Positions 1 to 62,469 of a stretch of 62,469 nt of DNA are shown here, piece by piece (positions within the stretch are counted from its first letter, which is position 1; every line of letters begins with the position of its first letter). This stretch comes from Acanthamoeba sp. SK_2022b. Taxonomy: Eukaryota; Discosea; Longamoebia; Acanthamoebidae. The stretch lies in the NCBI GenBank assembly GCA_027943245.1, contig JANDJZ010000188.1:1-62469 (forward strand). Reading direction: 5' to 3'. The notes beneath the pieces were generated by a model. That model was not told where the DNA came from. It saw only the letters and a list, made by a program, of their open reading frames with translations, and searched no databases. Made by a program: the position numbers and the translations under genes.

Positions 1-485
1 TTGTCAAAGTTGGCCTTGAGTACGTGGTTGACCGCGGCCGGATCGATCAGCACAAAGTTGAGAGGCTTGCGTGGGACGGAGAACACCCACACCTTGCCAT
101 ACTGCACAACGAAGATTAACCATATTTTTTTAAAATATATATCTAAATCTTAAAAAAGATAAACAGGGTATGGCAGCATAGGATCAGAGTGCGGAGGGAA
201 GCAGCAAACCTGCAGGGTCAGGGCATAGATCCAATCGTAGAACTTGCTGCTTTGTCTGACTGCTTCGATTAAGTTGTAGAAGATGGGGATGCCGGGAGGA
301 CCAGGCGCTGTCTGCTTCTGCATTACAACAGAGCACAAACGGTACACGGTAAGCACCACCCGCGCTGGGCCAGCAAGAAATCAAACAAAGTTCTTTGGCT
401 GTACATTGAGGTCGACGCGCCATTTGATGAAAGCCAACACAGAGACGGCAGCCACACCTACAATCACACTTAGAAGGCCCACCAT
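1..485 (-). CDS. Cytochrome P450, N-terminal part (gene runs off the left edge)
   Basis: This is the start of a membrane-anchored P450 monooxygenase. Three exons are visible on the minus strand: 485-387, 317-210 and 101 to the edge, all joined in phase 0 at GT-AG junctions. The first exon encodes a hydrophobic anchor (MVGLLSVIVGVAAVSVLAF). A proline-rich hinge follows (APGPPGIPIFYNL), then the conserved early P450 segment YGKVWVFSVPRKPLNFVLI and DPAAVNHVLKANFDN, which resembles the CYP86/CYP704 type. The heme-binding cysteine region lies outside the sequence, so substrate and subfamily cannot be given. I chose the start at 485 because it puts the membrane anchor at the N-terminus. An in-frame ATG at 587 would add a polar leader and seems less likely. 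Confidence 0.8.
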
Positions 486-599
486 CTTTGGCAGGTCTGG
501 CTCTACGTTCGGCTTGCTCTTGCGGAGTGTGGAACTCTCTGCGCACCCGGTTGCTTTTTGGCCAACCTTCCGAAAACCTCCTACCAATCGCCTTTTATG

Positions 600-1089
600 T
601 TTTTGTCAGACTTTGCGTATCTTCCTGTTCGTTCGCCGTTAGCAATCGCCCGAGTGGTAGACAGCTCAAGCTGCTAATTCATGCCACTGGCCTCCTGACT
701 CACTGAGGACAGAGTGAGTCCATGGTTGCCATGTTTACATGCAAGTCTTCAATAAACACTTCATGCAGGCAGAGAGGGTAAGTTTATTAGTGTGGGTTGG
801 TGCACACCATGTATGGTAATTCATGGTAATTCTTGGCCCCTAGGTTTGTAAGTTGACATGTTGGGTGGCTGTAGCTAAAGTGAAGGCACAGGCATGTGTG
901 AGAAGGAAGTTGGTGGAGGCACAGCTGCCAGGCACAACTGCCCACAGTGGGCAGACTGACAGACTGAATGACCTGGCTATGCAAGTTGAAGATGGCAGGA
1001 AGTAATGCACAAACACAATGACCTCTTCTGGATGCTGCTGGTAATGTGAACATATCTGATATCTTCAGCTACACTGCCAGCCTTCGCAC
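600..1089. other. Intergenic stretch with a CpG-free block
   Basis: Between about 651 and 1084 I find no CpG dinucleotide, although the flanks are CpG-rich. The block is rich in TG and CA, like the two large repeat blocks at 21.7-30.5 and 47.2-51.6 kb. It has no convincing reading frame. It may be a decayed fragment of a methylated repeat. I could not match it by eye to the other blocks. Confidence 0.4.
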
Positions 1090-1404
1090 ATGAGCATGAG
1101 ATCCATCCAACAGGGCAGGTTGGTACACACTGGAGGCCTGTGCCTTATCAACTTCTCCAACCACGACACGAAGCTGGCCCAGGAGCTCGTGTTGGTCCTC
1201 ACCAACAACTGCTACGTGCGCAAACACGTTGAGTTTGGTCTGCCCCAGGTGGCCGCCGAGATGAAGCGCCACGGGTTCGCCTGCGAGATCATCCAGCACA
1301 GCAACTGTGCCGCTGAGCCAGTTCGTGCTCCAGCACCTGTCTCCCGACACCACGGCCGCCACCAGCTGCCTCTGTACAATCATCTGCCGCCGCACTACGT
1401 CTGA
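1090..1404 (+). pseudogene. Possible orphan coding fragment of unknown family
   Basis: An open frame begins at ATG 1090. It has GC-ending codons typical of host genes and a protein-like central part (for example KLAQELVLVLTNNCYVRKH and GLPQVAAEMKRHGFACEII). No family is recognised. It abuts the CpG-free block on its left and the 3' end of MCM10 on its right. It could be an exon of a small gene, a broken gene fragment carried by a repeat, or a chance frame. The last 30 or so residues look non-coding. Confidence 0.25.
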
Positions 1405-1427
1405 ATGAAATCAGAGTTGTAGAACTA

Positions 1428-4337
1428 TTATTGCAAGACTATGCTGTCGCCTGGCTGGAAACCGCGGGCGAGTCTAGGAGGGAGGGCAGCCGCCTGCTGG
1501 TCACCTGCCACGTCCATCGCACGAGCCTCGCCGCCTCGCCGCCTGTGGTCATCGTCGGCGCCAATTCTCCTCCTCTTCTTGGCCCGCCCCTCTTCGCTCC
1601 CGGCGTCGGTGACGCTCTCGATCGAGAGGAGCGGCTCTGACTCTTGCTCGGGCGCCTTCCTCTTGACCTTCTTCTCCGTCGCCTCTGAATCAGCCTGCCA
1701 CTCCTTCTTCTGCCTCTCCTGCTCCCTCTCTTGTTCCCATTCCTCGTCGGTCTTCGTGAGCATCGGGTGATTGGGGTGGATCACGCCCATGTTGCCTCCT
1801 CCGCTCCTCATTCGCTGCTTTATGAGCTTGACCGACATGGGCGCTCGCGCTGTGACACACCACCACCAGGAGCGTGAGCGCCGTGCGGAAGGGAGAGTGA
1901 GAGTGAGGTCGAGGGAGGGGAGGCTTACCGTCTGCCTGCTCTGAGATGCCGAGCATTCGCTTGAGGTTGCGCGCTCCAGCCGTGTCGCGCGAGTTCTTCA
2001 GCAGAGCGCTGCACACAGCGCCAGAGGACTGGTGTCAGGGGAGCGTGCATGTGCGTGCAAGAGGAGAGGAGGAGCTTCGACGCACTTGATCTCAGGCGAG
2101 GCCAGGAGTTCAGAACCGCTGTCGTCCTTGCCTTGTCGGAAGGCGTGTCGTCGCTGGGCCATCGAGGCGGTGTAGGCCAACGGCTGCAGTTCGAGGCCGT
2201 CGATGTAGAAGATGGCCCTCGACATGTTGTTCTGCGCTCTCGCCTTCGCCTCTTTTGGTGTCATTCCTGTCATCACGCACGCATGCACACACACACACAC
2301 ACACACACACACCCCCCACATAAGCAATGCGTGACCAGTACGTGTTTGAAGAGAGGGATAGGCGAACACATACGTGAGGCGGGAGACGATATCACGCTGT
2401 TGAGCTCGCCTCTACTCGACCTGACCTTGCCGTACTCGCTCTGCATGTGGTAGAGGCAGCGCTTGCGCACAGCCCTGCGGGAGCCATGCTTGCTCAATCA
2501 AACACAAGCTCGGCACACATGCGAGTGGGGGGAGGAGCTTGTCCTTACTTGTCAATGACGGCCGTACACGGGCTGCCGTCTTCAACCGACGAGCAGATGC
2601 CAAAGTCGAGCGCCTTGCCCAACTTCATCACTTGCGTGGCCTGAGAGCAACCATAAAACGTGCAGAACAGTCAGACGCCATGGTTGGACATTGAACTGAA
2701 GAGAAAGGAGGGGTTGGGAGTGGGGGTAGGGGCTCACCGTGGCAACAGTCAGCGCTAGGCTCAACCCCTGTACCATATATCATCATCAGCACCAACGCAT
2801 TAAAAAGTTAAATGGAAAGCGGAGAGTAGCGAGGGAGCGCACCCCGCGAGCGTCGATGATCTCCGGATTCAAGAGGGCGAACACGTTGGCCGACGTCTCG
2901 TCGGCAAAGCGGGCCGCGGCATCGCCAAATAGGAAGAGGGAGATCATATTGCCCTGGAGGTCGGCCAGGTCCCACGTCATGTACCTGGATTGCGCCACAC
3001 GACGATAAATACAGATGGGGGGGGCTTCAGCCTCGCATCACCAATCAGCGCTGCTGCAACTGTTACTGGCCGCCTCCCGGGTTGGGCCACCGTGGTGCGA
3101 ACGCACCTTGTGTTGCCCTTGTTGGCATCGCGTATCTCTGACTTGGCGACCATTATGCCAAAGGTGACCCTGTTTGTGAAGCGAGACTGGTGTGAGGTCG
3201 GGCTGTCTATAGAGGCGCCTATGAGCAGGATAAGTGGGTGAGAAGAGGAGGTACCAGTTGCCCGAGATGTTCTTAAAGCCGTCGGCCCGGCGGTGCTGCA
3301 TGATGTTGGCCAGGTGGACGATCTTCTTGTCCTCCATGTAACCGTCCATTACGCTCGCCTCGATGCCGTCCCTGCGCACAGCCAACGCACATAGGAGTCA
3401 GTTCGCACTTGTCACATACCACACACTTGGCAGCTCGAGGGCGGCAGTTTGCGAAACGCAACTCGATGCGAAGCTGCGAGTATTTCTCGCGTGGCCCCAG
3501 CGCCTTGGCGTGTCGAGCGCCCTTGACGATCCTCCGCGAGGGCGCTTCCTCCTTCTCTGCGATAGCGCCTTCGGTCCCTTCTTGTCTAGCCAGGCCGACC
3601 GCTGCGTCAATTGGCTCCTCTACGGCCTCCACCACTACCACCTCCTCCTCTTCCATTCTGGCTTCATCGCTACTCTGCTCTGGCTCTCTTCCCTTTGCTT
3701 CTCGGTCGTCCGTCCTGCGGCTCTTTCCATTCGCCTCAGCGTCCACTTGGCCCGGCTCCTCCTTCACGGCGATAGCCTCTTCGATCGACTTGGCTTGGCC
3801 CTGGTCGTCGCTCGTCACCTGCGGCTTGGTCAAGTCGGGCGCGTCGGCCGAGGGGCGACCGATGGCCTGGAAGGTGTAGCTGCGCGTCAGCTCGGCGCGC
3901 ACGGAGCGCTTGGCGCCGCTGCGGTTTCCCCAGGACTGCTGCTTGGGCGCGTTCCTCTCGCGCGTGAGCTTCTGATACTGCCGCCTGGCTTCGGCCATGC
4001 GTTCGTGAAAGGGCCGCTCGTCGCTGCCCGTGGCCGACACTGACGATGAAGAGGAAGAGGAAGAGGAAGAGGAAGGAAGTGGTCGTGCCACCGGTGAGGC
4101 GTAGGCAGAGGTGAGAGACACGCGATGTTTCGAGATGGCTCGCTTGGCCCCCGATCTGAGATCGATCTGAGCCGCCAAGATGGCAGGGGAGTCGCCAGAT
4201 TGGAGAAATCGTTCAACTTCATCCAAGCCGGTGGTGCGCTTCCGTGCGGTGGACGAAAAATAGTCCTCGTAGTGTATCTCCGTGACGCCACCCAAAAACT
4301 CGTCCTCGAGTGCCTTTTCCACATCTGAGCTCAGCAT
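1428..4337 (-). CDS. MCM10: MCM10-like DNA replication initiation factor
   Basis: MCM10 binds DNA and the CMG helicase and is needed for origin firing and for loading DNA polymerase alpha. The minus-strand gene starts at ATG 4337 (MLSSDVEKALEDEF) and has a long, low-complexity, charged N-terminal region with a serine run. The diagnostic OB-fold follows: RVTFGIMVAKSEIRDANKGN, MTWDLADLQGNMISLFLFGD and VFALLNPEIIDAR. The CCCH zinc finger comes next as KLGKALDFGICSSVEDGSPC, then an exon with KRCLYH. Later exons carry a conserved region (NLKRMLGISEQ) and a basic tail with KRKAPEQESEP and KKRRRIGADDD, which look like nuclear localisation signals. The stop is at 1428. Several introns interrupt the gene and their exact borders were not all checked. 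It is divergent from RPN8 across about 290 bp that holds an E2F-type site. Confidence 0.85.
2286..2312. repeat. (CA)n microsatellite in an MCM10 intron
   Basis: A run of about 13 CA units is followed by a C-run and lies within an intron of the minus-strand MCM10 gene. In the transcript it is a (GU)n tract. Confidence 0.9.
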
Positions 4338-4626
4338 CGTGGAGCGCTCAAGGTGCCAAAATTGATAAAGATTAAAGTGTTGCAAACACCACTAAGCGAC
4401 CAAGCCCAACCGTTCTTGCCCCTTTGGCGGGAAACGGAACCTAATCGATAGCAAAAATGTGAGCAACTCGAAGCGTTTGCATGCCATTAATATTGTCCGG
4501 TTATATCCGGGAAGCCGAGAGGCCCAAACAATCCTTCGCTGGCGTTTGCTGTAGAGCGAATTCTGGGGCTGGCAAAGAGAACAGAGGTAGAGATAGATCA
4601 TTGAAGAAGAGAGATTACACACAAAA
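4338..4626. promoter_or_regulatory. Bidirectional promoter between MCM10 and RPN8, with an E2F-type site
   Basis: The two start codons are only 289 bp apart and point away from each other. At 4423-4435 the sequence is TTTGGCGGGAAAC, an exact match to the classical E2F consensus TTTSGCGGGAAA. It lies about 90 bp upstream of the MCM10 start, which fits S-phase control of a replication factor. The RPN8 side has a purine-rich leader just before its ATG. Promoter function is inferred from position and motif. Confidence 0.55.
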
Positions 4627-6023
4627 ATGGGATCAATTGCGAAGCCAGCCAGCATCGACACTGTTGTCGTGCACCCTCTTGTGCTGCTCAGCGTAGTGGA
4701 CCACTACAATCGCGTGGCCAAGGACACGAAGAAGCGCGTTGTGGGCGTGCTGCTGGGCGAGACCAACAAGGGCGTCGTCGACGTCACCAACAGCTATGCA
4801 GGTGCGTCTGCAGCTCAACCCATGGAATAGGAAAGGCGATCTGAGCGTAGGAAATGGAATCGGCCTATCTCGTGTATTAATTGTGATTGCATGCAGTGCC
4901 CTTCGAGGAGGACCCGCGCAACCCCAAGATCTGGTTCGTTGATCACAACTACCACGAAAACATGTTCGCCATGTTTAAGAAGGTTCACGGTACGCAACCG
5001 AGCTGTACCTAATCTCTTGAAGCAAACGCGATGGGGGGGAGGCACTCAAATGCGCCACTTCGCAACACAGCCAAGGAGCGTGTAGTGGGCTGGTATAGCA
5101 CTGGTCCCAAGATCAGGCCCGCTGATCTGGAGATCCACGAACTGTTCAGGAGATACACCCCCAACCCTGTCCTCGTAATCATCAACGTGAAGCCCACAGA
5201 GATCGGCCTTCCCACCAAGGCCTACGTCACCGTGGAGGAGGTGTCCAAGGTATTGTACCCTTCTTCTGTTTGTGCCGTTTATGTGTGCATGAGGCATGGA
5301 GGCGAGGGCTAGCCATGCTGATATGAATGCTCACACGCCCTTTGGCCGCGCCCTTTGTACCATCCTGCAGGATGGCACAGAGTCGAAGATGGCGTTCCAG
5401 CACATTCCCTCAGAGGTGGGAGCCGTGGAGGCTGAGGAAGTCGGCGTGGAGCACCTGCTGCGGGATATCCACGATCCGTCAGTGAGCACCATGGGTTCCA
5501 ACGTGAACGCCAAGCTGCTCGCGCTCAAGAGCCTGGTGGAGCATCTGAAGGAAGTGCAGGCCTACCTCAACAACGTGTGCGAGGGCAAGCTCCCCATCAA
5601 CCAGAAGATCGTGGGTCAGCTTCAGGACATTTTCAACCTGCTCCCCAACCTCAACGTAGAAGAGATGATCCGCAGCTTCGCCGTCAAGACGAACGACATG
5701 ATGATGGTCATCTACCTCTCCTCGCTCATCAGATCCATCATCGCCCTGCACAACCTGATTAACAACAAGGTACTGCTGCTGACAGTCACCGTCCCTTCTA
5801 CCGTGTGCACATGGGCGATGTCTGTGCGCTTTACTTGCGCTCGCTCACCTCTGCCGGTCTCTCTCTCTCTCTCTCTCTTCAGCAATCGCTGCGGGCTGCT
5901 GAGGTCGGCACGAAAAAGACGGACAAGGAGGAGGACAAGGAGAAGAAGGGGGAGAAGGCCGACAGCAAGGAGAAGGAGTCCAAGAAGACGGAAGAGGAGA
6001 GTGCCAAGAAGGATAAGCAGTAA
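4627..6023 (+). CDS. RPN8: 26S proteasome regulatory subunit RPN8 / PSMD7
   Basis: RPN8 is a lid subunit of the 19S proteasome and pairs with the deubiquitinase RPN11. Five exons (4627-4801, 4897-4989, 5071-5249, 5371-5769, 5883-6023) sum to 987 nt, giving a clean 328-residue protein close to human PSMD7. The MPN domain starts at [20 protein letters not shown]. The position where RPN11 has its JAMM metal ligands reads [20 protein letters not shown], so this is the inactive MPN- type expected for RPN8. The C-terminal helical region includes [20 protein letters not shown]. The tail is a lysine/glutamate-rich low-complexity stretch ending in KKDKQ, longer and more charged than needed for the fold. 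Intron 4 contains a pyrimidine (CT)n tract just before its acceptor. Confidence 0.95.
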
Positions 6024-6524
6024 GCTCGGCACAAGTGAAAAGGCTTCCGCGTCACGTGAGTGGGTGAAACGGAGGCGGAGGGGTGGCTCAGGTGTGTGGT
6101 GAACCGGGGTACTTGTAAGTGTCGCATCCTGTGTGCCTACACCCTGAACAACAAAACAAACCCAAGCAAAGAGTTTGGCAGGTGAGGGGGTGGGGTCGGC
6201 TCACGAGGGTAACCGGAGGTACCAAGCTGGTTTACTCAGTGACGCAGCGTGAGCCGATGTGGCAGGATTGCCCTTCACACGTCGGGATCTGATGCCTTCT
6301 TGAGCCGAGGCAATCGCGGGTGGGTGTGTTATGTTTTTATTTTTGGGAGCACGGTAGTGTACAAGCAGAAGGCCCACCCAAAGCCTTGCGTGGTGAGGGA
6401 GAAGAATAAATAGACAGAAGACGGATGTAGTGTACAGGACGTGCTGGCTGGTGAGGATCGTTATCGTAGCTGTTCGTGGCCAGCGGGGGTGAGAGGGGAA
6501 GAAGAGAGAGAGAGAGAGAGAAAT
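6024..6524. other. Convergent intergenic region, RPN8 to homeobox gene
   Basis: This holds the 3' ends of two convergent genes. It contains an AATAAA polyadenylation-like signal near 6404 and a short (GA)n run at about 6505-6520. No further gene was seen. Confidence 0.6.
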
Positions 6525-7906
6525 TTAGGCCGTCTGCTGTTGAAGAAGGAAGTCAGCCGAGTTGCCGCTGTAGCTGGGGGCGTCAAGAAGAAGGTCGAAG
6601 TAGGACGGCTCGAAGAAGCTGTCGATTGAGCTGAACTGCTGGAAGGCCGACGGGGACGATGGCGCAGGGTAGGATGAAGAGAGAGAAGAAACCGCGGCTG
6701 AGAAGGACGAAGACGAAGAAGATGGCGAATCCATCATCAACGGCGAGTTCATCGATGGCGAGCCCTCGGGAGATGAAGCCTCCTCGGGCGACTGGGTGCC
6801 GCCCGCTACGCTCACTCGGTTGTTCTTGACCTTGGCCCTCTTGTTTTGGAACCAGATTTGGACTTGCCGGCTGGTGAGGCCGAGATTCTGGCTGAGATGT
6901 TCCCTCACGTCCTTGTTAGGCATCGGGTTGGTCTCGAATTCCTTCTCGAGGAGAGCCAACTGCTCGGGCGTCTTCCTCTTTCTCTTCGAACGCGCCGCCG
7001 ATGAGCCCTCGCCGTTGGATCCCGAGGGTGTTGAGGCCGAGCGCGGCCGCTTCTTCGAGTCCTGACGGCGCAAATGACAACGTCAATCCTTGGTACACGC
7101 CATGGAGAAGTTTGTTGTTAAAATAAACGGGAGCAAGAACGTACGGTGCTCTTCTTTGCTTGGTCCGCGGTGGATCCAGGCACAGGCGAGGCGCTGGCCG
7201 ATCTCGAGAGCTGGAGGATGTGCGGATCCATGAGGGCGGGGCTCCCTCCTGCAGCTCCCGCTCCACCGTTGCCGACGAGGGGAACGAAGAAGGGCGCTTG
7301 GCGCGCCGTCGGCATCGACGTCGACGAAGGGGAGGAAGGAGAAGTGGCGGCGGCGGGAGACGAGGAGAGTGCAGAGGAGGCTGAAAGAGGAGGGCACACG
7401 ATGAAAGGATGGTTGGCCTGGTGATGAAGAGGCACGATCGAAGGCAGAGGCAAGGGGATGAAGGAGCCAACGCCACCGCCTGGCGAAGAAGGCGAAGGAA
7501 GGATAGTGGTTGGAGCGGTCGCCGAGGTGGAAGGATCCACTTTCATCTTGATGTTCCTATGGACGACCTTGGTTACCTTGGTCGCCATAGGCGCCGAAGG
7601 ATTAGTGGAGGGCGAGCTGGGCCGAGAGGAAGAGGGCTCAGCCTTCTTAAGAGCGTCGTTCAGCTCGAGGAGACTGCCGTCACAGCTCCCTAGAATGTCT
7701 TCGAGGCTCGGCGACGAGGGAAGTGTACGCGACATCGAGTTACTCCTCACGCGCGGTGGCAGGGGAACGCGCTCGAGGGGCTTCTGCACGACGGGGAAGC
7801 GGCAAATCTCCATCTTCTGAAGTGAGAACGCTTGGTTGTCGGGTCGGTTTCCTTGACGGTCGCTGGAATCTCGGTCGCTCTCGCTATTCGCGTCGCACTC
7901 TCCCAA
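6525..7906 (-). CDS. Homeodomain transcription factor
   Basis: This is a probable DNA-binding regulator of 432 residues in two exons (7906-7145 and 7061-6525). The intron joins AKKST to DSKKRPRSAS in phase 0. The homeodomain occupies about residues 278-337. It begins with a basic arm (RSKRKRKTPEQLALLEKEFE) and ends in recognition helix 3 as LTSRQVQIWFQNKRAKVKNN, including the invariant W-F-x-N. Spacing is that of a typical 60-residue homeodomain, not the longer TALE class. Regions on either side are rich in serine, proline and alanine, as in many activation or repression domains. A short conserved-looking element (SPSLEDILGSCDGSLLELND) lies near residue 70. The upstream region has paired TATCGATA sites. 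Family within the homeobox class is not assigned. Confidence 0.85.
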
Positions 7907-7991
7907 CGCGTTATTGTCCTTTCCTTCGCTTTCGTTCTTTGCTCGTCGTACTTTGGCGCCGTCGTCTGGGCTCTTTAGGTAGATGGGGAGC

Positions 7992-8030
7992 TATCGATAA
8001 GGTGTAAGGTGCTCGCTGGAGGTATCGATA
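7992..8030. promoter_or_regulatory. Paired TATCGATA palindromes upstream of the homeobox gene
   Basis: Two copies of the 8-bp palindrome TATCGATA, both followed by AG, lie at 7992-7999 and 8023-8030. They are about 90-120 bp upstream of the homeobox ATG. The word equals the Drosophila DRE core, but the amoebal binding factor is unknown. Repetition and position suggest a promoter element. Confidence 0.4.
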
Positions 8031-8820
8031 AGTGACTGAGCGTGAAGGTGGGCCTGAGTGAAGGGTAGTGCAGTGAGGAGAAGAACCGCGGTATGTGGAT
8101 AAGTGGGAAGTGGAGTTGAAGCGGTGGGACCGTTGGTCAGCGTGAAAAAGGGGAGGGTGGCTATCTGCTGGGTGAGAGCAAGAGCGCAGGGGAGTGTTGG
8201 GACAGGTCCGCTTTTATCCCCCCGGTGTTGATGGGCATGTCAGTTGTCCCTACTTTCCCACCACAAATGTCGGCAAGAAAGGCACTGTCATTTCTTGTCC
8301 TCAACCTGATTGGTCGATGATTACTCCGTCTCCGGCTGGCTTTTCCCTTTTGGCTGCTTGCCAACAGGCCTCCATTCCGTGGTTGGCTACCGCAGCTGCC
8401 TCCCATTTCTCGTGCCTGCAGCAGTCCTGGTCCCTGCTCTACAGCGAGTAGAGAACATCTGCCTTCTCCCTGTCTCGCGGCGTTGAGAGCTCCGGTTCCC
8501 TCTACTCTCAACGGTGGCGAGGGTGTTCTCTTGTTCTACTCTCTGTTCACCCTCGCCATATGTTTGCTCGTCCGCGCCGCCAGCTGGCCGCACAGCTCCG
8601 GCGTAGCCACAGAACCCCAGTCACGCGGCACACGCACTCCAAAAAATAGCTCCCTGATATATCCGCCCACCGCTTCACCACGTGCAGAGATACAGCCAAT
8701 GGCACGATGGCCTCACCAAAAACATCTCTGGTATTCTTGGCCTCCGTTGGTTGGTGCGCCATTGGCCAAAACGTGAATCTCCGTTGAACGTGACGCAACA
8801 CGCCTTCTTAAGAATAAAAT
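8031..8820. other. Divergent intergenic region between the homeobox and dCMP deaminase genes
   Basis: About 800 bp separates the two divergently oriented coding regions. I see no protein or RNA gene in it. The right end (8640-8815) probably holds the dCMP deaminase promoter and leader. An ATATAT-like element is near 8658. Confidence 0.5.
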
Positions 8821-9950
8821 ATGGTTGGCAGCTCTGGCGTTCTTGGCGCCAAGAAAACGGGCTGGGAGTCACGACCGGACGAGGCTGCACGATTCAACAA
8901 CATTCTGATGGAGGAGCCCGTGGTGCACAACCAAGTAGGCGCTGTTGAAGGTGGAAGGGTGGAGACAAAGAAACGCGAGACCTACCTGTCCTGGGATGAC
9001 TACTTCATGGCAGTGGTAGGAAAGCAGCTGCAAGAACACGCTACTCCTGGAAAGAAGATCTTAACCGAGAAGTTGTCATGATTTTTGCATGATGCGCAGG
9101 CATTTCTCAGCGCTCAGAGATCAAAGGACCCACATACGCAGGTAGGAGCGTGCATCGTTAACAGGGAAAAAAAGATCGTTGGTATCGGCTACAACGGGTA
9201 CGGTGAACCATGCGCCCCTGTTGAGCAATGGCGCACACGCCTCACCATGGTGCAACGTTGTTGTAGCTTCCCGTGGGGCTGTTCTGATGATGTCCTGCCC
9301 TGGACAAAACGGTCCGAGCTGCCAGACTACCCATTGGAGACCAAGGCTCCTTACGTGTGCCACGCAGGTTTGCCCGTCTCCTCTGCTCTTTCTTGTTCGC
9401 TGCATTCGCCATGGTCCTCTCTCCTCCCACCCGCTCTTGTTCGCTTCGGGTCGAGTGCGACGTACAACTGATAGCACCGCATGCAGAAATGAACGCCATC
9501 CTCAACAAGAACACAGAGCGAATCAAGGGCTGCACTATCTACGTGGCGCTCTTCCCATGCAACGAGTGCGCCAAGCTCATCATCCAGAGCGGCATCAAAA
9601 AGGTCGATCCTGCCCTCCTCCTTCTCTTCACATGGCACACGTCCTTACCTTGCCGTGCTCTCCCTGCTCTCTCCATCTCTGTACCCATTCTCCAGGTCGT
9701 CTACTACTCTGACAAATACCACGATCGGTGGGAGTACGTCGCGTCGCGGCGTATGTTCGATCTGTCTGGCGTGGCCTACACCCAGCACACGCCCAGCAAG
9801 CGTCGGATCGTGATCGACTTTGACGCCGTAAACAGGATGCCCGGCGAGGATGAGGATGAGGAGCTGCGATCCTGCACCGACACCGACGACGACGAGGAGC
9901 GGGTGGTGGGCGGCAACGCCGGCAGCGCCGAGGACGTGCCGCCGGCGTAG
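8821..9950 (+). CDS. Deoxycytidylate (dCMP) deaminase
   Basis: The enzyme converts dCMP to dUMP, supplying thymidylate synthase. Five exons (8821-9015, 9100-9197, 9267-9367, 9487-9602, 9696-9950) sum to 765 nt and give 254 residues. The core is strongly dCMP-deaminase-like: [20 protein letters not shown], then [19 protein letters not shown]. The zinc site is CHAEMNAIL, with His and the catalytic Glu, plus the downstream PCNEC cysteines. The C-terminal core has [19 protein letters not shown] and [13 protein letters not shown]. The exon 3/4 junction splits the catalytic Glu codon. An acidic tail of about 35 residues ([15 protein letters not shown]) extends past the usual end. A 16-bp palindrome with an E2F-like core lies a few codons after the ATG. 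Confidence 0.93.
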
Positions 9951-10105
9951 TCGCCCTCCCCTCTGACGAAAACTCACCACAGCTTGTACATGTCCAGATT
10001 AAAGAGTGGAATACGGGTTACTTTTATTATTATAATTTATCTTATTTTTTTATTATAATTTATCTTATTTTTTTTATTTTCTGTTCGAAGTTCTTGTGCC
10101 CGGGC

Positions 10106-11235
10106 ATGGAAGCGGCGAGGAGACAGCTGGACGCTGCGGTGGCGGAGTTCGGGGGAGGCGTGGAGGCGAGCCACCTGCTGGCCCTTCCCCCCTTCTGCCG
10201 GTCCTTTGGTACGGGGCCTGGCTGTGGTTGCATCTTGCGGAGCTGCCCCTCTTTTCCGGGCGTGGGGGCAGGTGGGGGTGGTATGGCTAATGGCACTCGT
10301 GCGGCTGGCAGTTGTCGTGGAGGGCGCGGAGCTGCGCGATGTCACTGAAGTAGAGGTGGCCCTCCACTCGTCGCTACCGCAGGTACTGCTTCGTCACAGT
10401 GGCCTTACGAGGCGCGTTGCCCGTCCAACGTCAAGTGATGGTTGCCTGGTGCACGTGCAGGTGCAAGCCGAGGCTGTACGGCGTCTGGCTTCTCTTCTGT
10501 CCTCGCGCGCGGTCAGGGTCGAGGCCGTGCCCAACACCGTGGCGGAGCGGCTGGCGGAACTGCTTCTCGTCTCCGGCCTCGGATCCGCGGGAAGCGATGG
10601 CGGCACCGACGCATCCGCTGTGGCCGACCTCATTGCAGTTGCCTCCCTCCTCTCTTCGCATGGTACCGTGCGGGAGTGTGCGCGTGCGTGTGCGCATGTG
10701 TGGTGGTGGGTGTTGCCCCCATCCAACTCACAGAGCAGCGGTGCACAGAGGATCACCTTGAAGCCTGGGAGTCGATGGACCTGCGTCGACGGCTCGTGCA
10801 GATCACCAATGACCGCATTTGACGAAGTGACGAGGTGGTCCAGTCTCTCCTTGAATGATGATCCCTCAATTCATGGGCGGCCCCTAGTAACTATCTTAAC
10901 GACCCCTCGTCTTGTGGCCGTGTCGCGTTTGGGCAGTCGACTGGCGGGCGAAATGGTGCCCAAGTTCGCCGATCTCAGGCGGAGGGACCGCGTCATGACC
11001 TTCCGCTTTGGCGAGGGCGGCGAAGACTCGGCGATCAGCATCGACGTCAGGCAGCTGCGATACACGGAGGTGGGGCTGGCGTGGAAGGTGTGGGACTCGG
11101 GCCTACTGCTCTCTTCATTCATCTACCGACACCGCGACGTCTTCCGCGGCAAATCGGTGCTCGAGCTGGGCAGGTGAGAGCCAGTCCTGACCCTTTCTCT
11201 GGTCCGAGCACGGTGAACTGACAAAGGCACACATC

Positions 11236-11305
<70 letters not shown>

Positions 11306-12007
11306 TGCGTGTGTGTGAACATACACACAGTGGCTGTGGGTTGGCGGGACTGGTGATGGCCCATTTTGCGTCGAAGGTGTTCATAACCGACTTCATCGAC
11401 GAGGTTCAGTCTCCCACGGTTGTTGGTGTCTTTGTACGATGTTCGGTCTCACAGCGTGCGCAACCAGGTGCTCGAGAACATTCGACACAACCTGGACGTC
11501 TACAGTCAACAAAATGAAGGCCGACTAGCGCAAGACGCCGTCGTCATCCATCGCCTGGACTGGACTGACCCGGCCACCTATCCCCAGGTGGTCCTCGCAT
11601 CCACGTGTGCGTGCGCAAAACATGGCCAACAGCGTTGCTAACACAAGCCGACTGCGCAGATGGAGAAAGGGGCGGATGTGGTCATCGGCTCGGACGTGGT
11701 GTATGATCTCACGGCGGCCACGTCGGTGCCGCGGGTGATACGATCCCTGCTTCATCCTCTACGCGGGGTAGCCATCATTGTCTTGCCCGCCATGCGCATG
11801 GTACTCCTGGCCAGGCCTCCCCTGGGCGCTCCTGGCTGGCTCAAGGCTGCCGTGGACAACTGGGCTCTGACAGCGCTTGCGAATGTGCAGGGGGTGGCAC
11901 GATTCGAAGAGGCAATGGAAGAGGAGGGGATGAAGGGCCGCAAGTGGATCATCCCTAACCGTGGCAAGGATGATGCCCTCAACTTTTACATCTACGTTCG
12001 GCGGTAA
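10106..12007 (+). CDS. Seven-beta-strand methyltransferase (lysine methyltransferase 16 family)
   Basis: This is a SAM-dependent protein methyltransferase of the METTL21/EEF2KMT type. The substrate is not known. The SAM-binding motif I is split by an intron: SVLELG joins SGCGLAGLVMAHF. It is followed by VFITDF and an acidic post-I loop. Motif II appears as GADVVIGSDVVYD, and the chain ends at NFYIYVRR with the stop at 12005-12007. The N-terminal 250 residues (AARRQLDAAVAEFGGG, AVRRLASLLSSRAVRVEAV) form a helical extension that I do not recognise, broadly similar in place to the FAM86 N-domain. The exon structure between 10800 and 10930 is unresolved because the simple frame meets a TGA at 10820. 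The intron at about 11175-11330 contains a long (GT)n tract. Confidence 0.75.
11237..11303. repeat. (GT)n microsatellite inside the methyltransferase intron
   Basis: About 33 uninterrupted GT units lie between the donor after 11174 and the acceptor before the SGCGLAG exon. The intron splits SAM-binding motif I. Confidence 0.95.
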
Positions 12008-12321
12008 ATGACCTGGCAGCTCTGCAAAAGGCAACGCACTTGCTGTTTGGAGATGATTGGTGACTATTTTGTGGTTGGCCTTGAGCACAGCACCCCACAC
12101 ACAGTACTGAGTACTACTTGACACCAACCAGGCAACAAAGAAGCTTGCATATTGAGTTTGTGTAGTGGTTGACTTGTTTTCTGCTTTTACAAGTTGGTAA
12201 GAGGAGCTGGCAGTCGTTGTTGTTAGTAGGGTTCCAGTTGAGGCAACTTACCAGGATGGTGCAGCAACGTTGGAATTCTTGTGTTTTTTCTTGCTAAAAA
12301 GTAGGTTAAAAGAAAGCTAAG
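12008..12321. other. Intergenic region, methyltransferase to TMEM222-like gene
   Basis: A tandem head-to-tail gap of about 310 bp, richer in T and A than the genes. No coding or RNA feature was seen. It presumably holds the upstream 3' UTR and the downstream promoter. Confidence 0.5.
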
Positions 12322-13533
12322 ATGAGCCGACCGTACGGCCACGCCAAGGAGGAGGAAGAAGTCGAAGTGGTGCTCCATGGTGAGGAGGAAGCAGAGTATC
12401 AACAACACAACACATTGCCCAAGGGCACGGGAGGAAGTCGCAACGCAGTGGGTCCCTACCGCATGTGCATCGTGTGGTGTCCCATCCCCGTCCTTACGTA
12501 CGCCTCCCAATCTTGATCCAAACAACAGAAAAATATTTTGTTTCATTTATTTATTTAATATTTTATTATTATTATTATTAACAGGTGGATGTGTCCTTGG
12601 GTGGGTCACCTCGGGGTGAGCACAAGCACAGGCCTGCTACACGACTTTGCAGGCCCCTACACCATCAACGTGCGTTCTCGCTCTGCGCTTGTTGTGTGCT
12701 CTTGTCTCTCTGCTCTCATTAGGTGGTGTGCTGACCTGCCTGACTCGCCTCCAGCGCCACCCGACCACGCTCGCCTTTGGTCGACCCACCAAGTACGTTG
12801 GGGGCAGCTCTGTCTAGGCTCCATGAAGACGGGGAGGGCGCATGTGCTGAGTGGCCGTCATGTGATGTCTGTGTGACGTGGGCCAGCCAGGTTCTATCGA
12901 GTGCAGGAAGCATGGGGCGCGAGCCCGGAGGAGGCGGCCGCGAAGTGGGACGACGCTGTCGAAGCCGCATCGGCTGAGTACGCCAATCGCATGGTAGGAG
13001 CTCTCACTTCCCTGCTTTTACCTCACCTCTCCCAATCGGTGGCTGGCCGCGATCACACGCCTGACTGTGCCCTCCTCCCCACTCGCTGGCCCGCTGGTGC
13101 TGCTCCGATCTCACAGCACAACCTCCTCTGGTGCGCATGACCCCCCCCCCCCAATGACTCACGCGAAGTGGGCGATCTCTGGTCGCCGCCTTACTGACGG
13201 TTGAGTGGGTGGCGGTGGTTTGTGGCTCGGGGGGGAACAAAACAACAGCGACAACTGTCACAGCCACGTCGCCTATGCGCTCAACTCGCTCCGCTTCAAG
13301 CGCAGCACGCGATGGAACACGGCCACGCTCATCCTGTTTATGATGCTCCACTCGCAGTACCCCAGGTACTTGCCCCACAACACACGCGCGCTGGCTCGCG
13401 CGACACGCCTGGTGACTCTCTCTTCATCTCCGTCGTGTGGATGTGCAGCTGGCGACACGTGCTTGCGACCTATCTGCCCTTCCTGGTGCTTCTCACCTTT
13501 ACCGCGCTCTTCTTCTCCTTCATCACCGCATGA
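12322..13533 (+). CDS. TMEM222 / DUF778 family membrane protein
   Basis: This is a conserved eukaryotic membrane protein of unknown biochemical role. Several short exons read in order: MCIVWCPIPVLT then WMCPWVGHLGVSTSTGLLHD, FAGPYTIN, LAFGRPTK, FYRVQEAWGASPEEAAAKWD, then NNSDNCHSHVAYALNSLRF with RSTRWNTATLILFMMLHSQY. The last exon adds the C-terminal membrane segment WRHVLATYLPFLVLLTFTAL and stops at 13533. These blocks match the order of TMEM222 signatures: the cysteine-containing IVW-PIPVLTW start, DFAGPY, CDNCHSHVA-like and the terminal hydrophobic helix. The N-terminus is acidic (EEEEVEVVLHGEEEAEY). Introns carry AT-rich (TTA)n and C-run tracts. It ends convergently with the F-box/helical-repeat gene. 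Confidence 0.85.
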
Positions 13534-13758
13534 CGATGATGATCACGACGACGAAGGTGTTGATGATCGCCACACATGCCGTGCTCGTTGAATATTTTCA
13601 TGCTATACTCCCCAGAGCGACGACGACGATCTCTGCTGTAGCCGCCATCCCCGCCCGACGGGGACCCCGCGCACAAACCATCTCCGTCCACCGCCTTGCG
13701 CAAGGACCAACAAAAAAAAAAAAGCGCTTCATCAACCTTTGGCAGGCTCATCGGGCCT

Positions 13759-16230
13759 TCACAGCGGATGAGGCTCGTCCTCATCGCCGAGGGCCCTCGC
13801 CAAAATCTCTCGCTCTCGGTTTCTGTGGGGCCCGCGAGTGGGTGGCGTGAGTGCACTGCACCAATGGGGGACTGGCGGGGAAGGAGCTCACGAACCTCTC
13901 TCGCGTCTGTACGAGCTGCATGGCCTTGAACCAGGGCGCGGCCTTGACGTTGGCAAAGTGACTGGCCAGCGCGCACGACACGCACGCGTGACATCAGCTG
14001 GCACGCCCAAGCCAAGCAACCCGACTTGGAACACGGGGGGGGGGGTAAGAGAGCCCCTTCCCCCTCACGATCGACGTACATGCAAAACCACTTTGTCCGC
14101 TTGGCGAGGTAGTTCTTCTTCGCGCACTTCTCCAGCCACTCCCTGCACGCCTCCTCCTCGCCTGTGGCCGCGAGAGTGAACGAGAGAGATGGACAGGGGG
14201 AGCCGGGTAAGCCCTGTGCGCGCATTGCGTGCATCGTCGTTGGAAGTTGAGGAGGGAGGGTAACCTCGCACGGAAGCCAGTCGCGCCATACAAAAGTAGC
14301 TCCAGTAGTCGTTCTTGGCGACTTGCGTCTGGCGTGAGCAAGAATTGTGTAAGCGCAGCACGCACTGGGAAGGGGATGGTCGGTTTTCGTTATACCATGA
14401 GGATCTCTTCAGCGCTGGCCCACAGCCGTTGTCGCTCCTGCGCATCGGTGACACCCAGAGTGCACGAATGCAGCACGTAGGTCCTGCCCACCAACGGGGA
14501 GAGGAGGACAGCGTCATCATCCTTGGTGTACGTGCGCGCTGCGATCCAGCCAAAGCCACCGGGAGCCAGGCCAAGGGAGCAGAAATCAGGCAGGGGTGAG
14601 AGTACATGGCGAGGTTGCACTGCGTGAGCACGTTGTCCGGCTTGAGGGCCGCCGCGAACCGGTACTTCTCGTAGGACTGCGCGAACAAGCCCTGCAGCAA
14701 GGGAGGGAGAGGAGAGAAGAGGAGAGCGTCAGTGTCACAGCTCTGGGCGCGTCGACCGATCACTCCGCACAAACAAGACTCCACCTTTGCCTCGGCAGGA
14801 TCCGCAATCATGGCGTGGTCGCTGAGCGCCAGCCCGTAGTTGCTCAGCACGATATCCCTGCCGCCACGCAACCAGTCGGATCATCATTGATATGATCATT
14901 ATTTATTTCGTAATTGTTATAATATTAAAAAATTATATTATATTATATTAAAAAATTATTTGTGGTGGTCCACCAGGGCACCGCGCGAGGCAGTACCGGT
15001 CGAGGTCCCTGCCCGAGAGCTGCATCGACTGCTCGTACTTGCCGTAGGATTCGCGGAAGAGGCTCTGGGCTGCATGCGGTTCGACGCGCATCAGTGTCTG
15101 TGGCCACCCCCCCCCCAAATCCTCCCGCAACCCACGCTCAAAAGCGCTGCGGTGGGCTCGCACCTTGCTGGAGCTCGAGCGGGCTGAGCACCTTCCTGGT
15201 CTTGGCCGTCGCCATGATCTTGCTGGTGGCGTGCTCCGACAGGCCGTCCGCCCACTCGCTCAAGATCTGTGGCGCACGATGCAAGGTGAGCACGGACAAC
15301 GGCAGGCCGATGGTTGGGTTGAGGGAGAGATGGGGGGGGGGAGGATTCACCTGGGAGTCGGTGGGATAAAGCGCGTGGGCAGCGGCGAGCTTCTTGCACG
15401 ACTGCTCGAACAGGCCGTCGACGGTGGCGTAGTCGGTGCCCTCGGCGGTGGCGACCAGCAGGGAGCTGCCCTCGGCCATCTTGCGCGCGGCGTGCGCGCG
15501 AAGGGTGACGGCCCACTCGCTCAGCACCCACCACAGGTCGCCCTGGCCCGCCCGGAACTCGGCCGTCTGCGCCAGCTTGGCGTAGGCCCGCAGGAAGAGC
15601 CTGGGCACGACCACCGCACGCACACGCCGCGATAAATAAAAGGATAAAAAGCAAAATGAAACCAACGAACAAAAATGGGAAATATATATATATATATAAA
15701 AAAAGTGAGGGCAGCAGTACATGTCGGCCACTGGCCCGTGCTTCATCCTCGCCAGCTCGGTCAGCGAGATGCCCCAATTATTGGTCGACACATAGAGCGC
15801 TGAGGTGACGCCGAACAGCGTTCCGACGACGACGCCCGCATGAGTTTGGCGGAGGCAAAATGAAGAAGGGGAGGGGAGAAGAGGCGAAGAGTACTGTGGA
15901 GGGTCTCCTCGTTCTTGGGGGCCGCGCAGGCCACGCTGACCGACGAGGCGTACTCCTCGCCCGCAATCACAAGCAATCGAGTGACCATCTCGTGAAACTC
16001 GCGCTTTCGCTGATGACGGACGCGAGAAAGCCAGCACAACGTGGCGAACAGTCAGCCACAAGCCGTCGGACGTCACGCGTGCGCGCCTATGCGTGGTCGA
16101 CGTGGCCTTTACCTTGAGGTAATCCAGGGTCCGCTCGCTGCACTTTTGCTTCTCTTCGGTCCTTTGTCTGCGCAGCTCGTCGACCTTCTTCTGGAGGAGG
16201 TGACCCCACGACAGCCAATCCCTGTGCGCG

Positions 16231-16290
<60 letters not shown>

Positions 16291-17413
16291 ATACGCAGAG
16301 ATGATCGCGAATCAAACGCCGAAGGAGGTCAATTCATTCGCTCAGCATGCGCCGCGTGCACGATATTCAACGTACCGCGCGGTGGCTGGTATGAGGAGCT
16401 TCTTGTCGCTGTACTTGCCCTGCCCGCGCACTTCCCGCGGCGGCGCGGGTGCGGGCGCGGGTGCGTTCTGAGCGGCGTCCGTCTTCACCGCGTCCGTGTC
16501 CATGGCCATGTCCGCATCCGTGCCGTCGCCGTCCCCGCGGCCGGCGTTGTCGTCCTCTCGGCCTTCCTCCCCTTCTTCGTATTCTCGCTCGTCTGTTGTG
16601 TGCACGTACACAAAAGGGGACAAATCATCGACCATGGCAACATACCAACACGAATGCGCGTGAGCGAACGGGCGTCGGTGAAGCGCTCTGAGCAGGCGAA
16701 ATGTGAGCGCATGTGTGTCTGGGTTCACCAAACCTGCGGGAGACATGGGACCGCCGTCCTCGTCGAACAGCCGGTCCCTGCCATCGTTGCTGCTCGCGCC
16801 AACATCGACCGAGCAGTACTCCCACTCCAGCATCTTGCGCTCTCTGCACCCGCATGAGTGTGCACGTCGCGTCGCGTCATGCCCCTGCCCCGATGGGCTG
16901 ATGCTGCTACAAGTCGAAGGGAGAGGGGAACCTGAAGAGCGCTCGCCACGATGACGTGCAGGCTCCGCACAGTGGCAGGCTCAGCTCGGTGCGACTGGCA
17001 TTGTGTAGCGCCCACGTCTGTATGTACAGCCGCTTCCAGTTCTGCACGGTGCTCGTGTTGTGAGTTGCGTGCGTGCGGTGGCGAATAGCTCAGCTTACCT
17101 CTTCATAGTAGGCGAAGCTGCGACACAGGTGGCACGTCTGCGCAAGCACGCCCAGTTCGCGGTAGTCCAAGAAGGTGACTACGTGCGCCGCCAGTTCGGG
17201 GGGCAGCATCGTAAAGAAATCCACCAGCTCTGTCCTCTCTCGTCCGGCAGGCCACAACGATGCGTGAGAGGGGGGCGGGCCTTTCCTGGGTACGCCCACC
17301 TCCCCGCTAATGTCCATCAAGGAATCCATATACCGAGCAGAAAGAGAGTTTGCCCAGATGAACTTGAATAATCTCCTCTTGATACGCGAGCTCGCTCTTG
17401 GTGTTGCGTTCAC
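13759..17413 (-). CDS. F-box protein with a long helical-repeat (TPR-like) C-terminal part
   Basis: The first exon holds an F-box: MLPPELAAHVVTFLDYRELG followed by VLAQTCHLCRSFAYYEE. WKRLYIQTWALHNAS and WRALFRERKMLEWEY then give the usual post-F-box helices. An acidic linker (EREYEEGEEGREDD) is followed by a basic helical segment (VDELRRQRTKEKQKC). At least eight further exons encode repeated alpha-helical units about 35-40 residues apart, such as LFEQSCKKLAAAHALYPTDS, LFRESYGKYEQSMQLSG and LFAQSYEKYRFAAALKPDNV. These resemble TPR units with the L-F-x-Q/E-S-Y-x-K-Y theme. The last exon ends in REREILARALGDEDEPHPL. F-box proteins recruit substrates to SCF ubiquitin ligases, and the repeats may bind the substrate. 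That one gene spans all exons is inferred from continuous in-phase joins; two adjacent genes cannot be excluded. Confidence 0.6.
16231..16289. repeat. (GT)n microsatellite in an intron of the F-box/helical-repeat gene
   Basis: About 29 GT units on the plus strand, read as (CA)n in the minus-strand transcript. They sit just upstream of the acceptor for the DWLSWGHLLQKK exon. Confidence 0.95.
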
Positions 17414-17534
17414 AAGGGCAAGTGTTTGAATTTCTTTCTATTTTCTTTTGAACAATGCGAACTGTTCTGTTTTTTTTATAATATAAAGTAAAAAAATATA
17501 AAGTATTTTCGTCACTAATCAATCTGGTGAAGGG
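17414..17534. promoter_or_regulatory. Compact bidirectional promoter between the F-box gene and the YchF-type GTPase
   Basis: Only 121 bp separate the two start codons. The middle is very AT-rich, with TATAAAG-like words near 17480 and 17497. No other feature was seen. Confidence 0.45.
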
Positions 17535-18479
17535 ATGAGCCGGCACGAGCTGCTGATCGGATGTGTGGGGAAGCCATCAGCCGGCAAGAGTTCATTCCTT
17601 AACGCCAGCACCGATGCTCAGGCCAAGATAGGTGCGTTACTTCCACCTTTTTTCCATTTTTCCGAGATTAACACGGATTTTTTGGCCTTGGGTGCAGGAT
17701 CCTATCCCTTCACTACCATCGGTACATCTTCGCCAGTCGTCTAGTCTTGCACTTTATAATTCATTTTATTAATTTATTTATTCTCCTTGTGCAGAGCCCA
17801 ACGTGGGTGTCACGTACTTCCAGGTCTGCTTCACGTTCCCGCTTCCTCCTCTGAACCTTCACATCACTCACCATTCACACTGACACCATGCTTTTAAACT
17901 CAAGTCACCTTGCCCATGCGCCAGGTACGGCCAACTGCGTACCCTTCCCATTGCAGCTTACTAAGCCTGCACACCTGGCCTCCTCCCCGCTTTACACAGA
18001 TTCGACAAGTCGGATCAGTGCCGCCCTCGGTATGGCCGATGTGTGAACGGAACGCGATTCATTCCAGTCAAGATGCTCGATGTCGCTGGCCTCGTGCCCG
18101 GTACACCGCAATCACCTGTGATCGTTCGCTGGCATAGACGGTGTTTGGCCAACACGCGCGCGTGGGTGTCGCATCAGGTGCATCGGAGGGAAAGGGTCTG
18201 GGCAATAAATTCCTGGACGACCTACGACAGGCCGACATCCTGCTACACATCATCGACGTCTCTGGGACCACCAACGAAAAGGTGCCTTGCCGCTCCCCTC
18301 CCCCCACCAAACGTCACAGCAACACTCGGCCAACGGGGCGATGTGCAGGGCGAAGCGACCAAGGGCTATGACCCGATCAACGACATCGAGTGGCTCGACA
18401 GCGAAATCCATGCGTAACGCCCTCCTCCCGCACGCTCACTGCGGAGCTTTGGTTACGCATTCTGGCCATGACTCCACGC

Positions 18480-18536
<57 letters not shown>

Positions 18537-20177
18537 AAACCGCACAGTTGGATTTTCAATAATTTGTGGAGCCGGTGGCCAAATATCACACGTCGACACG
18601 TCGCCACAAGTACGGGCATCTACCCACGCCATCCCACGCCGTCCGTGGCTCATCGTAATTATCCCCCCCCCCAATTTGAATATGTTTTGTTCGTCTGTGT
18701 AGAAAGCACGGCGTCGGCCACGCTGCAGGCACAGCTCTCCGGATACGGTTCGCGGCTCATCCAGATCCAGGAGGTCTTGGATCGTATGAATGTCAAGGAG
18801 CCCTCGGAAATGGAGAAATGGTGCGTTCTCCCTCATGACGCTCTCACTGCGGAGAGAGCGAGTCGTGTTCTTCTTGTCGTCGTCGTCGTCGAGAGCATGA
18901 TGATCTTACTTCCTTGTCATTCGGCTGCGATTTCAACGTGCACAGGGACTCGAAGCGGGTTCACGAACTCGTGGACATGTTCATGAAGGTGCGCTTTCCC
19001 ACGATCTACGTCCTCAACAAGATCGACTCGCCGGGCGCCGACGCCAACGTGCTGCGCATCTGCGACAAATACGGAGACGTACGGGCGTGCATCAGCTTTT
19101 ATTTTTTTTCAATTTATTATTTTTCAATTTTATAGTCTACTTTCTTTATTTGGCTCTGTTCTCGAGTCACAACGGCGCTCTCCGATTGACGTGTTTGTTG
19201 TCGCCGTGGATCGATGGCCAACAGGGCTACATCATATTGGCCAGCGCGCTGGCCGAGTGTTTCCTGAAGAAGATGCGCAAGGCCAACATGATCCTCTATG
19301 AGGACGGTGGGAGCGACTTCACGAGCACCAGGGACCTGGTCGACCTGCCGAAGGAGGACTGGCCCCAGGGCGCCGACGCCCTGCGCGAAGCCGAGCCCAA
19401 GGCGCTCAAGACGTGCGTCCCCTCTATCCCCCAATCGCATGGTGGCCCAATAGGCAACCGATTTGACCTTCACGCGTGTGCCCGTGTGTGCGCGCGCCTT
19501 GCTCGCCCAGATTGGAGAAGATCAGAGACCTGGTGCTGTTCCGATATGGTGCCACCGGCGTACAGGATGCCATTAAGAAGGCGGTGGAGGTGAAAGGCTA
19601 CATCCCGGTCTACCCGGTCCGAAACCTCAACAAGTTCACCAGCGATAGGTGCGATTGTCGCGCTGCACCTTGCCATTATTGTCTCTCTTCTCTTGTGCGT
19701 GTGTGTGTATGGACGAGCTCTTAACGAAGCCTCCTGCGCGCTGCTCCTGCAGGACCGGCGGCGTGTTCCGCGACTGCCTGTTGGCGCCGCCGGGGACCAC
19801 CATCCGGGAGTTCGCCCGCATGGTCGATCATCAGATGGAGCAGTTCTTCGCCTACGCCGAAGGCCTCTCCGGACAACGAGTACGCGTTCCCGAACCATTC
19901 GGGAGCTTGCATGTTGTTTTGTTTCCGCTCATGCCATGCCATGCCATGCCATAACCACTCACACTCGCACGTTGGCGATGAATGCGAGCAACCACAGTTA
20001 GGCGAGGACGAGCTGGTCACGGAGGAGAACAACATCCTCAAGTTCGTCGTGCAGCAGACGCAGGAAGCGCAGGCCGCGCAGAGCGCCAAGGACGGCGACA
20101 AGAAGGCCCAACAGCAGAAGGCCGCTGCCGCCGCCAAGAAGAAGGACGACAAGGAAAAGGACAAGACCGACGCATGA
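17535..20177 (+). CDS. YchF/Obg-type GTP-binding protein (archaeal-like branch)
   Basis: This is a translation-factor-class GTPase. The G1 motif is [13 protein letters not shown] near the N-terminus. Switch residues follow in [17 protein letters not shown], then a cysteine-containing insert ending [20 protein letters not shown], which contains the G3 [24 protein letters not shown] is the YchF signature. The G4 motif is NKID in [20 protein letters not shown] later conserved block reads [20 protein letters not shown] and ends in a TGS-like region ([20 protein letters not shown]). The C-terminus is a lysine/alanine-rich tail. The cysteine insert and overall length match the archaeal/eukaryotic relatives (MJ1332-like) better than bacterial YchF. 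About ten introns interrupt it, one with a (CA)n repeat. Confidence 0.85.
18482..18534. repeat. (CA)n microsatellite in a YchF-type gene intron
   Basis: About 26 CA units lie in the intron between the exon ending near EWLDSEIHA and the next exon containing [16 protein letters not shown]. Confidence 0.95.
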
Positions 20178-20282
20178 CGGCCGCTCATGTGCGTTCGTGG
20201 TTATTTTCTTTTTATTTCTTTCATCAACTCTCGCTCTCGCTCGCTTGCTGGTGTGATGTCACACGGTGCGAGAAACTGACCC

Positions 20283-21390
20283 TCAGGCCGAGGCAGTGTC
20301 GTTGGTGTTGCCGTTGTTGATGGCGTCGATGGCGGACGCGGGGCAGCTCTGGAGGAGGTTCACCTCCACCGTGGCCGTGATGTCCACCTCTCCGCTCAAC
20401 ACGGGTGTCGTTGCTGAGTCCGAGGCAAGTGCCGCCGCTGCAATTGTAATCAGCGACATCGTCACAGAAGGATAGGGCGAGACATGAAGGTGAGAGGGTG
20501 TGTGCGGTACTGTTGACTGACGACGATGGGGGCGAGTAGAGCGGAGACAGGGAGACCGCGCCCACGCCGACGGCGTTGCATCCGAGCTCGGTGAGGATGA
20601 GCCGGCCGTAGGCGATCGCATTGGCCACCGCCAGTCGCGTAGCTTGCTGTTGGGCCGCCGTCACTGCTCATCACGTGAGCGCCACCAATTCAGAACTTTA
20701 GCGAGCCGTCGTCGCGACCACGTCACGACATTTCTGGTTCGAGAGGTAGAGAGGAGAGGGAGCAGAGACCAGCGTCGTCTGAGGGAACCAGCCTGACAGA
20801 TCTAATGTTGTTGGCGCCCGCGCCGACTGCTGCGTCGATGGCCTCGCCGGCCTGATCGGCCGGGACTTCGAAGCTGATCGTGTTGGAGGCACGGAAGGTG
20901 ATCTCCTCCTCGTCACCTGTCGAGTTGTCGTTCCCTTGAGCCAACGGGATCGGGCTCGGCGTGGGGAAGCTGAGCTGCGTCAATGAGATGCTGCTGGTCT
21001 GCAGTTTCGAAACCTGATGAACAAAGTAATGCGGCAAGGTCAGACATGAGAAGATGGAGGTTATGAGGAGGAAGGGCTACGGAGAGGTCCTGAAGGGTGG
21101 AGACGACAGACTGAGCGGAATTGGCGGCTTGAGCCTGTGCTTGGCTGGCGTTGGGCGCGTCGACCTGCACTCCCAGCTCGACCTGTGCCACATCGGCCTC
21201 AATGGTAACCTTTCCTACAATCAAGAAGCGTGAGTAGGTCTGGAAAAAGAGTGTATATACGTGCTTGACACGCACCAGTGCCGGTCGCCTTCACCACGTT
21301 AGAGGTGGCGTTGATGTCTTGCGCATTGGACGCTGGCAAACAGAAGAAAGCCATGAGCACACACAGGGCAAGCAGAGCAAGGACTTTCAT
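20283..21390 (-). CDS. Secreted SIMPL-domain (DUF541) protein
   Basis: The protein starts at ATG 21390 with a clear signal peptide (MKVLALLALCVLMAFFCLPA, cleavage probably after SNA). The mature part begins QDINATSNVVKATGTG. Typical SIMPL strands and helices follow: VTIEADVAQVELGVQVDAP, then NASQAQAQAANSAQSVVSTL. Next come ITFRASNTISFEVPADQAGE and AIDAAVGAGANNIRSVRL. A helix, ATRLAVANAIAYGRLILTEL, is followed by CNAVGVGAVSLSP. The order is that of bacterial and archaeal DUF541 proteins, whose biochemical role is unclear; it is expected to be secreted or periplasm-like. Four short introns are inferred. The upstream side faces the large CpG-poor repeat block. Bacterial origin by old transfer is possible but not shown. 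Confidence 0.8.
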
Positions 21391-22939
21391 GTTGTAGAGA
21401 TTGTGGTGTTGGCTTGGTGGTGATGGTGAGCTGGAGGCTCTCGCTGGCGCTTATGTAGTCAATGGTGTCAATGACGCACATGGCGTTAGGCGTACTCAAC
21501 GGGGAGGTTTCTGCTTGTCTTTGGGTTTTCGGCCACGCAACTTGCTAATGGCGGTACCACAGAATAAGCCAACCAAAATATCGGGCCATAGTTCAAAGAC
21601 ATGCGTGCCTCTATTGATGTGCCCAAAATTCTTGGGTCCAAGTGCCGACTTTTCATCACATCCAAGAATGGTGGTGCTGTTGGTCCAAAAGGAAGAACCA
21701 ATGACTGCAAATAAAAAAAGCAATAGGCAGACACCAACCAGTAATTGAGCTGCAAGCACTCAAAAAGCACATCTCTGCCCATGGCCTACAGAAAGGGAGA
21801 AGGGACCTCCTGCAAAGTGCAAGAAGCACAAGCCAACCAGCTCCCCAATCAAAGCCTTGATCATCCACCCAATCCTAAAGGTGGGGTAGCTGACCTGGCA
21901 ACAAGCAGCAGAGCTCTACCAAGTCTTGAAGAGCTATGTGCAAAGGGTGCAATTGGTCCTCTATGGAGATTATCTTTCCGGATTCTGAGTTGGACTGAAG
22001 ATTTGGCTGCAATGACACTGAAAGAAGTACACAAACATGTTGCAGCTGACCTGCTGATGACAGTCAGCAAGTGCAACCTGGAATACACACCCTTGAATGC
22101 ACTCAACATAATGTAAAAGAAGAACACAACACCAATCCTGGCCAAGTGCAATGATCCTCACCACCCAGCTGTGGGCCCCAAGGAGAGCCAGCTGAGTGTG
22201 CTGCCCAAGTGGACAAATCTGACTCTCATTGGGGCTTTGGCACATACTGGGATCATCTGTTCAAAATTGGTCAACACACATTCTCTCCTTTCATGAAGAT
22301 GCAATCAAGTACACTTTTTTGAAGATCAAGGGGGTGCGCAGCAACTAATGCATGGGATTGGTTTATGCAATCACACATTGTTGATAGTAGCATACCATGT
22401 GCATAAACCAACCCTTGCCATTCATGGGGAAGCCCCTCATCCTGACCATCTTCAAATCTTCTCCACCTGACCACTATGCAACATCACCAGTGGGAGGCAT
22501 GTGTCTCCACTGAAGCCTGTCCTGCTGTCCCTTGTATCACGCCAGCTTAGCTTTCTCCTCCCTTTTTTTTCTTTTTTCTCTCCTGTGCATGGATGGCAGA
22601 GCACTCCATGTCTTCTTCTTTTTTATAGTCACTCATTTTCTTTCCCTTTTCATGACTCTTTCTTGCACTTTGGGGTTCTTGCGTTTTCCAGGTCTGCTGC
22701 AAAATCACAGGTTCAACCTTTTTGCTGCCTTTTTGCCTGGCTTAGTCAGCACTTTCTTCATCTCCTTCACCTCTTGGTGCTGCACTGTCATGCATGTGCA
22801 GGTGAGAGCTGCTTCAATGATGGCATGGCATCAAAGTTGTGCCAGTGCACCTCCTTCACCACACACATGCTTGCTAGCAACCATAGTGCCACATGCCATG
22901 TTCATGCAGCTCCTCTTCACCACACATCACAACCTGCCA

Positions 22940-23510
22940 TCTGGTCATGTATGAGCATGTGATGCTGATGGCCTTCTTGGGGTTTATGCTTGCCATACCA
23001 TGTGCAATGCTCATGCACCTCTTTCACAAAAATGCCCACCATCTGGGCATGCATGCATATGGTCATGTATGAGCATGTGATGTTGGAGGGCTTCTTGGCA
23101 TTTCTCTCTGCTCTACCATTGCATATGCACATGCGGTGCTCATGCACCACCTTTACCATAAAAATGCTTGCTATCTGGTCATGTATGAGCATGTGATGTG
23201 GAGGTCTTCTTGGCATTTCTCTCTGCTCTGATATCATGTACATGAATGCAATACTCATGCACCTCTGTCACCACAAAAATGGGCCCTTCTTGGCAAGTGT
23301 GAGCATGTGATGTTGATAGTCTTCTTGGCATTTCTCTCTGCTCTACCATCACATATGTGTACACGGTGCTCATGCACCTCCTTTACATAAAAATGCTTGC
23401 TCTCTGGTCATGTGTGAGCATGTGATGTTGGAGGTCTTCTTGGCATTTCTCTCTGCTCTACCATTACGCATATGTGGTGCTCATGCATCTCCTTCACCAC
23501 AATAAAAAAT
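22940..23510. repeat. Degenerate minisatellite with a CATGTGATG...GGTCTTCTTGGCATTT unit
   Basis: At least five diverged units of about 110-140 bp repeat. Each has the words GAGCATGTGATG, then GTCTTCTTGGCATTTCTCTC, then TCATGCACCTC. A related single unit is present at about 51470-51530 and, in reverse orientation, at about 30481-30600. This ties the array to the same repeat family. Confidence 0.7.
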
Positions 23511-23689
23511 CATGCATGATTCCTATTAGCTGCCCTTGCACAAATCATCCTGCAAGCACATCAAAGCTGTGAACTGTGGGGAATGGGGTTGTTCCTCATA
23601 AGCTGACTCAACTGTGTACTCTTGAGGCTGGAAGGCACTGGGCACGCTGGTCATGCTGTTGTGATAACAGATAATGAAGATGTCTGTGG

Positions 23690-23900
23690 TCCTCACTCAC
23701 GAGGCATGCCTTTCGTTTTACCTTTGGCGCTTCTGCACCCAGCTTCTCCCCAACCAACAACCGTGAGCTCACAGTTTTTGTTTTGATAACCTAAATAGAA
23801 ACGAGGAAAACGATTATTGCTGCATATCTGAGATTTCAACCAACTGGAAGGGTCAAAGGCAGCAGCCCAGGTAGACCGAGCCACAGCTTCCTCATGAGCT
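23690..23900 (-). other. Short host-like coding-looking fragment inside the repeat block
   Basis: This patch has more CpG than its surroundings. Its minus-strand frame (STWAAAFDPSSWLKSQICS, then RFPRFYLGYQNKNCELTVV) looks protein-like. The family is not recognised. It may be an exon of the element's left gene or a captured host fragment. Confidence 0.25.
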
Positions 23901-24780
23901 TGACCAGCACCACTTTTCGAAATCTAGCTGGTGTTTAACATAAAATGTATCTTTTTCTCAATTATTGTTTTATTAGCAAATGGATTTTTGCATTGAACTG
24001 ATATACCACATAAAAAATTGGTCAGTCTCTAATTGTAATAGCCCAGTAATGGAGGTGATATAGAGGAGAATACATGCAAAATTTTGATTGTAAATATATG
24101 TGACCAAAAAGCACCATGGAGGAGGCTGTATAACACAAAAAATGAATGCAGCAGATGGTGCATAGTGTTGTGAAGTAAAGGAAATGGCATTGCATACACA
24201 TACACAATGCAATAAGGAAGAGGAGACAGTACCAAATGGGGGAATGACTCTATCCAAGCACAAGCACAAGTGGTAGCATCAGAATACAGCCTCCCCACTT
24301 CAGAAATTAGCCATTTTGTTTCAAAATACCATATGCAATCATGAAAGCAACACAACACACATATGGTTGACAAGGTCTGTGACTGGTGCCATAATTGTCC
24401 TCAACCATTGGTGTGATGCAACCTGTGACATGTGGATTTAATATCTTGTATTCTACTAGCTTTTTACAGAAGAGTGGAACATGCCTAGGCAGTGTCTGCT
24501 GCAGCATCACTGGTTCAAGATCAGTGGCATCTGCGCTGGGGTCTTTTTGGTGGTGTCTTCTGATATGGATTATATTGGGGAGTTTGTTATGGCTGGGGTA
24601 AATTTATTCCAATTAACATCATCATTGTCATAGAAAACCTGTAGATACACAGGATTAGGACCATGTATGTGTATGCAATTGGATGGCAACATCACAATAT
24701 GAGTAAAATCCTTTTAATTGAACGGAGGTTTAATAGGAAACCTGAAAATTAATAATATATAAGCTAAATTAGCTTTCCCA

Positions 24781-25946
24781 CTATCCAATCCCATGGGATT
24801 GTGAGAAATGTACACTTGACAAAGCAGATAAAAGATAGTGTGAGTGTTTTTTGTAGAACTTGTGAACCTTCTGGAAGGCTTCATCAAAGCCTTCATTACT
24901 GCCAACATTGGTGGGCCACAGCTCCAGTGGGATGAAGTGTGAGACTGGTACAGGCAATGCTTCACCTTGTGCTTCGAACTTCAAGTTATCTGGTTGATAT
25001 TGATGTATAAGGTTGGGCAACAGAAGGCAGTTGTCGTTGTAGGAAGGAGAGGGGGAGCTTCAGTACCAGGGAGGCAGTATGCAGCATGGCTGCGTGGGGT
25101 AACAGCATCTTTTGGCCTCATAGGGTTGTTGGTGACCTGTAAAGCACATGCTAATGAAGTAAGCAGAGTGTTGGCCTGCTGGTAGTCGTCAAAGCTTGAG
25201 ATAAAGAGCATAAGATGATCAAGGTCAAAGGAGTTTGGTAGGGAAAGCTGGCTCCTAGCACTGTCATCTTCTCCTGTGTCATCCCACTGGAGCAGCACCA
25301 ATACAAATGCAGTGCAGTCCAGGCGGAAGTAGGTGCCATCTCGGAGGTTGGCCAGTGACCTCTGGAAGCCTTTGTTGAAGTTGTCAATCCACCAAGCATG
25401 TGGGAGGGAGAGGAGTGACAAGAACACAGCAGCCCGGTACAAAGCTACTCAGCTTCTGAGTAGATGAGAAAAGGTCTGTGCAGAGAGACTCAGCTCCATG
25501 TCACTCAGATAGTTTTTGCCTCTGCATGAAAGGCCTCTGGAGTGCAGTAAGAGGCTGTGATGAAACAGTGGAGCAGTGTTCTTGTTGCTGCGGCTCTTAA
25601 GAGTATGTTGAACCCAGAAGCTCCTGGCGCGCCACAGGTTTAACACAAGAGAGATGGTGGTTGAGGGGCAAAGGCAGCAGCACCACTTTTGGGCGTGTAC
25701 TTCCCAGATCTGCTGGCACAGCTGTTTGGGCAGAAGTGCACCTTCCTGCAACCAACGGCATGCTTGTCCAAGCAATGATTTCCTTCCATTCAGGAAAAAC
25801 CATGTCTCAAACAGAGCACCACCAGGCAGACCTGAGGGATGAGGTGTTAGCATTAAGCAATAGAAAGGAATTTGGTAAAGGGAAGAACTTGAGCACACAA
25901 AGGGTAACCAGTTGTGTATTCTGGAATACACAAACCATGTTATCAA
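24781..25946 (-). CDS. Minus-strand ORF group of the mobile block (unknown; candidate transposase)
   Basis: Adjacent minus-strand open frames run from about 25946 to a stop at 24781. They include KNYLSDMELSLSAQTFSHLL, then HAWWIDNFNKGFQRSLANLR, DGTYFRLDCTAFVLVLLQWD, and finally HFIPLELWPTNVGSNEGF with FQKVHKFYKKHSHYLLSALS. The family is not recognised. The W-W-I-D-N-F-N-K context and the divergent placement next to the methyltransferase gene would suit a DDE-type transposase, but I cannot identify a catalytic triad. Only its upstream part (about 25470-25946) is retained in copy 2. Introns are likely because the frames are broken. Confidence 0.3.
25916..25929. repeat. GTATTCTGGAATAC palindrome between the two divergent ORFs
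   Basis: A perfect 14-bp unit (inverted arms GTATTC/GAATAC around a TG spacer) near the centre of the divergent region. The equivalent place in copy 2 (about 47790-47803) has a degenerate version. Confidence 0.8.
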
Positions 25947-26379
25947 GTTACTGTTTGCCCAAGATTACCTGTGGTAGCATTGCAGAGCACAGCACTGGTG
26001 CTTGCAAGCAACCCTGGTGAAGGCTCCTGAGAGTTGGAAAAGCAGTATGCAAGCAAGTCCAGATACCCTGCTACATTTGTGCACTCCAACAGGAACACAC
26101 ACCTTTACAAACACATCACAAAAGTTGATACATGGAGCACACACACAAAGTCCATTCAAGACAATCAGTTGACAGAGCTGTACAGTTGTACAAAAGAGTC
26201 AGGTCTAAAAAACGCATAGGTTATTGCAGCGTTTGGAGAGCAGAGCTGATGAAGCAATTTTAAGGTGGTTGCTGCGTTGGCAGTGCGCAGTTTATGGCAC
26301 AAGCAAAATTTCTGCTTGTCAGTTGGGTTTTGTCAAGTCGCGCCACCACAGCCATAACCACATCACCACCATCCCAATC

Positions 26380-29300
26380 ATGAGTAAGAAGAGCATTGTT
26401 TCAATGCTGCCATGGTACCTTGAGTACAAGGAGGACCACGACTATGCAAGGTAAGTATTGATTAGCAAAGTCAGCCAAGATGATTCAATAATTACAAAAT
26501 GCATAAAGTGGGGGGGGGGCATACATTTGTTGCTGATTCCATCCACTAATGATGGGGAGTGTATGCACTTGGTTTCAGGCAGGTTGGACACAACCCCAAC
26601 ACCAAGTATGTGAAGCTGATGCAGGCAAAATTGGCTGGTGATACAAAATCAATTGCATGCCTTGGCATACTCTTGGACTTTGAGACAACTGCGCCAAAGA
26701 AGGAGGAGAATGCAACAGTAACATCCATTGCTGGGAAAGACCACTTTGTGGACCTCTACAACAAGGTAATGTGGGACACACTACCAAAGGAGCTCAAGGG
26801 CAGCATCAAAGGGAAACCAAAAGTTCAAATATTTCATGGTAAGCAACTTTCTTAGGTTGTATGTTTGCATCATGTCCATGGGTGCAAGTTTTTGGGGTTC
26901 TCATGCTCAGTGCATGAAAAAAGGATGGCAGTAATTGTATTCCAGAATACAAGATGCGTGGCTGCAAATTGCAGCAATTCACTTTTGTATTCTGGAATAC
27001 ATGACATGTCAAGTTGTATTCTGGAATATGCTCTACACACGCCTCTTGCTGATGCTTTTCCCTCAATCCTACAGGCAGGCTTGACCATCTCTTGAAGATG
27101 AGCAAGGCCTCACAGCAGCTGACCACCATACCCCCTTCCCCAAGAGGTGAGAAACATTGCCCTGCCAAGAGTGGTGTGGAGGACAAAGAGGAGGAACTTG
27201 ACATCAGCACCAGGCAAGTCAAAAAGAGAAAGATGATGAAGGATAGCCAGAGAAAGCGCAAGGGTAAAGACAAGCTGCCAATCTCAGCTTCATCTCCTTC
27301 TGAATCACCCAGCCCTTCCTCAGAAAGCTTGAGTGAAGAGGACACCATGGAAGCAGCAGGGCTACATGAGGCACCTGAAGAAGAAATCAGTGAGGCTGAT
27401 GTGTCATCCCAGTTAACCCACCCTATGCTTACTCAGCCATTGACTCCTCCCAGCCGCCCTGCTGAAGCCAATAGCACAGAGCGCAACTGGCCCAGTTCAC
27501 AGAGCATGCTGGACTGCCACGTGTGGGAAGAGCTTGCCCAATGTCCTTTTGATAGTATTGGAAGAGGAGGAGGAGCACATCATCTCAGTGCCTGCTGAGG
27601 AGGCCACACCTAAGCGTTGCAGTAAGAGAGAACAGAATGGTACATAGACCTCAGCTTGCAAATTAAATTATGCTTACAGCAACCATTCCACAAAACAGAG
27701 GAGGTGGAAGCAGTGGCCAAGTGGAATACCCGCATGGCAGAGGAACACAAACTCTTCAAGGGTGTTGTGGCTGACCCACTGTGGTTCTGTTGTCTGGAGG
27801 GCAAGGCTGCAGTGATGCTTGTTCGTCCTGTAGACCTTGCAATGGTGTGGAGGATAGCTGACAACATTTGCACAAACCCTGTAGCCATAACTGAGCCATT
27901 CTTCATTGTTGTCATCTGCCCTGAAGGTACACACAAACACACCATCGCTTGTTATTCTGGAATACACTGCAGCTGTTCTCAATTCCAGAATACTAACCTC
28001 CACTGCAGATGTCAAGAATGCTGCTCTGGACCGCGCCCACAAGGAGAACGCTTGCCTCATCTTGCATGAGCTATGCAAGAAATATGCTGGATGGGTAGCA
28101 GGTGGCAACCATCACTGGGAGGCCTACGTTTATCTCAAGGCCAAGGGGGTCCCCAATCCACAGCAGCATCACGCCTGTTGCCTCACAACTGTCTACTGGT
28201 GGCCAGACTACTCTGACACTGACATGATGGAGGTAGCACTTGTTGCTGCTCGCCAAAACACTGATGGGTCACTCTGCTCTGTGATGACCTTCAAGGATAA
28301 GGTGCCCTTGCTCTCTTGCTGTTATGGCACAACACCAGCTCACACCTCAAGACAGCTGCAGATGGCCAGGGCACAGTACCTTTGGCAGCCGCTCAAGGCA
28401 ATGAGTCAGGTTGACCTGGGCAGTGGTGACTTTCAAGGTTGCCATCAGTGGACAACGTCTGGCAAGGAGCGCACTGCTGCTGCTCTTGGCGCAAACAAGC
28501 AGAGCCTAGACCCTCTCTTCCAGCTCATGCACAACTGGGCGGATGTCTGGCACATCATTGAGGCACTTGTCTGTGGAAACCCCCTTGCAGATGTCACTTG
28601 AGTGCCTGACCTACACCCTCTGACCTCCATCACTTTGTTCTGGGTGCTGCAAGGGCTTGATGCCAACACCAAGAAGACTCTGCTTCTTAACCTTTACAAG
28701 GGCAAGCTCACTCCAAAGCAGTTCCAGAGGGATGCCATGGCAACCAAGGCATGTGCCAAGATCATGGCTGGTGTGATGGACATCCTGCAGAAGGAGTCAT
28801 GGGACCAGGTCCAGCAACAGATTCTACCTGCCACCCTTGAGGGCTTCATCTTGCAGTGGACTGAGACCTTCCTCTTGCACTGGTTGGGCAAGTGGGACTA
28901 CCCTGTGGACTTCAAGTCCCACATCCTAGCTCTGGTGTCGCCACAGGTGGTTGGAGTGGAGGACACAATGCAGATGTGGCGCCATGACTTCCCCAACAAC
29001 ACCACCATCTGTGCTGCAAATATTGCTCTTGGCAAGTACTCTATTGGGGCCCCCTGTAAAAATTACTACCACTCACTTATATTCCAGAATACCATCAAGA
29101 GATGAGCTGGTACAATTGTATTCCAGAATACTATTGTGATGGTCAATTGTATTCTGGAATACATCTCCACACTCATTGTTGTTTAGTTGCTTACATACTC
29201 CCCTTTCCAACTACAGCTCTGGTGATTATCGACCTTCCCTATGGCCTCACACCCTCCAAGGGCATAACTGATGCCAACCACTGGGACTACAAGCCCTACC

Positions 29301-30172
29301 CAGTTGAGAGCTTTAACACGCTCATCAACACAATCAAGATTGCCAACAAGCAGGCCAACTTTGTTGCAGTCATCTTCTGCAAGCACAGCCTTGCTTCCAA
29401 GTACACCAAGGTCATAAAGAAACACCACACTGGCTGCTCTGTTAGCCTTGGCGTCATGACACTGACCAGCGCCTGGGGCGGTGCTTGCCAATGGCTCTAC
29501 AACAACTTCAAGACCTACCTCCTCCTCCACTTTGGATCTAGCAATGACATGGTGTTCTTGCCAAGCGCTCCTGATGACTTCCAACTTTCCTTCTCCTGCC
29601 CTGCTCCAAAGCTCTGGAAGTCCAATTCACATGAGCCTCTCAACTATGGCCAGAAACCACTTGAGGCACTCAAGCGCTTCATCAGGATCTTCAGCCACCC
29701 TGGCCAGTGGATTCTCAATGCGTTTGCCAGCACACACTCTGCTTCATTAGCTGCCATTCTTCTTGGCCACAATTCCATTGCCATCAAGAAGGACCAGAGA
29801 CAGTGGCGTTTTGCCCAGTCTCACCTGCCACTTCTCTATGAGAGCCATTGTCCTGCCTCTTCTTCTACCTCTTCCACCTCCGTCGTGCTGCCCCTCAGCC
29901 CCCCTTTGCTTGGAGAGGCTCTCCCTGCAGCTCCAGTCGACCTCCCCAAGCCTCACAACCTTCCTTCCAGCCAGGACCTGTTTGCTGCTGACATCAACCA
30001 CTGCCCTGTCTGCCTTCGCTCCACTGTTGAGGCTCCTGGCGAGGTAGTGGCCTGCTCTGCTCCTGGGTGTGAGTACTCTGTTCACCAGGAATGTGTGTGC
30101 TTGGGTGAGTCTGGATGGTCATACTGCTCTGAAAAGTGTGTGCACAACATGCAGATGCAGTCTCAGGTGTAA
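26380..30172 (+). CDS. N4/N6 DNA methyltransferase-like protein with a C-terminal PHD-like finger
   Basis: The plus-strand gene has about six exons. The C-terminal half carries a permuted N6_N4-type methyltransferase order. Motif IV is IIDLPYGLTPSKGI (DLPYG, as in phage-type enzymes), followed by FVAVIFCKHSLASKYTKVI. Motif X/I is NYGQKPLEALKRFIRIFSHP, then GQWILNAFASTHSASLAAIL and LGHNSIAIKKDQRQW, matching the P-x-E-L-L-x-R-x-I...D-x-F-x-G-S-G-T pattern with a degenerate motif I. A PHD-like zinc cluster follows: CPVCLRSTVEAPGEVVACSA, CEYSVHQECVCLGESGWSYC, SEKCVHN. The N-terminal half (LTPKQFQRDAMATKACAKIM and others) is unrecognised. An in-frame TGA at 28599-28601 and degenerate motif I mean activity is uncertain. 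Intron borders are approximate. Confidence 0.6.
26937..27029. repeat. Cluster of three GTATTC-N2-GAATAC palindromes in the first long intron
   Basis: Units at 26937-26950 (CA spacer), 26987-27000 (TG spacer) and 27016-27029 (TG spacer, last base changed) lie between the KVQIFHG exon and the KMSKASQQL exon. Confidence 0.85.
27952..27993. repeat. Pair of TATTC-N2-GAATAC palindromes in an intron
   Basis: Slightly degenerate units at 27952-27965 and 27980-27993 flank the middle of the intron before the DVKNAALDRAHKENA exon. Both are kept in copy 2 (48975-48988 and 49003-49016). Confidence 0.8.
29079..29162. repeat. Cluster of three GTATTC-N2-GAATAC palindromes before the methyltransferase exon
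   Basis: Units at 29079-29092, 29118-29131 and 29149-29162 lie in the intron just before the exon encoding DLPYG. Copy 2 lacks this stretch through a deletion. Confidence 0.85.
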
Positions 30173-30191
30173 GCTTTTTACAGACTATGCA

Positions 30192-30205
30192 GTATTCCAG
30201 AATAC
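30192..30205. repeat. GTATTCCAGAATAC palindrome downstream of the PHD-like exon
   Basis: A perfect unit about 20 bp after the PHD-like exon, kept at 50930-50943 in copy 2. It may lie in a final intron, since both copies have a CAG|GTGT donor-like site at the end of the exon. Confidence 0.8.
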
Positions 30206-30480
30206 ATGGCTCTCCTCTCTTTTCTCTAATAACAAGCTCTCTTATTGTCTGTACTGCCCCCTTTCTTACCATTTCCAACCTTTTGCACACTCAACTGCTG
30301 CCTCCCACTGCTAAACGACCTACGGTTTTTTTTGGTGCAGGGGCTGTGTATCCTTATAGGTCTCCCATGCCCCCTTTGTGCATGCACTGCACAAACGTGT
30401 ACACAGGTTTGTTCATATTTACGTTTATCGTGCTTACAACACAGTTGTATGGGCGTATGGATTTAAATCCACTTAGATAA

Positions 30481-30757
30481 ATGCCAAGAAGATCACACAC
30501 TTACACATGACCAGATTGCAGACAATGAAGCAGGTGCATGCACATGCATGACAATGCAGTGGAAGGAGCTACAGCATCACTTGTTCACATGCAGGCGCAA
30601 GATGAAAGCACATTGTTTTTTGTGAACAAGATAACTTGGTTGATAGCTGTAATGCAAGTAAGACAATGTACCAGGTTGAGTAAAGCCTTTTTTGCTGATG
30701 ACCAACACGCCACACAGACTCCAAATCCCCTGGAGAGCCTGGAGCTGTACTTCTCCT
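30481..30757. repeat. Segment inverted relative to copy 2
   Basis: This stretch is the reverse complement of about 51224-51505. For example, ACTTGGTTGATAGCTGTAAT here matches the reverse complement near 51337-51360. In both copies it directly follows the common word GATTTAAATCCACT. It carries one unit of the minisatellite theme. Confidence 0.8.
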
Positions 30758-30879
30758 CAGGCTGTGGACAGAGTTGACATGGGCAGAGGCTTGAGCTGGC
30801 TGCATGCTGCCCACCTTCTCACTCATTTTTATTCTGTCACAACTACTCTGCTACTTCCTCAATGCTCCCAGGGACTCGG

Positions 30880-33332
30880 CCATTTATTGGAGGATGCACT
30901 TGGCGGACTGGGCGTCCTTCTTCTGGGGGAGGGCTTGGCGGCCGACGCTGGACTCCAGAGAGAGAGACGACTGACCTGCTCTCTCTGTTGCCGCAATTGG
31001 GTAGGAGCTGAACGAGGTGAGCTGTGACGATTACCTGTGGCGCCGCTTCTGCGGTTCGCAGGTGGCCAGCGATGCCAGCAGCAGCTCATCAGAGGAGCGG
31101 TGTAAGTCGCAGTACATGAGCTGGCTGCAGCCACGACTCAAGCGCTTTGCAACGAACAGAGGTGCGTACAACTTGTCTCGATATCGAGATCGCTTCGGAT
31201 GCGCGGAAAATGGACTCTAAAGCCATCGGGACGACTTTGATTGTCTCTCTTGGTTTTCCTCAACAGGGAGAGGGCTCGCAGCTGGTGCTCCAAGAGCGCA
31301 AACGCCGTCGTCTGCAGACTACGACCACCTCATCAAGTTCAACATTATCGGTGACGCGCGTACGCTCCTCTTCTGAAGACAAGTGTGAACCACACGCTCC
31401 AAACACACTCGCTCACACATACGTTTTCCAGGCGTCGGCAAGTCGGCCATCCACTCCCGCTTCATTCGGAACAAGTTCAACAGCTCCTACACATTAGGCA
31501 CCATCGGAAGGGATTTCGGCGTTCGGTCGATCGTAATGGCCGGACAGCGTCTGGAGCTGCAAGGTTGGCGCCTCGCCGTATTGTTTATGCATCGATTTGC
31601 CACCTTAATCAGTTGTGTCTCACATCTCCCCGTTGCGGTGCGCTCAGTGTGGGACATGGCCGGGGCGGAGCGCTTCTACTGCATCTCGCGGTCCTAAAGA
31701 AGCTAATGGACCGCGCATCATCTCCACCACAGTGGGGACAAAGACCGATCTGGAGTCTCAGAGGCAGGTGTCCCCTGAGGAAGGGCAGGCGATGGCCGAC
31801 GAGCTGGGCGCCGTCCACTGGGCCGAGGTCAGCAGCCGCACCGGAGAAAATGGTATGACACAATCGCCAGGCTACGAACCACACCAATCAGAGAGACTTA
31901 CACTCTGCTCTTGGTCTTGCTCATCCACACAAGTGACCGAAACCTTCTACCGCTTGGCCGAGGTGGCGTTGTTGGGCGTGAACCCATTCTCCCGTACGTG
32001 CGGCGGATTCCACGCCCCTCGGGAGGAGCTCCTGGAGAAGCTCTCTCTCTCACACACACACACGTGTAGGAATAGCATTGCAGCGGCCTACCGAACACGC
32101 TTGGGCCACGGAGCACAAGTCGTGAGGCTCGAGCAGGACCATGACGTGGAGCAGAACGTCATAGGGCATGAACAAGATGGGACACGTGCGGAAGCTCCAG
32201 CTCTTGATCAACTCGGCCACCTCCACATGACCACCCTGCCTCGCCGCCTGCGCGCAAGTGTGAATAGATATCGACAACAGTGGGCAAGCTATCATCGTGG
32301 CAGCGGCTGGATGAAACAAATACAAACCTCTATGGCATCGCCCTGATTGCCAGACAGTCTCGTGTTGGCGCGGCTGGCCAGGAGAAGCGACGCCACGGCT
32401 GCGTGACCGTAGCGAGCGGCATAATGGAGAGGCGTCTCCCCGTGCTTGTCGGCTATGTTGATGTGCTCGCCCACGTGGTCTGGGTTCTTCTATCAGTGGC
32501 CGTCCGCATCGAGTCATTCCCTGGCCCCTCTCCGACGGCCATGCACTCACCTTGCAGCAACAACTGGACCACGGGCCAGTTGCCTCGGGCGCAGGCCAAG
32601 TGGAATGGTGTCACCCCCTGCCGGTCAGGCCTGCGTCGACGCAGCGAGCCGAGATCAGCCCAGGGGCTTTGCTTTTTCAAACTCTCCTCCCCCCCCCCAC
32701 ACAAGCCATTGGGCGAGCTGTACGCTACGGGACTGGCGCCCGCGGACATGAGCATCTGCCAGAGCCTGATGGAGGGCGAAGGCATGGCCCAGTCTTGGAT
32801 GGCATTGGCCCACCTCGCTCCTACACTCGCGGGCGGCTGCCTCGTGTGGTAAGGAGTGTTGTAGCAGCCAGTGGTGGATGGTGGGGGGGGGGAGGTGGCG
32901 TGTGGTACGGGAGGAAAGGGGCCCTTCTGAGTCTCGGCCAAGGCGTGCAGTTCGCTCCTCTTGCCCTTTTTCTTCTTGGGGCAGGTGCCGCGGTCGATGA
33001 GCAAGCGGGCCATGGACAGGTTGAGGCACTTGACCGCGGCGAGCAGAGGCCACAGGCCCATGCCATCAGTCGCGTTCACATCGCAGCCCTCTGTTTTATA
33101 GCAGTGCACGCGTGAGTATAAACAAGTGTGCCTAAGTGCAGCGAGTAGAAGGTAGTGCAAGGTAGAGGAAGAAATAGTTCACAAAAGAGAGAGAGAGAGA
33201 GGACATACGAATGATGAGTGCCTGCACGCGCGCTTCGTCGCCGTCGACAACGGCCGAGGTAAGAGCGCTTGCGCTCACGCTTGAGGCTGAGGCGTCCTCG
33301 ACTGTGTACTCTTGGGAGGGGAAGCCACTCAT
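30880..33332 (-). pseudogene. Rearranged copy of the ankyrin/F-box/Rab fusion gene
   Basis: The N-terminal part is on the minus strand from ATG 33332 (MSGFPSQEYTVEDASASSVS). Ankyrin repeats follow (ADKHGETPLHYAARYGHAAV in an exon at about 32400) and then an F-box (FMPYDVLLHVMVLLEPHDLC) at about 32150. The Rab part follows in the wrong orientation, on the plus strand at 30990-32040. The last 70 bp of the gene reappear on the minus strand at 30880-30956, so an inner segment has flipped. The Rab part is also damaged. The exon after switch II is missing, so the frame stops soon after WDMAGAERF. The catalytic Gln of DTAGQE is replaced by Ala. The gene cannot make the fusion protein seen at 51.8-54.6 kb. 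Confidence 0.8.
30957..32045 (+). other. Inverted inner segment of the rearranged fusion gene
   Basis: The segment holds the end of the F-box part (DDYLWRRFCGSQVASDASS) and the Rab exons in plus orientation, while sequence on both sides belongs to the minus-strand gene. Both borders lie in short GAGAGAGA/CTCTCTCT runs (about 30957-30964 and 32041-32048). This suggests inversion between inverted dinucleotide tracts. Confidence 0.7.
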
Positions 33333-33637
33333 GATGTCCGTGGTGCCTCACTCAACTCGTACCCTTCCTGCACTTTGTTGCTACCTTTGCTGTTGACAAG
33401 AAGACGCTACCTTGGCAGTTGACTCAGAAGACTCTTCCAAGAACCAACGGCGAGCAGGAAGGGCTCGATTTCTTCGGAGTCGACAAAATTGCTAAGGCCC
33501 GACATCAACAAGCACAGAGGGCGCATACCGTAACGACATGTTGTCTGTCCGGGCTATGTACATGGTGGCTCATCGCTCTGACCTCGTATTGGCGTTGCGC
33601 GTCGTCTCTCTTTCTCTCTGTGCGTGTGGAGGAGGGC
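33333..33637. other. Gap between the rearranged fusion gene and the histone gene
   Basis: This holds the former promoter of the fusion gene copy and the 3' UTR of the histone gene. No additional feature was recognised. Confidence 0.5.
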
Positions 33638-34559
33638 TCAGACCAGAGGGCTCTTAAACCGCAATCGCATGGTGAGCTCGACGTCTGTTGCGCGATAAGA
33701 AAGGCCGCCGTCAACCCACCAGATAACTGCAAAGTGGGCAGCATGACCCACGCGCGAGTGTTGTGCGGTACCTCTCTTCATGATTGTAACGCGCTTTGAG
33801 TGGATGGCGCACAGGTTGGCGTCTTCGAAGATCTGAATCAGGAAGGCCTCTGTGGCCTCCTGCAGGGCGGTAACCGCCTCGGTGCCCCACCTTACCCCCG
33901 GCCTGATTTCGCTCTCGGTGATCTGCCGCACCAGCCGCAGAAACGGTGCCTGAGAAGACAGCGCATCACAATCAGGGCGAGCCAAGCCTCACAGCACGGG
34001 GCAGCACAAGCAGATCACCCTTGGGATAAGCAGGTTTGTGGACTTCTGCAGCTTGCAGATCTCGCGTATGGCTTTGGAGCCCGGCGCGTGGCGGTAGCTT
34101 GGTCGACGCCCAAACAGGGTCTTGCGTGCAGTGAACCCCGGTCGATGCGGTGCCATTCGTCCCCTTCTAAATAGCACTGCCTCGCTCGGGTGAGATGAAG
34201 ACGAAGACGACGTTGATGAAGAGGAGGAGCTAGAGGCGGGCGTAGGTGATGTTGTGGTAGAGCCCTTGTCCAACGCGTGCAATCGCACGGCATGAGCAAG
34301 TGTTATGTTGAAGCGAACTTGCTTGCACGCGGTGGGGGTGACGGTACCGTTGGCACGGCTGTGGCAGGTGCTCTTGCGCTAGAGAGCTTCGCGGGCAGGG
34401 CAACCCGCTGGATGGGCGTTCTCTTCTGCCAGTGCGGCCTCTTGCCCCCTGTGCTCTTCTGAAGTGCAAAAATAGTTGAGCTCAAGTAGAATCTGAAATA
34501 GAAGAATTGTGGCAAAACCGACGTGGCCGTACCCTTGCCGCTGCTTTGGTGCGGACCAT
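33638..34559 (-). CDS. Divergent histone H3, candidate centromeric H3 (CenH3)
   Basis: Five exons (34559-34533, 34458-34319, 34229-34019, 33949-33772, 33684-33638) sum to 603 nt, encoding 200 residues. The tail starts MVRTKAAARKSTGGK, keeping the H3 K4, K9, S10 and K14 context. A non-conserved basic and serine-rich stretch of about 75 residues then replaces the usual tail. The histone fold reads AIREICKLQKSTNLLIPRAP, FLRLVRQITESEIRPGVRWG, TEAVTALQEATEAFLIQIFE and DANLCAIHSKRVTIMKRDVE. Loop 1 (ESEIRPGVRW) is one residue longer than in H3. Phe84 is Trp, and the Gln of PFQRLV is Leu; these are CenH3 hallmarks. The tail end RLRFKSPLV also differs from ARRIRGERA. The gene is head-to-head with the CDIN1-like gene. 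A non-centromeric H3 variant remains possible. Confidence 0.85.
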
Positions 34560-34742
34560 GCTCACCCTCAGAGCCTGGCAATCGGTAACAAGACTTGTGT
34601 TCTTATCGAAAAGGAAACACGTGCGGAAAATACACGGAGAAAAATGAGCGGAAGCAGCGGAGACTCGTTGTTGCTACAAGCCGGACAAGAGTGAAGACGC
34701 AAGAGAAGGAGGGAAGAGGACATCGAGCAAACGGCGAGGGTC
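34560..34742. promoter_or_regulatory. Bidirectional promoter between the histone H3 variant and CDIN1-like gene
   Basis: Only 183 bp separate the two chosen start codons. A short upstream frame (ATG 34644, MSGSSGDSLLLQAGQE then stop) lies before the CDIN1-like ATG and could be an upstream ORF or an alternative first exon. Confidence 0.45.
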
Positions 34743-37192
34743 ATGCAGGTCGAAATAATTGAGGGAGGAAGCAGCCATAAGAGGCGGAAGCGGGGTAGAG
34801 AAACCGGAGGAGGTGCACCAGCACAGTTGCCCGCTTCGGCTGTCGGCAACGCTGCCCAGCAGCCACGACGGTTCGTGCGAGTGGATAGGCGAAGAGGGCG
34901 AGGACGAGGTAACCACGGTACTGGCAGAGGTGGCGGCGTGGCCGGGCGAGGAGGTCAGGACCCGAACTCAGGGCAGCCTACTGATCCGAAGCACAAGGAC
35001 AAGTACTTCGAGTTCTACCGCACCCTTTCGCCCACAAGTACGCTTCCTCCTGTGTCACAGTTCCTCCGATTGGCTTCTTGGCATCTTGCATCTTCTACTC
35101 ATCTCCAAACTACTTCAACCTTGCCTCTAGTCAAGAGGGTGGCGGTACGGGTCTTGCACTCCATACCCAAGCCTCCACTGAGCATGCTCTCCAAAGCGGA
35201 TAAGACGGGTACAGCCAAGCCGTCCAAGAAAAGGTGCAAGTCGAGCATTCCTGCCGAAGAAACCCGTAGCGCAAGCAAGAAGAGGAAGTTGGAAGAAGCA
35301 GAAGAAGGGGGAGAGGAAGCGACAAACAGCAGCGCGAACTTGATTTCCATCGTAGATGAAGGGCAGGTCATGCGTGGCAAGAAGGAGAAGAAACGGAAGG
35401 CCAAGCACCAAAACAAGAAGAGGAAGCTAGACATTAGTGAAGAGAAAGAGGAACAGGAGGAGGAAGACGAAGAGGAGATAGGGAGCAAGGACTGGCTGTC
35501 CTCGATCTCTCTCTACCTGGACGCTCCCCAACCAGCGCTCACAAGTCCCATCAAGGTGCTTGCTCGCCCTGACTGCCGGGGCTGGACTTACTCGAGCCCC
35601 TGATCTCAAAGTGCTTTCTGTGTTCGTCTTCAGATAAGGAAACGGGAGATAGCCTGGCCGACGGAGCAACCGGTGCTTCCTCGTAATCAGGCCGAGGTGA
35701 AAGCCGTGATCAAGAAGCACTCCAAGGGTCACTGGGGGCCAATACCCTTATCACCTTCCTTAGAGCGCGTGGTCGAGAAGCTGGCCGCGACTGGCGTCAT
35801 GAGCGTCTCCCAGATCCATTCCTACACCTTTTGGTACGATCCCTTTGTATCATTGCGAGCAGCGTACGAGAGCTGACTCCATCTTTCGCCCCCTGCGCAG
35901 GCTCAAGTCACAGCAGGCCATGTTTTGCTTTAGGGATCTCCAACGCCAAGGTGCTCATTCACCCCCATGCACGCATACAGCTTTCATCTTCGTTTGGTTG
36001 ACTCCACAGACCACATCTCTGTCATCAGCGAGCAAGCTCGCGCAGCTCTACGCCGAAGGCAAGTCAATTGTGGAACTTGCGACTGAATACGACTTTCCCC
36101 CCGTGGTAAGACGCCTCATTCGCCAGCTCGGGTCCTGAATGCCTCACGAAGCCGGCATGGTTATCGTTTCCCTCCCTCGTAGGCCATCTTTCGAGCCATC
36201 CTTACGAGCCGTGGATACTCGAAAAAGGCGCTCAAGCTGGCCATGGGCACCCAGGGTCCACGTTCTGGTCTGGACGAAAGGTAAGTGCAACTATCCGAGT
36301 CCCTCGTGTAGGCTCCTCTGTTCATAGTCCCTGTGATTAGGGACCAGATGGAGCTCACAAAGGCACGCGAAGCCGACATGATCACTACCGACCAGCACCC
36401 GCTCCAACTGACAAACGCCGACTTGTGCGCAAAACCTCTTTTCCCGCTTCTCTGTGAGTGGCTTGTTTGCTTATCTCTTGTTTGCATTCTCAGGTTCGAA
36501 TCCGAGATCGAGAAGTATTTAAAGTCACACAACGTCTCATTCAAGCGCCAGGGCGAGCTCGCTAGCGGTACGCCCGATCGTCATTCGCGAGCCCTGTGTC
36601 GCCCTACAAGGCGCTGATATTTCGGTCAATGCTACTCCATTCAGAGCAACGCCACTTCTTCCAGCACCAGTTCAGCACACCTGGTAATCACCTCCCACGG
36701 CATGAGACCATCTTGATGCTATTTTTTTGTATATGTCTGTGACCTCACTGCGTTCGCACATCAGACTTCTTGCTACTTGATGAGGTCTACATCAACGGCC
36801 ATCAGGTCCGATGGATAGACGCCAAGAACTACTATGGTTCTTCAGATGTCGCAGTTCGTTATCCTCTCCTTAGTTGCTGGTGGGTTGGCTCATATTACGT
36901 TCGTTGCTTCGCTGTTCGCCTCCGCAGATGCAGGTGGAGTCGATGAGAAAGCAGAGTCAGCGGTACATCGATCACTGGGGGCCAGGCGCCATCGTCTTTG
37001 CTCTGGTACGAGCGTGGGTCACCCACGCCCTCTCTTTGGTTTGGTGTGGCCCGGTTGCTCACCGTGTGTCCTGGCCCTCCGTGTACGTCGACACAGAGCT
37101 ATTGCAGCGATCTTCAGTTACCGACGTCTGCACTCAAGCTCGATGCATCCTCGTTTGATACAGCCCTTACGCTATCAGCCTACAGCGGCTGA
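34743..37192 (+). CDS. CDIN1 (C15orf41)-like PD-(D/E)XK nuclease
   Basis: CDIN1 is the codanin-1 partner mutated in congenital dyserythropoietic anaemia type I. The N-terminal 250 residues here are a long basic and acidic low-complexity extension (KHQNKKRKLDISEEKEEQEE) absent from the animal protein. Family blocks follow in separate exons: REIAWPTEQPVLPRNQAEVK, LAQLYAEGKSIVELATEYDF, AIFRAILTSRGYSKKALKLA and FESEIEKYLKSHNVSFKRQG. The nuclease core reads PDFLLLDEVYINGHQVRWID followed by AKNYYG, which gives PD...D-A-K as active-site residues. MRKQSQRYIDHWGPGAIVFA then matches the human YW-RFGPGLVIYW block. It ends at LTLSAYSG. About ten introns are present, and some borders are estimated. Confidence 0.75.
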
Positions 37193-37301
37193 TAACTCGC
37201 TTACCCATCTCCTTTGCTCGAGAAATACGCAATGAAATTTACGTCGGTATGAAGAACAGCTCGTCGTCTGACTGTGATCGCAGCAAGGAAGGAGAGCGCA
37301 A

Positions 37302-38440
37302 TTAGGAAGAGGGCTTGCTTTGGGCCTCGGCCTCGGCCTGCTGCTTGAGGGCGTTGAAGACCTGGCCAAACACCTCGGGCGCCTGTCCGCCCGCAAAGCT
37401 GATCCTGCGGTTGAATGGAGGAATGAGCGCGGACGGGTGCTGAACGCGCGGTGTGCGGCATGAGTGCAGGTAAGGCCGTACTTGTCATTGAAGACAAAGA
37501 AGGGAAGGCCTTCCGTTTGCTGCTCCTTCCAGAAGAGGTCGATTGTGATCACCCAATCAAGATCCTCCTCGGTGCCCAGGTACGTCTGCGCTCACAGACA
37601 CATCGGTGAGGTCACCTCCGCGAGCGAGGAAATCGAGAGGGAGTGGCAAGCGAGGGTCAGGAGTGTTCACCCGCACTTGCTCCTCGTCGAGCCCAGCATC
37701 CTTGGCAATCCCGGCGAGGACATCAAGCGAGCCGATGTTCTTGTCCTGCTCAAAGTACGCCGTGAAGAGGCCCTCGATCACCTGTAGAGTGAGAGAGATC
37801 AAGCAATGAGCGACTGACGAAGACGATCGACACTGCTCCCCGCTCCCGTTCGCGAAGTGGGGGTACCGCAGCCTGCTTGCCCTGGCGGTCGGCGTAGGCG
37901 AGCAGTCGATGGGCGTCGACCGTGTTGTTGATGGTTCCCTCGCCCACAAAATTGATACCCACCTCCTTGCCTAAAATGGAGACGGTGGTGGTGAGCAGAG
38001 AGGAAGGGGAGCGGTGAGTGGGCGCGCAGCTGCTCGTTACCGACAGACTTGAGGTCATCGAGCATGGCGTCGGCGCGAGCTCCGAGCTTCTGGCGGTGGT
38101 AGGTGCGCAGATCGACGCCCTCGCGAGGAAGGCCGGGCTGGAGGATGAAGGGGAGCCACTTGACCTGGGAGACAACGTTGCACGTTGGTGCGAGATGTAC
38201 ACAAGAGGAAAGAAGCAAAGAAGGCACCTCGAATTCGTATTGATCCGAGTTGCGCGCGATGGCCTGCTCAAGCCTCCTCTTGCCGATGAAGCACCTACCA
38301 ACGAGATTAGCGCATATGATACTACAATCGTGCAATAACAATACTGCACTCCAACTAGTGCACTTCATTCAAGCGCACCAGGGACAGATGGTATCCGCAA
38401 TCACCTTGATCGAAACCTTGAACTTCTGCCCACCCTCCAT
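37302..38440 (-). CDS. DSBA/FrnE-like thioredoxin-fold oxidoreductase, cysteine form
   Basis: This is a predicted thiol-disulfide oxidoreductase of the DSBA (PF01323) superfamily, nearest to FrnE and 2-hydroxychromene-2-carboxylate isomerase-like proteins. It starts MEGGQKFKVSIKVIADTI, and the active site is CPWC with the following CFIGKRRLEQA. The first Cys codon is TGT (38384-38386). An intron splits the Trp codon after exon 1 (38440-38379). Later blocks are KWLPFILQPGLPREGVDLRT, VGINFVGEGTINNTVDAHRL, AYFEQDKNIGSLDVLAGIAK, WKEQQTEGLPFFVFNDKY, then ISFAGGQAPEVFGQVFNAL. It stops at 37302 after KPSS. It is a close paralogue of the gene at 58676-59808, with the same first intron position. No signal peptide is seen, so a cytosolic site is likely. 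Confidence 0.9.
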
Positions 38441-38860
38441 CTTGTCCGCGAAACAAAGGAAAACCGCAAAATCAAAAAAACTGCAAATACAAAAAAATAC
38501 AATTGCTGGATAACCACTTCTGGCGTTTCGTTGGGCTTCCAGAACGATACGGAGCGGTAACGTGCATCACACAAGCGGACAGCCTTTCTCCGTCGTTGTC
38601 GTGTTCGTTTTGGTGCGTTACGCGTTCGACCAACCAAACCAGCTTCATGTCGACGGTTTCGCTTTTTTCATATTTTTGATTTTGTTGTGGTTGTTGTGGT
38701 TGCATCTACCGCAGTCGGCCCCTCCGTGAGTCGCTCACTCCATCCATCCGTTACCAATCCAACAAGCGGCGAAGACGAGCAGAAAGAATCTAGGACATCT
38801 TTTGACACCCAAATCAGTCAAAAACCAATCGAGAGGCAGCATCACACAAAGAGGGGAAGG
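38441..38860. other. Divergent intergenic region, DSBA-like gene to kinase
   Basis: About 420 bp lies between divergent starts, with a GTT-rich stretch near 38690. No coding or RNA gene was seen. Confidence 0.5.
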
Positions 38861-41236
38861 ATGTTCAACAAGAAGATGTCTGGGGACACCACCCCTGTAG
38901 CTCCTGATGATGAATCCGTACCGCTCCCCCTCCATCTTCGAGCTCCTTGCTCCACCCTGCACCTTCGTCTCGCTGATCCTTCGGCTCCTTCGCTCCACCT
39001 TCCTCCTTCCACTGATTTTTGCACGGCCGTGACAGTGGCACATCGATCCGAAGGAGATCGAGTTCACGGACAGGCTGGGCACCGGCACCTCGGCCCAAGT
39101 ATACAAAGGTAGGCACTCTGACTCGCCTCCCGCTACCCCCCCCCCCAACAACGAAGAACGAAGAAAGAACGAAGCCTTCGCTTTGTTTTTGTTCGTCAAT
39201 GCCATCACACATACGCCCTTGTCTCGTTCTCGGCCTCTCTCTCTCTCTCTCTCCTTTCAGCTATCTTACCCGCCCAATCTCCTCTCTACCTCCCTCCAAT
39301 GTTGCAGGCCGGTATAAAGGGAAGGAGGTCGCGATCAAGATACTTAAGGTGAGCCTCTCCCCCATTCCCACTCTTCATCTTCTCTCTGCGGCGCCATTCT
39401 TCTGACCAGCTCGCCGCCCTTCGTTCTTTCCTCTTCGCCCCCCTCCCAAAATCCATGCATTCATTCTTTCATTCATTCACCCGCCCGTAGTCCGGAGGAT
39501 CCGAGGGTAAGGAAATGGACGCCAAGCAGATCAGAGACTTTGAGAACGAGTGCGAGATCATGAGGTTGGCCGCCCTCCCTTTCCCACACTCGTCTCAGCT
39601 TCAACGACGACTTGCTCACTGTCTAGTGTGCGGTGGTGCACTGGACACGCGTGTCATTGGATGGTCGATGGGACAGCAAGGCGCGGTCACCCTACATTCT
39701 GTACTTTTACGGAAGCTGCGTGGACCCGCAGGTGTGTATCGTGGTCGAGTACTGCATGCGGGGGTCCCTCTATGAGGTCATGTCTGAGGAGACCTTCAAC
39801 CTCACATGGGAGCGATCGCTTCGGGTAAACCCCATCCAGGGCAAGGCCTTGCGCCCAATGGCCACCACACTTCCTGCGCTTTTGTATTTGTTTTGTTTTG
39901 TTTTGTTTTGTTTTGTTTTGTTTTGTTTTGTTTTGTTTTGTCGTTGATTGTTTATTTGTTTTAATTGTAGCTGACTTGAGTTTACTCGTCTGCAGTGGGC
40001 CAAGGAGCTGGCCATGGCGATCAATTACCTGCACAAGTGCGTAGTAGACCAGCCACCCGCGTCGGGGGGGGGTTCATCGCGACCGTGGGCACGCGCTAAC
40101 CGTATGATGTGTCTACGCGTGAATTGCAGGTTCGATCCGCCCGTCTTTCACAGAGACTTGAAGAGCCCCAATCTTCTGGTACGGGTGCGCGCGTGTGTGC
40201 GTGTGTTCGCGTGTGGCTTCTGTCGCGTCGATATGCGGGCAACTGACCCGATCGCTTTCTCGCCGACATTAGTTGGACAACGATTGGACGATAAAGGTGT
40301 GCGACTTTGGTGCGAGCCGGCTGGACACCCCCACCGAATCGGTCACGCTCGGGAAGATGAGGTGCCTCTCCGCTCGCTTCTCCCTCGCTCTCGACTTGGT
40401 CTCCCCCCCCCGCATAATTCTTTTCTAATTTGCTGACTCGCATGCGAACCGTTTAGGGGCACCTACGCCTACTGCGCGCCAGAATTGTACTTTGGCACAC
40501 GATTCACCAACAAGTCAGACGTGTACAGGCACGCGTATTCCCTCACCACCCAGCGCATCACACCTTTTCTTTCCTAACCGATGTCACCACACACACACAC
40601 ACACACTAGTATATCGATCATCTTGTGGGAGCTGTTCTCCCGGGTGTTGACGGGCAAGTACGCCCGGCCGTACTCGGAGTACCCGCAGGTCACCCTGGGC
40701 TACACGGTGATCATCAAGGCGGCCAAGAATCACCTGCGGCCCACCATACCCGCCCACATGCCCACCCCCATCAAGCAGCTCATCGGTACATCCCCCCCCT
40801 CCCCCATCTCGCTCTGCTCATACAAAGAACGAAAACGAAACAACGAAAACGAAAACAAAAACGACAGAGAAATGCTGGGATCCGGAGCCGACGAACCGGC
40901 CCGATTGCGAGACGGTCCTGAAGGAGCTGGAGGAGATCACGCAGATGTATCAGCAGGACAAGGAGCAGTGGAACGCCCTGCGGACGACGCCACAGAACAT
41001 CAGCAAGAAGCAGAACTACCTCTCTAAGACAGGTCAGCCCCTCCCTGGCCTCCCGCAGTCCTGACCGTTTTTCAACATCTCGCTCGATCGCTCACGTGCG
41101 TGATGACATGCGATGATGATGATGTGCGCGTTCTGCTACCGCAGAGTCCATGCGGATTCCGTTGTCGCCAAAGGACATCGTCGACCTGAAGGGCTTCACC
41201 AACGTCGTCATCGAGGAATCCAGCGAGCAGCTCTGA
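38861..41236 (+). CDS. Tyrosine-kinase-like (TKL) protein kinase
   Basis: This is a single-domain kinase with about nine exons. Ordered motifs are the glycine loop LGTGTSAQVYKG, the ATP lysine in KGKEVAIKILK, and the alpha-C Glu in FENECEIM. The hinge region is YFYGSCVDPQVCIVVEYC, followed by MRGSLYEVM. The catalytic loop is VFHRDLKSPNLLLDNDW, then DFGASRLDTPTESVTLGKM. The activation-segment end is GTYAYCAPELYFG, then TNKSDVYSISIILWELFSR. The HRDLKSPN loop is typical of the TKL group common in amoebae. A short tail of about 45 residues follows the domain and ends FTNVVIEESSEQL at 41236. It has no membrane segment, and its substrate is unknown. Confidence 0.9.
39889..39940. repeat. (TTTTG)n repeat in a kinase intron
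   Basis: About ten TTTTG units lie between the exon ending TWERSLR and the exon starting WAKELAMAINYLHK. Confidence 0.95.
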
Positions 41237-41412
41237 AACCGACCCAGGCGACAAGGAGGTGGAGGAGAAGAAGGGAAGAAGTGGTGGTACAAGATTACTG
41301 AAAGAGGAGATTGCACAAATAACAAGATAGCTTTCAAACTTGCGAATTGCATTTCCTTTCCTGTTGTAAATACAATAAAATAACAAACATAAAGGACAGA
41401 AATCAAACCAAA

Positions 41413-42971
41413 ATGCAGGGAGGGCCAACACCAGGACCCAAGGATGGGGCAGGGCTGCTCGGTGGGGCGGCACAAGGGGCGGCAGCGACGGGCGGGCGTA
41501 AGATCTACGAGTGTTTTCTGGAGGGGGCGATCAGCTCAGATCGACACGAGGCCCTGCTCGACCGCCTTGTAGGTCTGTGCGGCCCTGCCGGTGCCGGCAG
41601 AGGCGGTGGCAGCACCTCCTCTTTCGAAGATGAGGACGACTACGCGGCGCCCCCTGTGGTCCTCCACCACAGGGAGCTGCTCTTCAAGGCGCCCCCACCT
41701 CCGGCCTCCATGATCACCCAGACCCAGACTGTGGGCGCCGCAGCGGCCGCTGCCCTGGGCGTGCCCACCAACCCCGCCCCCACCTTCAACGACCTGCGCG
41801 TGCGCTGCCGCCTCGTGCCCTTCAAGCAGGGACCCGCCCCCGCGCCCTCTGGCGCTTGGTGCGCCTCTCCCCCTCTGCCAGTTGTGATGGCGATGATGAT
41901 GGTCGGTGGTCTCACTCGCGCGCGTGCGTTGGAATGCCAAGGAGCGTGCATTACATCAGCGTGCCGCTGATGCGAGAGAAGATGGCGGCCAACGTACGAA
42001 ACGTGACCGATGTGGAGGTAAGCGACAACATCATCGACTTCCTGCGCCTCATGGGCTACCAATACCAGGTGCGCGCCACCACGTCCTCCTCCCTCGCTGT
42101 AGTAGTAGTAGTCGGGGCGTAGCCCTCATGCGTCTATGGCGCGTGTGTGGAAGAGAGCAGTTTGAGTTCATCAGAGAAGGCTTCGTGTTCCAAACGCAGC
42201 GCAAGATCACCATCTCGGTAACGCAGATCAAGAAGGTGCGCCACTTCCCTGTTTCACACCAAACGTTGTGAGGTCAACCAACGCGCCCTTTCCATGGGGA
42301 TGGGTGGACAGGTCGTGGACAGGGAGGACCTCAGCACAGCCGAGCCCCTGGTGGCGGGCACCTGGTTTGTTGAACTCTCCGCACGTACCGACGGTACGAC
42401 GCCCGCGTGCGCATGGTCTTTCTCTTCACTTCTTCGACTCAAAGGAGCTGTGTAACACCGTATGGCAGATTCGAACATGATCCCGAGTGTGGCGGAGGAA
42501 ATCAACAGCTACGCCGACCATCTCATGCCGTACATACTTCCTCTAGACACCAACGCCACGGTGTTGTTGAGGGGTTTGGCTGATCGCCTACTGTTGCCGC
42601 TACTTGCTACTTCCTCCTCCTCCAGGCTGGTGGACGTGAAGCGAGTCGACTACCGACGGTTTTTTGCCACCTCCCTGCAGACTTCGGACGTGCTTCCTCA
42701 GGTACGCAGCGCCTCGCGCTCTACTTGCTGGTTCTAGCCAAGGGAGAGCTGATGGCTGATGACGACCTACACGACGAAGGCAAAGAGACCACCATCAGGA
42801 GGTCCATCACCACCGCAGCGCGCCAAGGCGCCGGCTGGCGGCTTCCCCCCCGGAGCCGGCGCGGGGGGCAGGGGCGGGCAGCCTCAGTCCACGCAGCAGC
42901 AGCAGGGAGGCAAGCAAACCACCACCGCTTCTACAACGAGCAATACGCCCACTGCCTGGATCACCATCTGA
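41413..42971 (+). CDS. MED18: Mediator complex subunit 18
   Basis: MED18 belongs to the Mediator head module and contacts RNA polymerase II. The N-terminal part matches the family with KIYECFLEGAISSDRHEALL and DRLVGLCG, followed by LHHRELLFKAP. A second block is LRVRCRLVPFKQGPAP. Later exons give NVTDVEVSDNIIDFLRLMGY, then FEFIREGFVFQTQRKITISV and EPLVAGTWFVELSA. The final family block is EEINSYADHLMPYILPL. The last exon appears to add a low-complexity Gly/Gln/Thr tail (GGQPQSTQQQQGG) ending at 42971, longer than in animals. I chose ATG 41413, shortly before a glycine/proline-rich leader. Intron borders in the last third are estimated. Confidence 0.8.
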
Positions 42972-43410
42972 TCGCGGGGTGGGCGGAGATGGGAGTGGGT
43001 TCTTGCATTCGTCATGGTCTCTTTTTATGGCACAAAGGTTAGCATAAATATGAGCAGCTGCAACAGCTAACGGGTTCCCCCTTCCCTTTCCCTCTTTGCA
43101 AAACGTTTGTGTTCCGTTTCGAAGCGTGTATGTGTAGGTGTGTGTGCGGGCATCACTCGAGGCAAGTCTATCAGTTCGCGTTCGAGAGATACTCCCAGTT
43201 GTGGACCTGCAAGCGTTGGAAGAAAAGATCAGCCACACGTGCGCCGAGCGCTGGAAGTAGAAACGCGAGAGACAGAAAGGAGAAGGGAAGCTTCTGGTCA
43301 GAGGCGTAGAATGAAATCGCTCAGCGGCCAGGCTTCAAATTCAAAAGCCTTGTTTGAAGCCTTGCCTCGGTCGTCGGACCTTGTAGTTTTTACATCATCC
43401 GAAGCTTCCC
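42972..43410. other. Convergent gap between MED18 and V-ATPase subunit H
   Basis: A plus-strand frame near 43160-43260 (ILPVVDLQALEEKISHTCAE, then RWK and stop) looks weakly protein-like. It could be an alternative 3' exon of MED18. No other feature was recognised. Confidence 0.35.
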
Positions 43411-43580
43411 TCATCGTGTGCGCGTGTGCAAGGTGGATAGGATTGGAGGAGGGGGGGGGGTCACCACGCGTACCATCATCTTCTGCACGCAGAGCAGGGC
43501 GTGCTTCTGCACCTCAGGATCGGGATTGTTGGTCATGAGGTTCATGATATCCACCTTACCGTCCATCTTAGAAAGCACTC

Positions 43581-43647
<67 letters not shown>

Positions 43648-43828
43648 GGTTTTGGGCAGCGGCGTTAGATTATCGAGCGTAGGGCAAATGAGTGTAGACA
43701 GGGGAGTGTGGAGGGGGCCACGCACTTTCTGCCGCGAGGGTGGAAGCGCACGAACTCGCCCAAGTCATAGCAGGCGATGGCCAACACTTGCGGGTTGTTC
43801 GACGACCTGATCAACTCAAGCAGCGTAC

Positions 43829-43862
<34 letters not shown>

Positions 43863-46093
43863 GTCAGCGATGCCTTGATGGTGGGAGGAGGCTTACGGGC
43901 GGCGAGACTTACCCCAAAATCTTGAAGTTGTTCTCCTCGAACCTGCCCACGTTCTCCCTCCAGAACTTCTCGGAGCGGTGGACCAGAGACCAGACGAGGT
44001 TCCCCGACATGACCTCCTCCTTGTAGAGCTCGAACGAGCTGGTCGATGACGGAGTGGTGAGAAAGAGCGAAGACTATACGACGATAAACTATTATGATGA
44101 ACACTACTAATTAATAAAAGGTGGGAAAGAGGGAAGGTCGGAGTACTTGAGCACGTTCACGTCCTTCTCGAGCACCTCGTTCAGCACCGCGAGATCCTGC
44201 TCGATGTCCTCGTCCTTCCATTTCTGTTGCAAGCGCAAAATAACCAGAGTAAATTAGAAAATCGGTTTTAAAATCGGTTTTTAAAAAAATAAAAAGAATA
44301 ATGGGCCGTGCCTTCTGAGTAAGACCGGCGGCGAGCTTGACCATGCCGGCCTTGATCATCTGTTCGTTGTTCTCGTCCTTGCTCAAGATGTTCTGGTTGG
44401 GTGGGGTGGGACGACAGAAGACTTTGGGTGAGCGGAAACGCCAGCGTTTGGGGAGGGAGGAGGGGAGAGGGGAAGGCTCTTCTCCTACCCTGAGGATGGC
44501 GACGCCGACCCTCCTGATCTTGACGCGGTCCTCCTTCCTGATGACTTCGACCAGCTGAGCGACGAGGTTCGAGGTGTGGCCAAAGTCCGCGGCCACGGTC
44601 TGTACGAGCAACAACCAACGTTAGGAAATCTATCCTGATCAGGATCTTCTTCTTGATATGTGACCGTCAAATTATAACCGTCGGCGCGGGAAATGAGGCC
44701 AGACGGCTATCTTCAAGACGGGGCCCTCCGCGCCATCACGCGTTGGAGGGCTGGATTGCTATGGGCGCCATTAAATTATACTTGGTCATGGAGTGGTCCC
44801 AGGTATAAATCGTGAGGGCCGTTTACCGAACGGGGGGACAAACAACAACGAGGCCAAGGGAACAGTGGGCAGAGGGGGAGGGGGAGGGCACCTCATCGTA
44901 GGAAAGCAGCCAGAGGCAGAAGAGGGTCTGGTACAGCACTTGACGCTTGTTTGTGTAGTCGTTCAGCACGGCGCCCAGACTGTATGAGACACAAGGTCAA
45001 CGTCACGACTCCAGATCAACCGGGAGATGGCAGGGAAGGAGGGAGGCGTACAGCTTCAGGCCATCTTCGGCGTGGAAGATGGGGCGGTACTCCCTCCGGC
45101 GGAGGAGGATCTGCAGGGCGCTCACGGCCACGTGCACGTCTGAAGGTAAAGGGCGCGTGGATTCAGGTTGCGGTGAGCTATAGACAATTTGGGGGGAGCG
45201 GCGCAGTGACGAAGAGGGCTGGTTGTACCGGCAATGTCGCCGCTGCGCAGGCGCTCAGTGATCCAGCGGCAGAAGAACTGGACGTCGCGGTCGCTGTAGC
45301 GAGACGACTTGCTGGAAATAGAAATAAAGATTAATGAGGCGCGTTGTAGAGGTGATTGGGGGGGACATACGTGAGGAGGATGGCGACGATCTTGCTCGCC
45401 TTCTCATACACGAAGAGATCCTGGTTGCGATTGAGCAGTCTAAATGACAAAATTAACAGTTGGAAAAAAATAGCAGGTCAGCAATTTCCCGATCAACTGA
45501 ATGAAGACGGCAAATCATGAGTGAGAAAATGAGTCAACTATACCTTAGAAGAGGACCAAAAGGCAGGGCCTCGTTGTGCTCAGTTAGGTCGAGGAAGAGA
45601 CCGATCCTCCTCTCATCTAAAATTTGATAGTTTCAGTGCCGGGGAGGACCAAATTTATGGACTAATGGAGGAGGGGCGCACCATGCAAAAGTTCGTCGAT
45701 GATGGCCAGTACGTACTGGACGCCTTCAGAGGCAGTCAGGTTGGAGAGGAAGTTGAGGAAGAGCTCAGCGTACTCGTGACCTTCCTGCAATCGATTAAAT
45801 AAACATGGAAATGTGAATTGTGGGCACCAACACTGAGCCACGAAAGGGCTATGAGCACATCTACAATATTTTACCTTGTCGAGCAAGTCCTCGCGCTCCT
45901 GAGAAGGCCGCTTGTCGAATTTGCGGATCATCGCCAGCTCGCCCTCCGAGATCAATTTGGCGCTCTTCATGGTGTCCCAAGGGATGGTTCGGCGCAGGAC
46001 GGTGTCGTTGGTGAGCGTGGTCACCACCGTCTGTTCCTGCTCCTCCACGATGGCCTGCTCATAGATCTCGAACTTCTCCTTCTGGCCCTTCAT
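43411..46093 (-). CDS. V-type proton ATPase subunit H
   Basis: Subunit H is the regulatory stalk subunit of the V1 sector. The start is MKGQKEKFEIYEQAI, with the family N-terminal helix TIPWDTMKSAKLISEGELAM. Armadillo-like helical repeats follow through about twelve exons: AELFLNFLSNLTASEGVQYV, ERRIGLFLDLTEHNEALPFG, SRYSDRDVQFFCRWITERL and KRQVLYQTLFCLWLLSYDEV. The strongly conserved C-terminal part has SEKFWRENVGRFEENNFKIL, then VLAIACYDLGEFVRFHPRGR and DPEVQKHALLCVQKMM. The exact C-terminus is unclear: either read-through to a stop at 43411 or splicing after KMM at a GTACGC donor. One intron (about 44600-44890) is several times longer than the others. Confidence 0.9.
43580..43648. repeat. 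(GTT)n trinucleotide repeat in a V-ATPase H intron
   Basis: About 23 GTT units, read as (AAC)n in the transcript. They are near the acceptor of the exon encoding VLSKMDGKVDIMN. Confidence 0.95.
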
Positions 46094-46389
46094 TTCTTAG
46101 ATTTAATGCGAGGTGCTGTGGCGGAGGATTCCCAATCAAAAAATTAGCTCGACGCTCTGCGTAGCACCGTCGATTCAAGAACTTTCGTCTTCTTCTGCTA
46201 AAGGCGCAAGCAGGGGGCGAGAACGAAGAAGGGCGGCGCACTACTTCAGAAGTTGGTCGCCTCCGCTGCCGGAATACTCCTCCCCCACTTCCCCCCCTTC
46301 TTTCGTGTCCCCTTTTTTTCTGGATTTTAAAGATAGATACGCCATGGTATTTGCCCTCAGGGCCAGCGACAAGACGGCATCGGTCACCA

Positions 46390-47178
46390 TCAGCCGTCCA
46401 AGGCCGCGATCTCCTCCTCGGTAACCTGTTGATGGATCTACGAGACAGAGGGAGAGATAAAGGTGTTGAGTGACAGCCAGGGCGAGCTTTACTCTTGCCC
46501 GTCTGTATGCACTCGTGTCGTACCTGTTGGGAAAGGTGCAGCCAATCCATCCACTGCTGCGGCTGATCTGACGTGTGCGGCCGCGTATCGTGGTTCCAGT
46601 ACGTCCATTCTGAGTATTGGCCACCTGGCACAAGCGCAAGCCAGCGCAAGTGAGTCCCTTTGTGAAGTGTCCGCCAACGACAGGCGCACTGAAGAGGAGT
46701 GAACGCACTGACGCGCCACTGCTTCTCGTCGTGGGCGCCCCTTCCTGCCAACTCCCGCAGCACCAGTCCTGTTGGAAAGAAGTACAGGTGAGCAACGTCC
46801 GCTTTTCGAGAACTGATCGCACCGTTGATGCGAGCCAGGGAGAGTACCCCGGTAGTCCGAGGGAAGGGGCAGAGTCTTGCCGCGCAGCAATCGACCGCGA
46901 AAAGATGACCGCAAAGTATCATCTTCAGGAGCGGCAGAAGTCGAGGAAGAAGATGAAGTGGTGGAAGAAGGAAGGGTTGACATAGAACCTTCCTCCTCTT
47001 GCTTGGTTCGTTCGTTCTCCACGACGAAGTAATTTTGGATGGGCGCCTCACCCTCGTAATCTATGAGAAAGGGCAGGTAGTGGAGCTTCACCACATCTGC
47101 TCTTCCTACATCATGCAAACGGACACTAATCTCATTCTTTGTGCCCGCCCCATCACCTCTAGGGCTATCGTCTTCCAT
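46390..47178 (-). CDS. Ribonuclease H2 subunit C-like protein
   Basis: RNASEH2C is a non-catalytic subunit of RNase H2, which removes ribonucleotides and RNA from DNA. The start at 47178 gives MEDDSPRGDG. The family core is ISVRLHDVGRADVVKLHYLP, then IDYEGEAPIQNYFVVE. An acidic/serine linker follows, then LRSSFRGRLLRGKTLPLPSD, which matches the human SFRGRCLRGEEV block. Downstream exons give GLVLRELAGRGAHDEKQWRV, then QYSEWTYWNHDTRPHTSDQP and WMDWLHLSQQ, joined to IHQQVTEEEIAALDG at the stop (46390). The W-x-x-x-x-P-x-x-x-D-x-x-x-x-W-x-x-W-L pattern in this last part is typical of the C subunit. The frame stays open upstream into CpG-poor repeat DNA to 47421, so an extended start is possible. 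Confidence 0.8.
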
Positions 47179-48974
47179 TGATTCTTCTTTTCTCGAGCAT
47201 TTTTTTTTTGAGCTAGTAAAACCCTGCAGCATAACTGAGGCCGTCAGATCATAGGCGCTGTTCACCAAGGTGAGCTTGAGGGCTGTGGACAATGACACAG
47301 TGCCACCACAGCCCATGGTGGGCACCAGCAAAATTTTGAGCTTGTTGCACATTATGTTGAAGGGGGAGGAGACAGCAAGTGTCCAGGCCATATGTCTATC
47401 TTTTTCACAAATTGCATGCACTGACCAAAATTCTCTGCACAGAGAGACTCAGCTCCATGTCACTCAGATAGTTTTTGCCTCTGCGTGAAAGGCCTCTGGA
47501 GTGCAGTATGAGGCTGTGATGAAACAGTGGAGCAGTGTTTTTGTTGCTGCAGCTCTTATGAGCATGTCAAACCCAGAAGCTCCTGGCGCGCCAGAGGTTT
47601 AACACAAGAGAGATGGTGGTTGAGGGGCAAAGGCATGCTTGTCCAAGCAATGATTTCCTTCCATTCAGGAAAAACCATGTCTCAAACAGAGCACCACCAG
47701 GCAGACCTGAAGGATGAGGTGTTAGCATTAAGCAATAGAAAGGAATTTGGTAAGGGAAGAACTTGAGCACACAAAGAGTAACAGGTTGTTTATTCTGGTA
47801 TACACAAACCATGTCATCAAGTTACTGTTTGCCCAAGATTACCTGTGGTAGCATTGCAGAGCACAGCACTGGTGCTTGCAAGCAACCCTGGTGAAGGCTC
47901 CTGAGAGTTGGAAAAGCAGTATGCAAGCGAGTCCAGATACCCTGCTACATTTGCACACTCCAACAGGAACACACACCTTTACAAACACATCACAAAAGTT
48001 GATACATGGAGCATGCAAAAAAAAAAGACAATCAGTTGACCAAGCTGTATAGTTGTACAAAAGAGTCAGGTCAAAAAAATGAGTAGGTTATTGCAGCATT
48101 TGGAGAGCAGAGCCAATGAAGCAATTTTAAGGTGGTTGCTGCATTGGAATATGCTCTACACACACCTCTTGCTGATGTGGCACCTTTTCCCTCAATCCTA
48201 CAGGCAGGCTTGACTGTCTCTTGAAGTTAAGCAACTTCACAGCAGCTGCCCACCATACCCCCTTCCCCAAGAGGCAAGAAACATTGCCCTGCCAAGAGCA
48301 GTGTGGAGGACAAAGAGGAGGAACTTGACGTCAGCACCAGACAAGTCAAAAAGAGAAAGACAACAAAGGATAGCCAGAGAAGGCACAAGGGTAAAGACAA
48401 GCTGCCAATCACATCTTCCTCTCCTTCTGAATCACCCAGCCCTTCCTCATAAAGCTCAAGTGAAGAGGACACCATGGAAGCAGCAGGGCTACATGAGGCA
48501 CCTGAAGAAGAAATCAGCAAGGCTGATGTGTCATCCCAGTTATCCCACCCTACGCTTACTCGGCTGTTGGCTCCTCCCAGCAGCCTGCCCTGCTCTGAAG
48601 CTGATAGCATAACTTGCCCAGTTCACAGAGCACGCCAAACTGCTGCGTGTGGGAAGAGCTTGCCCATTGTCCTTTTGATAGTATTGGAAGAGGAGGAGCA
48701 CGTCATACAGCAACCATTCCACAAAACAGAGGAGGTGGAAGCAGTGGCCAAGTGGAATACCCGCATGGCTGAGGAACACAAACTCTTCAAGGGTGTTGTG
48801 GCTGACCCACTGTGGTTCTGTCATCCAGAGGGCAAGGCTGCAGCACTGCTAGTTCACCCTGTAGACCTTGCAATGGTGCAGAGGATAGCTGACAACATTT
48901 GCAATAGCCATAACTGAGCCATTCTTCATTGTTGTCATCTGCCCTGAAGGTATGCACCAACACACCATCACTTG

Positions 48975-49016
48975 TTATTCTGGAATACACCGCAGCTGTT
49001 CTCAATTCCAGAATAC
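48975..49016. repeat. Pair of TATTC-N2-GAATAC palindromes, copy 2
   Basis: Units at 48975-48988 and 49003-49016 correspond to those at 27952-27993. They keep the same spacing although the flanking exons have diverged. Confidence 0.8.
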
Positions 49017-50929
49017 TAACCTCCACTGCAGATGTCAAGAATGCTGCTCTGGACCACGCCTGCAAGGAGAATGCTAGCCTCATCTTGCACAAGCTATGCA
49101 AGAAATATGCTGGCTGGGTAGCAGGTGGCAACCATCACTGGGAGGCCTTCATTTTTCTCAAGGCTGAGGGGGTCCCTGATCCACAGCAGCATCATGCCCA
49201 CTGCCTCACAACTGTCTACTGGTGGCCAGACTACTCTGACACCAACATGATGGAGGTAGCACTTGTTGCTGCTCACCAAAACACCAATGGGTCACTCCAC
49301 TGTGTGATGACCTTCAAGGATAAGGTGCCCTTGCACTCTTGCTGTTATGGCGCAACAGCTGCAGATGGCCAGGGCACAGTACCTCCAGCAGCCGCTCAAG
49401 GCAACTAGTCAGGTTGACCTGGGCAGTGGCGACTTTCAAGGTTGCCAACAGTGGACAACGTCTGGCAAGGAGCTCACTGCTGCTGCTCTTGGCGCAAACA
49501 AGCAGAGCCTAGACCCTCTCTTCCAGCTCACACACAACCAGGCAGATGTCTGGCACATCATTGAGGTGCTTGTCTGTGGAAACCCCCTTGCAGATGTCAC
49601 ATGAGCACCTGACCTACACCCTCTGACCTCCATCACTTTGTTCCAGGTGCTGCAAGGGCTCAATGCCAACACCAAGAAGACTCTGCTTCTTGGCCTTTAC
49701 AAGGGCAAGCTCACTCCAAAGCAGTTCCAGAGGGATGCCATGGCAACCAAGATCATGGCTGGCGTTATGGACATCCTGCAGAAGGAGTTGTGGGACCAGG
49801 TCCAGCAACAGATTCTACCTGCCACCCTCAAGGGCTTCATCTTGCAGTGGACTGAGACCTTCCTCTTGCACCAGTTGAGCAAGTGGGACTACCCTGTGGA
49901 CTTCAAGTCCCACATCCTAGATGTATTCTGTTGTTTAGTTGCTTACATACTCCCCTTTCCAACTACAGCTCTGGTGATTATCAACCTTCCCTATGGCCTC
50001 ACACCCTCCAAGGGCATAACTGATGCCAACCACTGGGACTACAAGCCCTACCCAGTTGAGAGCTTTAACACGCTCATCAACACAATCAAGATTGCCAACA
50101 AGCAGGCCAACTTCGTCGCAGTCATCTTCTGTGAGCACAGCCTTGCTTCCAAGTATGCCAAGGTCATAAAGAAACACCATGCTGGCTGCTCCATTAGCCT
50201 TGGTGTCATGATGCTGACTGGTGCCTGGGGTGCTTGACAAAGGCTCTACAACAACTTTGAGACCTACCTCCTCCTCTGCTTTGGATCTAGCAACAATGTG
50301 GTGTTCTTGCCAAGTGCTCCTGATGACTTCCAACTTTCCTTCTCCTGCCCTGCGCCAAAGCTCTGGAAGTCTGAGTTGCATGAGCCTCTCAACTATGGCC
50401 AGAAACCACTTGAGGCACTCAAGTGCTTCATCAGGATCTTCAGCCACCCTGGCCAGTTGATTCTTTGCTGGCACACACTCTTCATTAGCTGCAGTTCTTC
50501 TTGGCTGCAATTCTGTTGCTGTTGAGAAGGACCAGAGACAGTGGCATTTTGCCCAGTCTCACCTGCTGCTTCTCTATGAGAACCATTGTCCTGCCTCTTC
50601 TTCTACCTCTTCCACCTCTGTTGTGCTGTCCCTCAGCCCCCCTTCACTTGGAGATGCTCTCCCTTCAGCTCCGGTTGACCTCCCCAAGCCTCATGACCTT
50701 CCTGCCAGCCAGGACCTGTTTGCTGCTGACATCAACCACTGCCCTGTCTGCCTTTGCTCCACTGTTGAGGCTCCTGGCAAGGTAGTGGCCTGCTCTGCTC
50801 CTGGGTGTGACTACTCCATTCACCAGGAAAGTGAGTGCTTGGGTAAGTCTGTACAGTCATACTGCTCTGAAAAGTGTGTGCACAACATGCAGATGCAGTC
50901 TCAGGTGTTCACTTTTTACAGACTATGCA

Positions 50930-50943
50930 GTATTCCAGAATAC
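50930..50943. repeat. GTATTCCAGAATAC palindrome, copy 2
   Basis: A perfect unit equivalent to 30192-30205. Confidence 0.8.
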
Positions 50944-51830
50944 ATGGCTCTCCTCTCTTTTCTCTAATAACAAGCTCTCTTTTTGTCTGTATTGCCTGTT
51001 TTCTTACCATTTCCAACCTTTTGCACACTCAACTGCTGCCTCCCACTGCTAAACGACCTACGGTTTTTTTTGGTGCAGGAGCTGTATATCCTTATAGGTC
51101 TCCCCTGCCCCCTTTGTGCACTGCACAAACGTGTACACAGGTTTGTTCATATTTATGTTTATTGTGCTTACAACATGGTTGTATGGGCATATGGATTTAA
51201 ATCCACTCAGACATATACAGCCTGAGGATAAGTACAGCTCAAGGCTCTCCAGGGGATTTGGAGTCTGTGTGGCGTGTTGGTCATCAGCAAAAAAGGCTTT
51301 ACTCAACCTGGTACATTGTCTTACTTGCATTACAGCTATCAACCAAGTTATCTTGTTCACAAAAAACAATCACTCAGTGCTTTCATCTTGTGCCTGCATG
51401 TGAACAAGTGATGCTGTAGCTCCTTCCACTGCATTGTCATGCATGTGCATGCACCTGCTTCATTGTCTGCAATCTGGTCATGTGTAAGCATGTGATGGTG
51501 GTGGTCTTCTTGGCATTTAAGCTCATGCACCTTTTTTCTCACTGTGGCATGAATGTCCTTCCTGATGCCTTGTACATGATTAGGTGGTAAATGGCAACAT
51601 GATCACCCACAAAACATGTCCATACATGCCAAGTGGGCTGGTAGCTGTGAGGGTGTGTGATTATAATGCAAGAACCTTCCAAGCTTTTTGTTGGGATTTG
51701 TGTCGTTCGTTTCAATTTCATCCAACTCCGGGAACTTTGTTGCACCAGCCCAAGGAGCCGTGGACGCTCAGCGAAACTCCCACGGCAAGAAATACCAAGG
51801 CATCCCCCCTTGGCAAAAAAGTGCAATAAC

Positions 51831-54617
51831 ATGACCAACGTGGCCAGTGGCTTCCCCTGCCGAGATTACACAGTCGGGGACGCCGCAGTCTCTAATGCAA
51901 GCACTATTGCCTTGGCCATTGCCGATGGCGACGAAGCGTGTGTGCAGGAACTCATTCGTATGGTCCTCTCTTCTTGGAAACTTTCGCCTGCACAGCCCTT
52001 TGGTTTTGCCTCCAACACACTGAGGGCTAAAACAGAGGGCTGCGATGTGAACGCGACTGATGACATGGGCCTGTGGCCTCTGCTCGCCGCGGTCAAGTGC
52101 CTCAACCTGTCCATGGCCCGCTTGCTCATCGACCACGGCGCCTGCCCCAAGAACGACCAGAGGGGCGAACTGCACGCCTTGGCTGAGACTCAGAAGGGCC
52201 CCTTTCCTCCCGTACCACACGCCACCTCCCCCCACCATCCACCACTGACACTCACCAAACGAGGCAGCCGCCAGCGAGTGTAGGAGCGAGGTGGGCCAAT
52301 GCCATCCAAGACTGGGCCATGCCTTCGCCCTCCATCAGGCTCTGGCAGATGCTCATGTCCGCGGGCGCCAGTCCCGTAGCGTACAGCTCGCCCAATGGCT
52401 TGTGTGTGGGGGGGGAGGAGAGTTTGAAAAAGCAAAGCCCCTGGGCTGATCTCGGCTCGCTGCGTCGACGCAGGCCTGACCGGCAGGGGGTGACACCATT
52501 CCACTTGGCCTGCGCCCGAGGCAACTGGCCCGTGGTCCAATTTTTGTTGCGAGGTGAGTGCGTTGGCCGTCGGTGAGGGGCTGGGCAATGACTCGATGCA
52601 GACGGCCACTGATAGAATAAGTCGTCTCCCAGGGGAGCACGTGGGCGAGCACATCAACATAGCCGACAAGCATGGAGAGACGCCTCTCCACTACGCCGCT
52701 CGCTACGGTCACGCAGCCGTGGTGTCGCTCCTTCTGGCCAGCCGCGCCGACACGAGAGTGTTTGGCAATCAGGGCGACGCCGCAGAGGTTCGAATATGCG
52801 CTCTCCAGCGGCCACATGATGCTCTCCACCTTGTCGGCACTCATGCACTCACGCACACCGGACAGGCAGCGAGGCAGGGCGGTCACGTGGCGATGGCCGA
52901 GTTGATCGAGAGCCGGAGCTACCGCGCGTGTCCCATCTTGTTCATGCCCTACGACATTCTTCTCCACGTCATGGTCCTGCTCGAGCCTCACGACTTGTGC
53001 TCCGTGGCCCAAGCGTGTTCGGTAGGCCACGTGTGCGTGTATGTGTGACGACTGCCGTGCTGACCTGCTCTCTCTTCTCTTCTCTTCTCTTCTCATCTCT
53101 TCTCTTCTCTTCTCTTCTCTTCTCTTCTCTTCTCTTCTCTTCTCTTCTCTTCTCTTCTCTTCTCTTCTCTTCTCTTGCGGCAATTGGTTAGGAGCTGAAC
53201 GAGGTGAGCAGCGACGATTATCTGTGGCGCCGCTTCTGCGGCTCGCAGGTGACCAGCAGCAGCTCATCGGGGGAGCGGTGTAAGTCGCAGTACATGAGCT
53301 GGCTGCAGCCACGACTCAAGCGCTTTGCAACGAACAGAGGTGCGTGCAACTTGTCTCGTTAGAATGAAACTCTAAAGCCATCGGCCCTCTCTCTCTCTCT
53401 CTCTCGATTTTCATCAACAGGGAGAGGGCCTTTTATAAAGACAGCTGACATTCCAAGAGCGCCAACGCGAGCGCATTGCTTCAAGTTCAACTTGATCGGT
53501 GACCCGGGTACATTAAGCGTCAGCCTCCACCACACCACACCACTAACCACGCATCAGGGGTCGGCAAGACGACCATCCACTCCCGCTTCATTTGGAATAA
53601 TTCCAACAGCCGCCCCCTCACCATCGGCTCTTCTATCGGTACTCGGTCGATCGAGATGGAGGGACAGCGCCTGATGCTGCAAGGTTGGCGCGCCTCCCTT
53701 TTTGTTAATTCATCGATTTTATGTTTTCGTCGGTTGTGGCTAACAGCCCTCCCTGTCGCTGCACGCTCAGTGTGGGACACGGCCGGGCAGGAGCGCTTCC
53801 ACAGCATCCCACGGACCTACTACCGCGGGGCGCACGGCGTGCTGGTGGTCTATGACGTCACGAGACGCGATTCATTGGCTAACTGCAAGCACTGGATCGA
53901 CGAGATGAAACGCCTGTTGCCTGAAAACCAAGCCATGACGCCCTTCCTCTTGGGTGAGCCCAGCAACCTTTCTTGTGTGTTGCGTTGCGTTGCGTTGCGT
54001 TGCGTTGCGTTGCGTTGTGTTGCGTTGCGTGTTGTGTGTGTTTCCACCGATAGGCTAACAGGCTACGCGCACCACCACCTGACCACCACCTGACCACCAC
54101 CTGACCACCACCTGGCCACCACCTGACCACCACCTCACCACCACCACCACCACCACCACCACCACCACCACCACCACCACCACCACCACCACCACCACCA
54201 CAGTGGGGACAAAGACCGACCTGAAGTCCCAGAGGCAGGTGTCTCCAGAGGAAGGGCAGGCGATGGCCGACGAGCTGGGCGCCGTCCACTGGGCCGAGGT
54301 CAGCAGCCGCACCGGAGAAAATGGTAGGCCACGACACAATCGATCCACAGCCAACGAACCAAACCCCAAACCATTTCCTCACACTCTCTTCTTCTTGCTC
54401 TTGCTCAATTTCCTCCATACAAGTGACCGAAACCTTCTACCGCATGGCTGAGGTGGCGCTGCTGGGTGTGGACCCGTTCTCCCATTGGCGGGCCTGTGGC
54501 GGCTTCCACGTCCCTCGGGAGGAGCTCCTGGAGAAGCTCTATGCTGAGTCCAGCGTCGGCCGCCAAGCCCTCCCCCAGAAGAAGGACGCCCAGTCCGCCA
54601 AGTGCATCCTCCAATAA
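51831..54617 (+). CDS. Ankyrin-repeat / F-box / Rab GTPase fusion protein
   Basis: One gene encodes three modules. Exons 51831-51957, 52036-52211, 52268-52401 and 52474-52553 join in frame into ankyrin repeats (DVNATDDMGLWPLLAAVKCL, QGVTPFHLACARGNWPVVQF, INIADKHGETPLHYAARYGH). An F-box follows (ILFMPYDILLHVMVLLEPHD, then ELNEVSSDDYLWRRFCGSQ). A short basic linker leads into a Rab/Ras-type G domain: G1 FNLIGDPGVGKTTIHSRF, switch I with TIG, G3 VWDTAGQERFHSIPRTYY, then GVLVVYDVTRRDSLANCKHW. G4 reads VGTKTDL, with Thr in place of the usual Asn. It ends in a CaaX-like CILQ, suggesting prenylation. Such a protein could couple SCF ubiquitin ligase recruitment to a membrane GTPase switch; this is inference. 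A defective relative lies at 30880-33332. Confidence 0.8.
53068..53177. repeat. (TCTTC)n repeat in the intron between the F-box exons
   Basis: About twenty CTTCT units, with one interrupted unit, lie just before the acceptor of the ELNEVSSDDYLW exon. Confidence 0.95.
53973..54040. repeat. (GTTGC)n repeat in a Rab-domain intron
   Basis: About thirteen units of GCGTT, some with GTGTT, begin shortly after the donor following PFLL. Confidence 0.95.
54068..54204. repeat. (CACCTGACCAC)n minisatellite running into (CAC)n in the same intron
   Basis: Six or seven 11-bp units (ACCACCTGACC) are followed by about twenty CAC triplets that end directly at the acceptor before VGTKTDL. Intron length is therefore set almost wholly by repeats. 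Confidence 0.95.
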
Positions 54618-54815
54618 ATGGGAGGAGACTTGTAACTTTTGATTTGTTGGCCTGGCAGTACTCGGGTTGGCCGGCCGGTAGGCACTCGCCACCACAGTGA
54701 AGGAGGTATCTCCCTTGTGTCAAGTACAGACGAAATTGAATTGTACGGCTAGACCACTATCAAGACCCAAGCTCGCTGCGATAAGCCGCTACGGACCGAT
54801 TGCGGAGGAGCAACA

Positions 54816-55843
54816 TCACTTCTGCGTCTCGCTCCCCATGGTTGTTGATGGCGGCTCACGCAGGGGCTGGCTGTCGCGCTGGCGCTCAGCCCGCATGTCG
54901 GCCCTCAGCAGCGGGTTCTCAAGCTGAAGGCCGGCGACCTTGGCCTGCAGCTGCTCCAGGCTGCAGCTCAGCCCTGCGTTGTTGTCGTGGTCGTCACCGT
55001 TCAGGTTGGAGAACGGTTGCGAGAGCGTGAGCGACGTCTGCGGTTGCGTCAGCGCTCGCTGCGGCGGAGCGTCCTCGATTTGCGCTGGAGACTCTGTGGG
55101 CGTGTTCGATGGAAGGAATGCAACAAACCCGGCCTGGAGGTCTGGGTGGCCCTTTGTGCCCGCAAGCACGCACAACACACAGTGGCCCGGTGAGATGCGG
55201 AGGTGGCGAAAGCTCCGTAGGCGGTCGCAGTACCTCAAACAGGCGGGACACGCGAGCATGCACGTCGGCGATACTCTGGCCGGCCCGGTAGGAGTGCAAG
55301 GCTTCAAGGAAGGCCTTATAGACTTGAGGCTCATCCGAGAACCGTGTCTGAACGAGGGAGAGGCCACACGGTCAGTCGATTGGTGCATACGGCCGACGAG
55401 GAGATGAGCAATCGCCGGCTTGCGTGGGCACCTTGACTTGCCTAACAAAGTTGGCCGCACGAGCAAAGTCGGACTGAACGCGGGCCGCGGGAGGGGCTGG
55501 CGTCACGGCGACGGGCGCGGGCTCGGAGCAGGACGAGGTCTCAGCCACACTTCGGAGGCTGGGCGGAAGAAAAACCTGGAAGCCCCGCAAGAGTTCGGCA
55601 CGGCCGCTGAATAGCTCTGTCACAGCGGCCACTACCTCTTCCACCGTGCGCCTATTGGTATTTGCCCCCCCAAGCGGGCGTTTAAATAATAAAGCTTCTG
55701 TTGGAGATAAAACACAAATACGAATATTAACGGTACCGGTGGTTTTTAAAGTCCTTCATGAGGTCGAGGAATTGATTGTATGTAGCAGGTTGGTCCACGA
55801 ACTGGCGCTTGACCTCCTCCAGGAACTCCAGGGCGGTGGTCAT
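54816..55843 (-). CDS. Short Sin3-type protein with two PAH domains
   Basis: Paired amphipathic helix (PAH) domains are the partner-binding modules of Sin3 corepressors. The start at 55843 gives PAH1: ALEFLEEVKRQFVDQPATYN, QFLDLMKDFKNHRRTVEEVV and then LFSGRAELLRGFQVFLPPS. PAH2 is ANFVRQVKTRFSDEPQVYKA, then FLEALHSYRAGQSIADVHAR, VSRLFE and GHPDLQAGFVAFLPS. A C-terminal coiled coil follows (SLEQLQAKVAGLQLENPLLR). At about 290 residues it lacks the HDAC-interaction region and third and fourth PAH domains of full Sin3. It may be a Sin3-like adaptor or competitor. An Sds3-like gene, a partner in the same complex, is 5.7 kb away. Intron borders are supported by domain continuity. Confidence 0.8.
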
Positions 55844-56004
55844 CGTTACTGGCGTCCGATACTCTGCCACGCTTTGGATTTGTTATGCTGATGTGGGCCA
55901 CCAGCGGCGTAGGCACCAAACAGCAACGAAATGATTCCTCTAATCACTAATTGTGTGGAAAAGCCAAAAAGTTCGGTTTGAACTGAACACCCGCGCGAGT
56001 GTTT

Positions 56005-58065
56005 TCACCCCATGTTGTGTCGCAGGGAGTAATCGGCGTAGGGAGGCGCGTCGGTGCCGGGGCCCTCGTCCTGCACCGGGCTTCGCCCCAACACTGCCCC
56101 GTCCCCGCTCACGCTCACCCGCCGCTTGGCGACGATGTCCATCGCGCTCGTCGTCACTCCTGGGCCTCCACTGCCCCGGTCCATCGTGAGGGCCATCGTC
56201 GGGTGGTTGGTGGCCGTCCCGCTGCTGGCCCTGGGATCGTCGACCGGGCCACGGGGCGAGCCGATGGTGTCGCTGATGTCGCCATCGCGAGGCGAGAAGA
56301 GCTGGCGCGCCACGGGCTTGGTCGACGTCGCGTGGCCCGACATGCTGAGCGGCGGCGGCGGCGGCCTGGTGCGCGGCACGGATGGCGAGGTGGTCGTTGA
56401 ACCGCTATTTACATCGCTGAGTGACGGCGCCGCCTTGTAGAAGACCGTCGTAACGAACTTCTCCTGTGTCACAAGCGGCAGAGGGTCAGAGGCTCTGTGG
56501 TGTTCCGGCTCACAAGCGTATAACCCCCCCCCCCTCTACCAACGACCAACATAGACGGGAGGGCGCACCCTGTATCGCTGTGTGGTGCCCAGGATGAGGA
56601 TGTCCCGCTTGTGGTCGTCCTCGTGTTTCTTGAAGTACAGGTGGTTGAGCATCACATGGTTGGGCAGCGGCAACACCGTGGGATCGTCTGTGTCACGCAG
56701 CGGGGGGTGAAGGATGTGAGCTCGTCGCACCAAGCCATCCCCCCCCCCCACACAATAACGCATGATCACCGAACACACATGTACGGGCACAGGGAGCGGT
56801 GTGTGCGTGCCTGTCGTGATGTTGAGGACAGCTCGTGTGCCCAGGAGGTGCGGGGGCAGGACTGGAGGCTCGTCGGGCTTCTTCTTCTGGGCGCCCGGCC
56901 CGGGCGTGCCCGGCAGGTCCTGCGGCTCGTCGAACACGTCGTTGAACTTGATGAGCTCCGGTATCTCCTGCGTGTAGCTGCCCGGCGGCGAGCCGCGACC
57001 TGCGCGAATCGTAAGCGTCAGCAACTGGCCATCAGGGCGCGGGGACGTCGTGCGTGTCACGCATACCGAGGGCGTTGTTCTTTGACTGGCCCAGCCTGAA
57101 TTCCTTGATCTCCATGCAGTTGTTGATGTTGCCCCGCGAATCGGTGGCGACGGGCTGATCCGCCGCATGCGTCCACTTGCCGTCGACGATGAACTTGTAC
57201 CTGCACCCAGCGATTGCGGGTGTGGCACGCGTGAGGGGCGTGTGCGCGGAGGAGGGGCACCACGGGCAGGCCAGCCACGTACTGGTGCACTCCTGGCGGG
57301 AGGTCGATGATGGCGGTGAAGTCGTGCTCGCTGCGATTCAGAGGGATCACGCCCTGCCAGTTGTTCCATGTACCTGGCACGCCCCAGCCCACCCCCCCAC
57401 ACACGACACCACCGATTACGACCAAGGCGCGAGGGAGATAGGACAGAGTTCGGGAGGAGGGGGCAGCGCGTTACCCGTCACGGCAACGTTCTTGCCGCCT
57501 TGTGTCCACGAGAAAACGGTCGCCACTCGCTCCTGGCCAGTGGGCACGGGCCCGGAGGGAGAGACTGAAGCACAGCGAGAGAAAACGTGTCACAACAGCG
57601 GGTGTGCTATGGAGGGGAGAGAGAGAGAGAGAGAGAGGGAAGCAGGTGGACTGGGAGTGCGCGTGGCTTACCGCACATGTTGACCCCGGAGAAGGGAGTG
57701 AGCGGGACGGGCACAGGGCGAGATGGGCTGGCAATCGGCGTTGGCTGAGTTGTCGTGTGGCGGCCCGCTGCTCGCGCGTCTGGTCCAGTGGTCGATCATC
57801 AGCGACACATGTCCGCTCCCGAGAACCACACACACAACCGCCGTGCCCAGAACCCGCGCTATGACAAGACAAAGATAGCTACGACAGGGGTGAGGTGGGG
57901 CAGCTTGCCTGTGGCACGAGGTGGAGAACGGGGGCTGTGGGGCGGGCTGCTGTCGGGTGTAGCGGGTGGGCTGGTGGGCGGGCTTATGAAGTACGACCGC
58001 AGACTGGCCCCACGACCGGCAGGGGTGCTGCCAGCCGCGCCTGGCTTAGACGTTCCCATTCCCAT
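56005..58065 (-). CDS. AMP-activated protein kinase (AMPK/SNF1) beta subunit
   Basis: The beta subunit scaffolds AMPK and binds glycogen. The start at 58065 gives MGMGTSKPG, which fits an N-myristoylation signal (Gly2, Ser6). The glycogen-binding CBM48 reads VATVFSWTQGGKNVAVTGTW, NNWQGVIPLNRSEHDFTAII and DLPPGVHQYKFIVDGKWTHA. The C-terminal AMPKBI domain reads EPPVLPPHLLGTRAVLNITT, PNHVMLNHLYFKKHEDD and ILGTTQRYREKFVTTVFYK. Where the family normally ends, this protein continues for about 125 residues of Ser/Thr/Pro-rich sequence (TSPSVPRTRPPPPPLSMSG) to a stop at 56005. The N-terminal linker is proline-rich. About eight exons are inferred. Confidence 0.88.
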
Positions 58066-58514
58066 CTTTGCACCACTTCTAAAAGAATAATCAAAGAGGG
58101 GCATCAATTATCATCCAATCATTGTTGTCAAGAAAAAACTGGCTGAGGCGATGATTTACCTCGAGACGTAAGATTAAACGTGGGCGTGTATGTCTCCTGA
58201 CCTAAGGTTTCTGGCCCCCTCCCCTAGGGGCAAGCGGTTGTTGATTTGTAGCTGGCCAAAAAATTCAATATAATAAAATATTTAAATATTTGCATTTTCC
58301 AGAACCAAAAAAGACAGCACGTCGTCCAATCCCACGCAATCTCCGGTTGTGCTCTCCACGGTCACTCCTGCCAGCCAGACCCCTTTTTACTTGCTTGACC
58401 CTGCTCCATTTGCGAAAGGTCACGGCCGCAGGGCGTGGCCCGGTTCGCCTTCGCCTTTCCCATTCCTTCGAGAGGCTCCGCTACGGTGGGCCGGGCGTCG
58501 GCTGCGCTGCGGTG
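58066..58514. other. Gap between the AMPK beta start and the SECIS region
   Basis: This holds the AMPK beta promoter and part of the 3' flank of the minus-strand selenoprotein candidate. An AT-rich tract with AATATAATAAAATATTTAAA lies at about 58263-58285, which may supply polyadenylation signals. Plus-strand frames here look like chance. Confidence 0.5.
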
Positions 58515-58566
58515 TCAGGCTGGGCTGCTCCCCCAGAGTGGTGGCGCTTTACAGCCCAGCCTTCAT
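58515..58566 (-). promoter_or_regulatory. Candidate SECIS element in the 3' UTR of the DSBA-like gene
   Basis: Read on the minus strand, the order is ATGA, one A, the stem arm GGCTGGGCTG, and an apical loop starting TAAAGC. The exact complementary arm CAGCCCAGCC then follows, and TGA closes it. The ten base pairs are perfect. ATGA and TGA sit opposite each other for the non-Watson-Crick quartet. Unpaired A residues occur 12 nt after ATGA at the 5' side of the loop, as in eukaryotic SECIS elements. The loop contains CCACC and GGGGG that can form a small extra helix (type II). Below the quartet TGCG and CGCA can pair. It begins 110 nt after the stop codon at 58676. Confidence 0.85.
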
Positions 58567-58675
58567 GTGAACGCACGCCGACCCGGGACCGACCGGCGGG
58601 ACCTCGCGGAAAGAAGAGGGCGGCGGACAACGAGACCAGACCAAACTGCCTCCGGACCGGCCAGCGGCGGCTACC

Positions 58676-59808
58676 TTAGTCGCCGCCGGTCTTCTTGAGC
58701 ATGTGGAAGACCCGCTCAAACGTCTCGGGCTCCTGAGCGCCCGAGAGGTTGATCCTGCAGGCAAACCGCACGTTCAGCCAAAGGCGCACACACAGGACGA
58801 CAATCGCACGCGACCCGTTGAAATGCGTACTTGTCGTTGAAGATGAAGAAGGGCACGCCACCGATCTGCTGCTCCTTCCACTGTTGGTCCATATCGAGCA
58901 CCCAATCAAAGTCTTCTTCGCTCTGTAGATAGGTCTGTGCATTGGTGATGTGCGGGTGAGCTACTCGCGAGGGCCTGGCCAACACATCAAACGCATTGCC
59001 TGGGAGTAGGCACCTTCACTTGCTCTTCATCGAGACCGGCCTCCTTGGCAACACTCGCGAGGACGTCATGCGATCCGAGATTCTTGCCCTGCTCAAAGTA
59101 GGCCTTGAAGACGCCTTCGATCACCTGTTTGTTGTTATTGTTGTTGATAGTTGTTGTTCTAAGAGTGAGTGGGAGAGACGGATGTGCACATGAGCAAGGG
59201 AAAGGGAGCCTACCTCGTCTTGCTTGCCCTTGCGATCAGCATATTCAACAAGACGGTGCGAGTCGATGGTGTTGCCAATGACACCGTCAGCGGCAAAGTC
59301 GATACCAACGGTTCGGCCTGTAGTTGGCGCCACGAATGTGTGAGCAGCAGCAAGTACTGACATCGTATGGCTCGACGGGACCCACCAACGTTCTTGAGAT
59401 TCTCCATGGCCGGGATGGCACGAGCGCCAAACTTCTGAAGATAGTAGGTGCGCTTGTCCACACCTTTCTTGGGCAGCGTAGGCTGTAGCAGAAAAGGAAG
59501 CCACTTGACCTGGGCGAGCGCACGCAGCGTGTTAGTGGCTGTGCATGTCCCGAGACTTACAGTTTAAAGTGGGAGGGGGCACTACGTGGAACTCGAACTG
59601 GTCGGCATTGCGTGCCATCGCCTGCTCGAGCCTCCTCTTCCCTACGAAGCACCTGTAGGAGCATTTAAATAATGGTTGTTATCAATTAATTTGACTGTTT
59701 AGTCTTTTGCAAGGGTGTTCTTGGCCAAAATGTGGAAGCTCCATAGTACCAAGGTCATACGTTGTCCGAAACGACCTTAATTGTAACCTTGAACCTCTGT
59801 CCTTGCAT
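58676..59808 (-). CDS. DSBA/FrnE-like selenoprotein candidate (UPWC active site)
   Basis: Seven exons (59808-59750, 59652-59586, 59509-59386, 59317-59214, 59124-59014, 58934-58831, 58754-58676) sum to 648 nt, or 215 residues. There is exactly one internal TGA, codon 18 at 59755-59757. The start reads MQGQRFKVTIKVVSDNV, then TGA, then PWCFVGKRRLEQAMA. The paralogue at 37302-38440 has TGT at this place, giving CPWC, and shares the intron inside the Trp codon. The rest is intact: FLLQPTLPKKGVDKRTYYLQ, VGIDFAADGVIGNTIDSHRL, AYFEQGKNLGSHDVLASVAK, KEQQIGGVPFFIFNDK, and a C-terminus of MLKKTGGD. With the downstream SECIS-like hairpin, TGA is best read as selenocysteine. A conventional predictor would truncate or re-start this gene. 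Confidence 0.87.
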
Positions 59809-60007
59809 CCTGGCTGAATCAAAAGCGGCAACCGTTACACAAGAAAGAAATGACTCGGAAATGTTTTTTCCGTTGCCCCACGTTCGTCATTCTTGTTTTG
59901 TACCGCGTGGCCTGGCTCCGCACACAGCTCCTTGCCACAAGGGTGAAGCGCAAGTGAGTGTCAGCGCACCTGAGCTCGACACACTTCAGTCTACTAAGCC
60001 AGAAAGT

Positions 60008-61315
60008 ATGTCTGCCGCTAAGCGGAGCACCACGGAGACGAAGCCACTTCCGCTGTGGGCTGGGTGGTTATGTGGCGGCCTGGCCGGATGCAACGCCGAG
60101 GCCTGGACCCTGCCTATCGACATCACCAAAGTCCGCCTCCAGGTACCGCCCCTCCTATTTGCGCCTGCCTGTTCTGTGCCTCACTGAGCGTTGTGTCAGC
60201 TTCAAGGGCAGCAAATGGCGATGGTTCAAGCTGCCGGTGCCGCGCCGCTCAGTCCCAAGTACAGGGGAATGCTGCACACTGGCGCCACCATCGTTCGAGA
60301 GGAAGGTATCTGGAGACCACGTATCGCTCACTGGAGTGGCGCGTGCACACACGGCCTCAACCTCGCCGCCTCACAGGTGTGCTGAGCCTGTGGAAGGGTG
60401 TGGCGCCAGCCCTGCTTCGGCAGTTCCTCTACACAGGGTTGCGGATGGGCATCTACGAACCTATCCGCAACTTCTTCGCCTTCGGTGGCACCAAGGCTTC
60501 CGATGCCCCGCTGCTGACCAAGATCCTAGCAGGTACGCAGGCGAAGATCCATGTCTGTTGCCCACCGCTCAGCCGGACCGCGTTGTGCGTGTGTACGTGT
60601 GTTGGCCGCAGGCATGGTGGCCGGCGGAGTGTCGGCAGCGGTGTTCACGCCAACGGATCTGTTGAAGGTGCGGATGCAGGGCTCTGCTGGGCAGCGATAC
60701 AAGAGTCTCCTGCATGCTATCAAGACCGTGGTGAGTGAGGAAAAGATCTCCGGCTTGTGGAGGGGCATGGGCCCGACCTCGCAACGAGCCGCAGGTAGAG
60801 AGCCCCTTGTCCTGACCCGCCACCCCGTCGATACGACCTTACCGTAACTTTTGCTGACTCGAGCCCTCCTTTGCAGTTGTGGCTGCGGCAGAGCTGGCGA
60901 CCTATGACCAGTGCAAACAGTTCCTACTGGGCAACAACATCATGCAGGATAACATCTACACCCATTTTGCCGCCTCCTTCATCGCGGGTTTCGTAGCGAC
61001 TGCGTCCTCGTCTCCCATCGGTAAAGCCACTTTCCGCTTGCGTGGAAGGAGCGGCTCACACGCATGACTTGACGCTCCCCTGCGCTGAGTGCAGATGTGG
61101 TCAAGACTCGTGTGATGAATCAGCCATCGGATACCCACGGCAGAGGGCTGTACTACAGCTCGTCGTTCGACTGTGCGCGCAAGCTTGTGGCCTCCGAGGG
61201 TCTGCGGGGCTTCTACCGCGGCTTCTTCCCCAACTGGATCAGGCTGGGTCCCTGGAACATCATCATGTTCCTCACCTATGAACAGCTTCGGCGGATCGTG
61301 GAGAAGCAGCAGTAA
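60008..61315 (+). CDS. Mitochondrial carrier family protein (uncoupling/dicarboxylate type)
   Basis: This is an inner-membrane solute carrier with three repeated modules. The carrier signatures are PIDITKVRLQ (then LQGQQ), PTDLLKVRMQ and PIDVVKTRVMNQ. Each is followed by the second-helix pattern: VLSLWKGVAPALLRQFLYTG, then ISGLWRGMGPTSQRAAVVAA and LRGFYRGFFPNWIRLGPWNI. These match the UCP and dicarboxylate/oxoglutarate carrier branch (R-x-G-x-x-N-W/P-x-x-x-R). The start at 60008 gives MSAAKRSTTETKPLPLWAGW with no long presequence. It ends IVEKQQ at 61315. About six introns are present. The substrate cannot be decided between UCP and dicarboxylate carriers by eye. Confidence 0.88.
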
Positions 61316-61504
61316 GCAAAAAATAAAATAAAATAAGCGCAATAAAATAATATATTGCCTAGTGACAAACAAATAAATAACCGAAGGAGGGTCTAGAAAC
61401 ACAAAAACAATTTAATACACGTGAAAAGAAGGAAATGGGGGTGCAAGGCCAACACAGGCCTCCTCGCCAAGGTCCCGACCGTATCCAGCCGGGCTCGTCC
61501 CGGT
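61316..61504. terminator. Convergent 3' region with AATAAA signals on both strands
   Basis: An A-rich stretch contains AAATAAAATAAAATAAG just after the carrier stop, and further AATAAAATAATA. The convergent Sds3-like gene ends at 61505. Polyadenylation use is inferred. Confidence 0.45.
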
Positions 61505-62404
61505 TCAGGAAGGCGCCACAAAGGGGTCCTGCTGTTGTGGTGTGGTGAGCTTGTGGGCAAAGGCCGATGTTCGCGGAGGCGATGCGGAGGGCGAGAAGAG
61601 GCTGGCGTTGTTGGTCGAGAGCGACGGCAGCGTGTTCGATGATGGCGGAGGGGATGCGGACGTGGAAGTAGAGGAAGAGGGCGATGCAGGATAGTTGTTG
61701 GGCGGGGGAAGCCAGGGCGCCTCCGGATATCCCAGCGCCTCCTGGAACATAGCCTTCTTCATGTCGTTGCTGAAGGCGCCCAGCCGGTTGCAGATAATGC
61801 TGAGGTCCTCTACGATCTCGTCGTCCGTGAGGGTGTAGCTGATGAGCGGCGGGTTGAGCTTCCGCAGCTTGGCCTGCAGCTGCGCGTTGGCTCCGCCATC
61901 GCCGCCCGAACCGCCGTCCATTACCGAGGCCTCCGCCGAGGCCTGCTGGCGGGTGCGACGACGAGACGACGTGCGGGTCACCATCCGGTTGGCCCCAACG
62001 TTGCCGTCCGCCCCCGCCGCACCGTTGGCCGCACCGCGTTGGCCCTGTCGCCCGCCCTTGGACCTTCCGCCCGCCGCGGAGCCACCACCACCAGGGCCGA
62101 CGAGGCGGTCGAGCAGCTCCTGCCGCTCGAACTCGAACTCGTCCTGGGCCTGCTGCACCTGCGACGCGTAGGTGTGCTCGAGGTTGCGCTGGGCATACTC
62201 GCGCCACCGCTGCGCCATCCACAGCTTCTGCTGTCGCTGCTCCTCGAGCGTCTTGAGCTTGTGCGCGAGCTCCGCCTCCACCTGCTGCGTCAACATCACT
62301 TGAAGCGGGGCCACCTCTCTTCCACCTCCGCCTCCGCTGCTGCCACCAGTCGCAACTCCTCCGCTCCCCAGGCCCCGCCGCCGACTACGACCCTCGCTCT
62401 CCAT
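61505..62404 (-). CDS. Sds3/BRMS1-like protein
   Basis: Sds3-like proteins hold the Sin3-HDAC corepressor together. This intronless gene encodes 299 residues. After a glycine-rich start (RRRGLGSGGVATGG) comes a long coiled coil: QVEAELAHKLKTLEEQRQQK, LWMAQRWREYAQRNLEHTYA and QVQQAQDEFEFERQELLDRL. This matches the Sds3 coiled-coil region. A second conserved block, PLISYTLTDDEIVEDLSIIC, corresponds to the human LNYLLTDEQIMEDL segment. The C-terminal half is Ser/Pro-rich. The assignment rests on these two blocks. A PAH protein gene lies nearby. The start at 62404 is 65 bp from the right edge, so no promoter could be read. Confidence 0.7.
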   Translation of the reverse strand: MESEGRSRRRGLGSGGVATGGSSGGGGGREVAPLQVMLTQQVEAELAHKLKTLEEQRQQKLWMAQRWREYAQRNLEHTYASQVQQAQDEFEFERQELLDRLVGPGGGGSAAGGRSKGGRQGQRGAANGAAGADGNVGANRMVTRTSSRRRTRQQASAEASVMDGGSGGDGGANAQLQAKLRKLNPPLISYTLTDDEIVEDLSIICNRLGAFSNDMKKAMFQEALGYPEAPWLPPPNNYPASPSSSTSTSASPPPSSNTLPSLSTNNASLFSPSASPPRTSAFAHKLTTPQQQDPFVAPS

Positions 62405-62469
62405 GTGCGGCTCTGTTGTAGGAGAGTACCGCCACAGGCCTCCCTCCGAGAAGTAGATAACAAAGAAGA

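Follow-up and report, generated by a model that had tools for sequence, protein, structure and literature searches.

The DsbA/FrnE-family gene and its in-frame UGA

The stretch of DNA analyzed here (hereafter the window) spans 62,469 nucleotides of an Acanthamoeba contig (C356), whose genes look spliced on inspection by eye. Of the five profilin matches in the assembly, two were compared with the PDB, and both fit 1f2k/2acg, 1acf and 1prq/2prf, the profilins of Acanthamoeba castellanii, much more closely than all remaining chains (E below 10−65, against 2 × 10−32 or above 10−33 for the next), in keeping with an Acanthamoeba source. On its minus strand, between positions 59808 and 58676, lies a gene of the DsbA/FrnE family that is a candidate for selenocysteine (Sec) incorporation. 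Its seven exons, separated by six introns that all display GT-AG borders, join into a coding sequence of 648 nt, a multiple of three, which contains a single internal stop, namely a TGA at codon 18 (59757-59755) that is predicted to encode Sec. This structure bears out that proposed in an earlier note made from the sequence alone. Exon 1 (59808-59750; 59 nt) begins with the ATG at 59808, contains the TGA and is followed by the donor GTACTA; exon 2 (59652-59586) codes for the second active-site cysteine and also holds the first downstream start codon, the ATG of codon 32. They are followed by exons 3 (59509-59386), 4 (59317-59214), 5 (59124-59014) and 6 (58934-58831), and by exon 7 (58754-58676), which ends in a TAA stop. 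The model is based on homology and splice signals rather than on RNA from the gene, and it is supported by relatives that cross the downstream exon junctions without inserts: three of them (P0002, P0003 and P0004) span these junctions, and a fourth (P0007) spans three before diverging at the start of intron 5.

The read-through protein matches the Pfam DSBA profile (PF01323) with 124.6 bits (cut-off 25.6; E = 5.3 × 10−36) over residues 9-204, covering positions 1-188 of the 191 in the profile. Structure matches over residues 7-202 were obtained with FrnE (5cnw, E = 4.8 × 10−28, and 5cp1), which we take to be the Deinococcus protein, and with SCO1869 (3gl5). These share the family with our gene by sequence, and the active site in 5cp1 reads CPWC; in contrast to it, they are bacterial cysteine proteins. 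The one NCBIfam match, to a thioredoxin-like (seleno)lipoprotein family, was rejected as lying far below its cut-off (26.2 against 190 bits).

A cysteine-containing paralogue is situated 21 kb away on the same strand (38440-37302; first exon 38440-38379, last exon 37404-37302). It too has seven exons, with a frame of 675 nt devoid of internal stops, an intact CPWC motif and all six intron positions in common with the UGA-containing gene; exons 2-6 are of equal length in both (67, 124, 104, 111 and 104 nt). The two proteins are identical at 137 of 215 aligned residues, counting the TGA as cysteine, and their alignment places the TGA in the column of the first cysteine of CPWC, as the earlier note had stated. 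Of the 13 matches of the protein in the assembly, 12 fall on C356 within these two genes, and the remaining one, on another contig (C106), shows 37% identity.

Selection across the UGA and possible splicing around it

We then compared the two genes codon by codon. Over the 197 codons that follow the TGA, dN is 0.25 and dS 1.31 (dN/dS 0.19), with 46, 39 and 95 differences at the first, second and third codon positions, respectively. The 17 codons preceding it give a dN of 0.20 and a dS of 1.65; the UGA is flanked on both sides by conserved coding sequence. With the splice sites also intact, the claim that the rest of the protein is preserved and conserved stands. These values bear directly on the alternative that the TGA marks a pseudogene, with a cysteine codon mutated in a decaying duplicate, or else a misread base in the assembly. 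Both TGT and TGC lie one base away from TGA, and a complete cysteine paralogue exists within the same window, as such a scenario would have it. Yet the frame downstream of the TGA bears the mark of purifying selection, contrary to what a pseudogene would show: had the TGA-bearing copy drifted since the duplication, a higher dN would be expected. The intact splice sites, a SECIS-like hairpin on the correct strand and the closest relatives, which seem to be interrupted at the same site (both discussed below), also count against decay or error, and we regard this alternative as very unlikely.

A donor-like hexamer, GTATGA (59760-59755, minus strand), contains the TGA, the last base of which is 5 nt from the modelled donor of exon 1. 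Alternative splicing, from this or another GT of exon 1, might thus be proposed to excise the stop; GTATGA is a plausible donor, and 23 combinations of donor and acceptor keep the frame open. However, all 23 remove the TGA codon along with the following Pro-Trp, and 22 of them also remove the second cysteine, with the one remaining combination dropping residues 6-20. None of the open combinations pairs GTATGA with the conserved acceptor of exon 2, which begins at 59652, and splicing of this kind would leave the hairpin unexplained. We hence consider it even less probable than decay or error.

Relatives, truncated entries and history of the family

A search with the read-through protein as query recovered 831 proteins. 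Among the best 120 listed, a regular-expression sort yielded 104 with CPWC, seven with other motifs and nine without any, while an alignment of the same proteins resolved 111 with CPWC, one with CPWR (P0117) and eight that start downstream of the site. Truncated forms served as queries for a second search, which was hence biased to them; it matched 1862 proteins, of which 120 were listed, and brought the set to 229 proteins. In the resulting alignment of 231 rows, the UGA column shows CPWC in 176 (including the query, entered with C at the TGA), CPFC in two, a gap owing to a later start in 49 and other residues in four. The comparison with homologues that had been suggested for this column therefore finds cysteine there in DSBA/FrnE relatives.

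Among the 10 closest listed relatives, seven start downstream of the site (P0002, P0003, P0004, P0006, P0007, P0008 and P0009, with P0006 labelled Stereomyxa). Four of these (P0002, P0003, P0004 and P0007) begin with M-A-R-N, which corresponds to codon 32; in our gene, no ATG, GTG or TTG stands between the TGA and this codon. These four are 72-82% identical to the predicted Sec protein and 61-69% identical to the cysteine paralogue. The earlier expectation that gene finders would begin such a gene downstream is matched by the annotation of four of its closest relatives from the first start codon after the UGA, which suggests that these proteins, known here from their protein entries alone, have been cut at the active site in the databases. 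Some relatives are short for different reasons, including exon boundaries (P0129 and P0130 start at about the onset of exon 3), and the truncated proteins do not form a single group in the tree: a test that counted the query as CPWC, since it was entered with C, required 10 changes, and 16 of 500 shuffles were as low. Given these two points, truncation by itself carries little weight as evidence. More telling is that four of the closest relatives start at the first possible codon after the TGA.

These annotations could also be taken at face value, with the UGA as an ordinary stop and a functional protein made from Met32 without the CXXC site, just as gene callers begin the four close relatives there. 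Such a protein would be a thioredoxin fold without its active site; moreover, the coding part of exon 1 is conserved (the above 17 codons), and the hairpin would have no explanation. This reading appears to us as improbable as the splicing alternative.

For a phylogenetic view, we used a tree of 42 hand-chosen rows of the 231, restricted to the region after the active site. Here, the cysteine paralogue lies within the group of P0002, P0004 and P0003 (supports 96/94, 89/94 and 86/81), the UGA-containing gene falls outside this group with weak support (94/31), and a cysteine protein (P0001) is placed further out. If the truncated P0002, P0003 and P0004 are Sec forms, the cysteine paralogue would, with moderate support, be derived from a Sec-containing ancestor. 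A search pattern matched 19 stretches of viral contigs, none of them a relative. A scan of prokaryotic genomes, which reaches close relatives only and in which one pattern included the cysteine, found one relative (L028) in 77 stretches, with the cysteine codon TGC at the UGA column; Sec-containing relatives may also exist there.

A SECIS-like hairpin in the 3′ flank

The search for a SECIS element proposed in the earlier note recovered a SECIS-like hairpin on the coding strand (58575-58503, minus), starting 109 nt beyond the stop codon in the 3′ flank; the hairpin is absent from that note and is newly recognized here. Its core comprises ATGA (58566-58563), AAA (58550-58548), which opens the apical loop, and TGA (58517-58515) on the 3′ side, with a helix of 12 pairs. 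It was detected both by the Rfam SECIS_1 model and by a pattern scan. First, the hairpin matches SECIS_1 across the whole model with 24 bits, below the gathering score of 35 (E = 0.1 for the 2-kb locus against 4227 families), and is the best among the four Rfam matches listed in that locus. When the whole window is searched, its E-value is 3.2, with lower values for SrbA, CrcZ (twice) and IRES_Bip, and no Rfam match within the 62,469 nt exceeds its gathering score. Second, the pattern scan, with a pattern composed after the hairpin was already known, returns no site other than this one on either strand of the window, and gives a match in six of 5000 dinucleotide-shuffled versions of the flank. 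Third, its fold is more stable than that of shuffled sequences (z = −3.28), two of 200 shuffles being equally stable.

We also searched the 44.9-Mb assembly (1129 contigs) with SECIS_1, with 133 of 326 candidates scored and matches accepted to an E-value of 10. Three matches were obtained, none above the cut-off, and the hairpin ranks second (24 bits, E = 0.54). Scaled from this search, the chance expectation for an equally good match in the 606-nt flank on one strand is about 4 × 10−6. The third match (L003; 19.6 bits, E = 8.5), located in what by eye is a leucine-rich-repeat-like gene, was taken as chance. The same search matched in four of 14 control prokaryotes, in none above the cut-off.

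The top match (L001; 24.8 bits, E = 0.32, likewise below the cut-off) provides an internal yardstick. In the numbering of L001, it lies at 1564-1501 and begins 311 nt past the TAA of a large thioredoxin reductase-like frame that ends in Gly-Cys-TGA-Gly-TAA (1890-1876, minus), an ending shared with the TrxR-L of Acanthamoeba castellanii. Passages of PMC8038987 and PMC11459619 describe this TrxR-L as a selenoprotein with a SECIS, reported 282-355 nt downstream in strain Neff, and the frame found here is likely the counterpart of that gene. If so, the top two matches in the assembly are the counterpart of a published SECIS and our hairpin, both of which score below the Rfam cut-off. TrxR-L resembles the gene studied here in being an Acanthamoeba selenoprotein (predicted in our case) with a SECIS, and differs in being another enzyme, with Sec adjacent to the C-terminus.

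Downstream of the cysteine paralogue, neither the pattern scan with relaxed settings (36700-37301) nor Rfam (36700-37310) found a SECIS, and we accordingly rejected the idea of a fossil element in its 3′ flank.

The Sec machinery in the assembly

The earlier note had made its reading depend on the presence of the Sec machinery, which is borne out in greater part: tRNA-Sec(UCA) and eEFSec are present, as are SepSecS and SelD, whereas a Sec-form SPS2 was not seen among the SelD matches in the assembly and SBP2 was not identified. The tRNA-Sec search gave 11 matches, of which the two above the cut-off both have the anticodon UCA according to ARAGORN, which assigns L006 to tRNA-Ser. One of the two (L005, on C500) has surroundings that look eukaryotic by eye and is taken as the amoeba's own tRNA-Sec; the other (L004, on C315) sits among long open frames that look bacterial. 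SepSecS is represented by five matched stretches on C31, and eEFSec by one stretch on C720 (E = 5.9 × 10−22), with no match in any of the 14 control prokaryotes. A SelD on C203 was recovered as five stretches, each under the whole-protein cut-off, and its spliced active site reads G-C-G-C-K, i.e., with cysteine rather than Sec. The search for PSTK gave KTI12-family matches on C406 and C396, which bear neither way on PSTK. An L7Ae-domain search directed at SBP2 gave six matches on four contigs; these were rejected as SBP2, for they resemble, as we judge them, L30e, NHP2, SNU13 and L7a.

The strongest SelD match, a single bacterial-looking frame on C367, lies beside a frame that we presume to be SelU-like. 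Three contigs of bacterial appearance (C315, C367 and C775, the last two with L010 and L011) carry long intronless frames; on them we place the second tRNA-Sec, this selD with its presumed SelU-like neighbor and a presumably ThiL-like frame. Bacterial contamination is thus the apparent source of one of the two tRNA-Sec genes and of the strongest SelD match. For A. castellanii, a published survey reports a fusion of NifS with SPS, along with further candidates for SPS2.

A predicted selenoprotein and its possible role

Taken together, we hold it highly probable (about 0.92) that this gene encodes a DsbA/FrnE-family selenoprotein, predicted from sequence, in which UGA takes the place of the first active-site cysteine and the SECIS-like hairpin would likely recruit the Sec machinery. 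The selenoprotein reading advanced in the earlier note is supported by the 3′ element, most of the machinery, purifying selection and the relatives seemingly interrupted at this point. The hairpin would act through an SBP2-type protein and eEFSec, with the UGA read as Sec, and the product would present a U18-P-W-C21 active site in a DsbA-like thioredoxin fold. Its selenolate would attack disulfides or oxidized thiols, with Cys21 resolving the intermediate. Passages of PMC2874816 describe the upstream cysteine of DsbA as exposed and the more important of the two; by analogy, Sec at this position should raise reactivity. As no leader is apparent by eye, a cytosolic role as a disulfide reductase or isomerase, like that of FrnE, is more likely than one in secretory oxidative folding.

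The DsbA/FrnE selenoprotein family, with Sec at the first cysteine, is already established in eukaryotes, a point that the earlier note does not mention. DsbA selenoproteins are described in Ciona intestinalis, C. savignyi and Branchiostoma floridae (passages of PMC2874816) and, like the gene reported here, carry Sec at the upstream cysteine of CXXC and a SECIS within their 3′ flank. The segment of exon 1 that holds the Sec-TGA had earlier been misannotated as UTR in Ciona. Unlike these animal proteins, ours is from an amoeba and has a cysteine paralogue 21 kb away. Marine invertebrates, as partly covered in PMC3473315, also have Sec-containing DsbA; they resemble the family of our gene in showing both Sec and Cys forms, but these are metazoan lineages. 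Likewise, the FrnE/DsbA selenoproteins of Mamiellophyceae, Mesostigma and other algae (passages of PMC6627142 and PMC7539508) are Sec-containing oxidoreductases, though of algae, with no amoeba named in those passages. Among the papers listed on amoeba selenoproteins and on Sec-containing DsbA/FrnE, none presents a Sec-containing DsbA of an amoeba in its title or opening lines; the literature consulted further includes PMC8038987, PMC11459619, PMC4561486 and PMC6155587. A supplement or another paper may contain such a prediction. PMC8038987 set aside 10 proteins of A. castellanii that resemble PDI or DsbA, which it gives in a supplementary list. The present gene therefore likely extends the family to Acanthamoeba, a new lineage, and adds a probable selenoprotein to this organism beside TrxR-L and the SPS2 candidates, as far as the cited portions of that literature go.

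With the UGA placed in exon 1 of seven, a lack of selenium would stop translation after 17 codons and might expose the mRNA to nonsense-mediated decay, leaving the cysteine paralogue as a possible selenium-independent counterpart. A broader scenario, which we offer only tentatively and think less probable than its negation, is a natural Sec/Cys switch: an ancestral Sec-containing DsbA/FrnE gene would have duplicated, with one copy losing its SECIS and reverting to cysteine, so that one enzyme would now exist in a version for selenium-replete conditions and in another that is independent of selenium, the Sec copy being turned off by nonsense-mediated decay at low selenium; the Sec form would be widespread in Amoebozoa and annotated without its active site. 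In any event, a paralogue with a common exon structure offers a natural comparison for the contribution of selenium and for the direction of Sec/Cys exchange.

Other features of the window

The next gene downstream of the UGA-containing gene (58065-56536, minus) resembles by eye the beta subunit of AMP-activated kinase, with a glycogen-binding-like domain. Elsewhere, the window features a repeat of roughly 4-5 kb in two copies (25475-30765 and 47434-51519), with pieces that are 88-95% identical, one of these pieces being inverted. A frame in the first copy (29102-30169) codes for a DNA methylase domain (PF01555, N6_N4_Mtase), and the repeat is possibly a mobile element with a DNA methyltransferase. 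A second duplicated block (30976-33329 and 51846-54540), partly inverted and with pieces 72-84% identical, contains a frame with ankyrin repeats (32453-33160). Finally, a frame at 6525-7073 on the minus strand codes for a homeodomain (PF00046; E = 5.2 × 10−21).
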